From an uncultured Oscillospiraceae bacterium (GTDB lineage Bacteria > Bacillota > Clostridia > Oscillospirales > Oscillospiraceae): a DNA stretch of 47,310 nucleotides. The notes below the pieces were generated by a model. That model saw only the letters and a program-made list of their open reading frames with translations. It had not been told where the DNA came from and ran no database searches. The stretch covers positions 1 to 47,310 of the forward strand of contig CALWXR010000016.1 in NCBI GenBank assembly GCA_944385535.1, in the 5' to 3' direction. A program made the position numbers and the translations under genes. Positions within the stretch are counted from its first letter, which is position 1; every line of letters begins with the position of its first letter. This document shows, in pieces, positions 1 to 47,310 of the stretch.

Positions 1-183
1 GCCAGCCTGCTTTACGCAAATGGCGTCAGCTTGAAGGAAATCCAGGAATGGCTGGGGCACAGTGATATTGGAACGACTTCCAACATCTACACCCATCTGG
101 ATTACAGCAGCAAGGTTTCTTCTGCGAATGCGATCCTGGCGTTCTACCCGGAGAACACTGGAGTACAGACCATTGGGCAATAG
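1..183 (+). CDS. Tyrosine recombinase/integrase, C-terminal fragment (cut by window edge)
   Basis: Frame 1 is open from the first base to a TAG at 181-183 and gives the last 60 residues of a phage/ICE-type site-specific integrase. Visible are the WLGHSDIGTTSNIYTHLD block, with the conserved Gly-His (residues 19-20 of the fragment) and the likely nucleophile Tyr (residue 30). The catalytic Arg motifs lie off the left edge. The enzyme would cut and rejoin DNA at an att site. It ends 38 bp from the 3' end of an intact tRNA-Leu gene, the classic place for such an integrase, so an integrated element probably extends to the left of the window. Only the 3' end is visible; whether the gene is intact cannot be judged. 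Confidence 0.9.
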   Translation, partial: ASLLYANGVSLKEIQEWLGHSDIGTTSNIYTHLDYSSKVSSANAILAFYPENTGVQTIGQ

Positions 184-212
184 AAAAGCCCTGAACCGTA
201 AAGCTCAGGGCT
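184..212 (-). terminator. Terminator between integrase and tRNA-Leu
   Basis: The 8-bp arms AGCCCTGA (187-194) and TCAGGGCT (205-212) form a perfect stem. On the minus strand it is followed by TTTT, so it fits a terminator for the tRNA-Leu transcript. It may also end the integrase message on the other strand. Confidence 0.6.
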
Positions 213-220
213 GAAAATTC

Positions 221-305
221 TGGTGCCGGTGGTGGGACTCGAACCCACACGGATTTCTCCACACGATTTTGAGTCGCGGTCGTCTGCCAATTCCGACACA
301 CCGGC
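221..305 (-). tRNA. tRNA-Leu (anticodon CAA), CCA encoded
   Basis: Minus-strand cloverleaf of the long-variable-arm class. The 7-bp acceptor stem GCCGGTG/CACCGGC is perfect, with discriminator A and an encoded CCA (221-223). The anticodon loop CTCAAAA gives anticodon CAA (leucine codon UUG). The variable arm has a GGA/TCC hairpin, and the T arm GTGGG-TTCGAGT-CCCAC is perfect. The gene looks functional. Its 3' end faces the integrase, so it is the probable attachment site. No clear promoter lies between it and the broken copy at 420-493; the only good promoter is at 504-532, beyond that copy, so it probably depends on read-through. Confidence 0.93.
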
Positions 306-330
306 ATTTATATTTTAATTTCCCTTGTGT

Positions 331-364
331 CCCGCACATCTCAGATTTTGGAGGGATGTGCGGG
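331..364. repeat. Inverted repeat between the two tRNA-Leu copies
   Basis: The 10-bp arms CCCGCACATC (331-340) and GATGTGCGGG (355-364) are perfect with a 14-base loop. There is no T-run on either side, so a terminator is unlikely. It lies between the broken and intact tRNA copies and would be transcribed as leader of the intact one. Role unknown. Confidence 0.5.
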
Positions 365-419
365 AGGGATATTAAAACCAAATGAAAATATGAAGTTGTG
401 AAAGCGCCGATTTATCAAG

Positions 420-493
420 GGTTTTACCAGGTCACCCAACATTCTACGAAGTAGATTTTGAGTCCGCCTCGTCTACCATTCCAACACACCGGC
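420..493 (-). pseudogene. Broken tRNA-Leu copy (5' half only)
   Basis: On the minus strand the 5' 40 bases are nearly the same as in the intact tRNA-Leu at 221-305: the acceptor GCCGGTG, the D-arm and the block GACTCAAAATC with a CAA anticodon. After the anticodon the similarity stops. No T arm (GTTCGA) and no 3' acceptor strand follow, and the anticodon stem has a C-A mismatch. It cannot make a normal tRNA. It sits directly behind a strong promoter, so it is probably the original locus, broken by a past integration or recombination near the anticodon. That history is inference. Confidence 0.7.
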
Positions 494-503
494 TTGTTTT
501 GCT

Positions 504-532
504 AGTATAGTACACTTTCGGCAAAAATGCAA
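504..532 (-). promoter_or_regulatory. Promoter for the tRNA-Leu locus
   Basis: Minus strand: -35 TTGCAT (527-532), 17-bp spacer, -10 TATACT (504-509), about 11 bp before the 5' end of the broken tRNA copy. This is a strong housekeeping-type promoter and probably also drives the intact tRNA-Leu at 221-305. Confidence 0.75.
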
Positions 533-574
533 GCAAAACTTTTTCCGCCGGGAAAAAACCAGGGCTGCCGCGGC

Positions 575-1099
575 TTATGCCGGGGCGTTCAGGGTGCGGT
601 AGGAGCTGCGGATGAGCACCAGGGCCACCAGGGAGGTGAGCACGTCGGAGACCGGCATGGACAGCAGGACCCCGTCCAGACCGAAGAACCGGGGCAGCAG
701 CAGAGCGAAGCCCACGCCGAACACCACCTCCCGGATCATGGACAGGACGGTGGATTGGGCCGCCTTGCCCATGGCTTGCAGGAAAATAAAGCAGACCTTA
801 TTCACACAGGCCAGGACGATCATGCACAAATAAATCCGGAAGGCCCGAATGGCAAACTGGGTGTAGTATTGGCTCTCCCCGGCGGTGCCGAAAATGGCGA
901 TCAGCTGCTCCGGGAAGAACTCCGCCAGCACAAAGCCCACCAGGCCCACCAGCGTCTCGGAGACCAGCAGCAGGGTGAACAGGCGGCTGACCCGGTCCTT
1001 CTTTTCCGCTCCCATATTGTAGCCCACAATAGGGATGCAGCCGGCGGCCATGCCCACCACAATGGATATGATGATCTGAATAGTTACGGTTATAGGCAC
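575..1099 (-). pseudogene. MATE-family efflux transporter, C-terminal half only
   Basis: The 174 residues match the second half of a multidrug/Na+ MATE antiporter: the PIVGYNMGAEKKDRV block that follows a mid-protein helix, then about five hydrophobic helices to the usual C-terminus. Full MATE proteins have about 450 residues and 12 helices, so the N-terminal bundle is missing. The reading frame opens with GTG inside a 15-bp palindrome at 1081-1129, and no ribosome site is seen. Immediately beyond lies an unrelated divergent gene. The break therefore looks like a deletion or recombination junction rather than a point frameshift. It is not expected to transport anything. Confidence 0.8.
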
Positions 1100-1129
1100 A
1101 GCAGCCAGCCGTGTCTATAACCGTAACTA
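1081..1129. repeat. 15-bp palindrome at the MATE truncation point
   Basis: TAGTTACGGTTATAG (1081-1095) is repeated perfectly in inverse (1115-1129), with a 19-base centre that can extend the stem by a few pairs. It spans the broken 5' end of the MATE fragment and ends just before the ribosome site (AGGAGG, 1136-1141) of the DUF4179 gene. It could be a recombination or transposon-end scar, or a transcript hairpin. No T-run follows, so it is not a standard terminator. Confidence 0.65.
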
Positions 1130-1151
1130 TATTGTAGGAGGAAATCTATCT

Positions 1152-2321
1152 ATGAACGGAAAGAAGCTGCTGACCGGTCTGAGTTATATTGACCATGGGT
1201 ATATTGAAGAATCGGAATTTGACGCCTTCCCGGAAAAAGGCGAAGAATCTCCCTCCCGGCAAAAGGGCGGCCGAAAATATCGCAAGCTGCTGCTGATCGC
1301 CGCCGTTGTGACCGCCATGACCGTATTCATGGGCGCGGCGGTATTTTCCCGCTGGTCCGATTCCATGCAGAAGCGGTACAATCCCTCGGAGGACGCGAAA
1401 CAGCAGGCCCAAAAAAGCGGCCTGTCCGTTCTGTACGAGGACAGCGCCTCTGACGGCGGCAGCGTACTCACCGCCACCGACCAGGGGATCACCGTATCCC
1501 TGGTTCAGAGCATCGTGGATCAAAGCAAGGCTCAGATTGTCCTGCGGGTAGAGGGCTTCACCCCGGAGGAAGATTACGGCGTCCGCCCCAATGTGTGGAT
1601 GGAAGTCCCCGCCACCCTGGACGGGGAGGAACACTTCTGGGTCAGCCGCACCGCGGAATTTGACGATGGAATTACCAGAAACCTAGACGGAGAATGGGTC
1701 TACGGAGACGGCACGGCGGTGGAAGAAAACCAGGACGGCTGGCAGAAGGGCCGCTACGTGAAAGAGGACGGCTCTCTAGAGCTGGTGCTCTTCTACTACT
1801 TCCAGGACACCTCCGGCGTGAATCTGGGGAAGGAGATCCAGCTGCACTTTACCGGCTTCGGCACCACCACCGATACAGGCAAGGCCGCGTCCACCTCTGA
1901 CAAAATGGTGGAGGGAAGCTGGGATCTGCGCTGGGTTCTGGAAGGCTCGGACAGCGCCATTCGGATCGAACCCAATGTGCGTCTTTCGGACAATGTGACC
2001 TTACTGGAAGCGGAGATCGGCCAGGTTACCATCAAGACCCTGTACCAAACGGACACCTACTGGCACGGCTGGGAAACTCTGGAATCTCTGTCCCCCGGCC
2101 TGGCCGGCATACAGCTCAAAGACGGCACCATGATCCAGTGCCACCCGGCCGGAGAGGGCTACCAGGATCTGGAGGGCCTGATCTATTTCGTAGAAAGCAC
2201 AACCTTCCAAGGCATGGTGGATCTGGAGCAGGCAGAGTCCTTGGTTTATTACGACGGCTGGGAGCTGGACGATGCGGGCAACCCCACCATCCCCGTCTAT
2301 CGATATGTCCCCATCTCCTAA
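1152..2321 (+). CDS. DUF4179-like membrane-anchored protein (anti-sigma-type)
   Basis: 389 residues: a charged cytoplasmic N-terminus (1-45), one membrane helix (about 46-66), then an external domain of mostly beta character. The N-terminal IDHGYIEESEF stretch plus a single helix is the layout of clostridial DUF4179 proteins, which usually sit directly after an ECF sigma factor gene and act as its membrane anti-sigma factor. Here no sigma gene is present: upstream are only a palindrome and a truncated MATE gene, so the partner may have been lost. The start is fixed by AGGAGG ten bases before ATG. A strong hairpin follows the stop. Family assignment is by recognition; anti-sigma function is inference. 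Confidence 0.65.
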   Translation: MNGKKLLTGLSYIDHGYIEESEFDAFPEKGEESPSRQKGGRKYRKLLLIAAVVTAMTVFMGAAVFSRWSDSMQKRYNPSEDAKQQAQKSGLSVLYEDSASDGGSVLTATDQGITVSLVQSIVDQSKAQIVLRVEGFTPEEDYGVRPNVWMEVPATLDGEEHFWVSRTAEFDDGITRNLDGEWVYGDGTAVEENQDGWQKGRYVKEDGSLELVLFYYFQDTSGVNLGKEIQLHFTGFGTTTDTGKAASTSDKMVEGSWDLRWVLEGSDSAIRIEPNVRLSDNVTLLEAEIGQVTIKTLYQTDTYWHGWETLESLSPGLAGIQLKDGTMIQCHPAGEGYQDLEGLIYFVESTTFQGMVDLEQAESLVYYDGWELDDAGNPTIPVYRYVPIS

Positions 2322-2328
2322 AACCCGG

Positions 2329-2358
2329 AAGGGGCTGACTTCAAAAAGTCAGCCCCTT
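2329..2358. terminator. Bidirectional terminator between DUF4179 gene and hisS
   Basis: The 13-bp perfect arms AAGGGGCTGACTT (2329-2341) and AAGTCAGCCCCTT (2346-2358) have a 4-base loop and lie between two converging genes. The U-tract is short on both sides, but position and stem strength fit shared termination. Confidence 0.75.
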
Positions 2359-2384
2359 GGCAGTTTATTGGTATCCCGGGTGGT

Positions 2385-3743
2385 TTATGCCTGCGCTTCC
2401 AAAATCACCGGGCCGTTTTCCCGTTCCAGGGCTGCCCGGATGTAATCCGCCGCCTCCCGGGGGGGCAGCTTCACCTGCTCGCCGGTGGTCATGTTCTTCA
2501 CGGAGCAGAGGTTTTCCCGGATTTCATCCTCTCCCAGCAGGACGGCGAAGGGCACCTCCAGCTTGTTGGCGTAGGCCATTTTCTGCTTGAACTTCTTATT
2601 CTCGCAGTACAGCTGCACCCGCAGTCCCCCGCTTCTCAGGGTTTCCGCCAGGGCGATGGCCGGGGCGGGATCGGCGGTCATGGGCAGTACCAGTGCGTCC
2701 GCCGGGGCGCAGGGCAGCTGGGGATTCAGCAGGCCTTGCTCGTCCAGCACGTAGAACAGCCGGGTCAGGCCGATGGAAATGCCCACGCCGGGCAGCGCTT
2801 TTTCAATGTAGTAGCCCGCCAGGTTGTCATACCGGCCGCCGGAACAGACAGAGCCGATCTCCGGATAATCCAGCAGCGCCGTCTCATACACCGTGCCGGT
2901 GTAGTAGTCCAGGCCCCGGGCGATGGTCAGGTCCACGGCGAAGTTGCTTTCCGGCACCCCGAAGGCCGCCAGGTTTTTCGTCACCGCCTTCAGCTCCTCC
3001 AGGCCCTGGTCGAACAGTTCGTTCTTCCCGGTATAGCCTTCCAGAGCGGCGATGACCTGGGCGTTGGTGCCCCGTATGGCGGTGAACCGGAGAACTTCCT
3101 CCGCCTGGGCTTCCTCCAACCCTTCCTCCATCAGCAGAGCCTTCACCTTTTCCGCGCCGATCTTCTCCAGCTTGTCCACGGTGCGCATAATGTCGCCGCT
3201 CTTTTCCTCCAGGCCCAGCATGGCGTAGAAGCCGCTCAGCACCTTCCGATTGTTCACCCGGATCTGGAACCGGGTCAGGCCGAAGCCCCGGAACACCTTA
3301 TAGATGATGGCGGGGATCTCCGCCTCGTTGAGAATGTCCAGCTTGCCGTCGCCGATCACGTCAATGTCCGCCTGGTAGAACTCCCGGAACCGGCCCCGCT
3401 GGGCCCGCTCTCCCCGGTAGACCTTGCTGATCTGGAACCGGCGGAAGGGGAAGGCCAGGTCGTTATAGTGGAGCGCCACATATTTTGCCAGGGGCACCGT
3501 CAGGTCGAACCGGAGGGCCAGGTCGCTGTCCCCCTTGGTAAAGCGGTAGATCTGCTTCTCCGTCTCCCCGCCGCCCTTGGCCAGCAGGATCTGGGCGTCC
3601 TCGATAGCGGGGGTGTCCAGAGGGGCGAAGCCGTAGGAAGCGTAGGTCTGGCGGAGGATCTCCGCCATTTTTTCAAATCGGATCTGCTTGCCGGGTAGCA
3701 GCTCCATAAAGCCGGACAATGTCCGGGGCTTGATAATTTCCAT
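2385..3743 (-). CDS. hisS: Histidyl-tRNA synthetase
   Basis: Class II aminoacyl-tRNA synthetase that charges tRNA-His in the cytoplasm. Visible motifs are motif 2 (VYRGERAQRGRFREFYQADID), the histidine-binding ARGLDYYTGTVYE, GGRYDNL, and motif 3 near GVGISIGLTRL, followed by the C-terminal anticodon-binding domain (from about residue 325). The length of 452 residues is normal. The start is the ATG at 3743, five bases after GGAGG; an in-frame TTG at 3755 lies upstream of that site and is not used here. The usual partner aspS does not follow. The leader has a terminator-like hairpin only about 25 bases before the start, so expression may be attenuated, although no canonical T-box is seen. Confidence 0.96.
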   Translation of the reverse strand: MEIIKPRTLSGFMELLPGKQIRFEKMAEILRQTYASYGFAPLDTPAIEDAQILLAKGGGETEKQIYRFTKGDSDLALRFDLTVPLAKYVALHYNDLAFPFRRFQISKVYRGERAQRGRFREFYQADIDVIGDGKLDILNEAEIPAIIYKVFRGFGLTRFQIRVNNRKVLSGFYAMLGLEEKSGDIMRTVDKLEKIGAEKVKALLMEEGLEEAQAEEVLRFTAIRGTNAQVIAALEGYTGKNELFDQGLEELKAVTKNLAAFGVPESNFAVDLTIARGLDYYTGTVYETALLDYPEIGSVCSGGRYDNLAGYYIEKALPGVGISIGLTRLFYVLDEQGLLNPQLPCAPADALVLPMTADPAPAIALAETLRSGGLRVQLYCENKKFKQKMAYANKLEVPFAVLLGEDEIRENLCSVKNMTTGEQVKLPPREAADYIRAALERENGPVILEAQA

Positions 3744-3768
3744 ATTATCCTCCAATATATCACAGCAT

Positions 3769-3811
3769 AAAAAGGGCGGAGTGAGAAGGCGGTCACGCCT
3801 CCCCGCTCCCC
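3769..3811 (-). terminator. Terminator-like hairpin directly before hisS
   Basis: On the minus strand a long GC-rich stem (inner arms 3783-3791 and 3796-3804, outer arms 3774-3781 and 3805-3811) is followed by TTTTT (3769-3773), about 25 bases before the hisS ATG. It either ends the minD-mgsA transcript or acts as an attenuator in the hisS leader. The conserved UGGNACC of a T-box is missing. Confidence 0.7.
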
Positions 3812-3865
3812 TTTTGGTTTTCTCTTACTCTCATTTTCATTAGAGAATCCTATGAAACGGGAACA

Positions 3866-3951
3866 TGTGATTTTCCATTTCGAAAATCACAGATTCGGCA
3901 ATGCCGTAAGGCGATGCCTTCTTGATGAAAGTGAAATACTTTCATCAAGAA
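3866..3951 (-). repeat. Three stacked hairpins between mgsA-like gene and hisS
   Basis: Three inverted repeats follow the mgsA-like stop codon: 3919-3932 with 3938-3951 (14 bp, perfect, loop of 5), 3897-3905 with 3910-3918 (9 bp with one mismatch and one wobble), and 3866-3875 with 3882-3891 (10 bp, perfect). With the hairpin at 3769-3811 they fill most of the 214-bp gap. They may be a structured hisS leader or a 3' stabiliser of the minD-mgsA message. Confidence 0.65.
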
Positions 3952-3957
3952 ACCGTA

Positions 3958-4371
3958 TCAGAAGCGAGGCTTGGATCGAAGCATTTCCCGCCAATCCAGA
4001 TCGCCCCGCTGCAAGCCCATGATGAGCATTTCCGCCGAGGCCAGGTTGGTGGCAATGGGCACATTGTGCTTGTCGCAGTGGCGGATGGTTTCGATCATCT
4101 GGCTGTCGTCCCAGGGCTCGGTGGTGTTGGGATCGGTGAACAAAAGCACCAGGTCAATTTCGTTGTAGGCGATGCGGGCGTTGATCTGCTGATGGCCGCC
4201 CTGCTTATGGGAAAGCAGCAGAGTGATGGGCAACCCGGTGTTGTCCTTGATGAGCCGTCCGGTGGTGGCTGTGGCAAACAGGTTGTGCTTCATCAAAACG
4301 CTCTTATAGGCGGTGCAGAATTGCACCATCAATTCCTTTTTCTTATCATGGGCCAAAAACGCAATATTCAC
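3958..4371 (-). CDS. Methylglyoxal synthase-like protein with altered active site
   Basis: 137 residues with the methylglyoxal synthase fold: VNIAFLAHDKKK at the start, the phosphate-loop segment FATATTG, GGHQQ, IDLVLLFTDP and PIATNLASAE. True enzymes turn dihydroxyacetone phosphate into methylglyoxal. Aligned by eye with E. coli MgsA, the catalytic Asp71 of GGDQQ is His here, His98 is Trp and Asp101 is Ser, while His19 is kept. The normal reaction is therefore doubtful, and a binding or regulatory role is possible. The start is a GTG eight bases after AAGGAG and matches where clostridial homologues begin; a longer form from 4422 would overlap minD. It follows minD by 28 bp, the gene order known from clostridial mre-min-rodA-mgsA clusters. 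Confidence 0.8.
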   Translation of the reverse strand: MNIAFLAHDKKKELMVQFCTAYKSVLMKHNLFATATTGRLIKDNTGLPITLLLSHKQGGHQQINARIAYNEIDLVLLFTDPNTTEPWDDSQMIETIRHCDKHNVPIATNLASAEMLIMGLQRGDLDWREMLRSKPRF

Positions 4372-4399
4372 AGCGCACACTCCTTTATATAAAGTAACC

Positions 4400-5140
4400 T
4401 TATCGCAAGGGGATGGGTTCATAGTATCCCTGAAGCCGCCGGGCGATCCTTCTGTAGGCCCGGGCTGCGGGGCAGCGGGGGGCGTACAGGCTCAGGCACT
4501 GGCCGAAGGAACTGGCCAGGGGTACGTTGGGATCCTCCGGGACGATGCCTGTCAGGGCAAGTCCGGCGGTGTCCATCACATCGTCGATGGTGAGCCGGAC
4601 GGCACGGAGCATGGACTTGTCCACCCGGTTGACGATCAGGCGGACATTATTTCTTCCCATCAGCTCCAAAAGCTCCCCCACCCGGGCCGCGTCCCGCACC
4701 GCGGCGGGGCCGGGGCCGGTGACCAGCAGGAACCGCCGGGCCGCCTGGGCGACCAGCCGGAAGCCCGCGCCCACACCCGCCGGGGCGTCCAGGAGGATGT
4801 AGTCAAATTCTCCCTGGGCCTGATCCAGAAGCGCTGTAAGCAGGGCCGGGTCGATCTGGTCGGCGGTGCAGTTCATGGGAGCGGTGAGGAAGGACAGCTT
4901 GGGAAACTGGGGATGCCGAATGGCCTTGTCCAGAGGATACTGGCCCCGGGCCACCTCCAGGAAGGACAGGGCCGCCCCATCCTGGACCCCCAGGGAAATG
5001 TCCAGGTTTCGAAGGCCCACATCACAGTCCACGCACAGCACCCGCTTCCTCTCCCGGGCCAGAGCGACAGCCAGGCCGGCACAGACGGAAGTCTTTCCCG
5101 TGCCCCCTTTTCCGGAAAGGATCGCGATTCGTTCACCCAA
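4400..5140 (-). CDS. minD: MinD-like cell-division ATPase, lacking the usual membrane tail
   Basis: ParA/MinD-family ATPase of 246 residues. It has the deviant Walker A GKGGTGKTS (10-18) with its signature lysine, the switch DCDVGLRNLD and Walker B ILLDAPAG. MinD recruits MinC to the membrane to stop Z-ring formation at the poles. Known MinD proteins end with an amphipathic membrane-targeting helix after the RNIARRLEG-like block. Here the chain ends eight residues after ARRLQG, so that helix is absent. No minC or minE lies beside it. The start is a TTG nine bases after GGGAGG, with promoter TTGCCA-17-TATAAT upstream. A MinD-type protein with another positioning role is an alternative. Confidence 0.8.
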   Translation of the reverse strand: MGERIAILSGKGGTGKTSVCAGLAVALARERKRVLCVDCDVGLRNLDISLGVQDGAALSFLEVARGQYPLDKAIRHPQFPKLSFLTAPMNCTADQIDPALLTALLDQAQGEFDYILLDAPAGVGAGFRLVAQAARRFLLVTGPGPAAVRDAARVGELLELMGRNNVRLIVNRVDKSMLRAVRLTIDDVMDTAGLALTGIVPEDPNVPLASSFGQCLSLYAPRCPAARAYRRIARRLQGYYEPIPLR

Positions 5141-5173
5141 GGGCCATCGCCTCCCATTGCCATACTTTCTTGT

Positions 5174-5202
5174 ATTATACAGGAATTATTCACAAATGGC
5201 AA
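5174..5202 (-). promoter_or_regulatory. Promoter of minD
   Basis: Minus strand: -35 TTGCCA (5197-5202), 17-bp spacer, perfect -10 TATAAT (5174-5179), about 34 bp before the TTG start of minD. It is divergent from the pta promoter. Confidence 0.8.
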
Positions 5203-5315
5203 GTAGAAATTCAGGGTTTTGGAAATGTTTTTCATCAGAATCCACAAAAAATTCCCATCATTCCATTTTTTCCGGGCCCGGGCACAGAAAATAGCCGCCC
5301 CGGCGGAAAAAGGGC

Positions 5316-5344
5316 TTGCGCCCGGATGGGATGTGCGGTATAAT
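5316..5344 (+). promoter_or_regulatory. Promoter of pta
   Basis: -35 TTGCGC (5316-5321), exactly 17-bp spacer, perfect -10 TATAAT (5339-5344), 50 bp before the pta ATG. The -35 box is only half-consensus. Confidence 0.75.
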
Positions 5345-5394
5345 TAGGTTGTAAAATTACGGGTATTCACCCGAATAATGGAGGAATGATTCCC

Positions 5395-6393
5395 ATGTTC
5401 AACGCTATGATCGAAACTCTGAAGGCAAATCCCAGAAAGATCGTGTTTACCGAGGGTCATGACGCCCGGATCCTGGAGGCCACCGCCCGGCTGGTTGAGG
5501 GCGGCTTCCTGACTCCCATTCTCATCGGCAATGTGGAGCAGGTGAAGGCCAACGCCGCCAAGGGGGGCTTCAACATCCAGGGCGTGGAGATCATCGACCC
5601 TCTGACCTATCCGGAAATGGACGCCATGGTGGAAAAGATGGTGGAGCTTCGCAAGGGCAAGATGTCCGCCGAGGACTGCCGGGCGGCCTTAAGCAAGGGT
5701 AACTACTTCGGCACCATGCTGGTGAAGATGGGCTACGCCGACTCCCTGCTGGGCGGCGCTACTTACTCCACCGCCGACACCGTTCGTCCCGCTCTGCAGC
5801 TGGTGAAAACCAGGAAGGGCGCCCACCTGGTTTCCTCCTGCTTCATCCTGGTGCGGGGAGAGGAAAAGCTGGCCATGGGCGACTGCGCCATTAACTTGAG
5901 CTATGAGGACTCCGTGGACAAGGAGGGCAACGTAACCTTGTCCGCCGCCCAGAAGCTGGCGGAGGTGGCCATCGAGACCGCCAACACCGCTAAGGTATTC
6001 GGCATCGATCCCAAGGTGGCCATGCTGAGCTTCTCCACCAACGGCTCCGGCAAGGGCGGCACGGTGAAGCTGAGCCACGACGCCACCATCGTAGCCAAGG
6101 AAATGGCCCCCGAGCTGATGATCGACGGCGAGATGCAGTTCGACGCCGCCGTGGCTCCCGAGGTTGGCCAGCTGAAGTTCCCCGGCTCTCCCGTGGCGGG
6201 CTACGCCAACACCTTCATCTTCCCCACCATCGAAGCGGGCAACATCGGCTACAAGATTGCCCAGCGTCTGGGCGGCTTCGAAGCCTACGGCCCCATCCTG
6301 CAGGGTCTGGCCGCGCCCATCAACGACCTGTCCCGGGGCTGCAACGCGGACGAGGTTTACAAAATGGCCATCATCACCGCCGCTATGGTGTAA
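5395..6393 (+). CDS. pta: Phosphate acetyltransferase
   Basis: Converts acetyl-CoA and phosphate to acetyl phosphate, the step before acetate kinase in fermentative ATP formation. It is a single catalytic domain of 332 residues, the usual length of the short Firmicute type. It shows KIVFTEGHDARILEA near the start, the STADTVRPALQ segment, MLSFSTNGSGKGG and the C-terminal GPILQGLAAPINDLSRGC block that marks the family. The start is the ATG at 5395, ten bases after GGAGG; an ATG at 5386 sits directly on the ribosome site and is rejected. The gene has its own promoter and a strong terminator. Acetate kinase is not adjacent. Confidence 0.96.
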   Translation: MFNAMIETLKANPRKIVFTEGHDARILEATARLVEGGFLTPILIGNVEQVKANAAKGGFNIQGVEIIDPLTYPEMDAMVEKMVELRKGKMSAEDCRAALSKGNYFGTMLVKMGYADSLLGGATYSTADTVRPALQLVKTRKGAHLVSSCFILVRGEEKLAMGDCAINLSYEDSVDKEGNVTLSAAQKLAEVAIETANTAKVFGIDPKVAMLSFSTNGSGKGGTVKLSHDATIVAKEMAPELMIDGEMQFDAAVAPEVGQLKFPGSPVAGYANTFIFPTIEAGNIGYKIAQRLGGFEAYGPILQGLAAPINDLSRGCNADEVYKMAIITAAMV

Positions 6394-6409
6394 ACAGGAT
6401 CCAACGAAG

Positions 6410-6441
6410 CATGACCGGGGTTCTCCCGGTCATGTTTTTTT
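6410..6441 (+). terminator. Terminator of pta
   Basis: CATGACCGGG (6410-6419) pairs with CCCGGTCATG (6425-6434), followed by seven T. A standard Rho-independent terminator. Confidence 0.92.
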
Positions 6442-6453
6442 ACCTGCGCCGTC

Positions 6454-6837
6454 TGTCATCTCCATCGCAGTCGAGAGATCCTCCCACTTACGCGCGGGAA
6501 AACGTCCGTTGGTTCCTGGACACTTTCCCCTTTCTGTCATCTGGAGCGAAGCGGAGTCGAGGGATCCACGCACCCACGGCCAGTAGGCACTGAAATGGAT
6601 TCTGCGCAAAAAAAGTTTGTCATCCCGAGCGCAGCGCAGCGGAGTCGAGGGATCTACGCACTTACCATAAGCAGGCACACAAATTGTTTCTGCAGCTTAG
6701 CCAGCGGACATTTCAGGACTCGGGAGTGCGTGGATCTCTCGACTCCGCTCGAGATGACAGTTTTTTTCTGCGTGCCATTCAACGGACATTTCAGGGCCCG
6801 GAAGTGCGTGGATCTCTCGACTTCGCTCGAGATGACA
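6454..6837. repeat. Repeat cluster A (5 units of the TGTCATC...GATGACA family)
   Basis: This fills the gap between pta and rubrerythrin, which point at each other. Forward units (TGTCATC, then CGAG...TCGAGAGATC) lie at about 6454-6491, 6535-6577 and 6618-6665. Inverse units (GTGCGTGGATC...GATGACA) lie at 6726-6759 and 6804-6837. Each unit has a small internal stem (TCTCGA/TCGAGA), and opposite units can pair over about 35 bases. No gene is seen here. The rest of the 6442-6904 gap is linker sequence shared with the other clusters. Confidence 0.85.
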
Positions 6838-6904
6838 CATAGGGGAAGCGCGGGGGAATCAACGCTCACTTCTTCGTCCGGGGCGCTTTTATAGGCGGAT
6901 GGCA

Positions 6905-6937
6905 AAAGCCGTGGCCGAAAAATACGGTCACGGCTTT
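6905..6937 (-). terminator. Terminator of rubrerythrin gene
   Basis: The 13-bp arms 6905-6917 and 6925-6937 (one G-T pair) are followed by TTTT on the minus strand, 20 bp after the rubrerythrin stop. Confidence 0.8.
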
Positions 6938-6957
6938 GTTTTCTTTCTGTGGGACGA

Positions 6958-7497
6958 TCAATAGTTGACTTCCCGCACCTCGAAGTAGCTCTGGGGATGG
7001 TCACAGGTGGGGCAGATCTCCGGGGCCTTGGTGCCTACCACGATGTGACCGCAGTTGCGGCACTCCCACACCTTTACTTCGCTCTTGGCAAAGACCTGGG
7101 CGGTTTCCACATTGTGCAGCAGAGCCCGGTAGCGCTCCTCGTGGTGCTTCTCAATGGCCGCCACCAAACGGAACTTTCTCGCCAGCTCCGGGAAACCCTC
7201 TTCCTCGGCGGTTTTGGCGAAGCCCTCGTACATATCCGTCCACTCGTAGTTTTCTCCCTCTGCCGCGTCCAGCAGATTCTCCGCGGTGGAGCCGATGCCG
7301 TGCATCTCCTTAAACCACATTTTGGCGTGCTCTTTTTCGTTGTCCGCAGTCTTGAGGAACAGGGCCGCAATCTGCTCAAAGCCCTCCTTTTTCGCCTTGG
7401 AAGCGTAATAGGTATACTTGTTCCGGGCCTGGGATTCCCCCGCGAAGGCGGCCTCCAGATTCTTTTCGGTTTGAGTGCCCGCATACTTATTGGCCAT
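6958..7497 (-). CDS. rbr: Rubrerythrin (peroxide reductase)
   Basis: Cytoplasmic non-haem iron protein that reduces hydrogen peroxide in anaerobes. The N-terminal four-helix diiron domain (about 1-140) carries [27 protein letters not shown] and EKHHEERY with the expected Glu/His ligands. The C-terminal rubredoxin domain shows two Cys-x-x-Cys pairs (CRNCG and CPTCD). The length of 179 residues is normal. The start is the ATG at 7497 after AAGGAGG; an in-frame extension to 7575 crosses the promoter and is rejected. It is a single-gene unit with its own strong promoter, suggesting steady or peroxide-controlled expression, though no PerR box was recognised. Confidence 0.95.
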
Positions 7498-7546
7498 GGA
7501 AATAATCCTCCTTATGTTCATTCCGGGAAAGAACCCGATTGCGTTC

Positions 7547-7575
7547 AGTATAGCATAGTTCCCAAAGGAAGTCAA
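7547..7575 (-). promoter_or_regulatory. Promoter of rubrerythrin gene
   Basis: Minus strand: -35 TTGACT (7570-7575), 17-bp spacer, -10 TATACT (7547-7552). It lies directly after the terminator stem of the upstream nup operon. Confidence 0.85.
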
Positions 7576-7605
7576 GACAGCCCCCAGCCTTTGGCGGGGG
7601 CTGTC
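7576..7605 (-). terminator. Hairpin ending the nup transporter operon
   Basis: GACAGCCCCC (7576-7585) pairs with GGGGGCTGTC (7596-7605), 13 bp after the last permease stop on the minus strand. The U-tract is weak (TTGACT follows and is the next -35 box), so termination may be partial. Confidence 0.65.
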
Positions 7606-7618
7606 ATAGGGTGGAATC

Positions 7619-8560
7619 TCACCGGGAGCCTTTGTCGTAGGGGATGCCCTCGGCCTTGGGGGCCCGGGAGTTCCTGGAAGTGAAGATGAGCACCACCAGG
7701 GAAATGATATAGGGCAGCATGTTGTACACCGTGCCCGGAATATTCAGATTTCCCAGGAAGTCAAAGGCCACGTACACATTGGACAGGGCCCGGAGCATAC
7801 CGAACAGCAGAGCGGCCGCGGCGATCCGAATGGGATTCCACTGACCGAAGATCATAACCGCCAGCGCCAGGAAGCCAAAGCCCGCCACGCCGTTTTCGAA
7901 CTTCCATTCGGAGACGCCGGAGGTAATATACACAATGCCGCCCAAACCGCCCAGGATACCGGAAATGAGCACGCCCGCGTAGCGCATCTTGTAGACGTTG
8001 ATGCCCACAGAGTCCGCCGCCTGGGGATGCTCGCCGCAGGCCATCAGCCGCAGACCAAAACGGGTTTTATACAGGACGATATGGCTGGCCGCCAGCAGCA
8101 CCAGGGCAATGAGCATAAACCAGCTCAACTCCATAGAGCCAATGTTGAAATAGAAGGCCTTCTTCTGGTCCACATATTGGATGGTCGCGGAGACATTGTT
8201 GGGGTCGGCAGCGGTGTTCAGCGCCTTGATGATGACCGTAGCGGCGGCGGTGCCCAGCAGGTTCATGGCAGTACCGACGATGGTCTGATCCGCGTTGAAA
8301 TTCACCGCGGCCACGGCCAGCAGCAGGGAATACAGGGCGCCCACCAGGGCGGCGGCCAGAACCACCGCCAGCACCATGACGATCTCCGGGGTGCCGTCAG
8401 GCAGATAGCGCATTGTCAGCGCGCCGCCCAAAGCGCCCATAACCATGATGCCTTCCAGGCCGATGTTGATCACGCCGCTGCGTTCAGAGAAGCAGCCGCC
8501 CAGCGCCACCAGCATGAGGACGGAGGCAAAAATCAACGTATACTGTATCAGAAGCAGCAT
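7619..8560 (-). CDS. nupQ: Nucleoside ABC importer, membrane subunit (NupQ type)
   Basis: 313 residues and about eight to nine membrane helices, with the [20 protein letters not shown] signature of the BPD_transp_2 permeases that work with BMP-family binding lipoproteins. It would form one half of the membrane channel for guanosine/purine nucleosides, as in B. subtilis NupP/NupQ. The stop of the preceding permease gene overlaps its ATG (TAATG), so the two are translationally coupled. It is the last gene of nupOPQ and is followed by a hairpin. The exact nucleoside cannot be read from the sequence; sugar importers of related type are the alternative. Confidence 0.85.
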
Positions 8561-9687
8561 TACTTGTCCCCTCCTTCTTCTTTGGTGTGGGATGCGGCTT
8601 TTTCCTCGCGCTTGGCAATGGAGCGGTTCATCGCGCTCTTAACAAACAGCACGAAGCCGCACAGATAGATGATCAGCGAACAGATGAAGTCCGAGACCTG
8701 AGCGCAGTATACGGCCTTGTCCACATAAGCGCCGCCGGCGGTGATGTGCTGGATAAAGTAAGAGGAGAAGATAGAGCCGATGGGATGAAGTCCCCCCAGG
8801 AACGCGGCGGCAATGCCGTTGAAGCCCATGCCCGGAATGTTCGACTGGGAGCAGGACCACTGCTCATAACCGGTCAGGTACAGCAAGGCGGCGGCCATGC
8901 CTGCCAAACCGCCAGCAATGGCCATGGTCAGGATGATGTTCCGATTCTCCTTCATACCGGCGTACTTCGCCGCGTGCTTGTTGCTGCCGGTGGCTTTCAG
9001 CTCATAGCCCAGCTTGGTCTTTTCCAGCAGAATCCAGATCAGCACCGCGACCACCACAGACAAGGGGATGGCGATGGTCACATACTGGTTGTTGCTGAAG
9101 AAGGTTCCCAAGCCCATATCGGGGAGCATTGCCTGGGGAGCGGCGGTTTTCAGATTCTGGGTATAGGGGGAAGCGGTTTCCTTCACCTGCGTCAGAAGCA
9201 TATTGACGCCGTACAGGCTGATCCAGTTGAACATGATGCAGGAGATAACTTCATTGACGTTAAACAGGGTTTTCAGCGCGCCGGACACGGCTCCCAGCAG
9301 CGCGCCGGCCGCGATGGCCCCCAGCAGGCAAGCCCACCAGGGCATTTGAAGCGCAAGCGCCATATACAGGCAGGCGCCGGCGCCTACCACATACTGCCCG
9401 GCAACACCGATGTTGAACAGGCCGGTCTTATTGGCAAACAGCACGCTGAGAGAACACATCAGCAAGGGGGCGGTCTTTACCAAGGTATTGCCCAGATACT
9501 TAAGCTTGGCAGGCCCGCTGGGATAGTAGAAAAAGTTCTTGACGATGGTAGTGATGGCTTCCCAGGCGCCCTCGGCATTGATGATCAGAAGCACCAAATA
9601 ACCCACGAGCAAACCGACAATAATACACATCAGGGAGGCGATCAAGGATTGGACGCTGCTGTTTTTCAACAGGTTATTTTGTTTCAT
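8560..9687 (-). CDS. nupP: Nucleoside ABC importer, membrane subunit (NupP type)
   Basis: 375 residues and about ten membrane helices. It is a BPD_transp_2 permease with KTGLFNIGVAGQYVVGAGAC, the counterpart of the INIGLEGIM block in its partner. It is the longer of the two channel subunits, as usual in BMP/Nup systems. The ATG overlaps the stop of the ATPase gene by four bases (ATGA), and its own stop overlaps the start of the next permease. The C-terminus is charged (REEKAASHTKEEGGDK). Expected at the cytoplasmic membrane with the ATPase encoded just upstream. Confidence 0.85.
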   Translation of the reverse strand: MKQNNLLKNSSVQSLIASLMCIIVGLLVGYLVLLIINAEGAWEAITTIVKNFFYYPSGPAKLKYLGNTLVKTAPLLMCSLSVLFANKTGLFNIGVAGQYVVGAGACLYMALALQMPWWACLLGAIAAGALLGAVSGALKTLFNVNEVISCIMFNWISLYGVNMLLTQVKETASPYTQNLKTAAPQAMLPDMGLGTFFSNNQYVTIAIPLSVVVAVLIWILLEKTKLGYELKATGSNKHAAKYAGMKENRNIILTMAIAGGLAGMAAALLYLTGYEQWSCSQSNIPGMGFNGIAAAFLGGLHPIGSIFSSYFIQHITAGGAYVDKAVYCAQVSDFICSLIIYLCGFVLFVKSAMNRSIAKREEKAASHTKEEGGDK

Positions 9688-11216
9688 TGCCGGTCCTCCC
9701 TCTTTGCGCCTGCCATGTACAAGCCTAGTTCTTCCACGGTAACGTTGGCGGGATCAAATTCGCCCACGATCTGCCCCTCGAACATCACCAGAATTCGGTC
9801 GGATACGTTCATCACTTCATCCAGTTCCAGGGAAACCAGGAGCACCCCTTTTCCGGAGTCCCGCTGGGCTACCAGCTGCTTGTGCACATACTCGATGGCG
9901 CCCACATCCAGGCCCCGGGTGGGCTGGACGGCAATGAGCAGCTGGGGATCCTTGTCGATTTCCCGGGCGATGATGGCCTTCTGCTGGTTGCCGCCGGACA
10001 TGCTCCGCGCCTTTGTGACAGCGCCCTGACCGCTTCGGATATCGTTGGAGGCAATGAGCCGCTCCGCGTAAGAGCGGATATTTTTACGCCGAAGGAATCC
10101 GGCCTTGCTGGTAAACTCCGGCTCATAGTAGCGCTGTAAGATCAGATTGTCCTCCAGGGTATAATCCAGCACCAAGCCGTGCTTGTGCCGGTCCTCGGGG
10201 ATATGGCTCATACCCAGGTTGGAGCGCTTGCGAATGGACATCTTGGTAATGTCCCGGCCCCGCAGATAGACCTTGCCGCTTTGCAGCGGCTCCAGACCGC
10301 TCAGCCCGTAGACCAGCTCCGTCTGACCGTTGCCGTCAATGCCCGCGATGCAGACGATCTCGCCGCCGTGAACCTGAAAGCTGACATGGTTCACCGCGTC
10401 CTTTTTGTGGTGGTGGGCGGCTACACAAATGTCCTGCACATCCAGAATCACATCGCCGGTTTCAACCTGCTCTTTATCCACCACGGTCTTGACGTCCCGG
10501 CCTACCATCATCCGGGAGAGCTCCTGGGCGGAGGTTTCGGAGGTATTGACCGTGCCGATATACTTGCCCTTGCGCAGAACGGTGCACCGGTCGGAGACTT
10601 CCATGATCTCCGCCAGCTTGTGGGAGATGAACAGGATGCTCTTCCCTTCCGCTGCCAGATTGCGCATGATCTGCATCAGCTCGGCGATTTCCTGGGGCGT
10701 CAGAACTGCCGTAGGCTCATCAAAGATCAGGATCTCGTTCTCCCGATAGAGCATCTTCAAAATCTCGGTACGCTGCTGCATGCCTACGGTGATATCCTCC
10801 ACCTTGGCATCCAGATCCACATAAAGGCCGTAGCGCTCCGAAATCGTCTGAACCTTTTCCCGGGCCTGGGCCTTGTTCAGGAAGCCGTGGTTACAAGGCT
10901 CAACGCCCAGAATGATGTTGTCCAGCACCGAGAAGCACTCCACCAGCTTGAAATGCTGATGCACCATGCCGATGCCCAAGGCGTTGGCGTCGTTGGGATT
11001 TCGGATCTCCACCTTCCTGCCATCCATATGGATCTCCCCTGCTTCCGGCTGATACAACCCAAACAAAACGCTCATCAGCGTGGATTTGCCCGCGCCGTTT
11101 TCTCCCAGGAGGGCGTGAATCTCTCCTTTTTTGAGCTGGAGCGTGATGTCGTCGTTGGCAATGATACCGGGAAAGCGCTTGGTAATGTGCAGCATCTCAA
11201 CTGCATACTGTTCCAA
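9684..11216 (-). CDS. nupO: Nucleoside ABC importer, double ATPase subunit (NupO type)
   Basis: Two fused ABC domains in one chain of about 510 residues. The first has Walker A GENGAGKST, signature VGMQQRTEI and Walker B ILIFDEPTAVL. The second has the degenerate Walker A GIDGNGQTE, signature SGGNQQK and the typical QPTRGLDVGA. It powers the NupP/NupQ permeases. The start is set at the TTG at 11216, eight bases after AAGGAGG; an ATG at 11234 lies upstream of that site, because the ribosome site itself is inside the longer frame. It has its own promoter (TTGCAA-17-TATACT), separate from the binding-protein gene, so the lipoprotein and the transporter core can be expressed at different levels. 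Confidence 0.9.
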   Translation of the reverse strand: MEQYAVEMLHITKRFPGIIANDDITLQLKKGEIHALLGENGAGKSTLMSVLFGLYQPEAGEIHMDGRKVEIRNPNDANALGIGMVHQHFKLVECFSVLDNIILGVEPCNHGFLNKAQAREKVQTISERYGLYVDLDAKVEDITVGMQQRTEILKMLYRENEILIFDEPTAVLTPQEIAELMQIMRNLAAEGKSILFISHKLAEIMEVSDRCTVLRKGKYIGTVNTSETSAQELSRMMVGRDVKTVVDKEQVETGDVILDVQDICVAAHHHKKDAVNHVSFQVHGGEIVCIAGIDGNGQTELVYGLSGLEPLQSGKVYLRGRDITKMSIRKRSNLGMSHIPEDRHKHGLVLDYTLEDNLILQRYYEPEFTSKAGFLRRKNIRSYAERLIASNDIRSGQGAVTKARSMSGGNQQKAIIAREIDKDPQLLIAVQPTRGLDVGAIEYVHKQLVAQRDSGKGVLLVSLELDEVMNVSDRILVMFEGQIVGEFDPANVTVEELGLYMAGAKREDRQ

Positions 11217-11276
11217 TTGCCATACCTCCTTCATTCAGGGAAAGCCCGCTCTTTCCCAGCATATTGATATGGGTAT

Positions 11277-11305
11277 AGTATACCATATCCCCGCGCACAT
11301 TGCAA
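11277..11305 (-). promoter_or_regulatory. Promoter of nupOPQ
   Basis: Minus strand: -35 TTGCAA (11300-11305), 17-bp spacer, -10 TATACT (11277-11282). The -10 region lies inside a near-palindrome, about 11266-11290 (ATATGG...CCATAT), which could be an operator. Confidence 0.8.
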
Positions 11306-11336
11306 AATAAATTTTACATTTTACACGGAAGCGAGC

Positions 11337-11366
11337 AAAAGCCCCTGCGCCTTACGGCGCAGGGGC
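11337..11366 (-). terminator. Terminator of the nucleoside-binding lipoprotein gene
   Basis: GCCCCTGCGCC pairs perfectly over 11 bp (11341-11351 with 11356-11366), with TTTT following on the minus strand. It separates nupN from nupOPQ. Confidence 0.85.
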
Positions 11367-11393
11367 ACAGGATTTTTCCGCGTTCTGAGGGAA

Positions 11394-12587
11394 TTAACCC
11401 TTGATGGCGGGATACTCGTTCACCGTCACAGTGGTGGCGGGCAGAGCGGAAATGTCGTTGGACACGGTAATCGTGCCGTCCAGCATAGCGCCAACCAGAG
11501 CGGTGTAGTCCTCCACAGTGAAGGAATCGCTGAACTGGGTGGTGGCGGTGGGGATCTGAACATAGTTCTCGTCAGGGTTGGCGGAAACCAGGCCCAGGCT
11601 CTCGATCTTGCCGGAGTAGGCGGCCCAGTTGTCGTTCTCAATGATCTCGGCCAGAACGGTCTTGACTGTGGGAGCCAGACCCTTCATAGCGGAGGTCACG
11701 GTCATGCCTTCGCCGTACTGACCGTCGATGATGGCGCTCTGGTCAACGTCAACGCCGATGACCTTACCGCCAACCTTCTGAGCGGCTTCCGCAGCGGAGG
11801 TGTAGATGCCGCCGCCGCAGGCGAATACAACTTCCACCTCTTTCTCGCCGTACCAGGTGTCCATCACTGCGGTGATGTCGGCGTCGCCAAAGAACTGGTT
11901 GCCGTAAACGTACTCAACCACAACTTCTTCGGTAATGCCCAGTTCAGCAGCAGCGGCGTCAATGCCCTGCAGGTAGCCGTGGCCGAAGCGCTGAACAGCG
12001 GGGACAGCCATGCCGCCCAGGAAGCCCAGGTGCTTGTAGCCCAGCTTCACAGCGGCGTAACCGGCCATGTAGCCGCACAGCTCTTCCTGATAAACGGCGG
12101 AGTAAACGTTCTCCGTAGGGGCAAAGCCGCCTTCGCCTTCCGCCACGTCCAGAGCCACGAACTTCACATCCGGGTACATGGGAGTGACTTCCACCAGGGT
12201 CTCGCCAAAGGCGTAACCAGGCATCACAATGATGTTGTAGCCATCGGCAACAGCGGCGTCCACCATGGCCACGCGCTCAGCGGTGGAGTCACCGGCGGGC
12301 TTGTAGTAGGTGAAGGTAACATTGTTGGCATCGCAGTACTCCTTGCAGGCCTCATAGGTGGTCTGGTTGAAGGACTGGTCGGTGATGTCGCCGTAGTCGG
12401 TGATCATAGCAACCTTGTACTCCACAGCAACCTGGGGCTCTTCCCCGGCGGGAGCGGTGGTCTCTTCCGCGACGGACTCGGTGGTCTCAACAGCGGCGGC
12501 AGTGGTCTCGGGGGTGTCGCCGGAGCCGCAGGCGGCCAGGGACGCCACCATGGTCAGAGCCAGCAGCAGAGCCAGAATCTTCTTCAT
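11394..12587 (-). CDS. nupN: BMP-family nucleoside-binding lipoprotein
   Basis: 397 residues with a lipoprotein signal peptide: MKK, a hydrophobic core and lipobox LAAC (Cys20). An acidic/Thr-rich linker (21-55) follows, then a two-lobed binding domain of the BMP/PnrA type (AMITDYGDITDQSFNQ at the start, FGHGYLQGIDAA, VVFACGGGIYTSA, GVDVDQSAI). Anchored outside the membrane, it would capture nucleosides for NupOPQ. The ATG follows GGAGGAATGAAATC. It is flanked by its own candidate promoter and a strong terminator, which allows a high lipoprotein to transporter ratio. The ligand class is inferred from family and from the cdd/deo neighbours. Confidence 0.9.
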   Translation of the reverse strand: MKKILALLLALTMVASLAACGSGDTPETTAAAVETTESVAEETTAPAGEEPQVAVEYKVAMITDYGDITDQSFNQTTYEACKEYCDANNVTFTYYKPAGDSTAERVAMVDAAVADGYNIIVMPGYAFGETLVEVTPMYPDVKFVALDVAEGEGGFAPTENVYSAVYQEELCGYMAGYAAVKLGYKHLGFLGGMAVPAVQRFGHGYLQGIDAAAAELGITEEVVVEYVYGNQFFGDADITAVMDTWYGEKEVEVVFACGGGIYTSAAEAAQKVGGKVIGVDVDQSAIIDGQYGEGMTVTSAMKGLAPTVKTVLAEIIENDNWAAYSGKIESLGLVSANPDENYVQIPTATTQFSDSFTVEDYTALVGAMLDGTITVSNDISALPATTVTVNEYPAIKG

Positions 12588-12637
12588 GATTTCATTCCTC
12601 CATAGTAATTCTTTTGGCGCGCTTACGCACCTTTATT

Positions 12638-12666
12638 ATTGTCGCATATTTCCGACAAAAAATCAA
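12638..12666 (-). promoter_or_regulatory. Candidate promoter and operator of nupN
   Basis: Minus strand: TTGATT (12661-12666), 17-bp spacer, GACAAT (12638-12643). Inside it is an inverted repeat TTGTCG (12639-12644) / CGACAA (12653-12658) that would overlap RNA polymerase and so could be a repressor site. Both boxes are imperfect. Confidence 0.5.
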
Positions 12667-12720
12667 CAGCTAATCTGGGAAAAACCGTCATAGTCGGCTT
12701 TTTTTAAGAAAAAGTTCACC

Positions 12721-13131
12721 CTACATGCCCATGTGTTTTTGTGGGGAGAAACTGTAGGGCAGGATCTGGGCCAGGGTGTAGGTTTCATAGCCCTTCTCAT
12801 CGATCATGTAGATGAGAAAATCGTCCCCGCAGAATTCCCGCATCACCTGGCGGCACACCCCGCAGGGAGGAAAAGCCCCGGTGATATGCCCCCCCTTGCC
12901 CCCGCACACGGCAATGGAGACAAAGTCCCGGTGGCCGTCGTACACCGCTTTGAAAAAGGCGGTGCGCTCGGCGCAGTTGGTGGGGCCGTAGGCGGCGTTT
13001 TCAATGTTGCAGCCCTGGTAAACCGTACCGTCGGCGCACAGCAGGGCCGCGCCCACCTGGTAGCCGGAGTAGGGCACATAGGCGTGGGTCATGGCTTCCT
13101 TCGCAAGTTCCGCCAGTTTTTCAGGGGTCAT
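12721..13131 (-). CDS. cdd: Cytidine deaminase
   Basis: Deaminates cytidine and deoxycytidine to uridine and deoxyuridine. The 136 residues are the usual size of the small homotetrameric type. The zinc site is complete: CAERTA (Cys ligand and catalytic Glu) and PPCGVCRQV (two Cys). AAYGPTNCAERTA and the N-terminal YVPYSGYQVGAALL are standard. The ATG overlaps the deoB stop by four bases (ATGA), so it is translated with deoB. It is the last gene of deoD-deoB-cdd, upstream of the nucleoside importer, which fits import followed by salvage. Confidence 0.95.
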   Translation of the reverse strand: MTPEKLAELAKEAMTHAYVPYSGYQVGAALLCADGTVYQGCNIENAAYGPTNCAERTAFFKAVYDGHRDFVSIAVCGGKGGHITGAFPPCGVCRQVMREFCGDDFLIYMIDEKGYETYTLAQILPYSFSPQKHMGM

Positions 13132-14312
13132 AATCCTTCCTCCTTGCCAAGAATCTCCCGGGCAAAGCTGCGGCCCGGGGTGTCAAAGTCCACCCTTAGC
13201 AGGTCCGTCACCGTGGCGGCAATGTCGGCAAAGCTTTCCCGGGTGCCCAGGTTCCCGGGCCGCACCTGCTTGCCCAGGATCAGCAGGGGCACATACTCCC
13301 GGGTGTGATCCGTGGTGGCGGTGTAGCCCGGGTCGCAGCCGTGGTCGGCGGTGATCATCACCAGATCCTCCGGCCCCAGCTTGGGCAGGAAGGCTCCCAG
13401 CCAATCGTCAAACTCCGACAGGGCTTTGGCGTAGCCGTCCACGTTTCGCCGGTGGCCGTAGACCATGTCAAAGTCCACCAGGTTCACAAAGCAAAGGCCG
13501 GTAAAGCCCCTGTCCAAATAGTGATCCGCGTGGGCCATGCCGTCTAAGTTGGACTGGTTGAATACAAATTCCGTGTCCCCCCGGCCCGCGAAGATGTCAT
13601 GAATCTTGCCCACGGCAATGCTGTCTTTTCCCGCCGCCTTGATGGCGTCCAGCATGGTCTCCTTGGGCGGCTCCAGGGAGTAGTCGTGGCGGCGGGCGGT
13701 GCGGGTAAAGCCCCTGGCCGGATCCCCCACATAGGGGCGGGCGATGACCCGGCCCACGCCGTGCTCGCCCTGCAGAAGCTTCCGGGCCTTGCGGCAGGCG
13801 TCATAGAGCTCTTCCAGGGGGATCACTTCCTCGTGGGCCGCCACCTGGAACACGGAGTCGGCGGAGGTGTAGACGATCCACTTCCCCGTTTCCATCTGGG
13901 CTTGGCCGTAATCCCGGATCACCGCGGTGCCGGAATAGGGCTTGTTGCACAGCCAGCCCCGGCCGGTGAGCCGTTCAAATTCCTCCAGCACCTGGGGAGG
14001 GAAGCCCTCCGGATAGGTGGGCAAGGGGTTGGGGGAGACGATGCCCGCGATCTCCCAATGGCCGATGGTGGTATCCTTGCCCATGGAAGCTTCCTTCAGC
14101 CGGGCAACGGCCCCGGCGGGGGCATCCGTCTTGGGCAGACAGGTAACCCCGTCAATGTTCCCCAGGCCCGCGGCGATCATATTGGGAATGTGCAGCTCGG
14201 GGGAGGCGGCGCAGGAGGCCAGGGTGTTCACCCCCACATCCCCGAAGGAAGGCGCGTCGGGCATGGCCCCGATGCCGAAGGAGTCCAGAACGATGAGAAA
14301 GATCCGCTTCAT
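13128..14312 (-). CDS. deoB: Phosphopentomutase
   Basis: Interconverts (deoxy)ribose 1-phosphate and 5-phosphate, linking nucleoside phosphorolysis to the pentose pathway and DeoC. The 394 residues fit the family. The two-metal alkaline-phosphatase-type core is visible: IVLDSFGIGAMPDA at the start, GKDTTIGHWE with the likely phosphorylated Thr, and ITADHGCDPGYTATTDHTREYVP near the end. It is four bases downstream of deoD and overlaps cdd, so deoD-deoB-cdd form a tight operon. Nothing unusual was seen. Confidence 0.96.
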   Translation of the reverse strand: MKRIFLIVLDSFGIGAMPDAPSFGDVGVNTLASCAASPELHIPNMIAAGLGNIDGVTCLPKTDAPAGAVARLKEASMGKDTTIGHWEIAGIVSPNPLPTYPEGFPPQVLEEFERLTGRGWLCNKPYSGTAVIRDYGQAQMETGKWIVYTSADSVFQVAAHEEVIPLEELYDACRKARKLLQGEHGVGRVIARPYVGDPARGFTRTARRHDYSLEPPKETMLDAIKAAGKDSIAVGKIHDIFAGRGDTEFVFNQSNLDGMAHADHYLDRGFTGLCFVNLVDFDMVYGHRRNVDGYAKALSEFDDWLGAFLPKLGPEDLVMITADHGCDPGYTATTDHTREYVPLLILGKQVRPGNLGTRESFADIAATVTDLLRVDFDTPGRSFAREILGKEEGL

Positions 14313-14316
14313 GGTC

Positions 14317-15063
14317 TTACTTCCCTTCCATAGCCGCCGCCACGTCCAGGGCCACCTTCATCATGGTGGTAAAGGCGGTCTGTCGCTCCTGGGAGGTGGT
14401 CTCCACCCCTTTGAGCACGTGGTCGGAGATGGTGCAGATGCACAACGCCCGCTTTCCGTACCGGGCGGCGTTCATATACAGGGCGGCGGCCTCCATTTCC
14501 AGGGCCATGACCCCCATCTTCTTCAGTCCGTACACGCTGTCCAGGCCCTCGGGCACGCCCACATGGTCGCCGTAGAACACGTCGGAGGAATTCACGTTGC
14601 CCACATGGTACACCGCCCCATTGTCCTCCGCCGCCTGGACCGCCGCTTTCAGCAGCTCCCAGGAGGCGATGGGGGCGAAGGTACCGGGAAGGTGGAATTG
14701 GTTGGCGAAGTTGGAGTCGGTGCAGGCCCCCTGGGCAATGACCAGGTCATACAGGTTGATGTGCTCCTGGATGGAACCGGCGGAGCCCACCCGGATGATG
14801 TTCTCCACGCCGTAGCCGTTATACAGCTCGTGGGAGTAGATGCCGATGGCGGGCATGCCCATGCCGGAGGCCATGACGGACACCTTCACGCCCTTGTAGG
14901 TGCCGGTGTAGCCCTGGACGCCCCGGACGTTGTTTACCAGCACCGGGTTTTCCAGGAAGTTCTGGGCGATGAACTGAGAACGCAGAGGATCGCCGGGCAT
15001 TAAAACAGTTTTGCCGAAGTCCCCGGGCTTGGCGGAAATATGAGGGGTGGGAGTGGTTAACAT
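14317..15063 (-). CDS. deoD: Purine-nucleoside phosphorylase, DeoD type
   Basis: Splits purine (deoxy)nucleosides with phosphate to base and (deoxy)ribose 1-phosphate. The 248 residues match the hexameric bacterial type: HISAKPGDFGKTVLMPGDPLR, NNVRGVQGYTGTYKG, IRVGSAGSIQ, ALEMEAAALY and CTISDH. The start is the ATG at 15063, eight bases after GGAGG; an in-frame ATG at 15084 lies before the ribosome site and is not used. The 5' side is a repeat-filled gap that separates it from deoC, so its promoter was not identified. First gene of deoD-deoB-cdd. Confidence 0.95.
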   Translation of the reverse strand: MLTTPTPHISAKPGDFGKTVLMPGDPLRSQFIAQNFLENPVLVNNVRGVQGYTGTYKGVKVSVMASGMGMPAIGIYSHELYNGYGVENIIRVGSAGSIQEHINLYDLVIAQGACTDSNFANQFHLPGTFAPIASWELLKAAVQAAEDNGAVYHVGNVNSSDVFYGDHVGVPEGLDSVYGLKKMGVMALEMEAAALYMNAARYGKRALCICTISDHVLKGVETTSQERQTAFTTMMKVALDVAAAMEGK

Positions 15064-15201
15064 AACATTTTCCTCCTGTTTCATGATTGATATATGGGGT
15101 GGGATTGGAAAGGTCCCTTAGGCAGATGGGGATGGGAAGCGCGGCTTAACCAACCGCCCGGTATACCCAGGCAGGACATTGGCTGTGCCGCAAAAAAGAT
15201 G

Positions 15202-15378
15202 TGTCATCTCGAGCGCAGCCGAGAGATCCACGCACCCACAAACGGAATGCACGCCGGTGAATGGTTAGCACTTCCCCGCGGCTCCTTCCTTACTCTTTCC
15301 ACGACCGCAACCACCTGCATGCCTACAGCTCCCAGTGCGTAGATCTCTCGACTCCGCTTCGCTTCGCTCGGGATGACA
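15202..15378. repeat. Repeat cluster B (2 units of the TGTCATC...GATGACA family)
   Basis: A forward unit at 15202-15238 and an inverse unit at 15335-15378, with linker between them, lie in the 499-bp gap between deoC and deoD (same strand). No gene seen. The stretch 15064-15201 holds nothing recognisable beyond the deoD leader. Confidence 0.8.
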
Positions 15379-15431
15379 GAGGGGGGAAGCGCGGCTTAAT
15401 CAACGGACGGTTCTCCGCCGGAAGGCGTGGC

Positions 15432-15558
15432 AGAGTGAAGAGTGAAGAGTGAATAAGTTGTGGTATTCCCTTCGGGAATGATTTAAAAACACGGTATTTC
15501 CCATTTTCAAATCCATTTTTCGAAGAAAAATACCTCACTTCTTCACTATTCACTATTA
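15432..15558. repeat. Second repeat family, full copy (AGTGAAGAGTGAA ends)
   Basis: About 127 bp with terminal inverted repeats of roughly 27 bases built from AGTGAAGAGTGAA and TTCACTATTCACT, and inner hairpins (ATTCCC/GGGAAT near 15465-15479; CCATTTTTC/GAAAAATACC near 15513-15533). The right half recurs at 31244-31290. It ends five bases before the deoC stop. Confidence 0.7.
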
Positions 15559-15562
15559 CCGA

Positions 15563-16231
15563 TTACTTCCCCTCAGGGCGCTCCATAGCCTTGGCAAGCT
15601 TGACGATCCGGGAGGTGCCCAAGCGGCTGGCCCCCAGACGGAGGAAGGTTTCCCCATCCTCCAGGGAGGAAATGCCCCCCGCCGCCTTGATCTTTACATG
15701 GGGGGCCACGTGCTTGGCAAACAGTTCCACGTCATGGAAGGTGGCCCCGGCGGTGGAGAAGCCGGTGGAGGTCTTGATATAGTCTGCCCCGGAGTCGCTG
15801 ACGCATTTGCACAGATGGATCTTTTCCTCGTCGGTGAGCAGGCAGGTCTCGATGATAACCTTTAAGAGCTTTCCCTTACAGGCGGCCTTCACGGCGGCGA
15901 TCTCCCCGGTGATGTCTTCCCATTTCCCTTCCTTGGCCCAGCCGATGTTGATGACCATGTCGATCTCGTCGGCCCCGTTTTCCACCGCATCGGAGGCCAT
16001 GAAGCACTTGGCGGCAGTGGTATCGTAGCCGTTGGGGAAGCCGATGACCGTGCAGATGGGAAGCTTGTCCCCCACATAAGCCTTGGCCTGCTTTACAAAG
16101 GAGGCGGGAATGCACACGGAAGCGGTGCGGTACTTCATCCCGTCGTCACAGAGGGCTTGGATGTCCCGCCAGGTGGCGGTCTGGGTTAACAGAGTGTGGT
16201 CGCACTTGGCGAGAATTTCCTGGATGTCCAT
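15563..16231 (-). CDS. deoC: Deoxyribose-phosphate aldolase
   Basis: Cleaves 2-deoxyribose 5-phosphate to glyceraldehyde 3-phosphate and acetaldehyde, the last step of deoxynucleoside breakdown. A TIM barrel of 222 residues with [42 protein letters not shown] and the Schiff-base lysine in VKIKAAGGI. The start is the ATG at 16231 after AGGAG; a longer frame to 16327 runs into tdk and is rejected. It lies 29 bp after tdk, so tdk-deoC form one unit from the tdk promoter. A repeat-filled gap separates it from deoD. Confidence 0.96.
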
Positions 16232-16260
16232 AGCGTTTCTCCTAATCAAAAGTGTGGCGG

Positions 16261-16866
16261 TCACCGCTGGCCGTGCAGGCGGATGACCTTGTGTTCCCGG
16301 ATGCCCCGGACATAGCACTTGTGGCACATGGCGATATAGCTGTCATTGCCCCCCAGCACCACCTGGGCCCCTTCGGTGATGATATGGCCGTCCCCGTCGA
16401 TCCGGGCGTTCACCGTGGCCTTGGCCCCGCAGTCGCAGATGGTTTTGATCTCCTGGATGGTGTCCGCCACCTCCATGAGCCGGCGGCTGCCGGGGAAGAG
16501 CCGGGTCTGAAAGTCCGTGCGCAGGCCGAAGCACATCACCGGAACGTTGTAATCGTTGACGATGGCCCGCAGCTGGTCGATCTGATCTTCCGTCAGGAAC
16601 TGGCACTCGTCCACGATAATCACATCGCAGCGGCCCTCCTGGGTGTCCTGAAACAGCCGGTACATATCCACATCCGGAGCGATCACCTCCACTGGAGACT
16701 CCAGCCCGATCCGGCTGCGCAGGATTTTCTCCCCGTCCCGGGCGTCGGCGCTGGGCTTGAGGATCCAGACCCGCAGGTCGTTTTCTTCATAGTTGTACTT
16801 GGCAATCAGAGCCTGGGCGGTTTTGCTGGAGCCCATAGCGCCGTACTTAAAGTAGAGCTTGGCCAT
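16261..16866 (-). CDS. tdk: Thymidine kinase
   Basis: Phosphorylates thymidine (and deoxyuridine) with ATP. A type II enzyme of 201 residues: P-loop GAMGSSKT (9-16), Walker-B-like IIVDECQFL, the flexible lasso region, and a zinc site built from CDCGAK and CHKCY. Family length about 190-200. First gene of tdk-deoC, with a very good promoter 29 bp upstream. The neighbourhood (importer, cdd, deoBCD) makes salvage of imported deoxynucleosides its clear role. Confidence 0.95.
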
Positions 16867-16894
16867 TTATTTTCTACCTCCGTTCGTATTTATC

Positions 16895-16923
16895 ATTATA
16901 CCGAAAAAGAAGCGTTCATGCAA
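16895..16923 (-). promoter_or_regulatory. Promoter of tdk-deoC
   Basis: Minus strand: -35 TTGCAT (16918-16923), 17-bp spacer, perfect -10 TATAAT (16895-16900). Divergent from the promoter at 16954-16982. Confidence 0.85.
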
Positions 16924-16953
16924 CCCTTTTTCCCGGTGGGAAGAAAGAGGGCC

Positions 16954-16982
16954 TTGCCTGTGGGGAAAAACCATGGTATAGT
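16954..16982 (+). promoter_or_regulatory. Promoter of the DUF4349 lipoprotein gene
   Basis: -35 TTGCCT (16954-16959), 17-bp spacer, -10 TATAGT (16977-16982), leaving a leader of about 75 bases before the ATG at 17064. Confidence 0.7.
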
Positions 16983-17063
16983 AAATTTGAAACAAATATT
17001 TTCCTGTTTTCTGCAACCAGCCTGAAAAAATGGCGAGTATGATAGATGAAGGAGGGATACCCT

Positions 17064-17984
17064 ATGAAAAAGAAACCTTTGATAAGCTTGCTTCTCACCC
17101 TGTGCCTGACGCTGGGCCTGCTCACCGGCTGCGGCGCGGACAGCGGCGTCACCAAGGACATGGTGGCCGCCGCTCCGGAAGAAATGGCCGTAGCCCAGGA
17201 CTCCCTGGCTGAAAACAGCCTGACCGAAAGCGGCGCGGGCTCCGGCTCCACCGCCCTTCCGGAAAACCGGAAGTGGATCGTCACCGTGAACATGAGCGCG
17301 GAGACCGAGGATCTGGATGCCCTGCTGGCCTCCCTGGACGAGCAGATCGCCGCCTTAAACGGCTATGTGGAGGATCAGAGCATCCATAACGGCAGCGCCT
17401 ACGCCTCCCGCCGCTACCGCAGCGCCAGCCTGACTGTGCGGATCCCGGCGGAGGACGTGGATTCCTTCACCCAGGAGGTGGAGGGCCTGGCCAACGTGGT
17501 CTCCCACAACAAGTCACTGGAGGACGTGACCCTGAACTACACCTCCACCGAGACCCGGGTGGAAGCCCTGGAAACCGAGGAACAGCGGCTGCTGGAGCTG
17601 ATGGAGCAGGCGGAGACCATGGCGGATCTGCTGGAGATCGAAGCCCGGCTGACAGAGGTTCGCTACGAGCTGGAAAACTACGGCTCCCAGCTGAAGCTCT
17701 ACGACAACCAGATCGACTACGCCACCATCTACCTGGATATTGAAGAGGTCCAGGAGTACACCCCGGTGGAAGAGCCCACCTTGTGGGAGCGGATCAGCGG
17801 GGGCTTTGTGGACAGCGTCAAGGGCCTGGGCGAAAGCCTGCTGGACATTGTGGTGTGGATCATCGTGGCGTCCCCCTACATCCTGGTCTACGGGGGCATC
17901 CTGACCGTGATCGTCGTGCTGCTCAGAAAGTGGCGGAAGGCCAGAAAAGCCAAAAAGGCCGCCCCGCCGGAAAACAAAGAATAA
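17064..17984 (+). CDS. DUF4349 domain lipoprotein
   Basis: 306 residues. The lipoprotein signal has lipobox LTGC (Cys23) followed by a Ser/Gly/Ala-rich linker. The DUF4349 domain (about 70-235) includes a long charged coiled coil around TRVEALETEEQRLLELMEQ. One C-terminal membrane helix (about 255-285) is followed by a basic tail (RKWRKARKAKK). The protein would thus be tethered at both ends on the outer face of the membrane. DUF4349 function is unknown. The start is the ATG at 17064, eight bases after AAGGAGG; an upstream ATG at 17046 overlaps that site. A single-gene unit with its own promoter and an 18-bp terminator stem. Confidence 0.85.
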   Translation: MKKKPLISLLLTLCLTLGLLTGCGADSGVTKDMVAAAPEEMAVAQDSLAENSLTESGAGSGSTALPENRKWIVTVNMSAETEDLDALLASLDEQIAALNGYVEDQSIHNGSAYASRRYRSASLTVRIPAEDVDSFTQEVEGLANVVSHNKSLEDVTLNYTSTETRVEALETEEQRLLELMEQAETMADLLEIEARLTEVRYELENYGSQLKLYDNQIDYATIYLDIEEVQEYTPVEEPTLWERISGGFVDSVKGLGESLLDIVVWIIVASPYILVYGGILTVIVVLLRKWRKARKAKKAAPPENKE

Positions 17985-17992
17985 CCCCCAAA

Positions 17993-18041
17993 AAACGGCG
18001 TTGTCTCAAAGCTTCCTTTTGAGACAACGCCGTTTCTTTTT
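17993..18041. terminator. Bidirectional terminator between DUF4349 gene and M14 peptidase
   Basis: A perfect 18-bp stem (17993-18010 with 18018-18035), T-rich on the + side (TTTCTTTTTT) and preceded by A-rich sequence that serves the minus strand. It sits between two converging genes. Confidence 0.9.
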
Positions 18042-18061
18042 TCCGGAAGAAAAGGCGGCCC

Positions 18062-18988
18062 TTACTCCGGCAGTCCCAGGGCGGCTGTGACCAGGATCCC
18101 CAGATTGTCCCGGTAGATCTCGTCAAACTGATCGATGGGCAGCGGGTTCTCCCCGGCGCCCGCCTCGATGGTGTACCCCGGCCGTCGGAAGGTCTGGATG
18201 AACCAGTCCTTGTACCCAGCGAAGCTGGATTCATACGGGGTGTCCGCCAGGGTGTAGCCGCTGGCCCGGGCGAATTCCTCTCCCAGCGCCCGGGCCCCCG
18301 GTACTTGGTAGTCCTGAAACTGCCAGTAGATTACCTCCCCCTGGGTGTGGTAGGCCAGCATCAGGGCCGGATCCAGTTCCTCCGTATAGGCCGCCAGGGC
18401 GATGGACTCCCGCTGATTCAAGGGGGCCCTGCCCACATAGTCCCGAGGCCCCGGCTTGGTAAAGCCCTGGGCGAACTTGATCTCCCGGGCCTGAAGCCAT
18501 CCGGCGGGGTACTGCAAATTCAGATCCACCCCCAGCAGATTGGCCTTCCATCCATCGGGAAAGGGGATCTGGGGATAATTGGCGGCCAGGGTCTGGGCGG
18601 TGACATAGGCCAACGATCCGGGCTGGATGCCTCCCGTCACCAGATCCACCCCGTCCGGGTTCACCATGGGCACGGTGTAAATGGAGGCGGCCCGGAGAAT
18701 GGTTCGGGCCGATACCCCGTAGAGCCTGCCGTCGTCCTCCGCCGCCTGGGCCAGTTCCTCCATGAATTTCAGAATCACCGGGGTGGTGATCCACTCATTG
18801 GCGTGGTGGGCGGCGGTAAACAGCACCTTCCGCTCCCCCTCCCCCATGGACAAGGCCTCCACCGGCTGTCCAAAAGCGGAGGTGGTCAGTTCCCGGACGG
18901 ACATAGCCGGGTAGCGCTGGGCCAGAGCCAGAATGGTATCATGGCAAAGCCCGGCGGTCATGGGCACGTTGGTTTTCACAATAGGCAA
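18062..18988 (-). CDS. M14-family zinc carboxypeptidase
   Basis: 308 residues with the M14 fold and zinc site: HHANEW (His and Glu ligands), NPDGVDL, GVDLNLQYP, the later His in AYHTQG, and the catalytic Glu probably in TIEAGAGENPLP. Clostridial relatives are gamma-D-glutamyl-diaminopimelate peptidases that trim cell-wall peptides. No signal peptide is seen, so it is probably cytoplasmic and acts in murein recycling; that is inference. The start is set at a TTG (18988), eight bases after a GGAGGTGAT that matches the 16S tail almost completely. A longer frame to 19117 has no ribosome site. Confidence 0.85.
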   Translation of the reverse strand: MPIVKTNVPMTAGLCHDTILALAQRYPAMSVRELTTSAFGQPVEALSMGEGERKVLFTAAHHANEWITTPVILKFMEELAQAAEDDGRLYGVSARTILRAASIYTVPMVNPDGVDLVTGGIQPGSLAYVTAQTLAANYPQIPFPDGWKANLLGVDLNLQYPAGWLQAREIKFAQGFTKPGPRDYVGRAPLNQRESIALAAYTEELDPALMLAYHTQGEVIYWQFQDYQVPGARALGEEFARASGYTLADTPYESSFAGYKDWFIQTFRRPGYTIEAGAGENPLPIDQFDEIYRDNLGILVTAALGLPE

Positions 18989-19087
18989 AACAATCACCTC
19001 CCGGAAGTATATGCCGGGAGGCGGCGTTTTATGACCGGACAGGCATCCCCCAATCGGCCGGTTGCCCCGCCCCACTTTGCCCTTGTC

Positions 19088-19650
19088 CTCTCCGGCCCAG
19101 TGGAGAGATGTTGGCACTTACGGTTGGAGAAGGGGCCGTTGAATGGCATGCAGTAAAAATCTTGTCATCTCGAGCGCAGTCGAGAGATCCTGGCACTTTC
19201 GGGCGCTAAAATGTCCGTTGGTTCCGCCGGTGGAACCATTTGGGTGCCTACAGCGGTTAAGTGCGTGGATCCTTCGACTTCGCTCGGGATGACAGGTCTT
19301 TTCTGCGGGGGAACTGCCCTACTCCGTTGGTTCCGCCACACTTTCCATCCGAGTCATCTCCAGCACAATGGAGAGATCCCGGCACTCCCGGACGGAGAAG
19401 TGGCCGTTGAGTGGTACGCAGTAAAAATCTTGTCATCTCGAGCGCAGTCGAGAGATCCTGGCACTTACGGGCGCTGAAATGGCCGTTAGTTCCGCCGGTG
19501 GAACCATTTGGGTGCCTACAGCGGTTAAGTGCGTGGATCCTTCGACTTCGCTCGGGATGACAGGTCTTTTCTGCGGAGAAACCATTTCGGTGCCTGCTTG
19601 CCGTAAGTGCGTAGATCCCTCAACTCCGATGCACTCCGCTCAAGATAGCA
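19088..19650. repeat. Repeat cluster C (7 units, includes a tandem duplication)
   Basis: Units lie at about 19088-19123 (degenerate), 19163-19201, 19261-19294 (inverse), 19351-19390 (degenerate), 19431-19468, 19529-19562 (inverse) and 19607-19650 (inverse, degenerate). The block 19150-19308 recurs at 19418-19576 (offset 268 bp) with only about four differences in 159 bases. No gene seen between the M14 start and the mnmG stop; 18989-19087 has no feature I recognise. Confidence 0.85.
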
Positions 19651-19669
19651 GAGGAGAAGTGTCCGCCGG

Positions 19670-21544
19670 TCAGCGGCCGCCGGTTTGCTCTAAGTAGATC
19701 AGCAGCACGGCGATGTCCGCCGGGCTGACGCCGGAGATTCTTCCCGCCTGACCGACGGATACCGGGCGAATAGCCTGGAGCTTTTCCCTGGCCTCCAGGC
19801 GCAGTCCGGCAATGGCGGCATAGTCCAGATCCCCGGGAATGGCCCGGGACTCCTCCTTTTTGAAGGCCTCCACCTGCTTTTCCTGGCGGCTCAAATAGCC
19901 CGCGTACTTGATCTGGATCTCTACCTCTTCCCTCACCGCCCGGGACAGTTCCGGCCGCCCTTTATCAAAGGGGGCAATGTCCTCATAGCCCACCTGGGGC
20001 CGCCGGATCAGATCCGCCAGCCGGGCGGAAGCCGCCACAGGGGCGGTGCCCTTTTCTTCCAGCATGGCGTTCAGTTCTGCAGAGGCCGGGACGCCGCTGC
20101 TCTCCAACCGGCTTACCTCCCGGCGAACCTGTTCATACTTTTCCTCCACCTGGCGCAGCCGCTCCCGGGACACCAGGCCGATTTCCGCGCCGATGGCGGT
20201 CAGCCGCTGATCCGCGTTGTCCTGCCGGTGGAGCAGCCGGTATTCCGAGCGGCTGGTCATAATCCGGTAGGGCTCTTCCGTTCCCTTGGTCACCAAATCG
20301 TCAATCAGGGTGCCGATGTAGCTGGTGTCCCGGGTGAGAATCAAAGGGGCTTTCCCCCGGATCTTCAGAGCGGCGTTCACCCCCGCCACCAGGCCCTGAA
20401 CGGCGGCCTCCTCATAGCCGGAGGTGCCGTTGAACTGCCCCGCCCCGTACAGGCCGGAAACCTGCTTACATTCCAGGGTGGGCAGCAGCTGGGTGGGGTC
20501 GATGCACTCGTACTCTATGGCGTAGGCCGGGCGCATCATTTCCGCCTGCTCCAGCCCGGGGATGGTTCTGAGCATTTTCAGCTGCACATCCTCCGGCAGG
20601 CTGCTGGAAAAGCCCTGGATGTACATTTCCTCCGTGTCCAGGCCGCAGGGCTCGATGAACAGCTGATGCCTTGGCTTTTCCGCGAAGCGGACGATCTTCG
20701 TCTCGATGCTGGGACAGTACCGGGGGCCTACCCCGGAGATGGTGCCGTCGTACATGGGACTGCGGTGCAGATTCTCCCGGATGATCCGGTGGGTCTGCTC
20801 GTTGGTGTAGGTGAGGTAGCACACGGCGGAGTTGTTCACCTTGTGCTCTGTGCGGAAGGAGAAGGGCTCCGCCTGTTCATCCCCCGGCTGCAACTCCATT
20901 TTGGAAAAGTCAATGGACCGGCGGTTCACCCGGGGGGGCGTTCCGGTCTTAAAACGGCGCAGGGACAGGCCCAGGGAGCGTAAATTGTCCGCCAGGCCAT
21001 GGCTTGGGTGCATGCCATCGGGCCCGGAGGGGATCACCGACTCCCCGGTGATGATGGTGCTGTCCAAATAGGTGCCGGTGGCGATAACCACCGCCTTGGC
21101 GTCGTATACCGCCCCCAGCTGGGTCCGCACCCCGGTGACCGCCCCTTGGGCCATCAGGATCTCCACCACCTGGGCCTGCTTCAGTTCCAGCCCTTCCTGT
21201 AATTCCAGCACGTGCTTCATATACTGCTGGTATTTTCTCCGATCCGCCTGGGCCCGGAGAGAGTGGACGGCGGGGCCTTTGCCCCGGTTCAGCATCCGGT
21301 ACTGGATGCAGCTGTGATCCGCCGCCAGGCCCATCTCCCCGCCCAGGGCGTCCAGCTCCCGGACCAGGTGGCCCTTGCCGGTGCCGCCGATGGCCGGGTT
21401 GCAGGGCATGTTCCCCACCGCGTCTAAGTTGATGGTAAACAAAATGGTATGCAGTCCCATCCGGGCGGCGGCCAGGGCGGCTTCAATCCCCGCGTGGCCC
21501 GCGCCGATTACCGCCACATCACAGCTTCCCGCTTGGTAGGTCAT
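19670..21544 (-). CDS. mnmG: tRNA uridine-5-carboxymethylaminomethyl modification enzyme
   Basis: With MnmE it adds carboxymethylaminomethyl to the wobble uridine of several tRNAs, using FAD. 624 residues, normal. The N-terminal FAD Rossmann motif is [17 protein letters not shown], followed by [20 protein letters not shown], the [17 protein letters not shown] block, LKTGTPPR-like [10 protein letters not shown], and the C-terminal helical domain for MnmE and tRNA. The ATG overlaps the trmB stop (ATGA), which fixes the start at 21544; a longer frame inside trmB is rejected. mnmE, its usual neighbour, is not in the window; pairing with trmB is less common. Confidence 0.96.
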
Positions 21545-22221
21545 AGGGCGTCCACCTGCTTCTTCTCCTGGGGCGGCAGGATGAAGGGACGGCACACCAC
21601 CTCGCACCGGTGGATGGGGGTGCCCAACTGATAAAACTTCTCTTCATACCCGGTCATAATGCCCACGGGGCCGTTGGCGTGGAGGTCGTCGGTGACGTTT
21701 TTCGCGTTCAGGCCGCAGGCGGCGAACTCCTCCAGGCTATAGACAAACAAGGGGGCGTTGTCGGTCTTGAAATGGATCTCTCCCCCCTGGCGCACCACCC
21801 GGCAGTACTTATCCAGGAAGGCCCGGTGGGTCAGGCGGCGCTTGGCGTTCTTCTTCCGGGGCCAAGGGTCGGGAAAATTGATGAACATCCGGTCGATTTC
21901 CTCTGGGGCGAATACCTCCTCGATCCCGACCGCGTCCATATCGATGAAAAATACATTCCTCAGTTCCATAGACCGGGCCTTTTCCATGGCCACCACCATG
22001 GCCTCCCGGCACCGCTCCACGGCGATCAGCAGCACTTCCGGATTGGCGGCGGCGGTTTCGGCGGTGAACTTGCCTTTGCCGCAGCCCACCTCCAGCCACA
22101 GCGCCTTGCATCCGGGCATTAACTCCCGCCAGGCTCCCTTGTATTTTTCCGGATGTTCGATCCGATAGGCGGCGCATTGCTCCATCCGGGGCTCTAAGTT
22201 GCGCATTCTTCTCATTCTCAT
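21541..22221 (-). CDS. trmB: tRNA (guanine-N7-)-methyltransferase
   Basis: Methylates G46 in the tRNA variable loop with S-adenosylmethionine. 226 residues; SAM-binding [29 protein letters not shown] (family signature) and the C-terminal YEEKFYQLG block. The start is the ATG at 22221, seven bases after GGAGG; the frame stays open further upstream without a ribosome site. Its stop overlaps mnmG, so the two tRNA-modification genes are coupled. The 230-bp region upstream (22222-22452) contains its leader and the uxaC hairpin; no convincing promoter was found. Confidence 0.96.
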
Positions 22222-22401
22222 ATGATATCCTCCAAACGGCGATGAATCATCGTATAAAATCGCAAATGGGCAAATGCCCAGCCGGAAGTCCCGGCCCAGC
22301 CCCAGAGGGTCGATTCCGCGTTTTCCTATGATTATAGCAGAAAGAACCGCCGCCGTCAAATGCCACAGATTTCCAGGATCCTTTTACTATGGGGAAGGCA
22401 G

Positions 22402-22431
22402 CGCGGGCTTGTCCAAAAGGACAAGCCCGCG
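22402..22431 (-). terminator. Hairpin after uxaC
   Basis: The 13-bp arms CGCGGGCTTGTCC (22402-22414) and GGACAAGCCCGCG (22419-22431) are perfect with an AAAA loop, 22 bp after the uxaC stop. No U-tract on the minus strand, so it may stabilise or only partly end the transcript. Confidence 0.55.
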
Positions 22432-22453
22432 TCTTATCATAGGGATCGTACCG

Positions 22454-23872
22454 TTACTTCAGCAGTTCGTCAAAGCGGAAGTAGTGCAGGGTATTGTAGT
22501 AGCTGATATTCTCCACCATGGCCCCCAGGGTCTGCATGTCCGCGGGGTACTCTCCGTCCTCCACCAGCTGGCCGAACAGGTTGCACAGGATCCGGCGGAA
22601 GTACTCGTGGCGGGTGTAGCTCAGGAAGGAGCGGGAGTCGGTGAGCATGCCGTTGAAGCTGCCCATGGCGCCCAGGCTCATGAGGCTGATCATCTGTTCC
22701 TCCATGCCCGGCTTGTGGTCGTTGAACCACCAGGCGGAGCCCTGCTGAATCTTGCCGGGAATGCCGCTGTCCGTCTGGAAGGCGCCCATAATGGTGCCGA
22801 TGATGCCGTTGTCCGCCGGGTTCAAAGAGTAGAGAATGGTCTTGCCAAGGGCCCCTGCCTCTTCCAGAACACCCAGCAGCTTGGCCAGGCCTACCGCGTT
22901 GGGCTGGTCGTTCATGGAGTCGAAGCCGGTGTCCGGTCCCAACTTGGGGAACATCTTCCGGGAGTTGTTCCGCAGGCAGCCGAAGTGGTACTGGCATACC
23001 CAGTCCCGCTTAAAGTATTCCTTGCCCACGGTGATCAGCAGGTCGGTATGGTAGGCCAGCTGCTCCTCCCAGGTAATGGGCTTGCCGGCCTTGGCCCGGG
23101 CGAAGATATCGTTGAGCTGCTCCTCGGAAGCCTCTACGCAGAAGCAGTAGTCCAGGGCGTGGTCGGATACCCGGCAGCCGTGCTTTTCAAAGTAGTCGAT
23201 CCGATCCAGCAGGGCCTTGCGCATATCGGCAACGGTATCGATGGCGTACCCCACCACGCTTTCCAGCTGGGCCACATAGGCGGGGAAGGTCTCCTTGTCC
23301 GCCCGCATGGCCTTGTCCGGGCGGAAGGCAGGCAGAACCACAGCCGGAGCGGTTTTGTCGGCCGCCAGCAGCTCATGGGCCTTCAGGTCGTCCACCGGGT
23401 CGTCGGTGGTGCAGATCAGCTTCACATTGGACTTGCGGATGATGCCCCGGACAGACATATCCGGCTGACGGAGAATTTCGTTGCACTTTTTGTAGATCTC
23501 CATGGCATTGTCCCCGTTCAGAGGCTCGTCAATGCCGAAGTACCGCTTTAATTCCAGGTGGGTCCAGTGATACAGGGGGTTGCCGATAAGGTTGGGCATG
23601 GTCTCGCCCCACTTCTGGAACTTCTCTTCATCAGAAGCTTCTCCGGTGATGTAGTGTTCCGGCACGCCGCAGGAACGCATGGCACGCCACTTGTAATGGT
23701 CGCCTCCCAGCCACACCTGGGTGATGGAGTCGTAACGCCGGTCCTCATAGATCTCCATGGGATTGATATGGCAGTGGTAGTCAATGATGGGCATTTTTTC
23801 CCCATGATCGTGATACAGCCTTACGGCGGTTTCCGTTTTCAGCAGAAAGTCCTCGTTCATGAACGCCTTCAT
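22454..23872 (-). CDS. uxaC: Glucuronate/galacturonate isomerase
   Basis: Isomerises D-galacturonate to tagaturonate (and glucuronate to fructuronate), the first step of uronate breakdown. An amidohydrolase-fold enzyme of 472 residues; DYHCHINPMEIYED at 31-44 carries the metal-site His pair, and TTDDPVDDL, QYHFGCLRNN and SLGAMGSFNGMLTDSRSF are family blocks. The ATG follows GGAGGAACTGCC. It lies 18 bp after the MATE gene and is the last gene of that unit. The partner steps uxaB and uxaA are 3-6 kb away on the same strand. Confidence 0.96.
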   Translation of the reverse strand: MKAFMNEDFLLKTETAVRLYHDHGEKMPIIDYHCHINPMEIYEDRRYDSITQVWLGGDHYKWRAMRSCGVPEHYITGEASDEEKFQKWGETMPNLIGNPLYHWTHLELKRYFGIDEPLNGDNAMEIYKKCNEILRQPDMSVRGIIRKSNVKLICTTDDPVDDLKAHELLAADKTAPAVVLPAFRPDKAMRADKETFPAYVAQLESVVGYAIDTVADMRKALLDRIDYFEKHGCRVSDHALDYCFCVEASEEQLNDIFARAKAGKPITWEEQLAYHTDLLITVGKEYFKRDWVCQYHFGCLRNNSRKMFPKLGPDTGFDSMNDQPNAVGLAKLLGVLEEAGALGKTILYSLNPADNGIIGTIMGAFQTDSGIPGKIQQGSAWWFNDHKPGMEEQMISLMSLGAMGSFNGMLTDSRSFLSYTRHEYFRRILCNLFGQLVEDGEYPADMQTLGAMVENISYYNTLHYFRFDELLK

Positions 23873-23890
23873 GGCAGTTCCTCCTTCATA

Positions 23891-25312
23891 TTATGGTTTG
23901 GCAGGCTCTGTATCCTGCCCGGTTTCCTCTTCTCGAACCAGGCGGCGGATCTTCGCCACCGTGGGGATGGCAAAGGCAGCGGAGGCCAGGCCGGTAGATA
24001 CGTTGCTTACCATCATGGTCACGCCCACCGCCTCCGGGCCCATATCCGTGAAATTCTGAAGCAGCCACAGCACCGGCACCCGGAACACGAATACCCGGGC
24101 CACATTCAAAATCATCGTGGCCTTGGTCTTGCCGTAGCCCAGGAGCAGGGCCATGGTGGCGGAGTTGATGCCCAGGGTCACATAGCCCAGCATTTCCCAG
24201 CTGTGGATATCCACAATCATCTGCTGGAACGCCGGGTCAAACTGATTTTTCGACTGGGCGAACACCGCCGCCAGCCAGGGCAGGCCCCAGGATACCAGGG
24301 CGATGCCCACCGCGCCGATGATCACATCCAGAATCAGCAGCCAGAAAAACAGCTGCAGCGTCCGCCGGTACTTCCCCGCGCCCCGGTTCTGGCTGATCAG
24401 CGGGGCGGCTCCGTCGGTAAACCCGGCGTGCCAGTTGGTGGTCAGTCCGCCGATGTTGTTGGAGATTCCCAGGGCGCCCACGGTCAGGGCCCCGTACACC
24501 CCGGACATGGCGTTGACCATCACCTTCCCCGCGGCGAACAGGAGCTTTTCCGCGGTCACCGGGTAGGAAAGGTTGGAAATGGGGCCCAGGGTCTGCCTGT
24601 CCATGCGGACATTTCTGGGGGAGAACCGGAAGCACCCCTGATCCCGGGCCATGGATACCAGGATGAACAGCAGCATTAAGCCCTGGCTGATGAGGGTAGC
24701 CACCGCGATCATCACCACGCCCCCCTGGAAGCCGTAGACGAACAGGGCGGAAAACAGCAGCTTCACCAGGATCACCGCCAGATTCAGAAGCAAAATCTTC
24801 TTGGCCTGTCCCCGGCACCGGGCGATGGCAATGTACACCGTGTTAAAAAACTGGATCACCAGCGTGAGGATCTCCACCCGGAAATAGCCCGCGCCCTCCC
24901 GGATCAGATCCTCCGGGGTTTGGAGCAGCCGCAAAAAAGGCTCCGCCAGGGGAATGAGCACCGCCGCCACCACCAGGCTCACCAGAATCGCCAGGGCGTA
25001 GACCGTGGACACCCGCTTCTCCACCGCGTCATAGTCCCTGCGGCCGTAGGCCTCGGAGATCTTGATGCTGCCGCCCACCGCCAGGCCGGAACCGATGGCC
25101 GTGACCATCAGGGTCACCTGGCTGATGGCGGACACGGCGGACACCGCCTCCGAACCGATGTAGGAGGCCATCAAAGCGTCAAAGATCTTAAAGATCCCCT
25201 GCAAGGACTGGTACAGAGCCAGCGGCGCGCAGGTGGTAAAGATCACCCGCAAAGGCGACGCGGTGAGCGCATATTCCCGAAATTGTTCATCCTGTTTGGC
25301 AATCAAAGCCAT
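23891..25312 (-). CDS. MATE-family transporter
   Basis: 473 residues, about 12 membrane helices in two similar bundles. GSEAVSAVSAISQVTLMVTAIGSGLAVGGSIKISEAYGRRD in the N half and the matching ALTVGALGISNNIGG and FTDGAAPLISQNRGAGKYRRT in the C half are typical. It would be a Na+- or H+-coupled exporter; the substrate is unknown. It is complete, unlike the fragment at 575-1099. Co-transcription with uxaC (18-bp gap) may mean it exports something toxic linked to uronate growth, but chance adjacency is possible. Just upstream lies a 254-bp hairpin-rich element that may have replaced or altered its promoter. Confidence 0.9.
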   Translation of the reverse strand: MALIAKQDEQFREYALTASPLRVIFTTCAPLALYQSLQGIFKIFDALMASYIGSEAVSAVSAISQVTLMVTAIGSGLAVGGSIKISEAYGRRDYDAVEKRVSTVYALAILVSLVVAAVLIPLAEPFLRLLQTPEDLIREGAGYFRVEILTLVIQFFNTVYIAIARCRGQAKKILLLNLAVILVKLLFSALFVYGFQGGVVMIAVATLISQGLMLLFILVSMARDQGCFRFSPRNVRMDRQTLGPISNLSYPVTAEKLLFAAGKVMVNAMSGVYGALTVGALGISNNIGGLTTNWHAGFTDGAAPLISQNRGAGKYRRTLQLFFWLLILDVIIGAVGIALVSWGLPWLAAVFAQSKNQFDPAFQQMIVDIHSWEMLGYVTLGINSATMALLLGYGKTKATMILNVARVFVFRVPVLWLLQNFTDMGPEAVGVTMMVSNVSTGLASAAFAIPTVAKIRRLVREEETGQDTEPAKP

Positions 25313-25333
25313 AGTGTTTCGCTGCCTTTCTTC

Positions 25334-25599
25334 TAACTAGTGCCTGCTGAATAAGCCGAGGAAAGCGGCTTATTCCCCGCTGTAGGCGGGAAATTGAAAA
25401 AAACGGCTCTTTCCAACCGTTTTTTTCAATTCAGGCGCGTATCAATGTGTATTTTGGATGGTGCGGCGCACCGCACCATCCAAACAGGTGCAAGATTTTT
25501 TCGCTGAAAGACGGAAAAACCTTGCACCGGAACAACGCAAAAAAGTCCGGAAAGCCTTGGCTTGCAAGGACTTTTGCGTTGTTCAGTACACATTAACTA
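25334..25599. mobile_element. MITE-like multi-hairpin element with TAACTA flanks
   Basis: A 254-bp non-coding block (25340-25593) is bounded by the direct repeat TAACTA (25334-25339 and 25594-25599). Its ends are related in inverse (GTGCCTGCTGAATAA against GTGTACTGAACAA). Inside are five strong palindromes in a row: 25349-25358/25366-25375, 25392-25406/25417-25431 (15 bp), 25453-25466/25471-25484 (14 bp), 25487-25503/25512-25528 (17 bp, two mismatches) and 25531-25548/25568-25583. No reading frame is credible. It fits a miniature inverted-repeat transposable element moved by a transposase encoded elsewhere. Confidence 0.6.
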
Positions 25600-25663
25600 A
25601 CAAATGGTCAAAGCCATAATGGCAGGCCCTTGGCTCTCCCGGGCGGGAAAGGGCCGTTCCCCC

Positions 25664-25800
25664 TGTCATCTCCGGCGCAGCCGAGAGATCCTGACACCTT
25701 CGAGTCCTAACATGTCCATTGGTTCCTCCGGTGGAACCGTTTGGGCGCCTGCAGCCGGTAAGTGCGCAGATCCCCGGGCTTCGCTTCGCTGGGGATGACA
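25664..25800. repeat. Repeat cluster D (2 units, one full composite element)
   Basis: A forward unit 25664-25701 and an inverse unit 25762-25800 with the typical centre GGTTCC...GGAACC between them, giving a composite of 137 bp. It ends 25 bp from the esterase stop codon. No gene seen; 25600-25663 has no recognisable feature. Confidence 0.8.
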
Positions 25801-25825
25801 GACTTTTTTCTGCGGAGGAATTATT

Positions 25826-26476
25826 TCAATTTCTACAGGCGGGAAGCAGGAAATCGGCGTAGGGACTGCCCATCCGGGCCAGCTCCCGGACCAAGAAGCC
25901 CGCCATGGCAACCGCCCCTTCATATTTTAAGTGGGTGTTGTCCACCGGCCAGACAAACAGGGGCTTCGACTTCTCGTCCCCCAGGTTTGCCAGGTATTTT
26001 TCCGTCAAAGCGGTCAGATCCGCCACAGGCACGCCTTCTTCCTTCCCCAGTCGGCGCACCGCCTCCGGGTAAGGCCCATGGCTGCCGGGGCAGAACAGCC
26101 CGCCTTCAAACAGCCGCCGGGCAATGGGGGTGATGAGCACCGGGTACGCCCCCTTGCTGACCGCCGCCCGGATAAACAGCCGGAGATTGTCCTGATAATC
26201 CCCGAAGGCTTCCGTGTGCCGGGCAGGATCCGTCTTTTCATCGTTGTGGCCGAACTGGATCAGCAGCAGGTCCCCTTCCCCCATCCCTTCTTCCACCGGC
26301 TGGAACAGCCCTTCGTCCAAAAAAGACTTGGTGCTTCGTCCGTTTTTCCCGTGGGGCAGGACCAGCACATCCTCCCGGGTGTACAGGGACAACACCTGGG
26401 ACATGCCGGTTTGGGGATAGGTTTCAATGGTGTTTTTCTGCACCGTGCTGTCGCCGATGTAGAATATCTTATTCAT
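25826..26476 (-). CDS. SGNH-type acetylesterase (rhamnogalacturonan acetylesterase, CE12-like)
   Basis: 216 residues with the four SGNH blocks: GDST (Ser10 nucleophile), GRSTKSF (Gly46), GHND (Asn78) and DNTH (Asp179, His182). The NGRSTKSF and QFGHNDEKTDP patterns point to rhamnogalacturonan acetylesterases (CE12, RhgT-like), which remove acetyl groups from pectin backbones. No signal peptide, so it would act on imported oligosaccharides. Its ATG shares a base with the uxaA stop (TAATG), so it is translated with uxaA. The exact acetylated substrate is inferred. Confidence 0.88.
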   Translation of the reverse strand: MNKIFYIGDSTVQKNTIETYPQTGMSQVLSLYTREDVLVLPHGKNGRSTKSFLDEGLFQPVEEGMGEGDLLLIQFGHNDEKTDPARHTEAFGDYQDNLRLFIRAAVSKGAYPVLITPIARRLFEGGLFCPGSHGPYPEAVRRLGKEEGVPVADLTALTEKYLANLGDEKSKPLFVWPVDNTHLKYEGAVAMAGFLVRELARMGSPYADFLLPACRN

Positions 26477-27948
26477 TACAGCACCACTCCGTCTTTGAAA
26501 ATGGAAATCTCCCGGAATCCCCGCTGCTCCGCCCGGGTCTGCTTGCCCGAGGCTACCTCCAGCACCAGATCCATCAAATCGGAAGCAGCTTCCTCCAGGG
26601 TCCGGGTGCCGTCGGCCACCACACCGGCGTTAAAGTCGATCCAGCCCTGCTTCTTGGTGGCAAGGGGGGTGTTGGTGGCGATCTTCATGGTGGGTGCGGG
26701 GGCGCCGAAGGGGGTGCCCCGTCCGGTGGTGAAGAGCACCATATGGGCCCCGGCGGCGGTCAGGGCGGTGGAGGACACCAGGTCGTTCCCCGGGCCGTAG
26801 AGCATGTTCAGGCCCTTCTTGCATACCGGCTCCCCGTAGCCGATCACGTCCACAATGGGGGCCGAGCCGCCCTTCTGGACGCATCCGCAGGACTTGTCCT
26901 CCAGGGTGGTGATGCCGCCGGCCTTATTGCCGGGGCTGGGGTTTTCGTAGACCACCTCTCCATGGCGGAGGAAGTAATCCTTAAAGCCGTTAATCATGTT
27001 CACCGCCTTGCCGAATACCTCTTCATTGACGCACCGGTCCATGAGGAAGCCCTCCGCGCCGAACATCTCCGGCACTTCGGTGAGCACCGTGGAGCCTCCC
27101 TGGGCCACCAGCATATCCGAGAACCGGCCCACGGTGGGGTTGGCGGTGATGCCGGACAGGCCGTCGGAACCGCCGCACTTCATGCCGATGACCAGTTCGG
27201 AGGCGGGGATCTCCTGGCGGGTGAACTGGGCGGCGTAGGCGGCGCACTGGCACAAAGCCTCCCGGCCCGCCTCCATCTCGTCCTCCACCTGCTGGCAGGT
27301 GAGGAATTGCACCCGGTTGGGATCGTACTGTCCCAATTCCGCCACAAACTGCTCGTGGGTCAGATTTTCGCACCCCAGGCTCAGCACCAGCACCGCGCCG
27401 GCGTTGGGATGCCGGGTCAGGGCTGCCAGGAGCTTCCGGGTCTGCGCGTGATCCGCCCCGGTCTGGGAGCAGCCGAAGGGATGGGGGAAGGTGTACAGGC
27501 CGTCAATGGAGCCGGTGACCAGATCCTGATTTTCCCTTACCAGGGCCTTGGCCACATCGTTGACGCAGCCCACGGTGGGGATGATCCAGATCTCATTGCG
27601 GATGCCCACTTTGCCGTCCAAACGGCGGTAGCCCCGGAAACTCCGGGGGGGCACAGGCTCCGGCCAGGTCAGGTTGGGGTTGTAGGTGTATTCCATCTCC
27701 CCGGACAGGTTGGTTTTCATATTGTGGGTATGAACCCAGTCCCCCGGGGCGATGGAGGCGGTGGCGTGGCCGATGGGAAAGCCGTATTTCACCACCTGCT
27801 CCCCCGCCGTCAGGGGCTTGAGCGCCATCTTATGGCCCTGGGGAATGTCAATAGCGGCAGTCACGCCTTCAAAAATCGTCCCCGCGGGAATGGGCCGAAG
27901 GGCCACAACCACATTGTCATTGGGATGAATGTGAATCAAATCAGGCAT
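26476..27948 (-). CDS. uxaA: Altronate dehydratase
   Basis: Dehydrates D-altronate to 2-keto-3-deoxygluconate, the last step of the galacturonate isomerase route. 490 residues: an N-terminal SAF domain (about 1-75, starting HIHPNDNVVVALRPI) and the large UxaA domain with GYRRLDGKVGIRNE, FPHPFGCSQTG, MKCGGSDGLSGITANP and GNKAGGITTLEDKSCGC. Cys residues in GCSQ, GCEN, KCGG and CGC are suited to metal binding. It is the first gene of uxaA-esterase; a small hairpin (27978-27993) lies in its leader, and repeats separate it from uxaB, so it may rely on read-through from uxaB. Confidence 0.95.
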   Translation of the reverse strand: MPDLIHIHPNDNVVVALRPIPAGTIFEGVTAAIDIPQGHKMALKPLTAGEQVVKYGFPIGHATASIAPGDWVHTHNMKTNLSGEMEYTYNPNLTWPEPVPPRSFRGYRRLDGKVGIRNEIWIIPTVGCVNDVAKALVRENQDLVTGSIDGLYTFPHPFGCSQTGADHAQTRKLLAALTRHPNAGAVLVLSLGCENLTHEQFVAELGQYDPNRVQFLTCQQVEDEMEAGREALCQCAAYAAQFTRQEIPASELVIGMKCGGSDGLSGITANPTVGRFSDMLVAQGGSTVLTEVPEMFGAEGFLMDRCVNEEVFGKAVNMINGFKDYFLRHGEVVYENPSPGNKAGGITTLEDKSCGCVQKGGSAPIVDVIGYGEPVCKKGLNMLYGPGNDLVSSTALTAAGAHMVLFTTGRGTPFGAPAPTMKIATNTPLATKKQGWIDFNAGVVADGTRTLEEAASDLMDLVLEVASGKQTRAEQRGFREISIFKDGVVL

Positions 27949-28070
27949 ACAATCGCCTCCTGTAGATTATGAAATGGCTCCCCCTTCGGGGAGGTATGGG
28001 TAATCGGCCCGGGATTTTGGCATTTTTCGAGAGGAAGAAGGGGCCGTTGAAGGGCACGCAGTAAAAACCA

Positions 28071-28603
28071 TGTCATCTCGAGCGTAGTCAAGAGATCCTG
28101 GCACTTATGGGCGTTAAAATGTCCGCTGGTTTCGCCGGAGAAACCATTTGCGTGCCTGCTGACCGTAAGTGCGTGGATCCCTCGACTTCGCTTTGCTCCG
28201 CTCGGGATGACAGACTTTTTTCTGCGGAGGAACCACCTTGCTTCGTTGGTTGCTGCGCACTTCCCCACTGTCATCTCGAGCGTAGTCGAGAGATCCTGGC
28301 ACTTATGGGCGGAGAAGGGGTCGTTGGTTCCTCCGCACTTCCCCACTGTCATCTCGAGCGTAGTCCAGAGATCCACGCACCCCCGGGCGGAAAAGTGTCC
28401 GTTGCTTCCGCCGGTGGAACCATTTGCGTGCCTACAGCCGGTAAGTGCGTAGATCCCTCGACTCCGCTTCGCTGCGCTCGGGATGACATATCTTTTTTGC
28501 GGCAAAACCAACGCCCTGCCTCGGTGTGCCGGGCTGTGGGTTGGCTGCGTGGCACTCCCCTTCTTGTCATCTCGAGCGTAGTCGAGAGATCCTGGCACTT
28601 TCG
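28071..28603. repeat. Repeat cluster E (6 units)
   Basis: Units at 28071-28108, 28169-28212 (inverse), 28269-28306, 28347-28381, 28445-28488 (inverse) and 28565-28603 fill the gap between uxaA and uxaB. Two composites of forward plus inverse unit are visible (28071-28212 and 28347-28488). The 5' part 27949-28070 holds the uxaA leader and a short hairpin. No gene seen. Confidence 0.85.
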
Positions 28604-28645
28604 GGCTCTAAAATGTCCGTTGGTTCCTGTCCTCCCAAGCGGACC

Positions 28646-30145
28646 TTACAGGCAGGAAGCGTAAGCCGCCAGGGCGCCTTCGGTACGGATCTTCTTCAGA
28701 TTCTCCACGGTGGCTGCCTCGAAGCCGGGCACCTGGGTCAGATCCTGGCCCCACATCTGCTCGTTGGTCATCACAGCGTGAACCAGATCCTCCACGGAAT
28801 CACCCCGGTGCTCCCAGTAGAATTCCAGGGCCCACCGGTCGTCGGAGCAGACGTAGGTATTGCCCTTGGGACGGCGGCAGACCAGGCCCTTGTCGTTCAG
28901 CTCCTGAATGTCATTGGAGAAGAAGGCAATGTAGGCGGCGAAGCTCATGGTGAGGCACTTGGGGAGCTTGCCGTTCTTTTCGATGTACTCTAAGAAAGAG
29001 GGCATGTTCCGGGCCCGCCACTTGGAGGTAGAGTTCAGGGAGATGCTCATGAGCTCGTGGTTGACGAAGGGATTGTTGAACCGATCCTGAACGGCGGCGG
29101 CAAAAGCCTTGCAGTCCTCCTGATCCAGGGGCAGAATGGGCACCACTTCCTCCAGGAGCATCTTGTTCATGTAACCCAGGATGGTTTCGTCGTGCATGCA
29201 GTCCCGGACAATGTCGTAGCCCGCCAGGTAGGCTCCCAGGACGAAGCCGGTGTGGGCGCCGTTGAGGATGCGGACCTTCCGCTTTTTGTAGGGGGTCATG
29301 TCAGGAGTGACGAATACCTTGTCCTCCAGCCCCGCCTTCTTGAAGGGCAGCACATCGTTCAGCTTGGGGTCCCCTTCAATGACCCACACGCCGAATACCT
29401 CGCCCACGTCCAGCAGGGGATCACAGTAGCCGTGCTTTTCTTCCAGGGCCGCCACTTCCTGGGGATCCCGAATCCGGCCGGGGACGATCCGATCCACCAG
29501 GGAGCCGCAGAAGGTGCACGCCTGGTTTACATAATTTCTAAAGCCATCCTCCAGCTGCCACTGGTCGATGTACTGGTTGACGCACTTTTGCAGCTCCTTG
29601 CCGTTGTTGTCGATCAGCTCACAGGCCAGGATCAGCAGGCCGCTCTTGCCCGCCTGGTATCTGTGATACAGCACCTGGGTCAGCTTGCCGGGGAAGGAAG
29701 AGGCCGGCTTGTCGGAAAGCGCGCAGGCCGGGTCGTAGACAATGCCCGCTTCCGTGGTGTTGGAGACGATGATCTCCAATTCATCGCTGACCGCCAGCTC
29801 CATCATGGCGTTAAAGCCCGCTTCCTCGTAAGGATTCAGGCACCGGGATACGGAAGAGATCACCCGCTTGTCATCCACCTTCTGTCCCGCCTGGCTGCCC
29901 CGGAGATACAGAGTGTACAGGCCCTCCTGCTCATTGATCATATTCGCCAGGCCCGGGGCGATGGGCTGCACCAGGCAGCACTTGCCGTTCCACCCGGCCT
30001 TCTCGTTGGCCAGATCAAACCAGTAGTCCACAAAGGCCCGCAGGAAGTTGCCTTCGCCGAACTGCATCACCTTCTCCGGGGCGGAGGGGAGAATGTAGCC
30101 GTCATAGCCGGCCTTTTTCAGTACCTGATAGTTGAGCTTTTCCAT
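28646..30145 (-). CDS. uxaB: Tagaturonate reductase (altronate oxidoreductase)
   Basis: NADH-dependent reduction of tagaturonate to altronate, between UxaC and UxaA. 499 residues in the mannitol dehydrogenase superfamily: the N-terminal nucleotide-binding domain begins VMQFGEGNFLRAFVDYW, with IIVSNTTEAGI, and the C-terminal catalytic domain contains KKRKVRILNGAHTGFVLGAYLAGYDIVRDCM with the expected Lys, Asn and His residues. It is divergent from the AraC gene and has a promoter of its own (TTTTCA-17-TATAAT). It is likely controlled by that AraC protein. Confidence 0.95.
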   Translation of the reverse strand: MEKLNYQVLKKAGYDGYILPSAPEKVMQFGEGNFLRAFVDYWFDLANEKAGWNGKCCLVQPIAPGLANMINEQEGLYTLYLRGSQAGQKVDDKRVISSVSRCLNPYEEAGFNAMMELAVSDELEIIVSNTTEAGIVYDPACALSDKPASSFPGKLTQVLYHRYQAGKSGLLILACELIDNNGKELQKCVNQYIDQWQLEDGFRNYVNQACTFCGSLVDRIVPGRIRDPQEVAALEEKHGYCDPLLDVGEVFGVWVIEGDPKLNDVLPFKKAGLEDKVFVTPDMTPYKKRKVRILNGAHTGFVLGAYLAGYDIVRDCMHDETILGYMNKMLLEEVVPILPLDQEDCKAFAAAVQDRFNNPFVNHELMSISLNSTSKWRARNMPSFLEYIEKNGKLPKCLTMSFAAYIAFFSNDIQELNDKGLVCRRPKGNTYVCSDDRWALEFYWEHRGDSVEDLVHAVMTNEQMWGQDLTQVPGFEAATVENLKKIRTEGALAAYASCL

Positions 30146-30201
30146 ATGTATCGTCCTCCAAATTTAGATTTTTCTATTCCGGGTGTATCTATGCTTTCTA
30201 T

Positions 30202-30230
30202 ATTATATGCCCAATGTTTTTCCATGAAAA
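30202..30230 (-). promoter_or_regulatory. Promoter of uxaB
   Basis: Minus strand: -35 TTTTCA (30225-30230), 17-bp spacer, perfect -10 TATAAT (30202-30207). The poor -35 box fits a promoter that needs an activator. Confidence 0.7.
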
Positions 30231-30255
30231 TAGTGTTCTTTGCGACAAAACATTG
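30212..30255. promoter_or_regulatory. Inverted half-sites around the uxaB promoter (candidate operator)
   Basis: CAATGTTTT (30212-30220) and AAAACATTG (30247-30255) are perfect inverse copies, with centres 35 bp apart. One lies in the uxaB spacer and the other just upstream of its -35 box. They suit a regulator bound between the two divergent genes, most simply the AraC protein. Confidence 0.5.
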
Positions 30256-30275
30256 TGATTATTGCGCCGGTTTTC

Positions 30276-30304
30276 TTGACATCTTCCAGGGAAACGGGTA
30301 TCAT
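30276..30304 (+). promoter_or_regulatory. Promoter of the AraC-family regulator
   Basis: -35 TTGACA (30276-30281, perfect), 17-bp spacer, -10 TATCAT (30299-30304), 32 bp before the ATG. Confidence 0.85.
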
Positions 30305-30336
30305 AATTTTATCTTGGAAAAAGGAGGGGATCTGCT

Positions 30337-31245
30337 ATGGCAAAGCAGCCCCAAAGCTTCGATCCCCGGCAGCAAATGGGCCGGGCGGACTTTGAACTGC
30401 AATACAAGCGGGACAGCTACCTGAAGGATGTGGCCCTCCATCACCACGATTTTTACGAGATCTACTTCCTGCTGTCCGGGGACGTGACCTACCTGATCGA
30501 GGGAAAACTGGTTCAGGTGATGCCCGGGGATCTGCTGCTGATCTCCCCCCGGGAGCTGCATCAGGTGTGCATCCGGCCGGAGATGTCGGTATACGAGCGA
30601 TTCGTGCTGTGGGTGGAGCCCCAGACCATCACCCGGCTGTCCACAGACTTGACGGATCTGCACCGGGGACTGGATCCTAACCGTCCGGGCTACGGCAACC
30701 AGTACCGCCCCAGCCCGGAGGATCGGACGCAGCTGGAAAAGCTAATGTACCAGCTGTCCCAGGAGAGCCACAGCGAGGACTACGGTTCCGACCTGCTCCG
30801 CGCCTCCCTGCTGACCCAGCTGCTGGTGACCATCAACCGGCTGGTGTCCCGCCAGGGCTGCCACGTGGAGGAGGACAGCCGGGGCAGCCGGGCCGTCCAA
30901 CAGACCATGAACTACATCAACCTCCACTACGCCGAGGAGCTGTCCCTGGACACCCTGGCCCGGCAAGCCTTTGTGAGCAAATACCACCTAAGCCACGAGT
31001 TCCACCGCCAGGTGGGCACCAGCGTCTATCAGTACATCCAGAAAAAGCGGCTGCTCATTGCCCGCCAGCTGCTGAGCCAGGGAAAGCCCGCCTCCCAGGT
31101 GTACAGCGCCTGCGGCTTCAACGACTACGCCGGCTTCTACCGGGCCTTCAAAGGAGAGTACGGCCTGTCCCCCCGGGCGTTTGGACAGCAGGCCAAAGAA
31201 AGCGCCCCAGGGGAAGAAAGCGGCAATCGGGAAGGGTCTATTTAA
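30337..31245 (+). CDS. AraC-family transcriptional regulator
   Basis: 302 residues: an N-terminal cupin sensor (about 30-110; HHHDFYEIYFLLSGDVTYLIEG and PGDLLLISPRELHQV) and a C-terminal double helix-turn-helix (about 190-288; LARQAFVSKYHLSHEFHRQVG, then ACGFNDYAGFYRAFKGEYGLSP). It probably senses a uronate or sugar intermediate and controls the divergent uxaB, possibly also uxaA and the pectin operon. The ATG follows AGGAGGGGATCTGCT. The intergenic region has promoters for both genes and a pair of inverted 9-bp sites. Effector and targets are inferred. Confidence 0.92.
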   Translation: MAKQPQSFDPRQQMGRADFELQYKRDSYLKDVALHHHDFYEIYFLLSGDVTYLIEGKLVQVMPGDLLLISPRELHQVCIRPEMSVYERFVLWVEPQTITRLSTDLTDLHRGLDPNRPGYGNQYRPSPEDRTQLEKLMYQLSQESHSEDYGSDLLRASLLTQLLVTINRLVSRQGCHVEEDSRGSRAVQQTMNYINLHYAEELSLDTLARQAFVSKYHLSHEFHRQVGTSVYQYIQKKRLLIARQLLSQGKPASQVYSACGFNDYAGFYRAFKGEYGLSPRAFGQQAKESAPGEESGNREGSI

Positions 31246-31290
31246 ATCCATTTTCCGAAGGAAAATACCTCACTTCTTCACTCTTCACTT
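31244..31290. repeat. Second repeat family, half copy
   Basis: About 46 bases match 15509-15554 with three differences, including the TTCACTCTTCAC end and the CCATTTTCC/GGAAAATACC hairpin. It begins at the AraC stop codon. The left half of the element is missing. Confidence 0.65.
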
Positions 31291-31345
31291 TGTCCGCAGC
31301 AAAGGGCCGTAGGCGGCTAAATGGATACTGGGCAGAAAAAAATCA

Positions 31346-31497
31346 TGTCATCTCGAGCGGAGTCGAGAGATCCACGCACTCCCGGGCGGAGAAGCGTCCA
31401 TTGGTTCCACCCCAGGAACCATTTCAGTGCCTGCAGCAGTCCAGTGCGAAGATCCCTCGACTCCGCTTCGCTTCGCTCGGGATGACAGACATGTTTC
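31346..31497. repeat. Repeat cluster F (2 units, one full composite element)
   Basis: A forward unit 31346-31383 and an inverse unit 31444-31497 with the GGTTCC...GGAACC centre lie between the converging AraC and kduD genes. No gene seen in 31246-31603 apart from this, the half repeat and a terminator. Confidence 0.8.
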
Positions 31498-31563
31498 CCC
31501 GGAGGAACCAGGGGACATTTCTCTGTGTCCAATCGCTGTCCCTCCATCGTTTCTCTCCAACCC

Positions 31564-31593
31564 AAAAAGGAGCGCCGAAAAGCCCGGCGCTCC
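31564..31593 (-). terminator. Terminator of the pectin operon
   Basis: GGAGCGCCG pairs over 9 bp (31569-31577 with 31585-31593) and TTTTT follows on the minus strand, 11 bp after the kduD stop. It closes the long operon. Confidence 0.85.
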
Positions 31594-31603
31594 CTTTGTT
31601 TGA

Positions 31604-32395
31604 TCACGGCTGCTTGCCGATATAGGCCAGAATGCCACCGTCCACATACAGAATGTGGCCGTTGACAAAGTTGGACGCGTCGGAGGCAAGAAATACCGTG
31701 GGGCCAACCAGGTCTTCCGTGGTGCCCCAGCGGCCTGCCGGGGTCTTACTGATGATGAACTGATCGAAAGGATGCCGGCTGCCGTCCGCCTGCCGCTCCC
31801 GCAGGGGGGCGGTCTGCTGGGTGGCGATGTAGCCGGGGCCGATGCCGTTGCACTGGATGTTGGCCTCGCCGTACTCCGAGCAGATGTTCTTGGTGAGCAT
31901 CTTCAGACCGCCCTTGGCGGCGGCGTAGGCGGACACGGTCTCCCGGCCCAGCTCGCTCATCATGGAGCAGATGTTGATGATCTTGCCGTGGCCCTTTTTA
32001 ATCATGCCCGGGATCACCGCCTTGGAGACGATGAAGGGTGCGATGAGATCCACGTCAATGACCTTGGAGAAATCCTCCACGCTCATGTCCGTCATGGGGA
32101 TCCGCTTGATAACGCCCGCGTTGTTCACCAGAATGTCAATGACGCCAACCTCTTCTTCGATCTTGGCCACCATGGCCTTCACCGCTTCCTCGTCGGTAAC
32201 GTCCGCCACATAGCCGTGGACCTGAATTCCGGCGTCGGCGTAGGCCTTCACGCCCCGCTCCCGGCTTCCTTCGCTGGAGCAGTTGAAGCACACGGTGGCC
32301 CCCGCCTTTGCCAGGCCTACCCCCAGGGCAAAGCCGATGGAGTGGGCGCCGCCGGTGACCAGGGCCACCTTACCGGTCAAGTCAAACATGTTCAT
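31604..32395 (-). CDS. kduD: SDR dehydrogenase: 2-keto-3-deoxygluconate / gluconate 5-dehydrogenase
   Basis: 263-residue short-chain dehydrogenase: nucleotide motif TGGAHSIGFA, NNAG, catalytic Ser in ICSMMSELG, YAAAK (Tyr and Lys). Close relatives are annotated gluconate 5-dehydrogenase. Next to KduI and pectin enzymes, the likely job is KduD: reducing 2,5-diketo-3-deoxygluconate to 2-keto-3-deoxygluconate. The ATG at 32395 overlaps the GH105 stop (ATGA) and follows AGGAGG by ten bases; an upstream in-frame start is rejected. Last gene of the long operon. Substrate choice between KduD and IdnO is inferred from context. Confidence 0.85.
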   Translation of the reverse strand: MNMFDLTGKVALVTGGAHSIGFALGVGLAKAGATVCFNCSSEGSRERGVKAYADAGIQVHGYVADVTDEEAVKAMVAKIEEEVGVIDILVNNAGVIKRIPMTDMSVEDFSKVIDVDLIAPFIVSKAVIPGMIKKGHGKIINICSMMSELGRETVSAYAAAKGGLKMLTKNICSEYGEANIQCNGIGPGYIATQQTAPLRERQADGSRHPFDQFIISKTPAGRWGTTEDLVGPTVFLASDASNFVNGHILYVDGGILAYIGKQP

Positions 32396-33540
32396 TGTGG
32401 TTGTTCCTCCTTTTCTGATAGCAGCAATTCCGTATAACACATTAAGAAGGGGGCCAGACCCTTGGCGTCGTTTTCCACCACCGGCTCGGAGATGTAGTAT
32501 TCATAGGTGCCGTCCCGGCGGCGGTTATTTTCCGGGCCAAGACCTGCCACCAGGCAGATGCCCCCCAAATTCAGCTCTCCGTTCCGCTCCGTCAGGTAGC
32601 GGCGGCAGATGCTCTCAAAAATATTCCGGCCCACCTGACTGTAGCCAGGCTCCAAAATCCCCAGCCGGGCGCCCTTCAGGTAGAAGTAGGCCACCATGGC
32701 GGAGCCGGAGGTCTCCGGGTAATTCCCCTCCCGGCCGATCTGGTTGGGCACCTGCCAGAGCATGCCGGTTTCCTGATCGATGTAGGGCAGCAGATTCTTC
32801 GCCAGCTCTCCGGCGATGGTCTCCAGCTCCCGGCGAAGTTCCTCTCCCCCGGGGCCTTCCGCCTCCGCCCACACGTCGATGAGGGCGGCGCTGAACCAGC
32901 CCAGGCTCCGAAGCCAGGGATTCTGAGAGCAGCCGTTTTCCCCTGCCCAGAAGGCCTTGCCGCTGGCGTCATAGCCGTGGCGGTACAGCCCGGTTTCCGG
33001 GTCGTACATCCGCTTGCGCACCGTGGCGAACTGGCGGCGGATGTCCTCATATCCCGCCCCCTGTTCCAGTTCCCCGGTATACCGGCAGTAGAACACCTGG
33101 GCCATGTACAGCCCGTCCAGCCACACCTGATCCGGGTAGATGGCCTTGTGCCAGAAGCTCCCTTCCCAGGTTCGGGGCTGGCGCTTCAGCTGACCGTAGA
33201 CCGTCTCCATGGCCCGGCGGTATTTCTCCTTTCCGCTGAGCCGGTACACGTCAAAGAGCACTCTTCCCTCGCAGATATTGTCCAGGTTATACTCCTCCTC
33301 CCGGAAGCCCCGGATGGAGCCGTCCTCAAATACATAGTAGTCAAGGAACTGTTCGGCGAAGGTATAGTACTTTTCCTGACCGGTAATCCGGTACATATTC
33401 AGCAGGGCGATCATCATACAGCCGTCGATGTAGTTCCAGCCGTTGATCTTCCCCTCCTTGATCTTTTCAATGTTCCACAGGGGCCTTTCCGGGGTGGATT
33501 CCCCCAGGATCCGTTCCACATAGGCCTCGATTTGATTCAC
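32392..33540 (-). CDS. Unsaturated rhamnogalacturonyl hydrolase (GH105)
   Basis: 382 residues, an (alpha/alpha)6 barrel as in B. subtilis YteR. The segment DQVWLDGLYMAQVF puts Asp142 where YteR has its catalytic Asp143; WHKAIYPD, NPWLRSLGWFSAALIDV and ETSGSAMVAYFYLKG are family blocks. It removes the 4,5-unsaturated uronate left at the end of oligosaccharides by lyases, giving the substrate for KduI. No signal peptide: intracellular. The start is a GTG that overlaps the GH28 stop by four bases (GTGA). No pectate or rhamnogalacturonan lyase is in the window, so the unsaturated ends must come from elsewhere. Confidence 0.92.
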   Translation of the reverse strand: MNQIEAYVERILGESTPERPLWNIEKIKEGKINGWNYIDGCMMIALLNMYRITGQEKYYTFAEQFLDYYVFEDGSIRGFREEEYNLDNICEGRVLFDVYRLSGKEKYRRAMETVYGQLKRQPRTWEGSFWHKAIYPDQVWLDGLYMAQVFYCRYTGELEQGAGYEDIRRQFATVRKRMYDPETGLYRHGYDASGKAFWAGENGCSQNPWLRSLGWFSAALIDVWAEAEGPGGEELRRELETIAGELAKNLLPYIDQETGMLWQVPNQIGREGNYPETSGSAMVAYFYLKGARLGILEPGYSQVGRNIFESICRRYLTERNGELNLGGICLVAGLGPENNRRRDGTYEYYISEPVVENDAKGLAPFLMCYTELLLSEKEEQPQ

Positions 33541-35078
33541 GTCCGCACCACCCTTTCCACATTCACCGGGATGACCGGTTCCCCATCCTGGCCGGTCATG
33601 GTAACGTTCTTTAAATGTACCTGCTTCACCTGATTGAAATACAGGCCCAGCTTTCGCACCGGATCCACATAGTCCATCATGGCGGGCCGTCCGGCGGAGG
33701 CGTCCTCCTTAAAGGTGAAGCTTACGTTTTCAATGGTCACGCTTTCAATGGGGCGCTCCGTCAGGCCGTAGAAGTAGCCCGCCGCCCACTCGCAGTCGGT
33801 GCATTCCATATCCCGGAAGCGGAAGGCCCCCAGGTAGGGCGTGGTGTCGTCCACAGGATGGGCCTCCTTGCTCCAGACGATCTCCTCGTGACCGTCGGGA
33901 TCGCAGAAGTAGTACATGTTCATCACCAGGGGAACCATCACATTGTCCATGCGGATGTTGGAAAACTCCACATCGTCGATCACCGCGTACTTGCCCCGGC
34001 CCCGGCGGGTCTTGATCCGCAGGCCCCGGTCGGTGTGCTTGAAATAGCACTGGGAGACGGTCAGATCCTTCACGCCTCCGGACATTTCGCTGCCTAAGAC
34101 CATGGCCCCATGGGCGTACTCCATCAGGCAGTTGCGAACCACATGGCGAGTTGCCGGGGTCTGGTACTTCATGCCCATGTACATCTTTCCCGCCTTGATG
34201 GCAATGGCGTCGTCTCCCACGGAGAACCGGACGCCGATGTAGGACACCTGATCGCAGGACTCGGGATCCGTGCCGTCGGTGTTGGGGCTGTCCTTGGGAG
34301 CCTCCACGGCAATGTTGTAGAAGTGGACACGCTTACAGAAAAAGGGATGAAAATGCCAGCAAGGGGAATTTTTTCCCAAAATCCCGTGGAAGGCGACGTT
34401 TTCACAGTGGTTGAAAAACACCAGCTTGGGCCGGCCGATGGTGCGCAGCTTTACATCCACCCACCATGCGCCGTTTACGGCGTTGCCGTCCAGCGTTCCC
34501 TGGCCTACAATGGCCAGATCGGAGGCGTAGTGGGCGCTGAGGATGCTCTGGCGGCAGGGGCAGGGATTGCCCTCCCAGGAGCTGACCTGGATCATCTCCC
34601 CGGTAAGGCCGTCGGGGATCTCTCCCGGCAAAATGGGATAGTGCTCCTCCACCGGATCCGCCAGCAGCGTTGCCCCCGCCTGAAGATGCAGCGTCATATG
34701 GGACTTCAGCACCAAAGGACGGATCAGATAGGTGCCCGCCGGCACCGTCACCCGGCCGCCCCGGGGGCACAGATCAATGGCCGCCTGGATGGGGGCGGTA
34801 TCGTCGGTGACGCCGTCTCCCGCCGCACCGAAGGACAGGACACTGACGCAGCCGGTCTCCTGTTCCGTGGTGAAGGTCAGGGTCTGGCCCTCCACCTCCA
34901 CAAAATACTCTGTCCCGGGCTGCAAATCGAACAGGGAAAAAACATTGGTGCGCACGCCCTTCAGGGCGGGCGCACCATTCACGTTTACGTCAAAGGCTTT
35001 TTCCGCGTAATACGGGGATGTATTTTCCAGTTCAAAGCAAGCCGACACAGAGGAAGTATAAAGCAAATGAAATTTCAC
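33537..35078 (-). CDS. Polygalacturonase-type glycoside hydrolase (GH28)
   Basis: 513 residues: an N-terminal beta domain (about 1-75, fibronectin-like), then the right-handed beta-helix. Active-site blocks are NTDG (266-269, Asp268), GDD (288-290), HG (323-324) and RIK (354-356), all intact. It hydrolyses galacturonic acid linkages; the N-terminal domain and the start of the helix (FGAAGDGVTDDTAPIQAAID) resemble exo-acting and rhamnogalacturonan-type members. No signal peptide, so it acts on imported oligomers. The spacing to the ATPase gene is 43 bp, and the stop overlaps GH105. Exo- or endo-mode cannot be decided here. Confidence 0.93.
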   Translation of the reverse strand: MKFHLLYTSSVSACFELENTSPYYAEKAFDVNVNGAPALKGVRTNVFSLFDLQPGTEYFVEVEGQTLTFTTEQETGCVSVLSFGAAGDGVTDDTAPIQAAIDLCPRGGRVTVPAGTYLIRPLVLKSHMTLHLQAGATLLADPVEEHYPILPGEIPDGLTGEMIQVSSWEGNPCPCRQSILSAHYASDLAIVGQGTLDGNAVNGAWWVDVKLRTIGRPKLVFFNHCENVAFHGILGKNSPCWHFHPFFCKRVHFYNIAVEAPKDSPNTDGTDPESCDQVSYIGVRFSVGDDAIAIKAGKMYMGMKYQTPATRHVVRNCLMEYAHGAMVLGSEMSGGVKDLTVSQCYFKHTDRGLRIKTRRGRGKYAVIDDVEFSNIRMDNVMVPLVMNMYYFCDPDGHEEIVWSKEAHPVDDTTPYLGAFRFRDMECTDCEWAAGYFYGLTERPIESVTIENVSFTFKEDASAGRPAMMDYVDPVRKLGLYFNQVKQVHLKNVTMTGQDGEPVIPVNVERVVRT

Positions 35079-35121
35079 AATTCGTTCCTCTTTTGTCTAA
35101 ATCTTCTATCGTTCTTTGGGA

Positions 35122-36198
35122 TCACTTTATGACCATTTCCGTCTCCGCGTCGAACAGATACGTCCGTTCTGTGGGCACGGAGAACCAGATGTGCTCGTCC
35201 ATCTTGGGGGCCTCGTAAGGCGTCACCTTCAAAATGGCGTTGGCGTCGGGCATATTCACGTAGACGTTGGTGTTGTCTCCCAGCATTTCCGTCAGCTCCA
35301 CGTCCGCCTGGAACTGGTAGCACCCTTCCTGCTTGCCCAGGAGGACGTCCTCGGGCCGGAAGCCGAAGTACACATCCTTGCCCTCATATTCGGCGGCCTT
35401 GTTCAGGTTGGGGCTCAGGTCATAGGTAACCCCGGCCATGTTCGCCTTGCCGCCCCGGACGGTGGTGCGGATGAAGTTCATAGGAGGCTCGCCGATAAAC
35501 CCGGCCACGAACAGATTGACGGGCTCAAAGTACAGCTCCTTGGGGGTGCCCACCTGCTGGATGTAGCCGTCCTTCATAATGACGATCCGATCCGCCAGGG
35601 TCATGGCCTCCACCTGGTCATGGGTGACGTATATGGTGGTAGCGCCGGTCTGCCGGTGGATCTGGGCAATCTCCGAGCGCATGGTCACACGCTGCTTGGC
35701 GTCCAGGTTTGAAAGGGGCTCGTCCATGAGGAATATGCCCACCTTCCGGATAATGGCCCGGCCTACCGCCACTCTCTGGCGCTGGCCGCCGGACAGCGCC
35801 CGGGGCATCCGGTCTAAGTAGTCGGTCAGGCCCAGAATGCCCGCCACTTCCCTGACCTTCTTGTCGATCACATCCTCGTCCACGCCCTGGAGCGTCAGGC
35901 CGAAGCCCAGGTTGTCGTACACCGTCATCTGGGGGTACAGGGCGTAGCTCTGGAACACCATCGCCACTTCCCGCTCCCGGGGGCCCATTTCATTGGCCCG
36001 AACCCCATTGATCAGCATCTCGCCGGAGCTGATGTTCTCCAAGCCCGCGATCATCCGCAAGGTGGTGGATTTTCCGCAGCCGGAGGATCCCACGAATACG
36101 ATGAACTCCCCTTTTTCGATCTCCAGGCTGAAGTCATGGACCGCGTGGTAACCGTTGGGGTAGATTTTATTGATTCCATTCAGGGTCAAGTAAGCCAT
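35122..36198 (-). CDS. Carbohydrate ABC importer ATPase B (MsmX/UgpC type)
   Basis: 358 residues: ABC domain with Walker A GSSGCGKST, Q-loop VFQSYALYP, signature LSGGQRQR, Walker B IFLMDEPLSNLD and His in YVTHDQ, then a C-terminal TOBE/OB domain (about 240-358) with GFRPEDV. It energises CUT1 sugar permeases. In many Firmicutes one such ATPase (MsmX) serves several importers from a distant locus; here two are inside one operon. It lies 18 bp after a small membrane-protein gene and 43 bp before GH28. The ATG follows AAGGAG. Confidence 0.93.
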   Translation of the reverse strand: MAYLTLNGINKIYPNGYHAVHDFSLEIEKGEFIVFVGSSGCGKSTTLRMIAGLENISSGEMLINGVRANEMGPREREVAMVFQSYALYPQMTVYDNLGFGLTLQGVDEDVIDKKVREVAGILGLTDYLDRMPRALSGGQRQRVAVGRAIIRKVGIFLMDEPLSNLDAKQRVTMRSEIAQIHRQTGATTIYVTHDQVEAMTLADRIVIMKDGYIQQVGTPKELYFEPVNLFVAGFIGEPPMNFIRTTVRGGKANMAGVTYDLSPNLNKAAEYEGKDVYFGFRPEDVLLGKQEGCYQFQADVELTEMLGDNTNVYVNMPDANAILKVTPYEAPKMDEHIWFSVPTERTYLFDAETEMVIK

Positions 36199-36216
36199 AT
36201 TCCCACACTCCTTATT

Positions 36217-36819
36217 TCACTTACGGCTCTGAGGGCGAAGCTTCTCCCGGGTCTCCCGGAGGATCCGGTCGAGAAAATTCCTGAGTCGCACAAACAGCAG
36301 ATCAAATCCCATGCAGAAGGTTCCGAACAGCACCGGCTCCACCCCCAGGGGCACGGCGTCCGGGTTGCCTGTGATGGTATTGATGGTCAAATTGATCACA
36401 TTGTAAAGCAGATACACACAGATCACGATCACCAGACCATAGACTACATTCAGGAAAAACCGGCCCACGCCCTTGCCCCGGATCATCAGCAGCGGCGCGT
36501 TGGCCTCCGGGGTCTTTTCAATAAACCGGATCACATTGTTGGTCAGCAGATCCGTGACCATACCCAGCGCAACGCCCAGGACGAACAGGATGTCGATGAT
36601 CCCGCCCAGGTAGAACCCCAGGCCCCAGAGGATGAAGTAGCACACCGCCCCGGCAAACCAGGCTTTGATCAGCAGCACCTTCGCCAGCTCCGGCAGCTTG
36701 ATCTTTCTTTGCGACCGGTATTTGTTCAGCTCCTCCTGGGAATATTCCGGGGTCTCCTCCCGAACCAGGTCCGCCACCGCTTCGCTATTAAGTTCATAAT
36801 TCTTTTTGCTTTGTTCCAT
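36217..36819 (-). CDS. Small four-helix membrane protein of unknown function (module 2, second)
   Basis: I do not recognise this family. 200 residues: a long charged N-terminus (1-45), about four membrane helices (near 50-70, 72-92, 121-145, 161-177) and a basic C-terminal tail rich in Arg (RLRNFLDRILRETREKLR). No enzyme motif and no signal peptide. It lies between another small membrane protein (29 bp upstream) and ATPase B (18 bp downstream), inside the pectin importer operon. Its ribosome site is weak (GGGGAA), so translation may be coupled. A role as accessory subunit or scaffold for ATPase B is inference. Confidence 0.75.
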   Translation of the reverse strand: MEQSKKNYELNSEAVADLVREETPEYSQEELNKYRSQRKIKLPELAKVLLIKAWFAGAVCYFILWGLGFYLGGIIDILFVLGVALGMVTDLLTNNVIRFIEKTPEANAPLLMIRGKGVGRFFLNVVYGLVIVICVYLLYNVINLTINTITGNPDAVPLGVEPVLFGTFCMGFDLLFVRLRNFLDRILRETREKLRPQSRK

Positions 36820-36848
36820 ATTGCTTTAGGGGTTCCCCTTTCCGGGGC

Positions 36849-37417
36849 TTAGTCTTCCAGTTCGATCTGTCCCATGTTCTCGTTGCCGGAAACCTCCACA
36901 GAGGTGCTGATCTTCCGCAGCAGCTTACTGTACAGCGGTAGCAGCGCCACCAGCAGGGCACTGACCATAATCAGGGTCAGGTGGGTGCCCAGCATGTTGT
37001 AGGCTTCGGCAATGTAGGCGGTGGATTCCGTGACCTGAATGGGGCTTTCCGCGCGGGTCAGAGCCGCCATAATGGCGTTTCTGTAGTGGATGTCACAGTA
37101 GGCGATGATGGCAAGCATGCCGTACATCAGAGCAATCATGGGCACATTGGGCTTCTTCCGCCGGGGGAATGCGTTCATCAGGCACACCAGACTCAGCAGA
37201 GAGAACAGCATAATGCAGAACTGGCTCAGGCCCATGCCGACGCCCTGGATTTTGGCGGTGGTGTCGGACATGCTGGTCAGGTTAAAGGAATAGACGATGA
37301 AGGTAATGAGCATCATCACCATGGGAATGGTGGAGGGCTTGCGCTTTAAGCTGACGATCTGCTTGCGGAGGAACTCCTTGCAGCGGCCGCCCGGTGCGCT
37401 TAAATTGGTCTTTTCTT

Positions 37418-37421
<4 letters not shown>
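36849..37421 (-). CDS. Small four-helix membrane protein of unknown function (module 2, first)
   Basis: Not recognised. 190 residues: a basic N-terminus (1-30, LRKQIVSLKRKPS), four membrane helices (near 31-49, 62-83, 92-110, 141-163) with PRRKKP between helices 2 and 3, and an acidic C-terminus (GQIELED). The layout (helix 2, an Arg-rich turn, helix 3, a loop, helix 4) is like that of the protein at 39008-39601, suggesting two copies of one module. The ATG overlaps the stop of ATPase A (ATGA) and follows GGAGG by ten bases, which fixes the start; a longer frame is rejected. Confidence 0.75.
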
Positions 37422-38506
<1,085 letters not shown>

Positions 38507-38519
38507 AGCTTACTCCCTC

Positions 38520-39011
38520 TCATGCGGTTTTATTTTCCAGCGTGGCCATATGCTGGGCCAGACGCCGGTTGTTGATGGAACTGTTCACCGCGGCCGCGAT
38601 GCAGCAAACGGCGGAAATGATCAGGCATACCACCACATAAATGTACTGGCCGCGCTCCATAGCCGGGTATTCCACTCCGGATACGGTGACAACGTCCTTG
38701 GCCGCCTGGGTAGGCAGATAGAAGATCCGCACCACCTGCATCACACCCAGAAAGATCAGCAGTCCGGTGTAGCCGGTTTTCCGGCTTTTCACGCCCTCGG
38801 ATGCCAGGAAGGCAGCGAGCATGAACAGAAGGTTATACACCACGGAGGCTCCGATCTTCCAGTTGTAATAATAAGAGCCGATGTCCGTCTGATACAAACT
38901 GACAAAATACAAGGCGTCAAAAACAATGGCAATGAGCACCAGGTTGGATGAAAGCTTGTCCTTGGTAAAGCGCATGCGATCCGCCTGTATGGCGCGTTCT
39001 TCCTGTGTCAT
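38520..39011 (-). CDS. Small four-helix membrane protein of unknown function (module 1, second)
   Basis: 163 residues: a charged N-terminus (1-20, MTQEERAIQADRMRF), four membrane helices (near 21-40, 52-70, 81-99, 121-142), a Tyr-rich loop (GSYYYNW) and a short charged tail. Similar hypothetical proteins occur in gut Clostridia, as far as I recall, but no function is known to me. The ATG overlaps the stop of the preceding gene (ATGA), which decides the start; ATPase A follows after 13 bp. Position between a membrane protein and an ATPase mirrors the gene at 36217-36819. Confidence 0.75.
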   Translation of the reverse strand: MTQEERAIQADRMRFTKDKLSSNLVLIAIVFDALYFVSLYQTDIGSYYYNWKIGASVVYNLLFMLAAFLASEGVKSRKTGYTGLLIFLGVMQVVRIFYLPTQAAKDVVTVSGVEYPAMERGQYIYVVVCLIISAVCCIAAAVNSSINNRRLAQHMATLENKTA

Positions 39012-39601
39012 GCCAGGGCCTCCTTTCCGCTTTTCAGCAGGGCTTCCTCGCTGCGCATCATCTTCACCTTCCACACCAGGTTGACGATCAACCCGACGGC
39101 GGAGAGGATCAGCACGACGCCCACCAGATAGTGAAGATCCAGCAGGAAGGTAGAGTCAATATAGGGGGTCTTCCACATTTCGGAGAATTCCTTCAGCGCT
39201 TCAAAATCCACAGTGGTCAAATACTGGTGCTTGAAGCCCTGAATCTGAATGTGGGACCAAACGGTAACCGCCACCGCTGCCACACAGTAGACGCCGGTGG
39301 CAATGTAGTTGCTGATGTAGTATTTCCTGCGCACATTGGTATTGGTAAGAAACAGCGCCGCGGCTAGCAGGATCAGCCCGATGCTGCTGCTAAGAAAGGT
39401 TTTGTTGAACGGCTGCATATCATAGTAGATGATGGAGCCGGGAACGGACGTCTGGGTCAGATCACTGGGATTTCTCATAGTGGAGTACAGGCTGTCGTAG
39501 ATATCCGTGATGATGCCCAGGGAGTAGACAAAGCAGACAGCTGCCGCGATAACGGCAAACAGACAGGCGATTTTTTGGAAACCCAACTGTTTTTTATACA
39601 T
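39008..39601 (-). CDS. Small four-helix membrane protein of unknown function (module 1, first)
   Basis: Not recognised. 197 residues: four membrane helices (near 10-32, 70-87, 97-117, 156-177), NVRRKYY between helices 2 and 3, an extracellular-looking loop 35-68, and a second loop 118-155 with aromatic and acidic residues. Helix order and the Arg-rich turn resemble the protein at 36849-37421. The ATG follows GGGGAGGTCACT. It is the first gene after the binding lipoprotein, separated from it by a hairpin (39634-39652) that may lower downstream expression. Confidence 0.75.
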   Translation of the reverse strand: MYKKQLGFQKIACLFAVIAAAVCFVYSLGIITDIYDSLYSTMRNPSDLTQTSVPGSIIYYDMQPFNKTFLSSSIGLILLAAALFLTNTNVRRKYYISNYIATGVYCVAAVAVTVWSHIQIQGFKHQYLTTVDFEALKEFSEMWKTPYIDSTFLLDLHYLVGVVLILSAVGLIVNLVWKVKMMRSEEALLKSGKEALA

Positions 39602-39633
39602 AGTGACCTCCCCGATGGTTCCCCTCCCGAACC

Positions 39634-39652
39634 CCCGGGGCGAAGCCCCGGG
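39634..39652 (-). terminator. Hairpin after the binding-protein gene (possible partial terminator)
   Basis: CCCGGGGC (39634-39641) pairs with GCCCCGGG (39645-39652), loop GAA. No U-tract on the minus strand. Such stems after binding-protein genes often keep that transcript more abundant than the rest of the operon. Confidence 0.5.
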
Positions 39653-39704
39653 TTTCGGTGAGGGTAAGCTGTAGAATGAAATATGGTGCCGCGAATCCGG
39701 AAAA

Positions 39705-41882
39705 TCAGCCGTTCAGGCTGTTATAGTAGGAAATCAGACGGTCGTAAGCGTCCTGCTTCAGCTGCAGATACTGCTTGCCGGACCAGGTTTCCTGCACGGT
39801 GGTCACGGCCTCGTCGGCGGAGCCCAAGCCCTCCTCGGTATAGCCGGAGGCGATGATGTCAACCATCACGTTGGCGCCGCTCTTGTTCTGATCGAACTTA
39901 TTCTTCAGGTCCGTGTAGGAGTTGATCATGTCATTCTCCTGGGTGGTGGTGGGCAGCACGGTGGGAACGGAGGTGTACCAGGGGTTCTCGGTCACGGCCA
40001 GCTCCGGATGCTTGATGGTGCCCAGGCCGATGGCGGTGGAGATGTAGCCGGCGCCTTCCTTGCCCACCTCATGGGTGCACTGATACTCAAAGGCCTGGCT
40101 CTTGGCAAAGCTCAGGGTGGAGCCCAGGTACTGACGGGCGTAGTTGGTGTAGTTGCCGCTGGCCTTCTCCCACAGCTCTTCGTAGGTGGCGTCGGCGATC
40201 ACGGGCATTTCCTCACCATTAAAGTTGAAGGTGACATAGCTGCCGTCGTCATTGGTCTTAATGAAGGCGTCGGGGCCGTAGGACATGAGGATCTGGCCTT
40301 CGGGAGAGTAGGCGTAGTCAATGAGCTTCAGACAGGCGTTGAGCTTGTCCTGATCGTCGCCCACACCGGCAACGCTGATGCCCCAGCCGTCGGTCTTGAC
40401 GGACCGCCAGGATTCGGTAAAGCGCATGTACACGCCGTCCTCAGAGGTGCCGTCATACCAGCGGGCCACAGGAACCATGGCCGCCATATATTTTTCGCCC
40501 TCCTGGAGCTTGGTGGCGTTGTAAACGGTCTGGGTCTGGTTGTAGTCGTAGTGCATGAAGCCCAGGTCGTTCTCCAGCATGGTGGCGGAGGATTCCTCGG
40601 ACATATCCACAAAGGACTGGGAAATCAGGCCTTCCTGGGTCATGGCGTACATACGCTCCAGAGCTTCATAGGTTTCCTTTTCGCCCCGGGCGTCATGGAG
40701 CTTTCCGTCAGCGCCAACATACAGGTATTCCTGACGGGACTCCAGGCCCCGGACGCCGAACAGGGTGCCGCAGAACCGGAACATATCCACCCGGCGCTGA
40801 TTGTTGTTGTCCTCACGGGAGAACAGGCCCTGAATGGAGTCGGTGCCGTTCAGAGTCTGGGCGTTTGCCACCACGCAGCGCAGCAGGGCCACCAGCTCGT
40901 CGGCGTCCCAGGCGGCGTTCTGGCCCACGAACAGGTTAGAGCGCTGGGTGCCGTAGTAGCCGTTGTAGGCTTCGTCAATGTAGGTGCGGAGCATGTTCAC
41001 GGCGGTCACGCCGTCCACCGCTCCGGCGGCCAGGGCCTCGTTCATCTTGGCAATGATGTTGCCGGCGGTGTCGTAGTCCTTGGTCACGGTCTCCACGCCG
41101 GAGCCGTCAGCCTTGACCACGTCGATGTCCACCTTGCCGGAGGTGGGCATATAAGGCTGGTAAACCGGGCTCTTCAGCTGGCCGCTCTTCTCGGCGGTGA
41201 ATTCCCCTTCGCCGTCCAGCAGCTTTACCACCCAGTCCACACGCATCAGAGGCATACGCTCGATGTCGTTCACGCCGTCAAAGTAGGGGGAGAAGTAGAT
41301 GGCGCCGGTGGAGGTATCGCCGGTGATGGACAGGCGGACAATGGGATTGGCTTCCAGATAGGCCTTGAAGTTGGGCATCTGATCCAGGTATTCGGCAATG
41401 TTGACGATGGAGCCGGCGGCGCCGAACTCGGACAGGATGGTGGCGGTGCCGCTGACCATGTCCACTTCGTTCAGCCGGTCCTTCCAGAACTCAAATTCCT
41501 TGGTGGCGCTGTTGCCCTGGTACTTGTTTTCAAATACCATGCCCAGGCGGTTCTGCACTTCCACCCAGGTGGGCTTCAGCTCACCGGCGTGGTAGGTGAT
41601 GCCGTCGGCCAGGGTCACGCCGTCGCCGGCAACTTCCGCGTCAAAGAACAGGCCGGTCTTGGTGCTGTTGTAGCCGGTGGCCATCCGCAGCACGGTGCCC
41701 TCGGCAAAGCTCAGGGCATCGGCTTCCGCGGCGTCGGTAGCCCCGGCGTTATCGCCGCCTTCGGGTACCTGGGCAGCGGTGGTCTGGGTAGGTACTTCCA
41801 TCTCCTGGCCGCAGCCCGCCAGCACGGCGGCGGTCAAACATAGAACCAGCAGGAATGAAATCAGTCGTTTTGTGCCTTTCAT
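39705..41882 (-). CDS. Extracellular solute-binding lipoprotein for (oligo)uronides
   Basis: 725 residues: a lipoprotein signal with lipobox LAGC (Cys24), a Thr/acidic linker (25-55), then a two-lobed binding domain of the LplA/family-1-like type. It is much longer than the usual 430-560 residues, which suits long or branched oligosaccharides. Blocks seen include SYTDLKNKFDQNKSGANVM near the end. It lies downstream of its two permease genes, contrary to the more common order. The ATG follows AAAGGAGATTACC. The ligand (pectic or rhamnogalacturonan oligomers) is inferred from the operon. Confidence 0.9.
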   Translation of the reverse strand: MKGTKRLISFLLVLCLTAAVLAGCGQEMEVPTQTTAAQVPEGGDNAGATDAAEADALSFAEGTVLRMATGYNSTKTGLFFDAEVAGDGVTLADGITYHAGELKPTWVEVQNRLGMVFENKYQGNSATKEFEFWKDRLNEVDMVSGTATILSEFGAAGSIVNIAEYLDQMPNFKAYLEANPIVRLSITGDTSTGAIYFSPYFDGVNDIERMPLMRVDWVVKLLDGEGEFTAEKSGQLKSPVYQPYMPTSGKVDIDVVKADGSGVETVTKDYDTAGNIIAKMNEALAAGAVDGVTAVNMLRTYIDEAYNGYYGTQRSNLFVGQNAAWDADELVALLRCVVANAQTLNGTDSIQGLFSREDNNNQRRVDMFRFCGTLFGVRGLESRQEYLYVGADGKLHDARGEKETYEALERMYAMTQEGLISQSFVDMSEESSATMLENDLGFMHYDYNQTQTVYNATKLQEGEKYMAAMVPVARWYDGTSEDGVYMRFTESWRSVKTDGWGISVAGVGDDQDKLNACLKLIDYAYSPEGQILMSYGPDAFIKTNDDGSYVTFNFNGEEMPVIADATYEELWEKASGNYTNYARQYLGSTLSFAKSQAFEYQCTHEVGKEGAGYISTAIGLGTIKHPELAVTENPWYTSVPTVLPTTTQENDMINSYTDLKNKFDQNKSGANVMVDIIASGYTEEGLGSADEAVTTVQETWSGKQYLQLKQDAYDRLISYYNSLNG

Positions 41883-41998
41883 GGTAATCTCCTTTTCCTT
41901 GTAAAAGTTTTATAATCCACCGGAAAACCGGTAATTACACCACTACTCACCCCCTCTTCAGGGGGAGCTGCCACGGCAAAGCCGCGACTTAAGAGGGC
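41883..41998. repeat. Hairpin-rich spacer between permease and binding-protein genes
   Basis: 116 bp with several short palindromes: CCGG/CCGG near 41920-41931, CCCCCT/AGGGGG near 41951-41966 and GCGGC/GCCGC-like pairs after it. The CCCCCT...AGGGGGAGCTGCCACGG pattern looks like an intergenic repeat type I remember from other gut Firmicutes, but only one copy is in this window. It may also carry a weak promoter (TATAAA near 41910) for the binding protein. Confidence 0.4.
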
Positions 41999-42889
41999 TT
42001 ATTCCTTCACGCCGCCTACATTCACGCCCTTGGCGAAGTACTTCTGAATGAAGGGGTAGATGATCAGGATGGGTACAATGGAGCAGACGATCAGCGCGTA
42101 AATAATAGAATCGGAGGAGTAAATCTCGTTCCAGCCTGCCATGGCCTCCGGGTCGGTGTATTCCTCCAGCTTCAGCCGGATAAACACCTGCAGAGGATGC
42201 TCATTGGAGTTGGAGATCATCTGCCGGGCCCAGAAGTAGCCGTTCCACCGGGAAATGGCGAAGAACAGAGCCACTGTGGCGATGGTGGACTTACTCATGG
42301 GGATGTAGACCTTGGAGAGCACCTGGAATTCCGTGGCGCCGTCCACAATGGCCGCCTCCTCGATGTCCGAGGGCACCCCTTCAAAGGCGTTGCGAAGCAG
42401 GATGATGTTCATGGCCGCCATACCCATGGCGATGACGACCAGCCACTTATCGTCGGTGATGCCCATGGCGTTGAATACCTCCTGGGTATCCAGGTAGTTT
42501 AAGTACTGGGGCACGATACCGGCGGAGAACCACATGGTAAACACCAGGAAGAAGTTGAAGAACCGGCGGAACAGCAGCCGCTTCTTGCTCAGGGCGTAAG
42601 CGCCCAGGATGGACACGCCCAGAGCCCAGACCGTACCGTAGACCGTAAGGAACAGGGTATTGGTATAGGCGTTCCAGAACATGTTGTCGTTGAACATCCG
42701 GGAGAACGCCTCGAACTGAATGTCCTTGGGGAAGAGCACGATCTCGCTGTAGTCCACCGCGTGCCGTCCCGAAATGGCGCCGGAAATGGCGTAGATAAAC
42801 GGGTACAGGCAGCACAGGGCAAACATGGTAAGCAGGGTGTAGCTGATGATCTTAAAAATAAGCTCGGAGATTTCCAGTTTTCTTTTCAC
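41999..42889 (-). CDS. Carbohydrate ABC importer permease (LplC/YtcP type)
   Basis: 296 residues, six membrane helices. The cytoplasmic EAA loop that docks to the ATPase is seen as EEAAIVDGATEFQVLSKVYIPMSKS, and NIILLRNAFEGVP precedes it. The C-terminus KYFAKGVNVGGVKE is typical of LplC/YtcP proteins. It is the second channel subunit, 15 bp after the first. The start is a GTG (42889) behind a purine-rich AGGGGGCGAGGG. It works with the permease at 42905-43963, the binding lipoprotein and one or both ATPases. Confidence 0.93.
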   Translation of the reverse strand: MKRKLEISELIFKIISYTLLTMFALCCLYPFIYAISGAISGRHAVDYSEIVLFPKDIQFEAFSRMFNDNMFWNAYTNTLFLTVYGTVWALGVSILGAYALSKKRLLFRRFFNFFLVFTMWFSAGIVPQYLNYLDTQEVFNAMGITDDKWLVVIAMGMAAMNIILLRNAFEGVPSDIEEAAIVDGATEFQVLSKVYIPMSKSTIATVALFFAISRWNGYFWARQMISNSNEHPLQVFIRLKLEEYTDPEAMAGWNEIYSSDSIIYALIVCSIVPILIIYPFIQKYFAKGVNVGGVKE

Positions 42890-42904
42890 GTTCCCTCGCC
42901 CCCT

Positions 42905-43963
42905 TTAATACAGCGATACGTCCGATGCTTTCCGGGAAATGGTATTGGCGCCGATAACCAGCAGCATACTGATCACGTTGCTCATCATTTCCGCCGCCGA
43001 GGCCAGGCCCTGGGCGGAGGAGGAGCCGAGACCGTAACGCTGGGCGAAGGTGGAAACCACATCTGCGGTAACGTAGGTATTGGTATTGTACAGCAGCAGC
43101 ACCTTTTCGTAGCCCACCTGAAGCAGGGAGCCGATCCGGGTGATGAGCATGATCACCAGCGTGGACAGGATGCTGGGCAGCACCACGTATTTCATCTGGG
43201 CCATTTTATTGGCGCCGTCAATCTGGGCAGCCTCGTAGCTGGTGGGAGAGATGGCGATGATGGCGGCGAAGAACACGATGCTGTCGTAGCCTGCAGTCTC
43301 CCAGATGCCGCTGATCTGGTAAATGGCCCGGAAGAAGTCGGGATTGTTCAGCAGGCCCGCGTAGGCCACCTCATGACCGATCAATCCCATACTGTACAAG
43401 ACCTGAGACAGGATGCCCATGTTGGAGGTCAGGGAGCCCTGCTTGACCAGCATGGTGACCAGAGAGGTCATGACCACGGTGGAGATGAATTTGGGCAGAT
43501 AGGTGAGCACCTGGTAGGCGCTGCGCAGAATGTCGGACTTGATCTCATTGAAGAACAGGGCCAGGATCACCGGCACCGGGAATCCAAAGACCAGACCATA
43601 GAAGCTCAGCAGGAAGGTATTGCGCAGAGCCCGCCAGAACTCGGTGGAAAGGCCGTCGCCGCTGACCAGCAGCCGCTTGAAATAAGAGAAGCCGGAGAAA
43701 AACTGTTCCGACACCGGTTTGACTTCGTCGGCCACCTTAAAGCACCGCAGAAGCTCATACATGGGAAAGTACCGCCAGAACAGGAACACCAGGATCATGG
43801 GTACGAGCATAAGGTACAGCCGCCAGTCCTTTGCCATGGTGCGCAGGACGTTGCGCCAGTAGTGCTTTTCCACATCGTCCCGCACCAACTGTTCAGGGTC
43901 TGCCCGGTAGGTTTTTGAGGACTTGTCGTACACAAGGAAGTCCCCTGCCAAGGTTTTTTTCAA
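42905..43963 (-). CDS. Carbohydrate ABC importer permease (LplB/YteP type)
   Basis: 352 residues: a cytoplasmic N-terminus longer than usual (about 50 residues before the first helix, YLMLVPMILVFLFWRYFPMY), six helices, and the EAA loop YEAAQIDGANKMAQMKYVVLPSIL. It is the first channel subunit of the oligosaccharide importer, as in B. subtilis YteP of the rhamnogalacturonan cluster. The start is a TTG (43963) overlapping the stop of the preceding gene (TTGA), with GGGGAG seven bases upstream. Expected at the cytoplasmic membrane. Confidence 0.92.
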   Translation of the reverse strand: MKKTLAGDFLVYDKSSKTYRADPEQLVRDDVEKHYWRNVLRTMAKDWRLYLMLVPMILVFLFWRYFPMYELLRCFKVADEVKPVSEQFFSGFSYFKRLLVSGDGLSTEFWRALRNTFLLSFYGLVFGFPVPVILALFFNEIKSDILRSAYQVLTYLPKFISTVVMTSLVTMLVKQGSLTSNMGILSQVLYSMGLIGHEVAYAGLLNNPDFFRAIYQISGIWETAGYDSIVFFAAIIAISPTSYEAAQIDGANKMAQMKYVVLPSILSTLVIMLITRIGSLLQVGYEKVLLLYNTNTYVTADVVSTFAQRYGLGSSSAQGLASAAEMMSNVISMLLVIGANTISRKASDVSLY

Positions 43964-44547
43964 TGCTTAACTCCCCTTTCAGTTTGCTGCTCTGCCTGTA
44001 CGCGGAGCAAATAATGTTTTTGGTCTTCAAAGAGCCCCTCTATCCGCCGGATGATCCACATGAGGAAGGCCGTAAACAGCACGCTCAGGATATCCGTCGT
44101 AATAAAGCCAACCAAAGCCTCCCCGGGAAAGCCCAGCGCCGCGACCGCGGCCGTTCTCCCCAGGAGCATCAGGAGCTGAACCGCCACGCCGAAGCTGACC
44201 GACAAAAAGCTGTCGTTTCGGATCCGCTCCTTCCCGAAGATGGGAAACATCACCAGCGCCCCCAGACAGGCCAGGTTCCCCAGTCCGTAAACCAGGTACT
44301 GCCGTCCTTCCCCCTCTGCCAGGGCCACAAACAGCAGCCCGCCGCACAGGGCGTGGATGGCGGCATAGCCGTTCCAGCGCATCATCACCAGGGCGGTCAC
44401 CGCCGCCACCGGGGACACCACATACAGCTGCTCCGGGTACCAAAAGGTACAGGCGTGGTGAATGAGATATTGAGATACTGCCAGCACCGCCAGAAGGATG
44501 GTCAGGTCGATCCAGCGGTATTGGCGGAAGGAAATGTGTTGTTTCAT
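43960..44547 (-). CDS. Six-helix membrane protein, ECF S-component-like
   Basis: 195 residues with about six membrane helices (near 14-32, 40-55, 60-76, 83-103, 112-130, 142-166) and a charged tail (GLFEDQKHYLLRVQAEQQ). Size and topology are those of substrate-binding S components of ECF vitamin transporters, but I cannot confirm the family. It lies between the pectin methylesterase and the first permease and is coupled to the permease by overlap. No EcfA/EcfT genes are here. It may be an accessory protein of the sugar importer, or an S component using a shared ECF module. Confidence 0.6.
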   Translation of the reverse strand: MKQHISFRQYRWIDLTILLAVLAVSQYLIHHACTFWYPEQLYVVSPVAAVTALVMMRWNGYAAIHALCGGLLFVALAEGEGRQYLVYGLGNLACLGALVMFPIFGKERIRNDSFLSVSFGVAVQLLMLLGRTAAVAALGFPGEALVGFITTDILSVLFTAFLMWIIRRIEGLFEDQKHYLLRVQAEQQTERGVKH

Positions 44548-44551
44548 AGGC

Positions 44552-45430
44552 TTACCTTTGCCCTTGGGTGTCCTGCCGGTTGACCCAGCTTACCCGGCCG
44601 GGTATCGGAGGGGATTCATAAAACCGGGCCGTCTTGTCCCGGCGGGTGCCGGCCCAGGGATCGAAGCCTTCCGGTGCGATGTGAGGCCCCTGGACGCAGT
44701 TTTCAAATCGGGCCATCCCGTAGTCCCGCCAGGGCCGGGCCAAATAGACGCTGCCGTCGGCCACGCCCTCCTCCCGGGTCAGGGAGCAGCCTTGGAAGCG
44801 GAAGCCCTCCGCCTGCTCCCGGCTGTGGGACGGGGCCGCCACAAAGCCTTTGCTTCTGGCGTCCCGGCCGGAGCGAAGCTCGCAGCCTTCAAACAGCGCG
44901 CTGCCGCCGCCGAAGATAAAGTCCACGGTGCCGGTGATCCGACAGTTTACAAACCGCTGCCTTTGGATTCCGCCCCGGCGCAGCTCCTCCGGAAGGAAGC
45001 CGTCGTACCGCTCGATCAGATCCTCAGGCAGGGGCCCCAGGAACAGGGTGTCCTGGGTGGAGGTAAGGCGGCAGTTTTTCATGGTAAAGTCATCGCCGCA
45101 GACGGACAGGGCGATCTGCTGGCCCTTTTTTTCCGGCTGGCCCGCGTCGTTGATCACGGAAAGGTTTTCCATGGTCACATGGTCGGCGCACACCGCCAGG
45201 GTGTAGGTTCGGAAGGTGATGTAGCGAAAGCCTTCCCCGTCTTCCTTGTTGGCGTAGTCGTCATAGACAATCCGCGTCTTTTCCGGGCCTTGTCCCAGGA
45301 TGGTCAGGCCATTGGTGCGGATCACGCATTTTTGCCGCCACACCCCGCCGGACAGGCGGATCACCGCGTTTTCCGGGGCGGCGTCCAGAATCTTCTGCAG
45401 ATTGTCGTCCGGGGTTACGTAAATCATCAT
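44552..45430 (-). CDS. Pectin methylesterase (CE8), intracellular
   Basis: 292 residues, a right-handed beta-helix esterase that removes methyl groups from homogalacturonan. Active-site blocks are complete: QDT (126-128, Asp127), DFIFG (170-174, Asp170) and RPWR (232-235). No signal peptide, unlike most secreted pectinesterases, so it would work on imported, still methylated oligomers. The start is the ATG at 45430 overlapping the kduI stop (ATGATG...); a longer frame inside kduI is rejected. It precedes the six-helix membrane protein by four bases. Confidence 0.93.
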   Translation of the reverse strand: MMIYVTPDDNLQKILDAAPENAVIRLSGGVWRQKCVIRTNGLTILGQGPEKTRIVYDDYANKEDGEGFRYITFRTYTLAVCADHVTMENLSVINDAGQPEKKGQQIALSVCGDDFTMKNCRLTSTQDTLFLGPLPEDLIERYDGFLPEELRRGGIQRQRFVNCRITGTVDFIFGGGSALFEGCELRSGRDARSKGFVAAPSHSREQAEGFRFQGCSLTREEGVADGSVYLARPWRDYGMARFENCVQGPHIAPEGFDPWAGTRRDKTARFYESPPIPGRVSWVNRQDTQGQR

Positions 45431-46263
45431 CTTAGGGCGTTGGTGGGGATGCCGTCCATGTCGTCGAAATCCTGATTTTCGCCGCACATGCCCCAGATGA
45501 AGGTGTAGTTGGCGGTGCCTACGCCGGAGTGGATGGACCAGCTGGGGGAGATCACCGCTTCTTCGTTGTGCATAACGATGTGCCGGGTTTCGCTGCCCTG
45601 GCCCATCATGTGGAATACCGCCTGATCCGGGGCGATCTCAAAATAGAAGTAGACCTCCATCCGCCGCTCATGGGTGTGGGAGGGCATGGTGTTCCACACG
45701 TTGCCGGGAAGCAGGGCGGTCATGCCCATGCTCAGCTGGCAGCTTTCGCATACCGCCGGGTGGATGTACTGGCGCAAAATCCGCTCGTTCACCGTCTCCT
45801 GAGCACCCAGGTGGTTGTAACGGGCCTTCTCCATGGGGATCAGCACCGTGGGGCAGGTGCGGTGGGCGGGAGAGGAATTGATATAGAACTTGGCCGGGTT
45901 CTCCTTATCCATGGAGCGGAACACCAGCTCCTTGGCGCCCATGCCAACGTAAATGCCGTCCTTGTGCTTCACGGGATACTCCACCCCGTCCACCACCAGA
46001 ACGCCGTCGCCGCCGATGTTGATGGCTCCCAGCTCCCGGCGGGCCAGGAAGTAGGGGGCCGCCAGCTCCTTGCAGCTTTCCAGCACCAGGTCCTCTTCCA
46101 CGGGCATGATGCCGCCGGCAATGATCCGATCCTGATGGGAATAGGTCAGGTTGATGGCGTCCTTTTCAAAGATGCCGCCGATATGGTAGTGCCTGCGAAG
46201 CTGCTCAGTGTCGTAATGCTTGGAATCCTCGGGATGATTGGCGTAACGTACATCAAATCTCAT
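45427..46263 (-). CDS. kduI: 5-keto-4-deoxyuronate isomerase
   Basis: Isomerises 5-keto-4-deoxyuronate (formed from the unsaturated uronate freed by GH105) to 2,5-diketo-3-deoxygluconate. 278 residues, the same length as E. coli KduI. A cupin fold with the zinc site in PSHTHERRMEVYFYFE and a later His in SIHSGVGTANYTFIWGMCGEN. The start is the ATG at 46263, ten bases after GGGAG; a GTG three codons earlier is too close to that site. One base separates it from the preceding gene, and its stop overlaps CE8. Confidence 0.95.
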   Translation of the reverse strand: MRFDVRYANHPEDSKHYDTEQLRRHYHIGGIFEKDAINLTYSHQDRIIAGGIMPVEEDLVLESCKELAAPYFLARRELGAINIGGDGVLVVDGVEYPVKHKDGIYVGMGAKELVFRSMDKENPAKFYINSSPAHRTCPTVLIPMEKARYNHLGAQETVNERILRQYIHPAVCESCQLSMGMTALLPGNVWNTMPSHTHERRMEVYFYFEIAPDQAVFHMMGQGSETRHIVMHNEEAVISPSWSIHSGVGTANYTFIWGMCGENQDFDDMDGIPTNALR

Positions 46264-46264
46264 T

Positions 46265-47104
46265 TCAAACACGCTCCCATATGGTTTTAATAGTATCCAC
46301 CGCCCGGGGGATGTCCTCCCCGGTGGTGCCCTCCAGAGTCAATACGGCGTTTGGATCATAGGCCTTGATCCGCCCAAGAACAGCGGGAATGTCCATCTGT
46401 CCGGCGCCGAAGGGGGCCTGCCGGGGACGCTGACCGGGCTGGAAGAAAAAGTCCTTCATGTGAAACAGCAGGATCTGTCCCCGGAAGGTATTCAGTCCTT
46501 CCTCCAAAATGTCCATATACACATCCTGATTGGTCTGATCCAGGTAGTTATACAGGTCGAAAATCACCTTGGTCTCCCGGCCCATGCGCGCCCTGGTTTG
46601 GGCCAGCGCCTCCACGCTCCAGCACACATGACCGGCGGCCCCTTCCATGGCGACGGTGCTTCCCCATTTTTTGGCCTCGTCGCACAGCCCGGCGAAGATA
46701 TCTCCCACCCGATCCAGGGCCTCCCGGGTTCGGTTTTGGGGGTGGTAGGTCCACTGATCGTCGTTAAAGGAGCCGGTTTCGGAGCCCACGGCGTCACAGC
46801 CCATAAAGCGGCACACCTTCAGGTAATCCGCAAAAATCTCCCGACACCGAAGCACCTTATTTCCGTCAGAATGCACCGGATTGAAGTAAGCGCCCACCAG
46901 GGGGATGATCTTTCCCGCGTTCCGGAAGGCCTCGCCGATCTGCGCCGCCTTCTCCGCTGTGATGGCTCCGGGGGCGTATGGAATGTCCTCGTACGCCTTG
47001 TAGCAAACCATCTGCACCCCGTCGATCCCCAGCCGGTCCAGCCGGTCCAGGATGGCGTCGGTACCCTTGACGCCCAGGTCGTGGGCCCGGATGCAAAGCT
47101 TCAT
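46265..47104 (-). CDS. Sugar phosphate isomerase/epimerase-like TIM barrel protein
   Basis: 279 residues of the xylose-isomerase-like (AP endonuclease 2) superfamily: MKLCIRAHDLGVKG at the start, GSETGSFNDDQW, AMEGAAGHVCW with a likely metal-binding Glu, FDLYNYLD, LLFHMKDFFF with His and Lys, and LTLEGTTGEDI near the end. The spaced Glu, Asp, His and Glu residues can form the family metal site. The exact reaction is unknown. First gene of the pectin operon, so it probably acts on a sugar released from pectin (rhamnose, arabinose or an acid derived from them). The ATG follows GGAGGGCGCTT. Confidence 0.8.
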   Translation of the reverse strand: MKLCIRAHDLGVKGTDAILDRLDRLGIDGVQMVCYKAYEDIPYAPGAITAEKAAQIGEAFRNAGKIIPLVGAYFNPVHSDGNKVLRCREIFADYLKVCRFMGCDAVGSETGSFNDDQWTYHPQNRTREALDRVGDIFAGLCDEAKKWGSTVAMEGAAGHVCWSVEALAQTRARMGRETKVIFDLYNYLDQTNQDVYMDILEEGLNTFRGQILLFHMKDFFFQPGQRPRQAPFGAGQMDIPAVLGRIKAYDPNAVLTLEGTTGEDIPRAVDTIKTIWERV

Positions 47105-47156
47105 AAGCGCCCTCCATTTCTTACCACTTTTTCACAAAAACATTTTCTGTTCATTC

Positions 47157-47187
47157 ATTATAATACAGCATTTTGTCGATCGCCATG
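47157..47187 (-). promoter_or_regulatory. Promoter of the pectin operon
   Basis: Minus strand: perfect -10 TATAAT (47157-47162), about 53 bp before the first ATG. The -35 region is poor (TGGCGA at 18 bp), which points to a promoter that needs an activator. Confidence 0.6.
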
Positions 47188-47205
47188 TATTTTTCGACTC
47201 AGGAT

Positions 47206-47265
47206 ATTCAAAAAACGGACATAATTTCTTTACAACTCTAAATGAGCAAATTCAAAAAATAGACA
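47206..47265. promoter_or_regulatory. Direct repeats upstream of the pectin operon promoter
   Basis: ATTCAAAAAACGGACA (47206-47221) and ATTCAAAAAATAGACA (47250-47265) match at 14 of 16 positions, 44 bp apart (about four helix turns), centred roughly 60 and 105 bp upstream of the likely transcript start. The phasing suits a dimeric activator such as an AraC protein. Confidence 0.55.
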
Positions 47266-47310
47266 AAGTGCCCCTATAGCGTCGAATACCCACAGAAAAA
47301 GGCAGAACAA

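What the first reader, a model, noticed from the sequence alone, without database searches (positions are those of the whole stretch)
35122..39601. Twin module of two small membrane proteins plus one ATPase, repeated inside a pectin importer operon
Going downstream the order is: four-helix protein, four-helix protein, MsmX/UgpC ATPase, four-helix protein, four-helix protein, MsmX/UgpC ATPase. The genes overlap or are 13-29 bp apart. Helix layout (helix 2, Arg-rich turn, helix 3) is shared by the first members of each module. Sugar importers normally need a binding protein, two permeases and a shared ATPase; nothing known to me needs four extra membrane proteins and a second ATPase. They may tie ATPases to the importer, sense flux, or form a separate exporter-like complex. 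This is the best candidate for an undescribed system here. The similarity of the modules is judged by eye.
Basis: partly seen in the sequence, partly recalled or inferred. Interest (0 to 1): 0.8.

Follow-up and report, generated by a model that had tools for sequence, protein, structure and literature searches.

The report
Pectin importer with extra membrane subunits
A sugar pump that some gut Clostridia probably use to take up pectin fragments is encoded together with five small membrane proteins that match no known family, which suggests an importer with built-in helper subunits not yet described.

Summary
The six genes are real and in the stated order (minus strand). The "twin module" reading fails: the four small proteins show no sequence relation to each other (profile probability at most 1.4%; permease control 93%), and ATPase 2 is not a fixed part (directly after B2 in 4 of 19 relatives, farther on in 8, not seen in 7).

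The conserved unit is larger: LplX-LplB-LplC-SBP-A1-B1-ATPase1-A2-B2, where LplX is a fifth small membrane protein without a family. A1 and B2 occur where this permease subclade occurs (4 of 4 in 391 class genomes; 5 and 6 of 6 in 245 order genomes). The six next-closest importers examined lack the block. A1 and B1 overlap as ATGA in 20 of 20 junctions and are fused in one genome. Selection is purifying. LplB here has an N-terminal extension. The linked pectinases show no clear signal peptides.

Best reading: dedicated accessory subunits of a CUT1 (Lpl/Alg-type) importer of pectic oligogalacturonides, A1-B1 an obligate pair, ATPase 1 the dedicated motor. Physical association and substrate are inferred. 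New variant of a known kind.

The parts
43960..44547 (-). LplX, 195 aa, small multi-pass membrane protein, fifth member of the set, no family
   Evidence: present in 14 of 14 loci whose contig reaches it
42905..43963 (-). LplB permease, 352 aa, with a clade-specific N-terminal extension
   Evidence: BPD_transp_1; extension
41999..42889 (-). LplC permease, 296 aa
   Evidence: BPD_transp_1; co-occurrence marker
39705..41882 (-). Large lipoprotein-type solute-binding protein, 725 aa
   Evidence: distant AlgQ1 relative; N-terminal hydrophobic signal with LAGC
39008..39601 (-). A1, 197 aa, four-helix membrane protein
38520..39011 (-). B1, 163 aa, four-helix membrane protein; start overlaps the A1 stop as ATGA
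37418..38506 (-). ATPase 1, UgpC/MalK-type, the motor that stays with the unit
36849..37421 (-). A2, 190 aa, four-helix membrane protein; start overlaps the ATPase 1 stop by 4 nt
36217..36819 (-). B2, 200 aa, four-helix membrane protein with a cytosolic N-terminal segment
35122..36198 (-). ATPase 2, UgpC/MalK-type, loosely linked
33537..35078 (-). GH28 pectinase, no clear signal peptide (linked enzyme)
32392..33540 (-). Glyco_hydro_88 family enzyme (Pfam family that covers GH88/GH105, recalled), no signal peptide
44552..45487 (-). Pectinesterase, no clear signal peptide (linked enzyme)
45427..46272 (-). KduI-family isomerase (linked enzyme)

Best explanation
A1, B1, A2, B2 and LplX are dedicated accessory membrane subunits of one subclade of type I (CUT1, Lpl/Alg-type) ABC importers. 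LplB and LplC form the pore, the large lipid-anchored binding protein delivers the substrate, and ATPase 1 is the dedicated motor. A1 and B1 form an obligate pair made at equal dose. The five proteins probably form a membrane annex around LplB-LplC, docking in part on the N-terminal extension of LplB, and stabilise the importer or hold the oversized binding protein for long, charged, partly methyl-esterified galacturonan fragments, which are then demethylated and cut inside the cell by the linked enzymes. ATPase 2 is a related spare or shared motor, not part of the core. Shown: gene linkage, co-occurrence, overlap, fusion, selection, topology signals, lack of clear signal peptides on the enzymes. 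Inferred: physical complex, docking site, stoichiometry, substrate and its length.
For: Order LplX-LplB-LplC-SBP-A1-B1-ATPase1-A2-B2 recurs in relatives, including L040 from another order with 31-36% identity in A1, B1 and B2. Class sample, 391 genomes: LplC orthologs of at least 62% identity in 4, exactly those with strong A1 and B2 hits; the other 59 genomes with LplC homologs have at most 44% and no strong A1 or B2 hit. Order sample, 245 genomes: LplC orthologs in 6, all with B2, 5 with A1; in the sixth, G119, the contigs break there. The six next-closest importers (LplC 39-44%) have LplB-LplC without the block or a linked ATPase in the stretches read, and three other Lpl-type importers of the same genome lack the five proteins too. 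ATGA overlap in 20 of 20 A1/B1 junctions, 1-nt overlap in L040; A1-B1 fusion in L018. dN/dS 0.05-0.15. LplB extension.
Against: No biochemical or structural proof of association. The A1-B1 model has pTM 0.50, no interface was scored, and no complex with LplB-LplC could be predicted. The small proteins evolve faster than the permeases (window versus L003: 54-67% against 88-91%), as a loosely bound or regulatory protein also would. Predicted folds are generic four-helix bundles, so structure gives no function. Co-occurrence shows a shared pathway, not contact. Two weak B2 hits (G108, G161) and three weak A1 hits (G393, G364, G307) were set aside as chance.
Confidence: 0.66

Rival explanations
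1. Regulatory or tethering role: the small proteins do not take part in transport but sense flux, or anchor the cytosolic pectinases (GH28 follows B2 directly in several loci) or an ATPase at the membrane beside the importer, through the conserved cytosolic tail of A2 and N-terminal segment of B2.
For: Conserved cytosolic tail of A2 and N-terminal segment of B2; GH28 next to B2 for example in L033, L036, L037, L038 and L040; faster evolution than the permeases.
Against: In the window and L003 ATPase 2 separates B2 from GH28; four or five separate polytopic proteins are many for an anchor; no signalling domain was found.
Confidence: 0.16
2. A separate ABC complex: A1, B1, A2, B2 form the membrane part of another (exporter-like) transporter driven by ATPase 1 and/or ATPase 2, merely encoded in the pectin operon.
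For: Two ATPases sit directly behind two pairs of membrane proteins in the window.
Against: Both ATPases are importer-type with the MalK OB domain; no exporter membrane family matches over a cut-off; strong A1 and B2 hits occur only with this LplC subclade; ATPase 2 is often elsewhere.
Confidence: 0.1
3. Two rounds of duplication of a two-protein module, now diverged beyond recognition, each pair serving its own ATPase.
For: Same gene order, same topology with a basic turn between helices 2 and 3 in A1 and A2.
Against: No profile similarity, ATPases not sister copies tied to the pairs. Remote duplication is not excluded.
Confidence: 0.05
4. Unrelated passengers kept in one operon by chance.
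For: None beyond lack of known families.
Against: Order kept between orders, co-occurrence, purifying selection, overlap and fusion.
Confidence: 0.03

Closest known systems
YtcQP-YteP and YesOPQ pectin importers of Bacillus subtilis, energised by the shared ATPase MsmX
   Different: No accessory membrane protein appears in the passages read and the ATPase is shared. Here ATPase 1 is a fixed member of the gene unit and five small membrane proteins are linked.
Alginate importer AlgQ1/AlgQ2-AlgM1M2SS of Sphingomonas sp. A1
   Same: The binding protein here is a distant relative of AlgQ1; both would handle acidic polyuronides (alginate system recalled; listing).
   Different: Two permeases and an ATPase pair only (recalled). 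Here five extra membrane proteins and a larger binding protein.
Intracellular breakdown of pectic oligomers in Butyrivibrio proteoclasticus
   Same: GH28, GH88 and GH105 enzymes reported as intracellular, implying uptake of complex oligosaccharides (passage of PMC2914790).
   Different: No transporter with extra small membrane subunits appears in the passages read.
Tetraspan auxiliary subunits of channels (TARP/stargazin, claudin-like)

Membership tests
Type I carbohydrate ABC importer (CUT1, Lpl/Alg-type) | Two permeases with the BPD_transp_1 domain | tested here: met
   LplC 51.5 and LplB 31.5 bits, cut-off 26.4
Type I carbohydrate ABC importer (CUT1, Lpl/Alg-type) | UgpC/MalK-type ATPase with the regulatory OB domain | tested here: met
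   OB_MalK over its cut-off in both; UgpC model 436.9 and 438.7 bits, cut-off 432; motifs intact
Type I carbohydrate ABC importer (CUT1, Lpl/Alg-type) | Exported, lipid-anchored solute-binding protein of AlgQ/Lpl type | tested here: met
   AlgQ1, E 8.7e-7 over part of the protein; hydrophobic N-terminus; no Pfam family matched
Type I carbohydrate ABC importer (CUT1, Lpl/Alg-type) | Transports a pectic oligosaccharide | not testable with these tools
   gene context only: pectinesterase, GH28, Glyco_hydro_88, KduI
Twin (duplicated) module | Homology of A1 with A2 and of B1 with B2 | tested here: not met
   0.2% for each; control LplB/LplC 93%; sequence profiles only
Twin (duplicated) module | Second ATPase fixed to the second pair | tested here: not met
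   of 19 relatives, directly after B2 in 4, farther downstream in 8, not seen there in 7
ABC exporter membrane domain | Match to an ABC exporter membrane family over cut-off | tested here: not met
   only weak hits, such as ABC2_membrane_2 in 2 of 22 A1 members (best E 0.0032)
ECF transporter S component (for LplX) | Match to an S-component family | tested here: inconclusive
   none among 14 weakly matched families over 19 members; no solved relative; S components vary widely (recalled)
DUF624 small protein of sugar operons | Match over the Pfam gathering score | tested here: not met
   A1 10.8 bits, cut-off 24.2; no DUF624 row for B1, A2, B2
TARP/claudin-like tetraspan fold | Specific fold match | tested here: inconclusive

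The most novel reading that the evidence does not exclude
A Gram-positive polyuronide import machine: LplB-LplC embedded in a permanent annex of five new membrane subunits, with an enlarged binding protein and a docking extension on LplB, built to thread long or methyl-esterified galacturonan chains straight into a cytosol that holds its own pectinesterase and polygalacturonase. To my knowledge it would be the first type I ABC sugar importer with obligatory extra transmembrane subunits.
Probability: 0.3. Interest if true: 0.8.

Novelty: new variant of a known kind. Interest (0 to 1): 0.6.

Why it matters
Type I ABC sugar importers are described as a fixed set: binding protein, two permeases, two ATPase domains (abstract start of PMC7658222 seen in the listing). 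A subclade that travels with five uncharacterised membrane proteins and its own ATPase would extend that rule, give five new protein families a testable function, and suggest how some gut Clostridia take up large pectin pieces and digest them inside.

Tried and rejected
Duplicate-module hypothesis: tested by profile comparison (deeper) and an ATPase tree; rejected at sequence level only.

Known-family hypothesis: Pfam and NCBIfam on the window proteins (Pfam alone for LplX and the enzymes), Pfam on all members of each family, solved structures with profiles of A1, A2, B2 and LplX (B1 was not run). Only scattered sub-threshold hits: TgpA_N in 6 of 22 A1 members (best E 0.00041), STE2 in one A1 member (0.00017), DUF6057 in 4 of 21 A2 members (0.00051), DUF7937 in one of 21 B1 members (8.9e-05), DUF1673 in one of 21 B2 members (0.00088). 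No family is shared by most members.

Weak hits set aside: B2 in G108 (E 6.2e-6) and G161 (8.0e-4), whose stretches hold no importer block; A1 in G393, G364, G307 (0.0013-0.0093), where only the short returned loci were scanned and no other block member matched.

First alignment of the fusion put A1 rows on the B1 half and was not used. Row subsets were tried by script and one that aligned each family to its own half was used: 19 of 20 A1 and 12 of 19 B1 rows.

Literature: eight searches showed no description of such accessory proteins in the rows listed. I saw listings, and passages of four papers: PMC6344614, PMC2914790, PMC5320581, PMC5730181. No paper was read whole; subscription journals are mostly not held.

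Full report
1. What is in the window. The six genes are on the minus strand at the stated place: A1 39008-39601, B1 38520-39011, ATPase 1 37418-38506, A2 36849-37421, B2 36217-36819, ATPase 2 35122-36198. Upstream lie LplX 43960-44547, LplB 42905-43963, LplC 41999-42889 and a 725 aa binding protein 39705-41882; downstream GH28, a Glyco_hydro_88 family enzyme and an SDR dehydrogenase; farther upstream a pectinesterase and a KduI-family gene. LplB and LplC are BPD_transp_1 permeases, both ATPases carry OB_MalK and pass the UgpC model. The binding protein matches no Pfam family but is a distant relative of AlgQ1.

2. The small proteins are real and without a family. A1, B1, A2 and B2 pass no Pfam or NCBIfam cut-off and LplX no Pfam cut-off (NCBIfam not run on it). 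Scanning every member gives only scattered weak hits. Profiles of A1, A2, B2 and LplX find no convincing solved relative. dN/dS in the two closest pairs (L010/L014, L007/L012) is 0.067 and 0.149 for A1, 0.104 and 0.071 for B1, 0.076 and 0.058 for A2, 0.066 and 0.053 for B2. Loop charges fit four helices with both ends inside. AlphaFold2 gives a four-helix A2 (pLDDT 82, pTM 0.73); the A1-B1 fusion is modelled mostly as helices with less certainty (pLDDT 76, pTM 0.50).

3. The conserved unit. A scan of genome contigs with B1 gave 18 loci, 50-99% identical, from uncultured Oscillospiraceae, Lachnospiraceae and other Clostridia (one MAG is labelled Bacteroides). L002 is nearly identical to the window. 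A1 and ATPase 1 are in 18 of 18 (ATPase 1 cut short in L009); B1 is there by construction; A2 in 17 of 18 (L009 ends in ATPase 1); B2 in 16 of 18 (L009 and L016 end first; L005 partial); LplX in 14 of 14 whose contig reaches it. Genome searches added L036, L037, L038 and the divergent L040 with the same order. In L036 my gene caller put an opposite-strand frame over LplB and LplC, but the LplC hit (87%) and an LplB frame lie there. L040 is from another order, has 31-36% identity in A1, B1 and B2, and a 964 aa binding protein.

4. ATPase 2 is loose. Of 19 relatives with at least 2 kb visible beyond B2 (14 plus L033, L036, L037, L038, L040), ATPase 2 directly follows B2 in 4 (L002, L003, L015, L017), lies farther downstream in 8 (L004, L007, L012, L018, L019, L036, L037, L038) and was not seen there in 7 (L006, L008, L010, L011, L014, L033, L040). 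In G119, the genome of L033, an ATPase of the ATPase 2 clade lies just upstream of LplX. ATPase 1 and ATPase 2 form two clades, and the window copies have intact motifs.

5. Not a recognisable duplicate. Profile-profile comparison of all six pairings of A1, B1, A2 and B2 gives at most 1.4%; the distant control pair LplB/LplC gives 93%.

6. Co-occurrence. In 245 genomes of the order, LplC orthologs (E 1e-60 or better) are in 6; A1 is in 5 of these, B2 in all 6, and two further B2 hits are weak and without the block. In the sixth genome, G119, LplX-LplB-LplC ends one contig and A2-B2-GH28 starts another, so A1 and B1 may lie in the gap. In 391 genomes of the class, 63 have LplC homologs at 1e-50: four are at least 62% identical, and these four are the ones with strong A1 (with three weak hits elsewhere) and B2; the other 59 have at most 44%. 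The two samples share some genomes. Of the six next-closest importers (LplC 39-44%), all six have LplB-LplC, four a BLAST-recognised binding protein, none an ATPase of this kind or any of the five small proteins in the 10-16 kb read. Three other Lpl-type importers of the window's own genome also lack the five.

7. Signs of a complex. A1 and B1 overlap as ATGA in 20 of 20 junctions read, by one base in L040, and are one continuous 353 aa frame in L018. LplB of this clade has 48-50 residues before a fixed column near helix 1 in 19 of 20 members (32 in L039, at a contig end), with a conserved stretch around PEQxVRDDVEKH in 18 (diverged in L040 and L089 but alignable); eight control LplB have 6-28 residues and no such stretch. 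Binding proteins here run to about 680-960 aa (L008's lies in two frames) against 504-528 aa in three controls with an intact hit. L018's A2 has an insert of about 300 residues in the outer loop between helices 3 and 4, without a Pfam match.

8. Likely substrate. Enzymes linked to the unit are pectinesterase, GH28, Glyco_hydro_88 and KduI. A crude hydropathy test (no signal-peptide predictor was available) gives a best 12-residue score of 2.1-3.3 in 19 of 20 binding proteins assessed (0.66 in L033), 0.42-2.0 in 12 GH28, -0.37 to 0.65 in 10 Glyco_hydro_88 enzymes, and 0.22-1.31 in 8 of 10 pectinesterases; two (L037, L038) reach 2.3-2.8 only from far upstream starts. Four binding proteins, two GH28 and two pectinesterases could not be assessed. 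So the enzymes are probably cytosolic and oligogalacturonides, perhaps esterified, are imported whole, as passages of PMC2914790 imply for Butyrivibrio. The window's genome has no pectate lyase of PF00544; other lyase families were not tested.

9. Mechanism. Best reading: accessory subunits forming an annex around LplB-LplC, A1-B1 as obligate pair, ATPase 1 as dedicated motor. This rests on linkage, co-occurrence, overlap and fusion. Contact with LplB-LplC, the role of the LplB extension and the purpose (stability, docking of the large binding protein, long or esterified substrates) are inferred.

10. Known systems. B. subtilis YtcQP-YteP and YesOPQ take up this kind of substrate with the shared ATPase MsmX (passages of PMC5730181). 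Eight searches listed no description of accessory proteins of this kind. I rate it a new variant of a known kind.

Noticed in passing
window 28045-28616: Four direct copies of a 78 nt element (63-85% identity to the reference copy) and a 151 nt pair at 83%, just downstream of the 28646-30145 minus-strand gene; looks like an intergenic repeat that makes spurious open frames.
   Followed up: partly
L018 2695-4251: A2 relative of 519 aa with an insert of about 300 residues between helices 3 and 4, on the outer side; no Pfam match.
   Followed up: partly
L038 10412-11353: A2 frame extended at its N terminus by about 135 residues with three more hydrophobic stretches; a real fusion or an upstream start read too far.
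   Followed up: partly
L033 2804-4279: Binding-protein relative (34% identity) behind A2-B2-GH28 with a possible N-terminal membrane anchor and a long Thr/Pro-rich stretch.
   Followed up: no
L040 12774-15665: Binding protein of 964 aa, much larger than the 725 aa of the window.
   Followed up: no
L089 2573-3688: In G119 an ATPase of the ATPase 2 clade sits directly upstream of LplX instead of after B2.
   Followed up: partly
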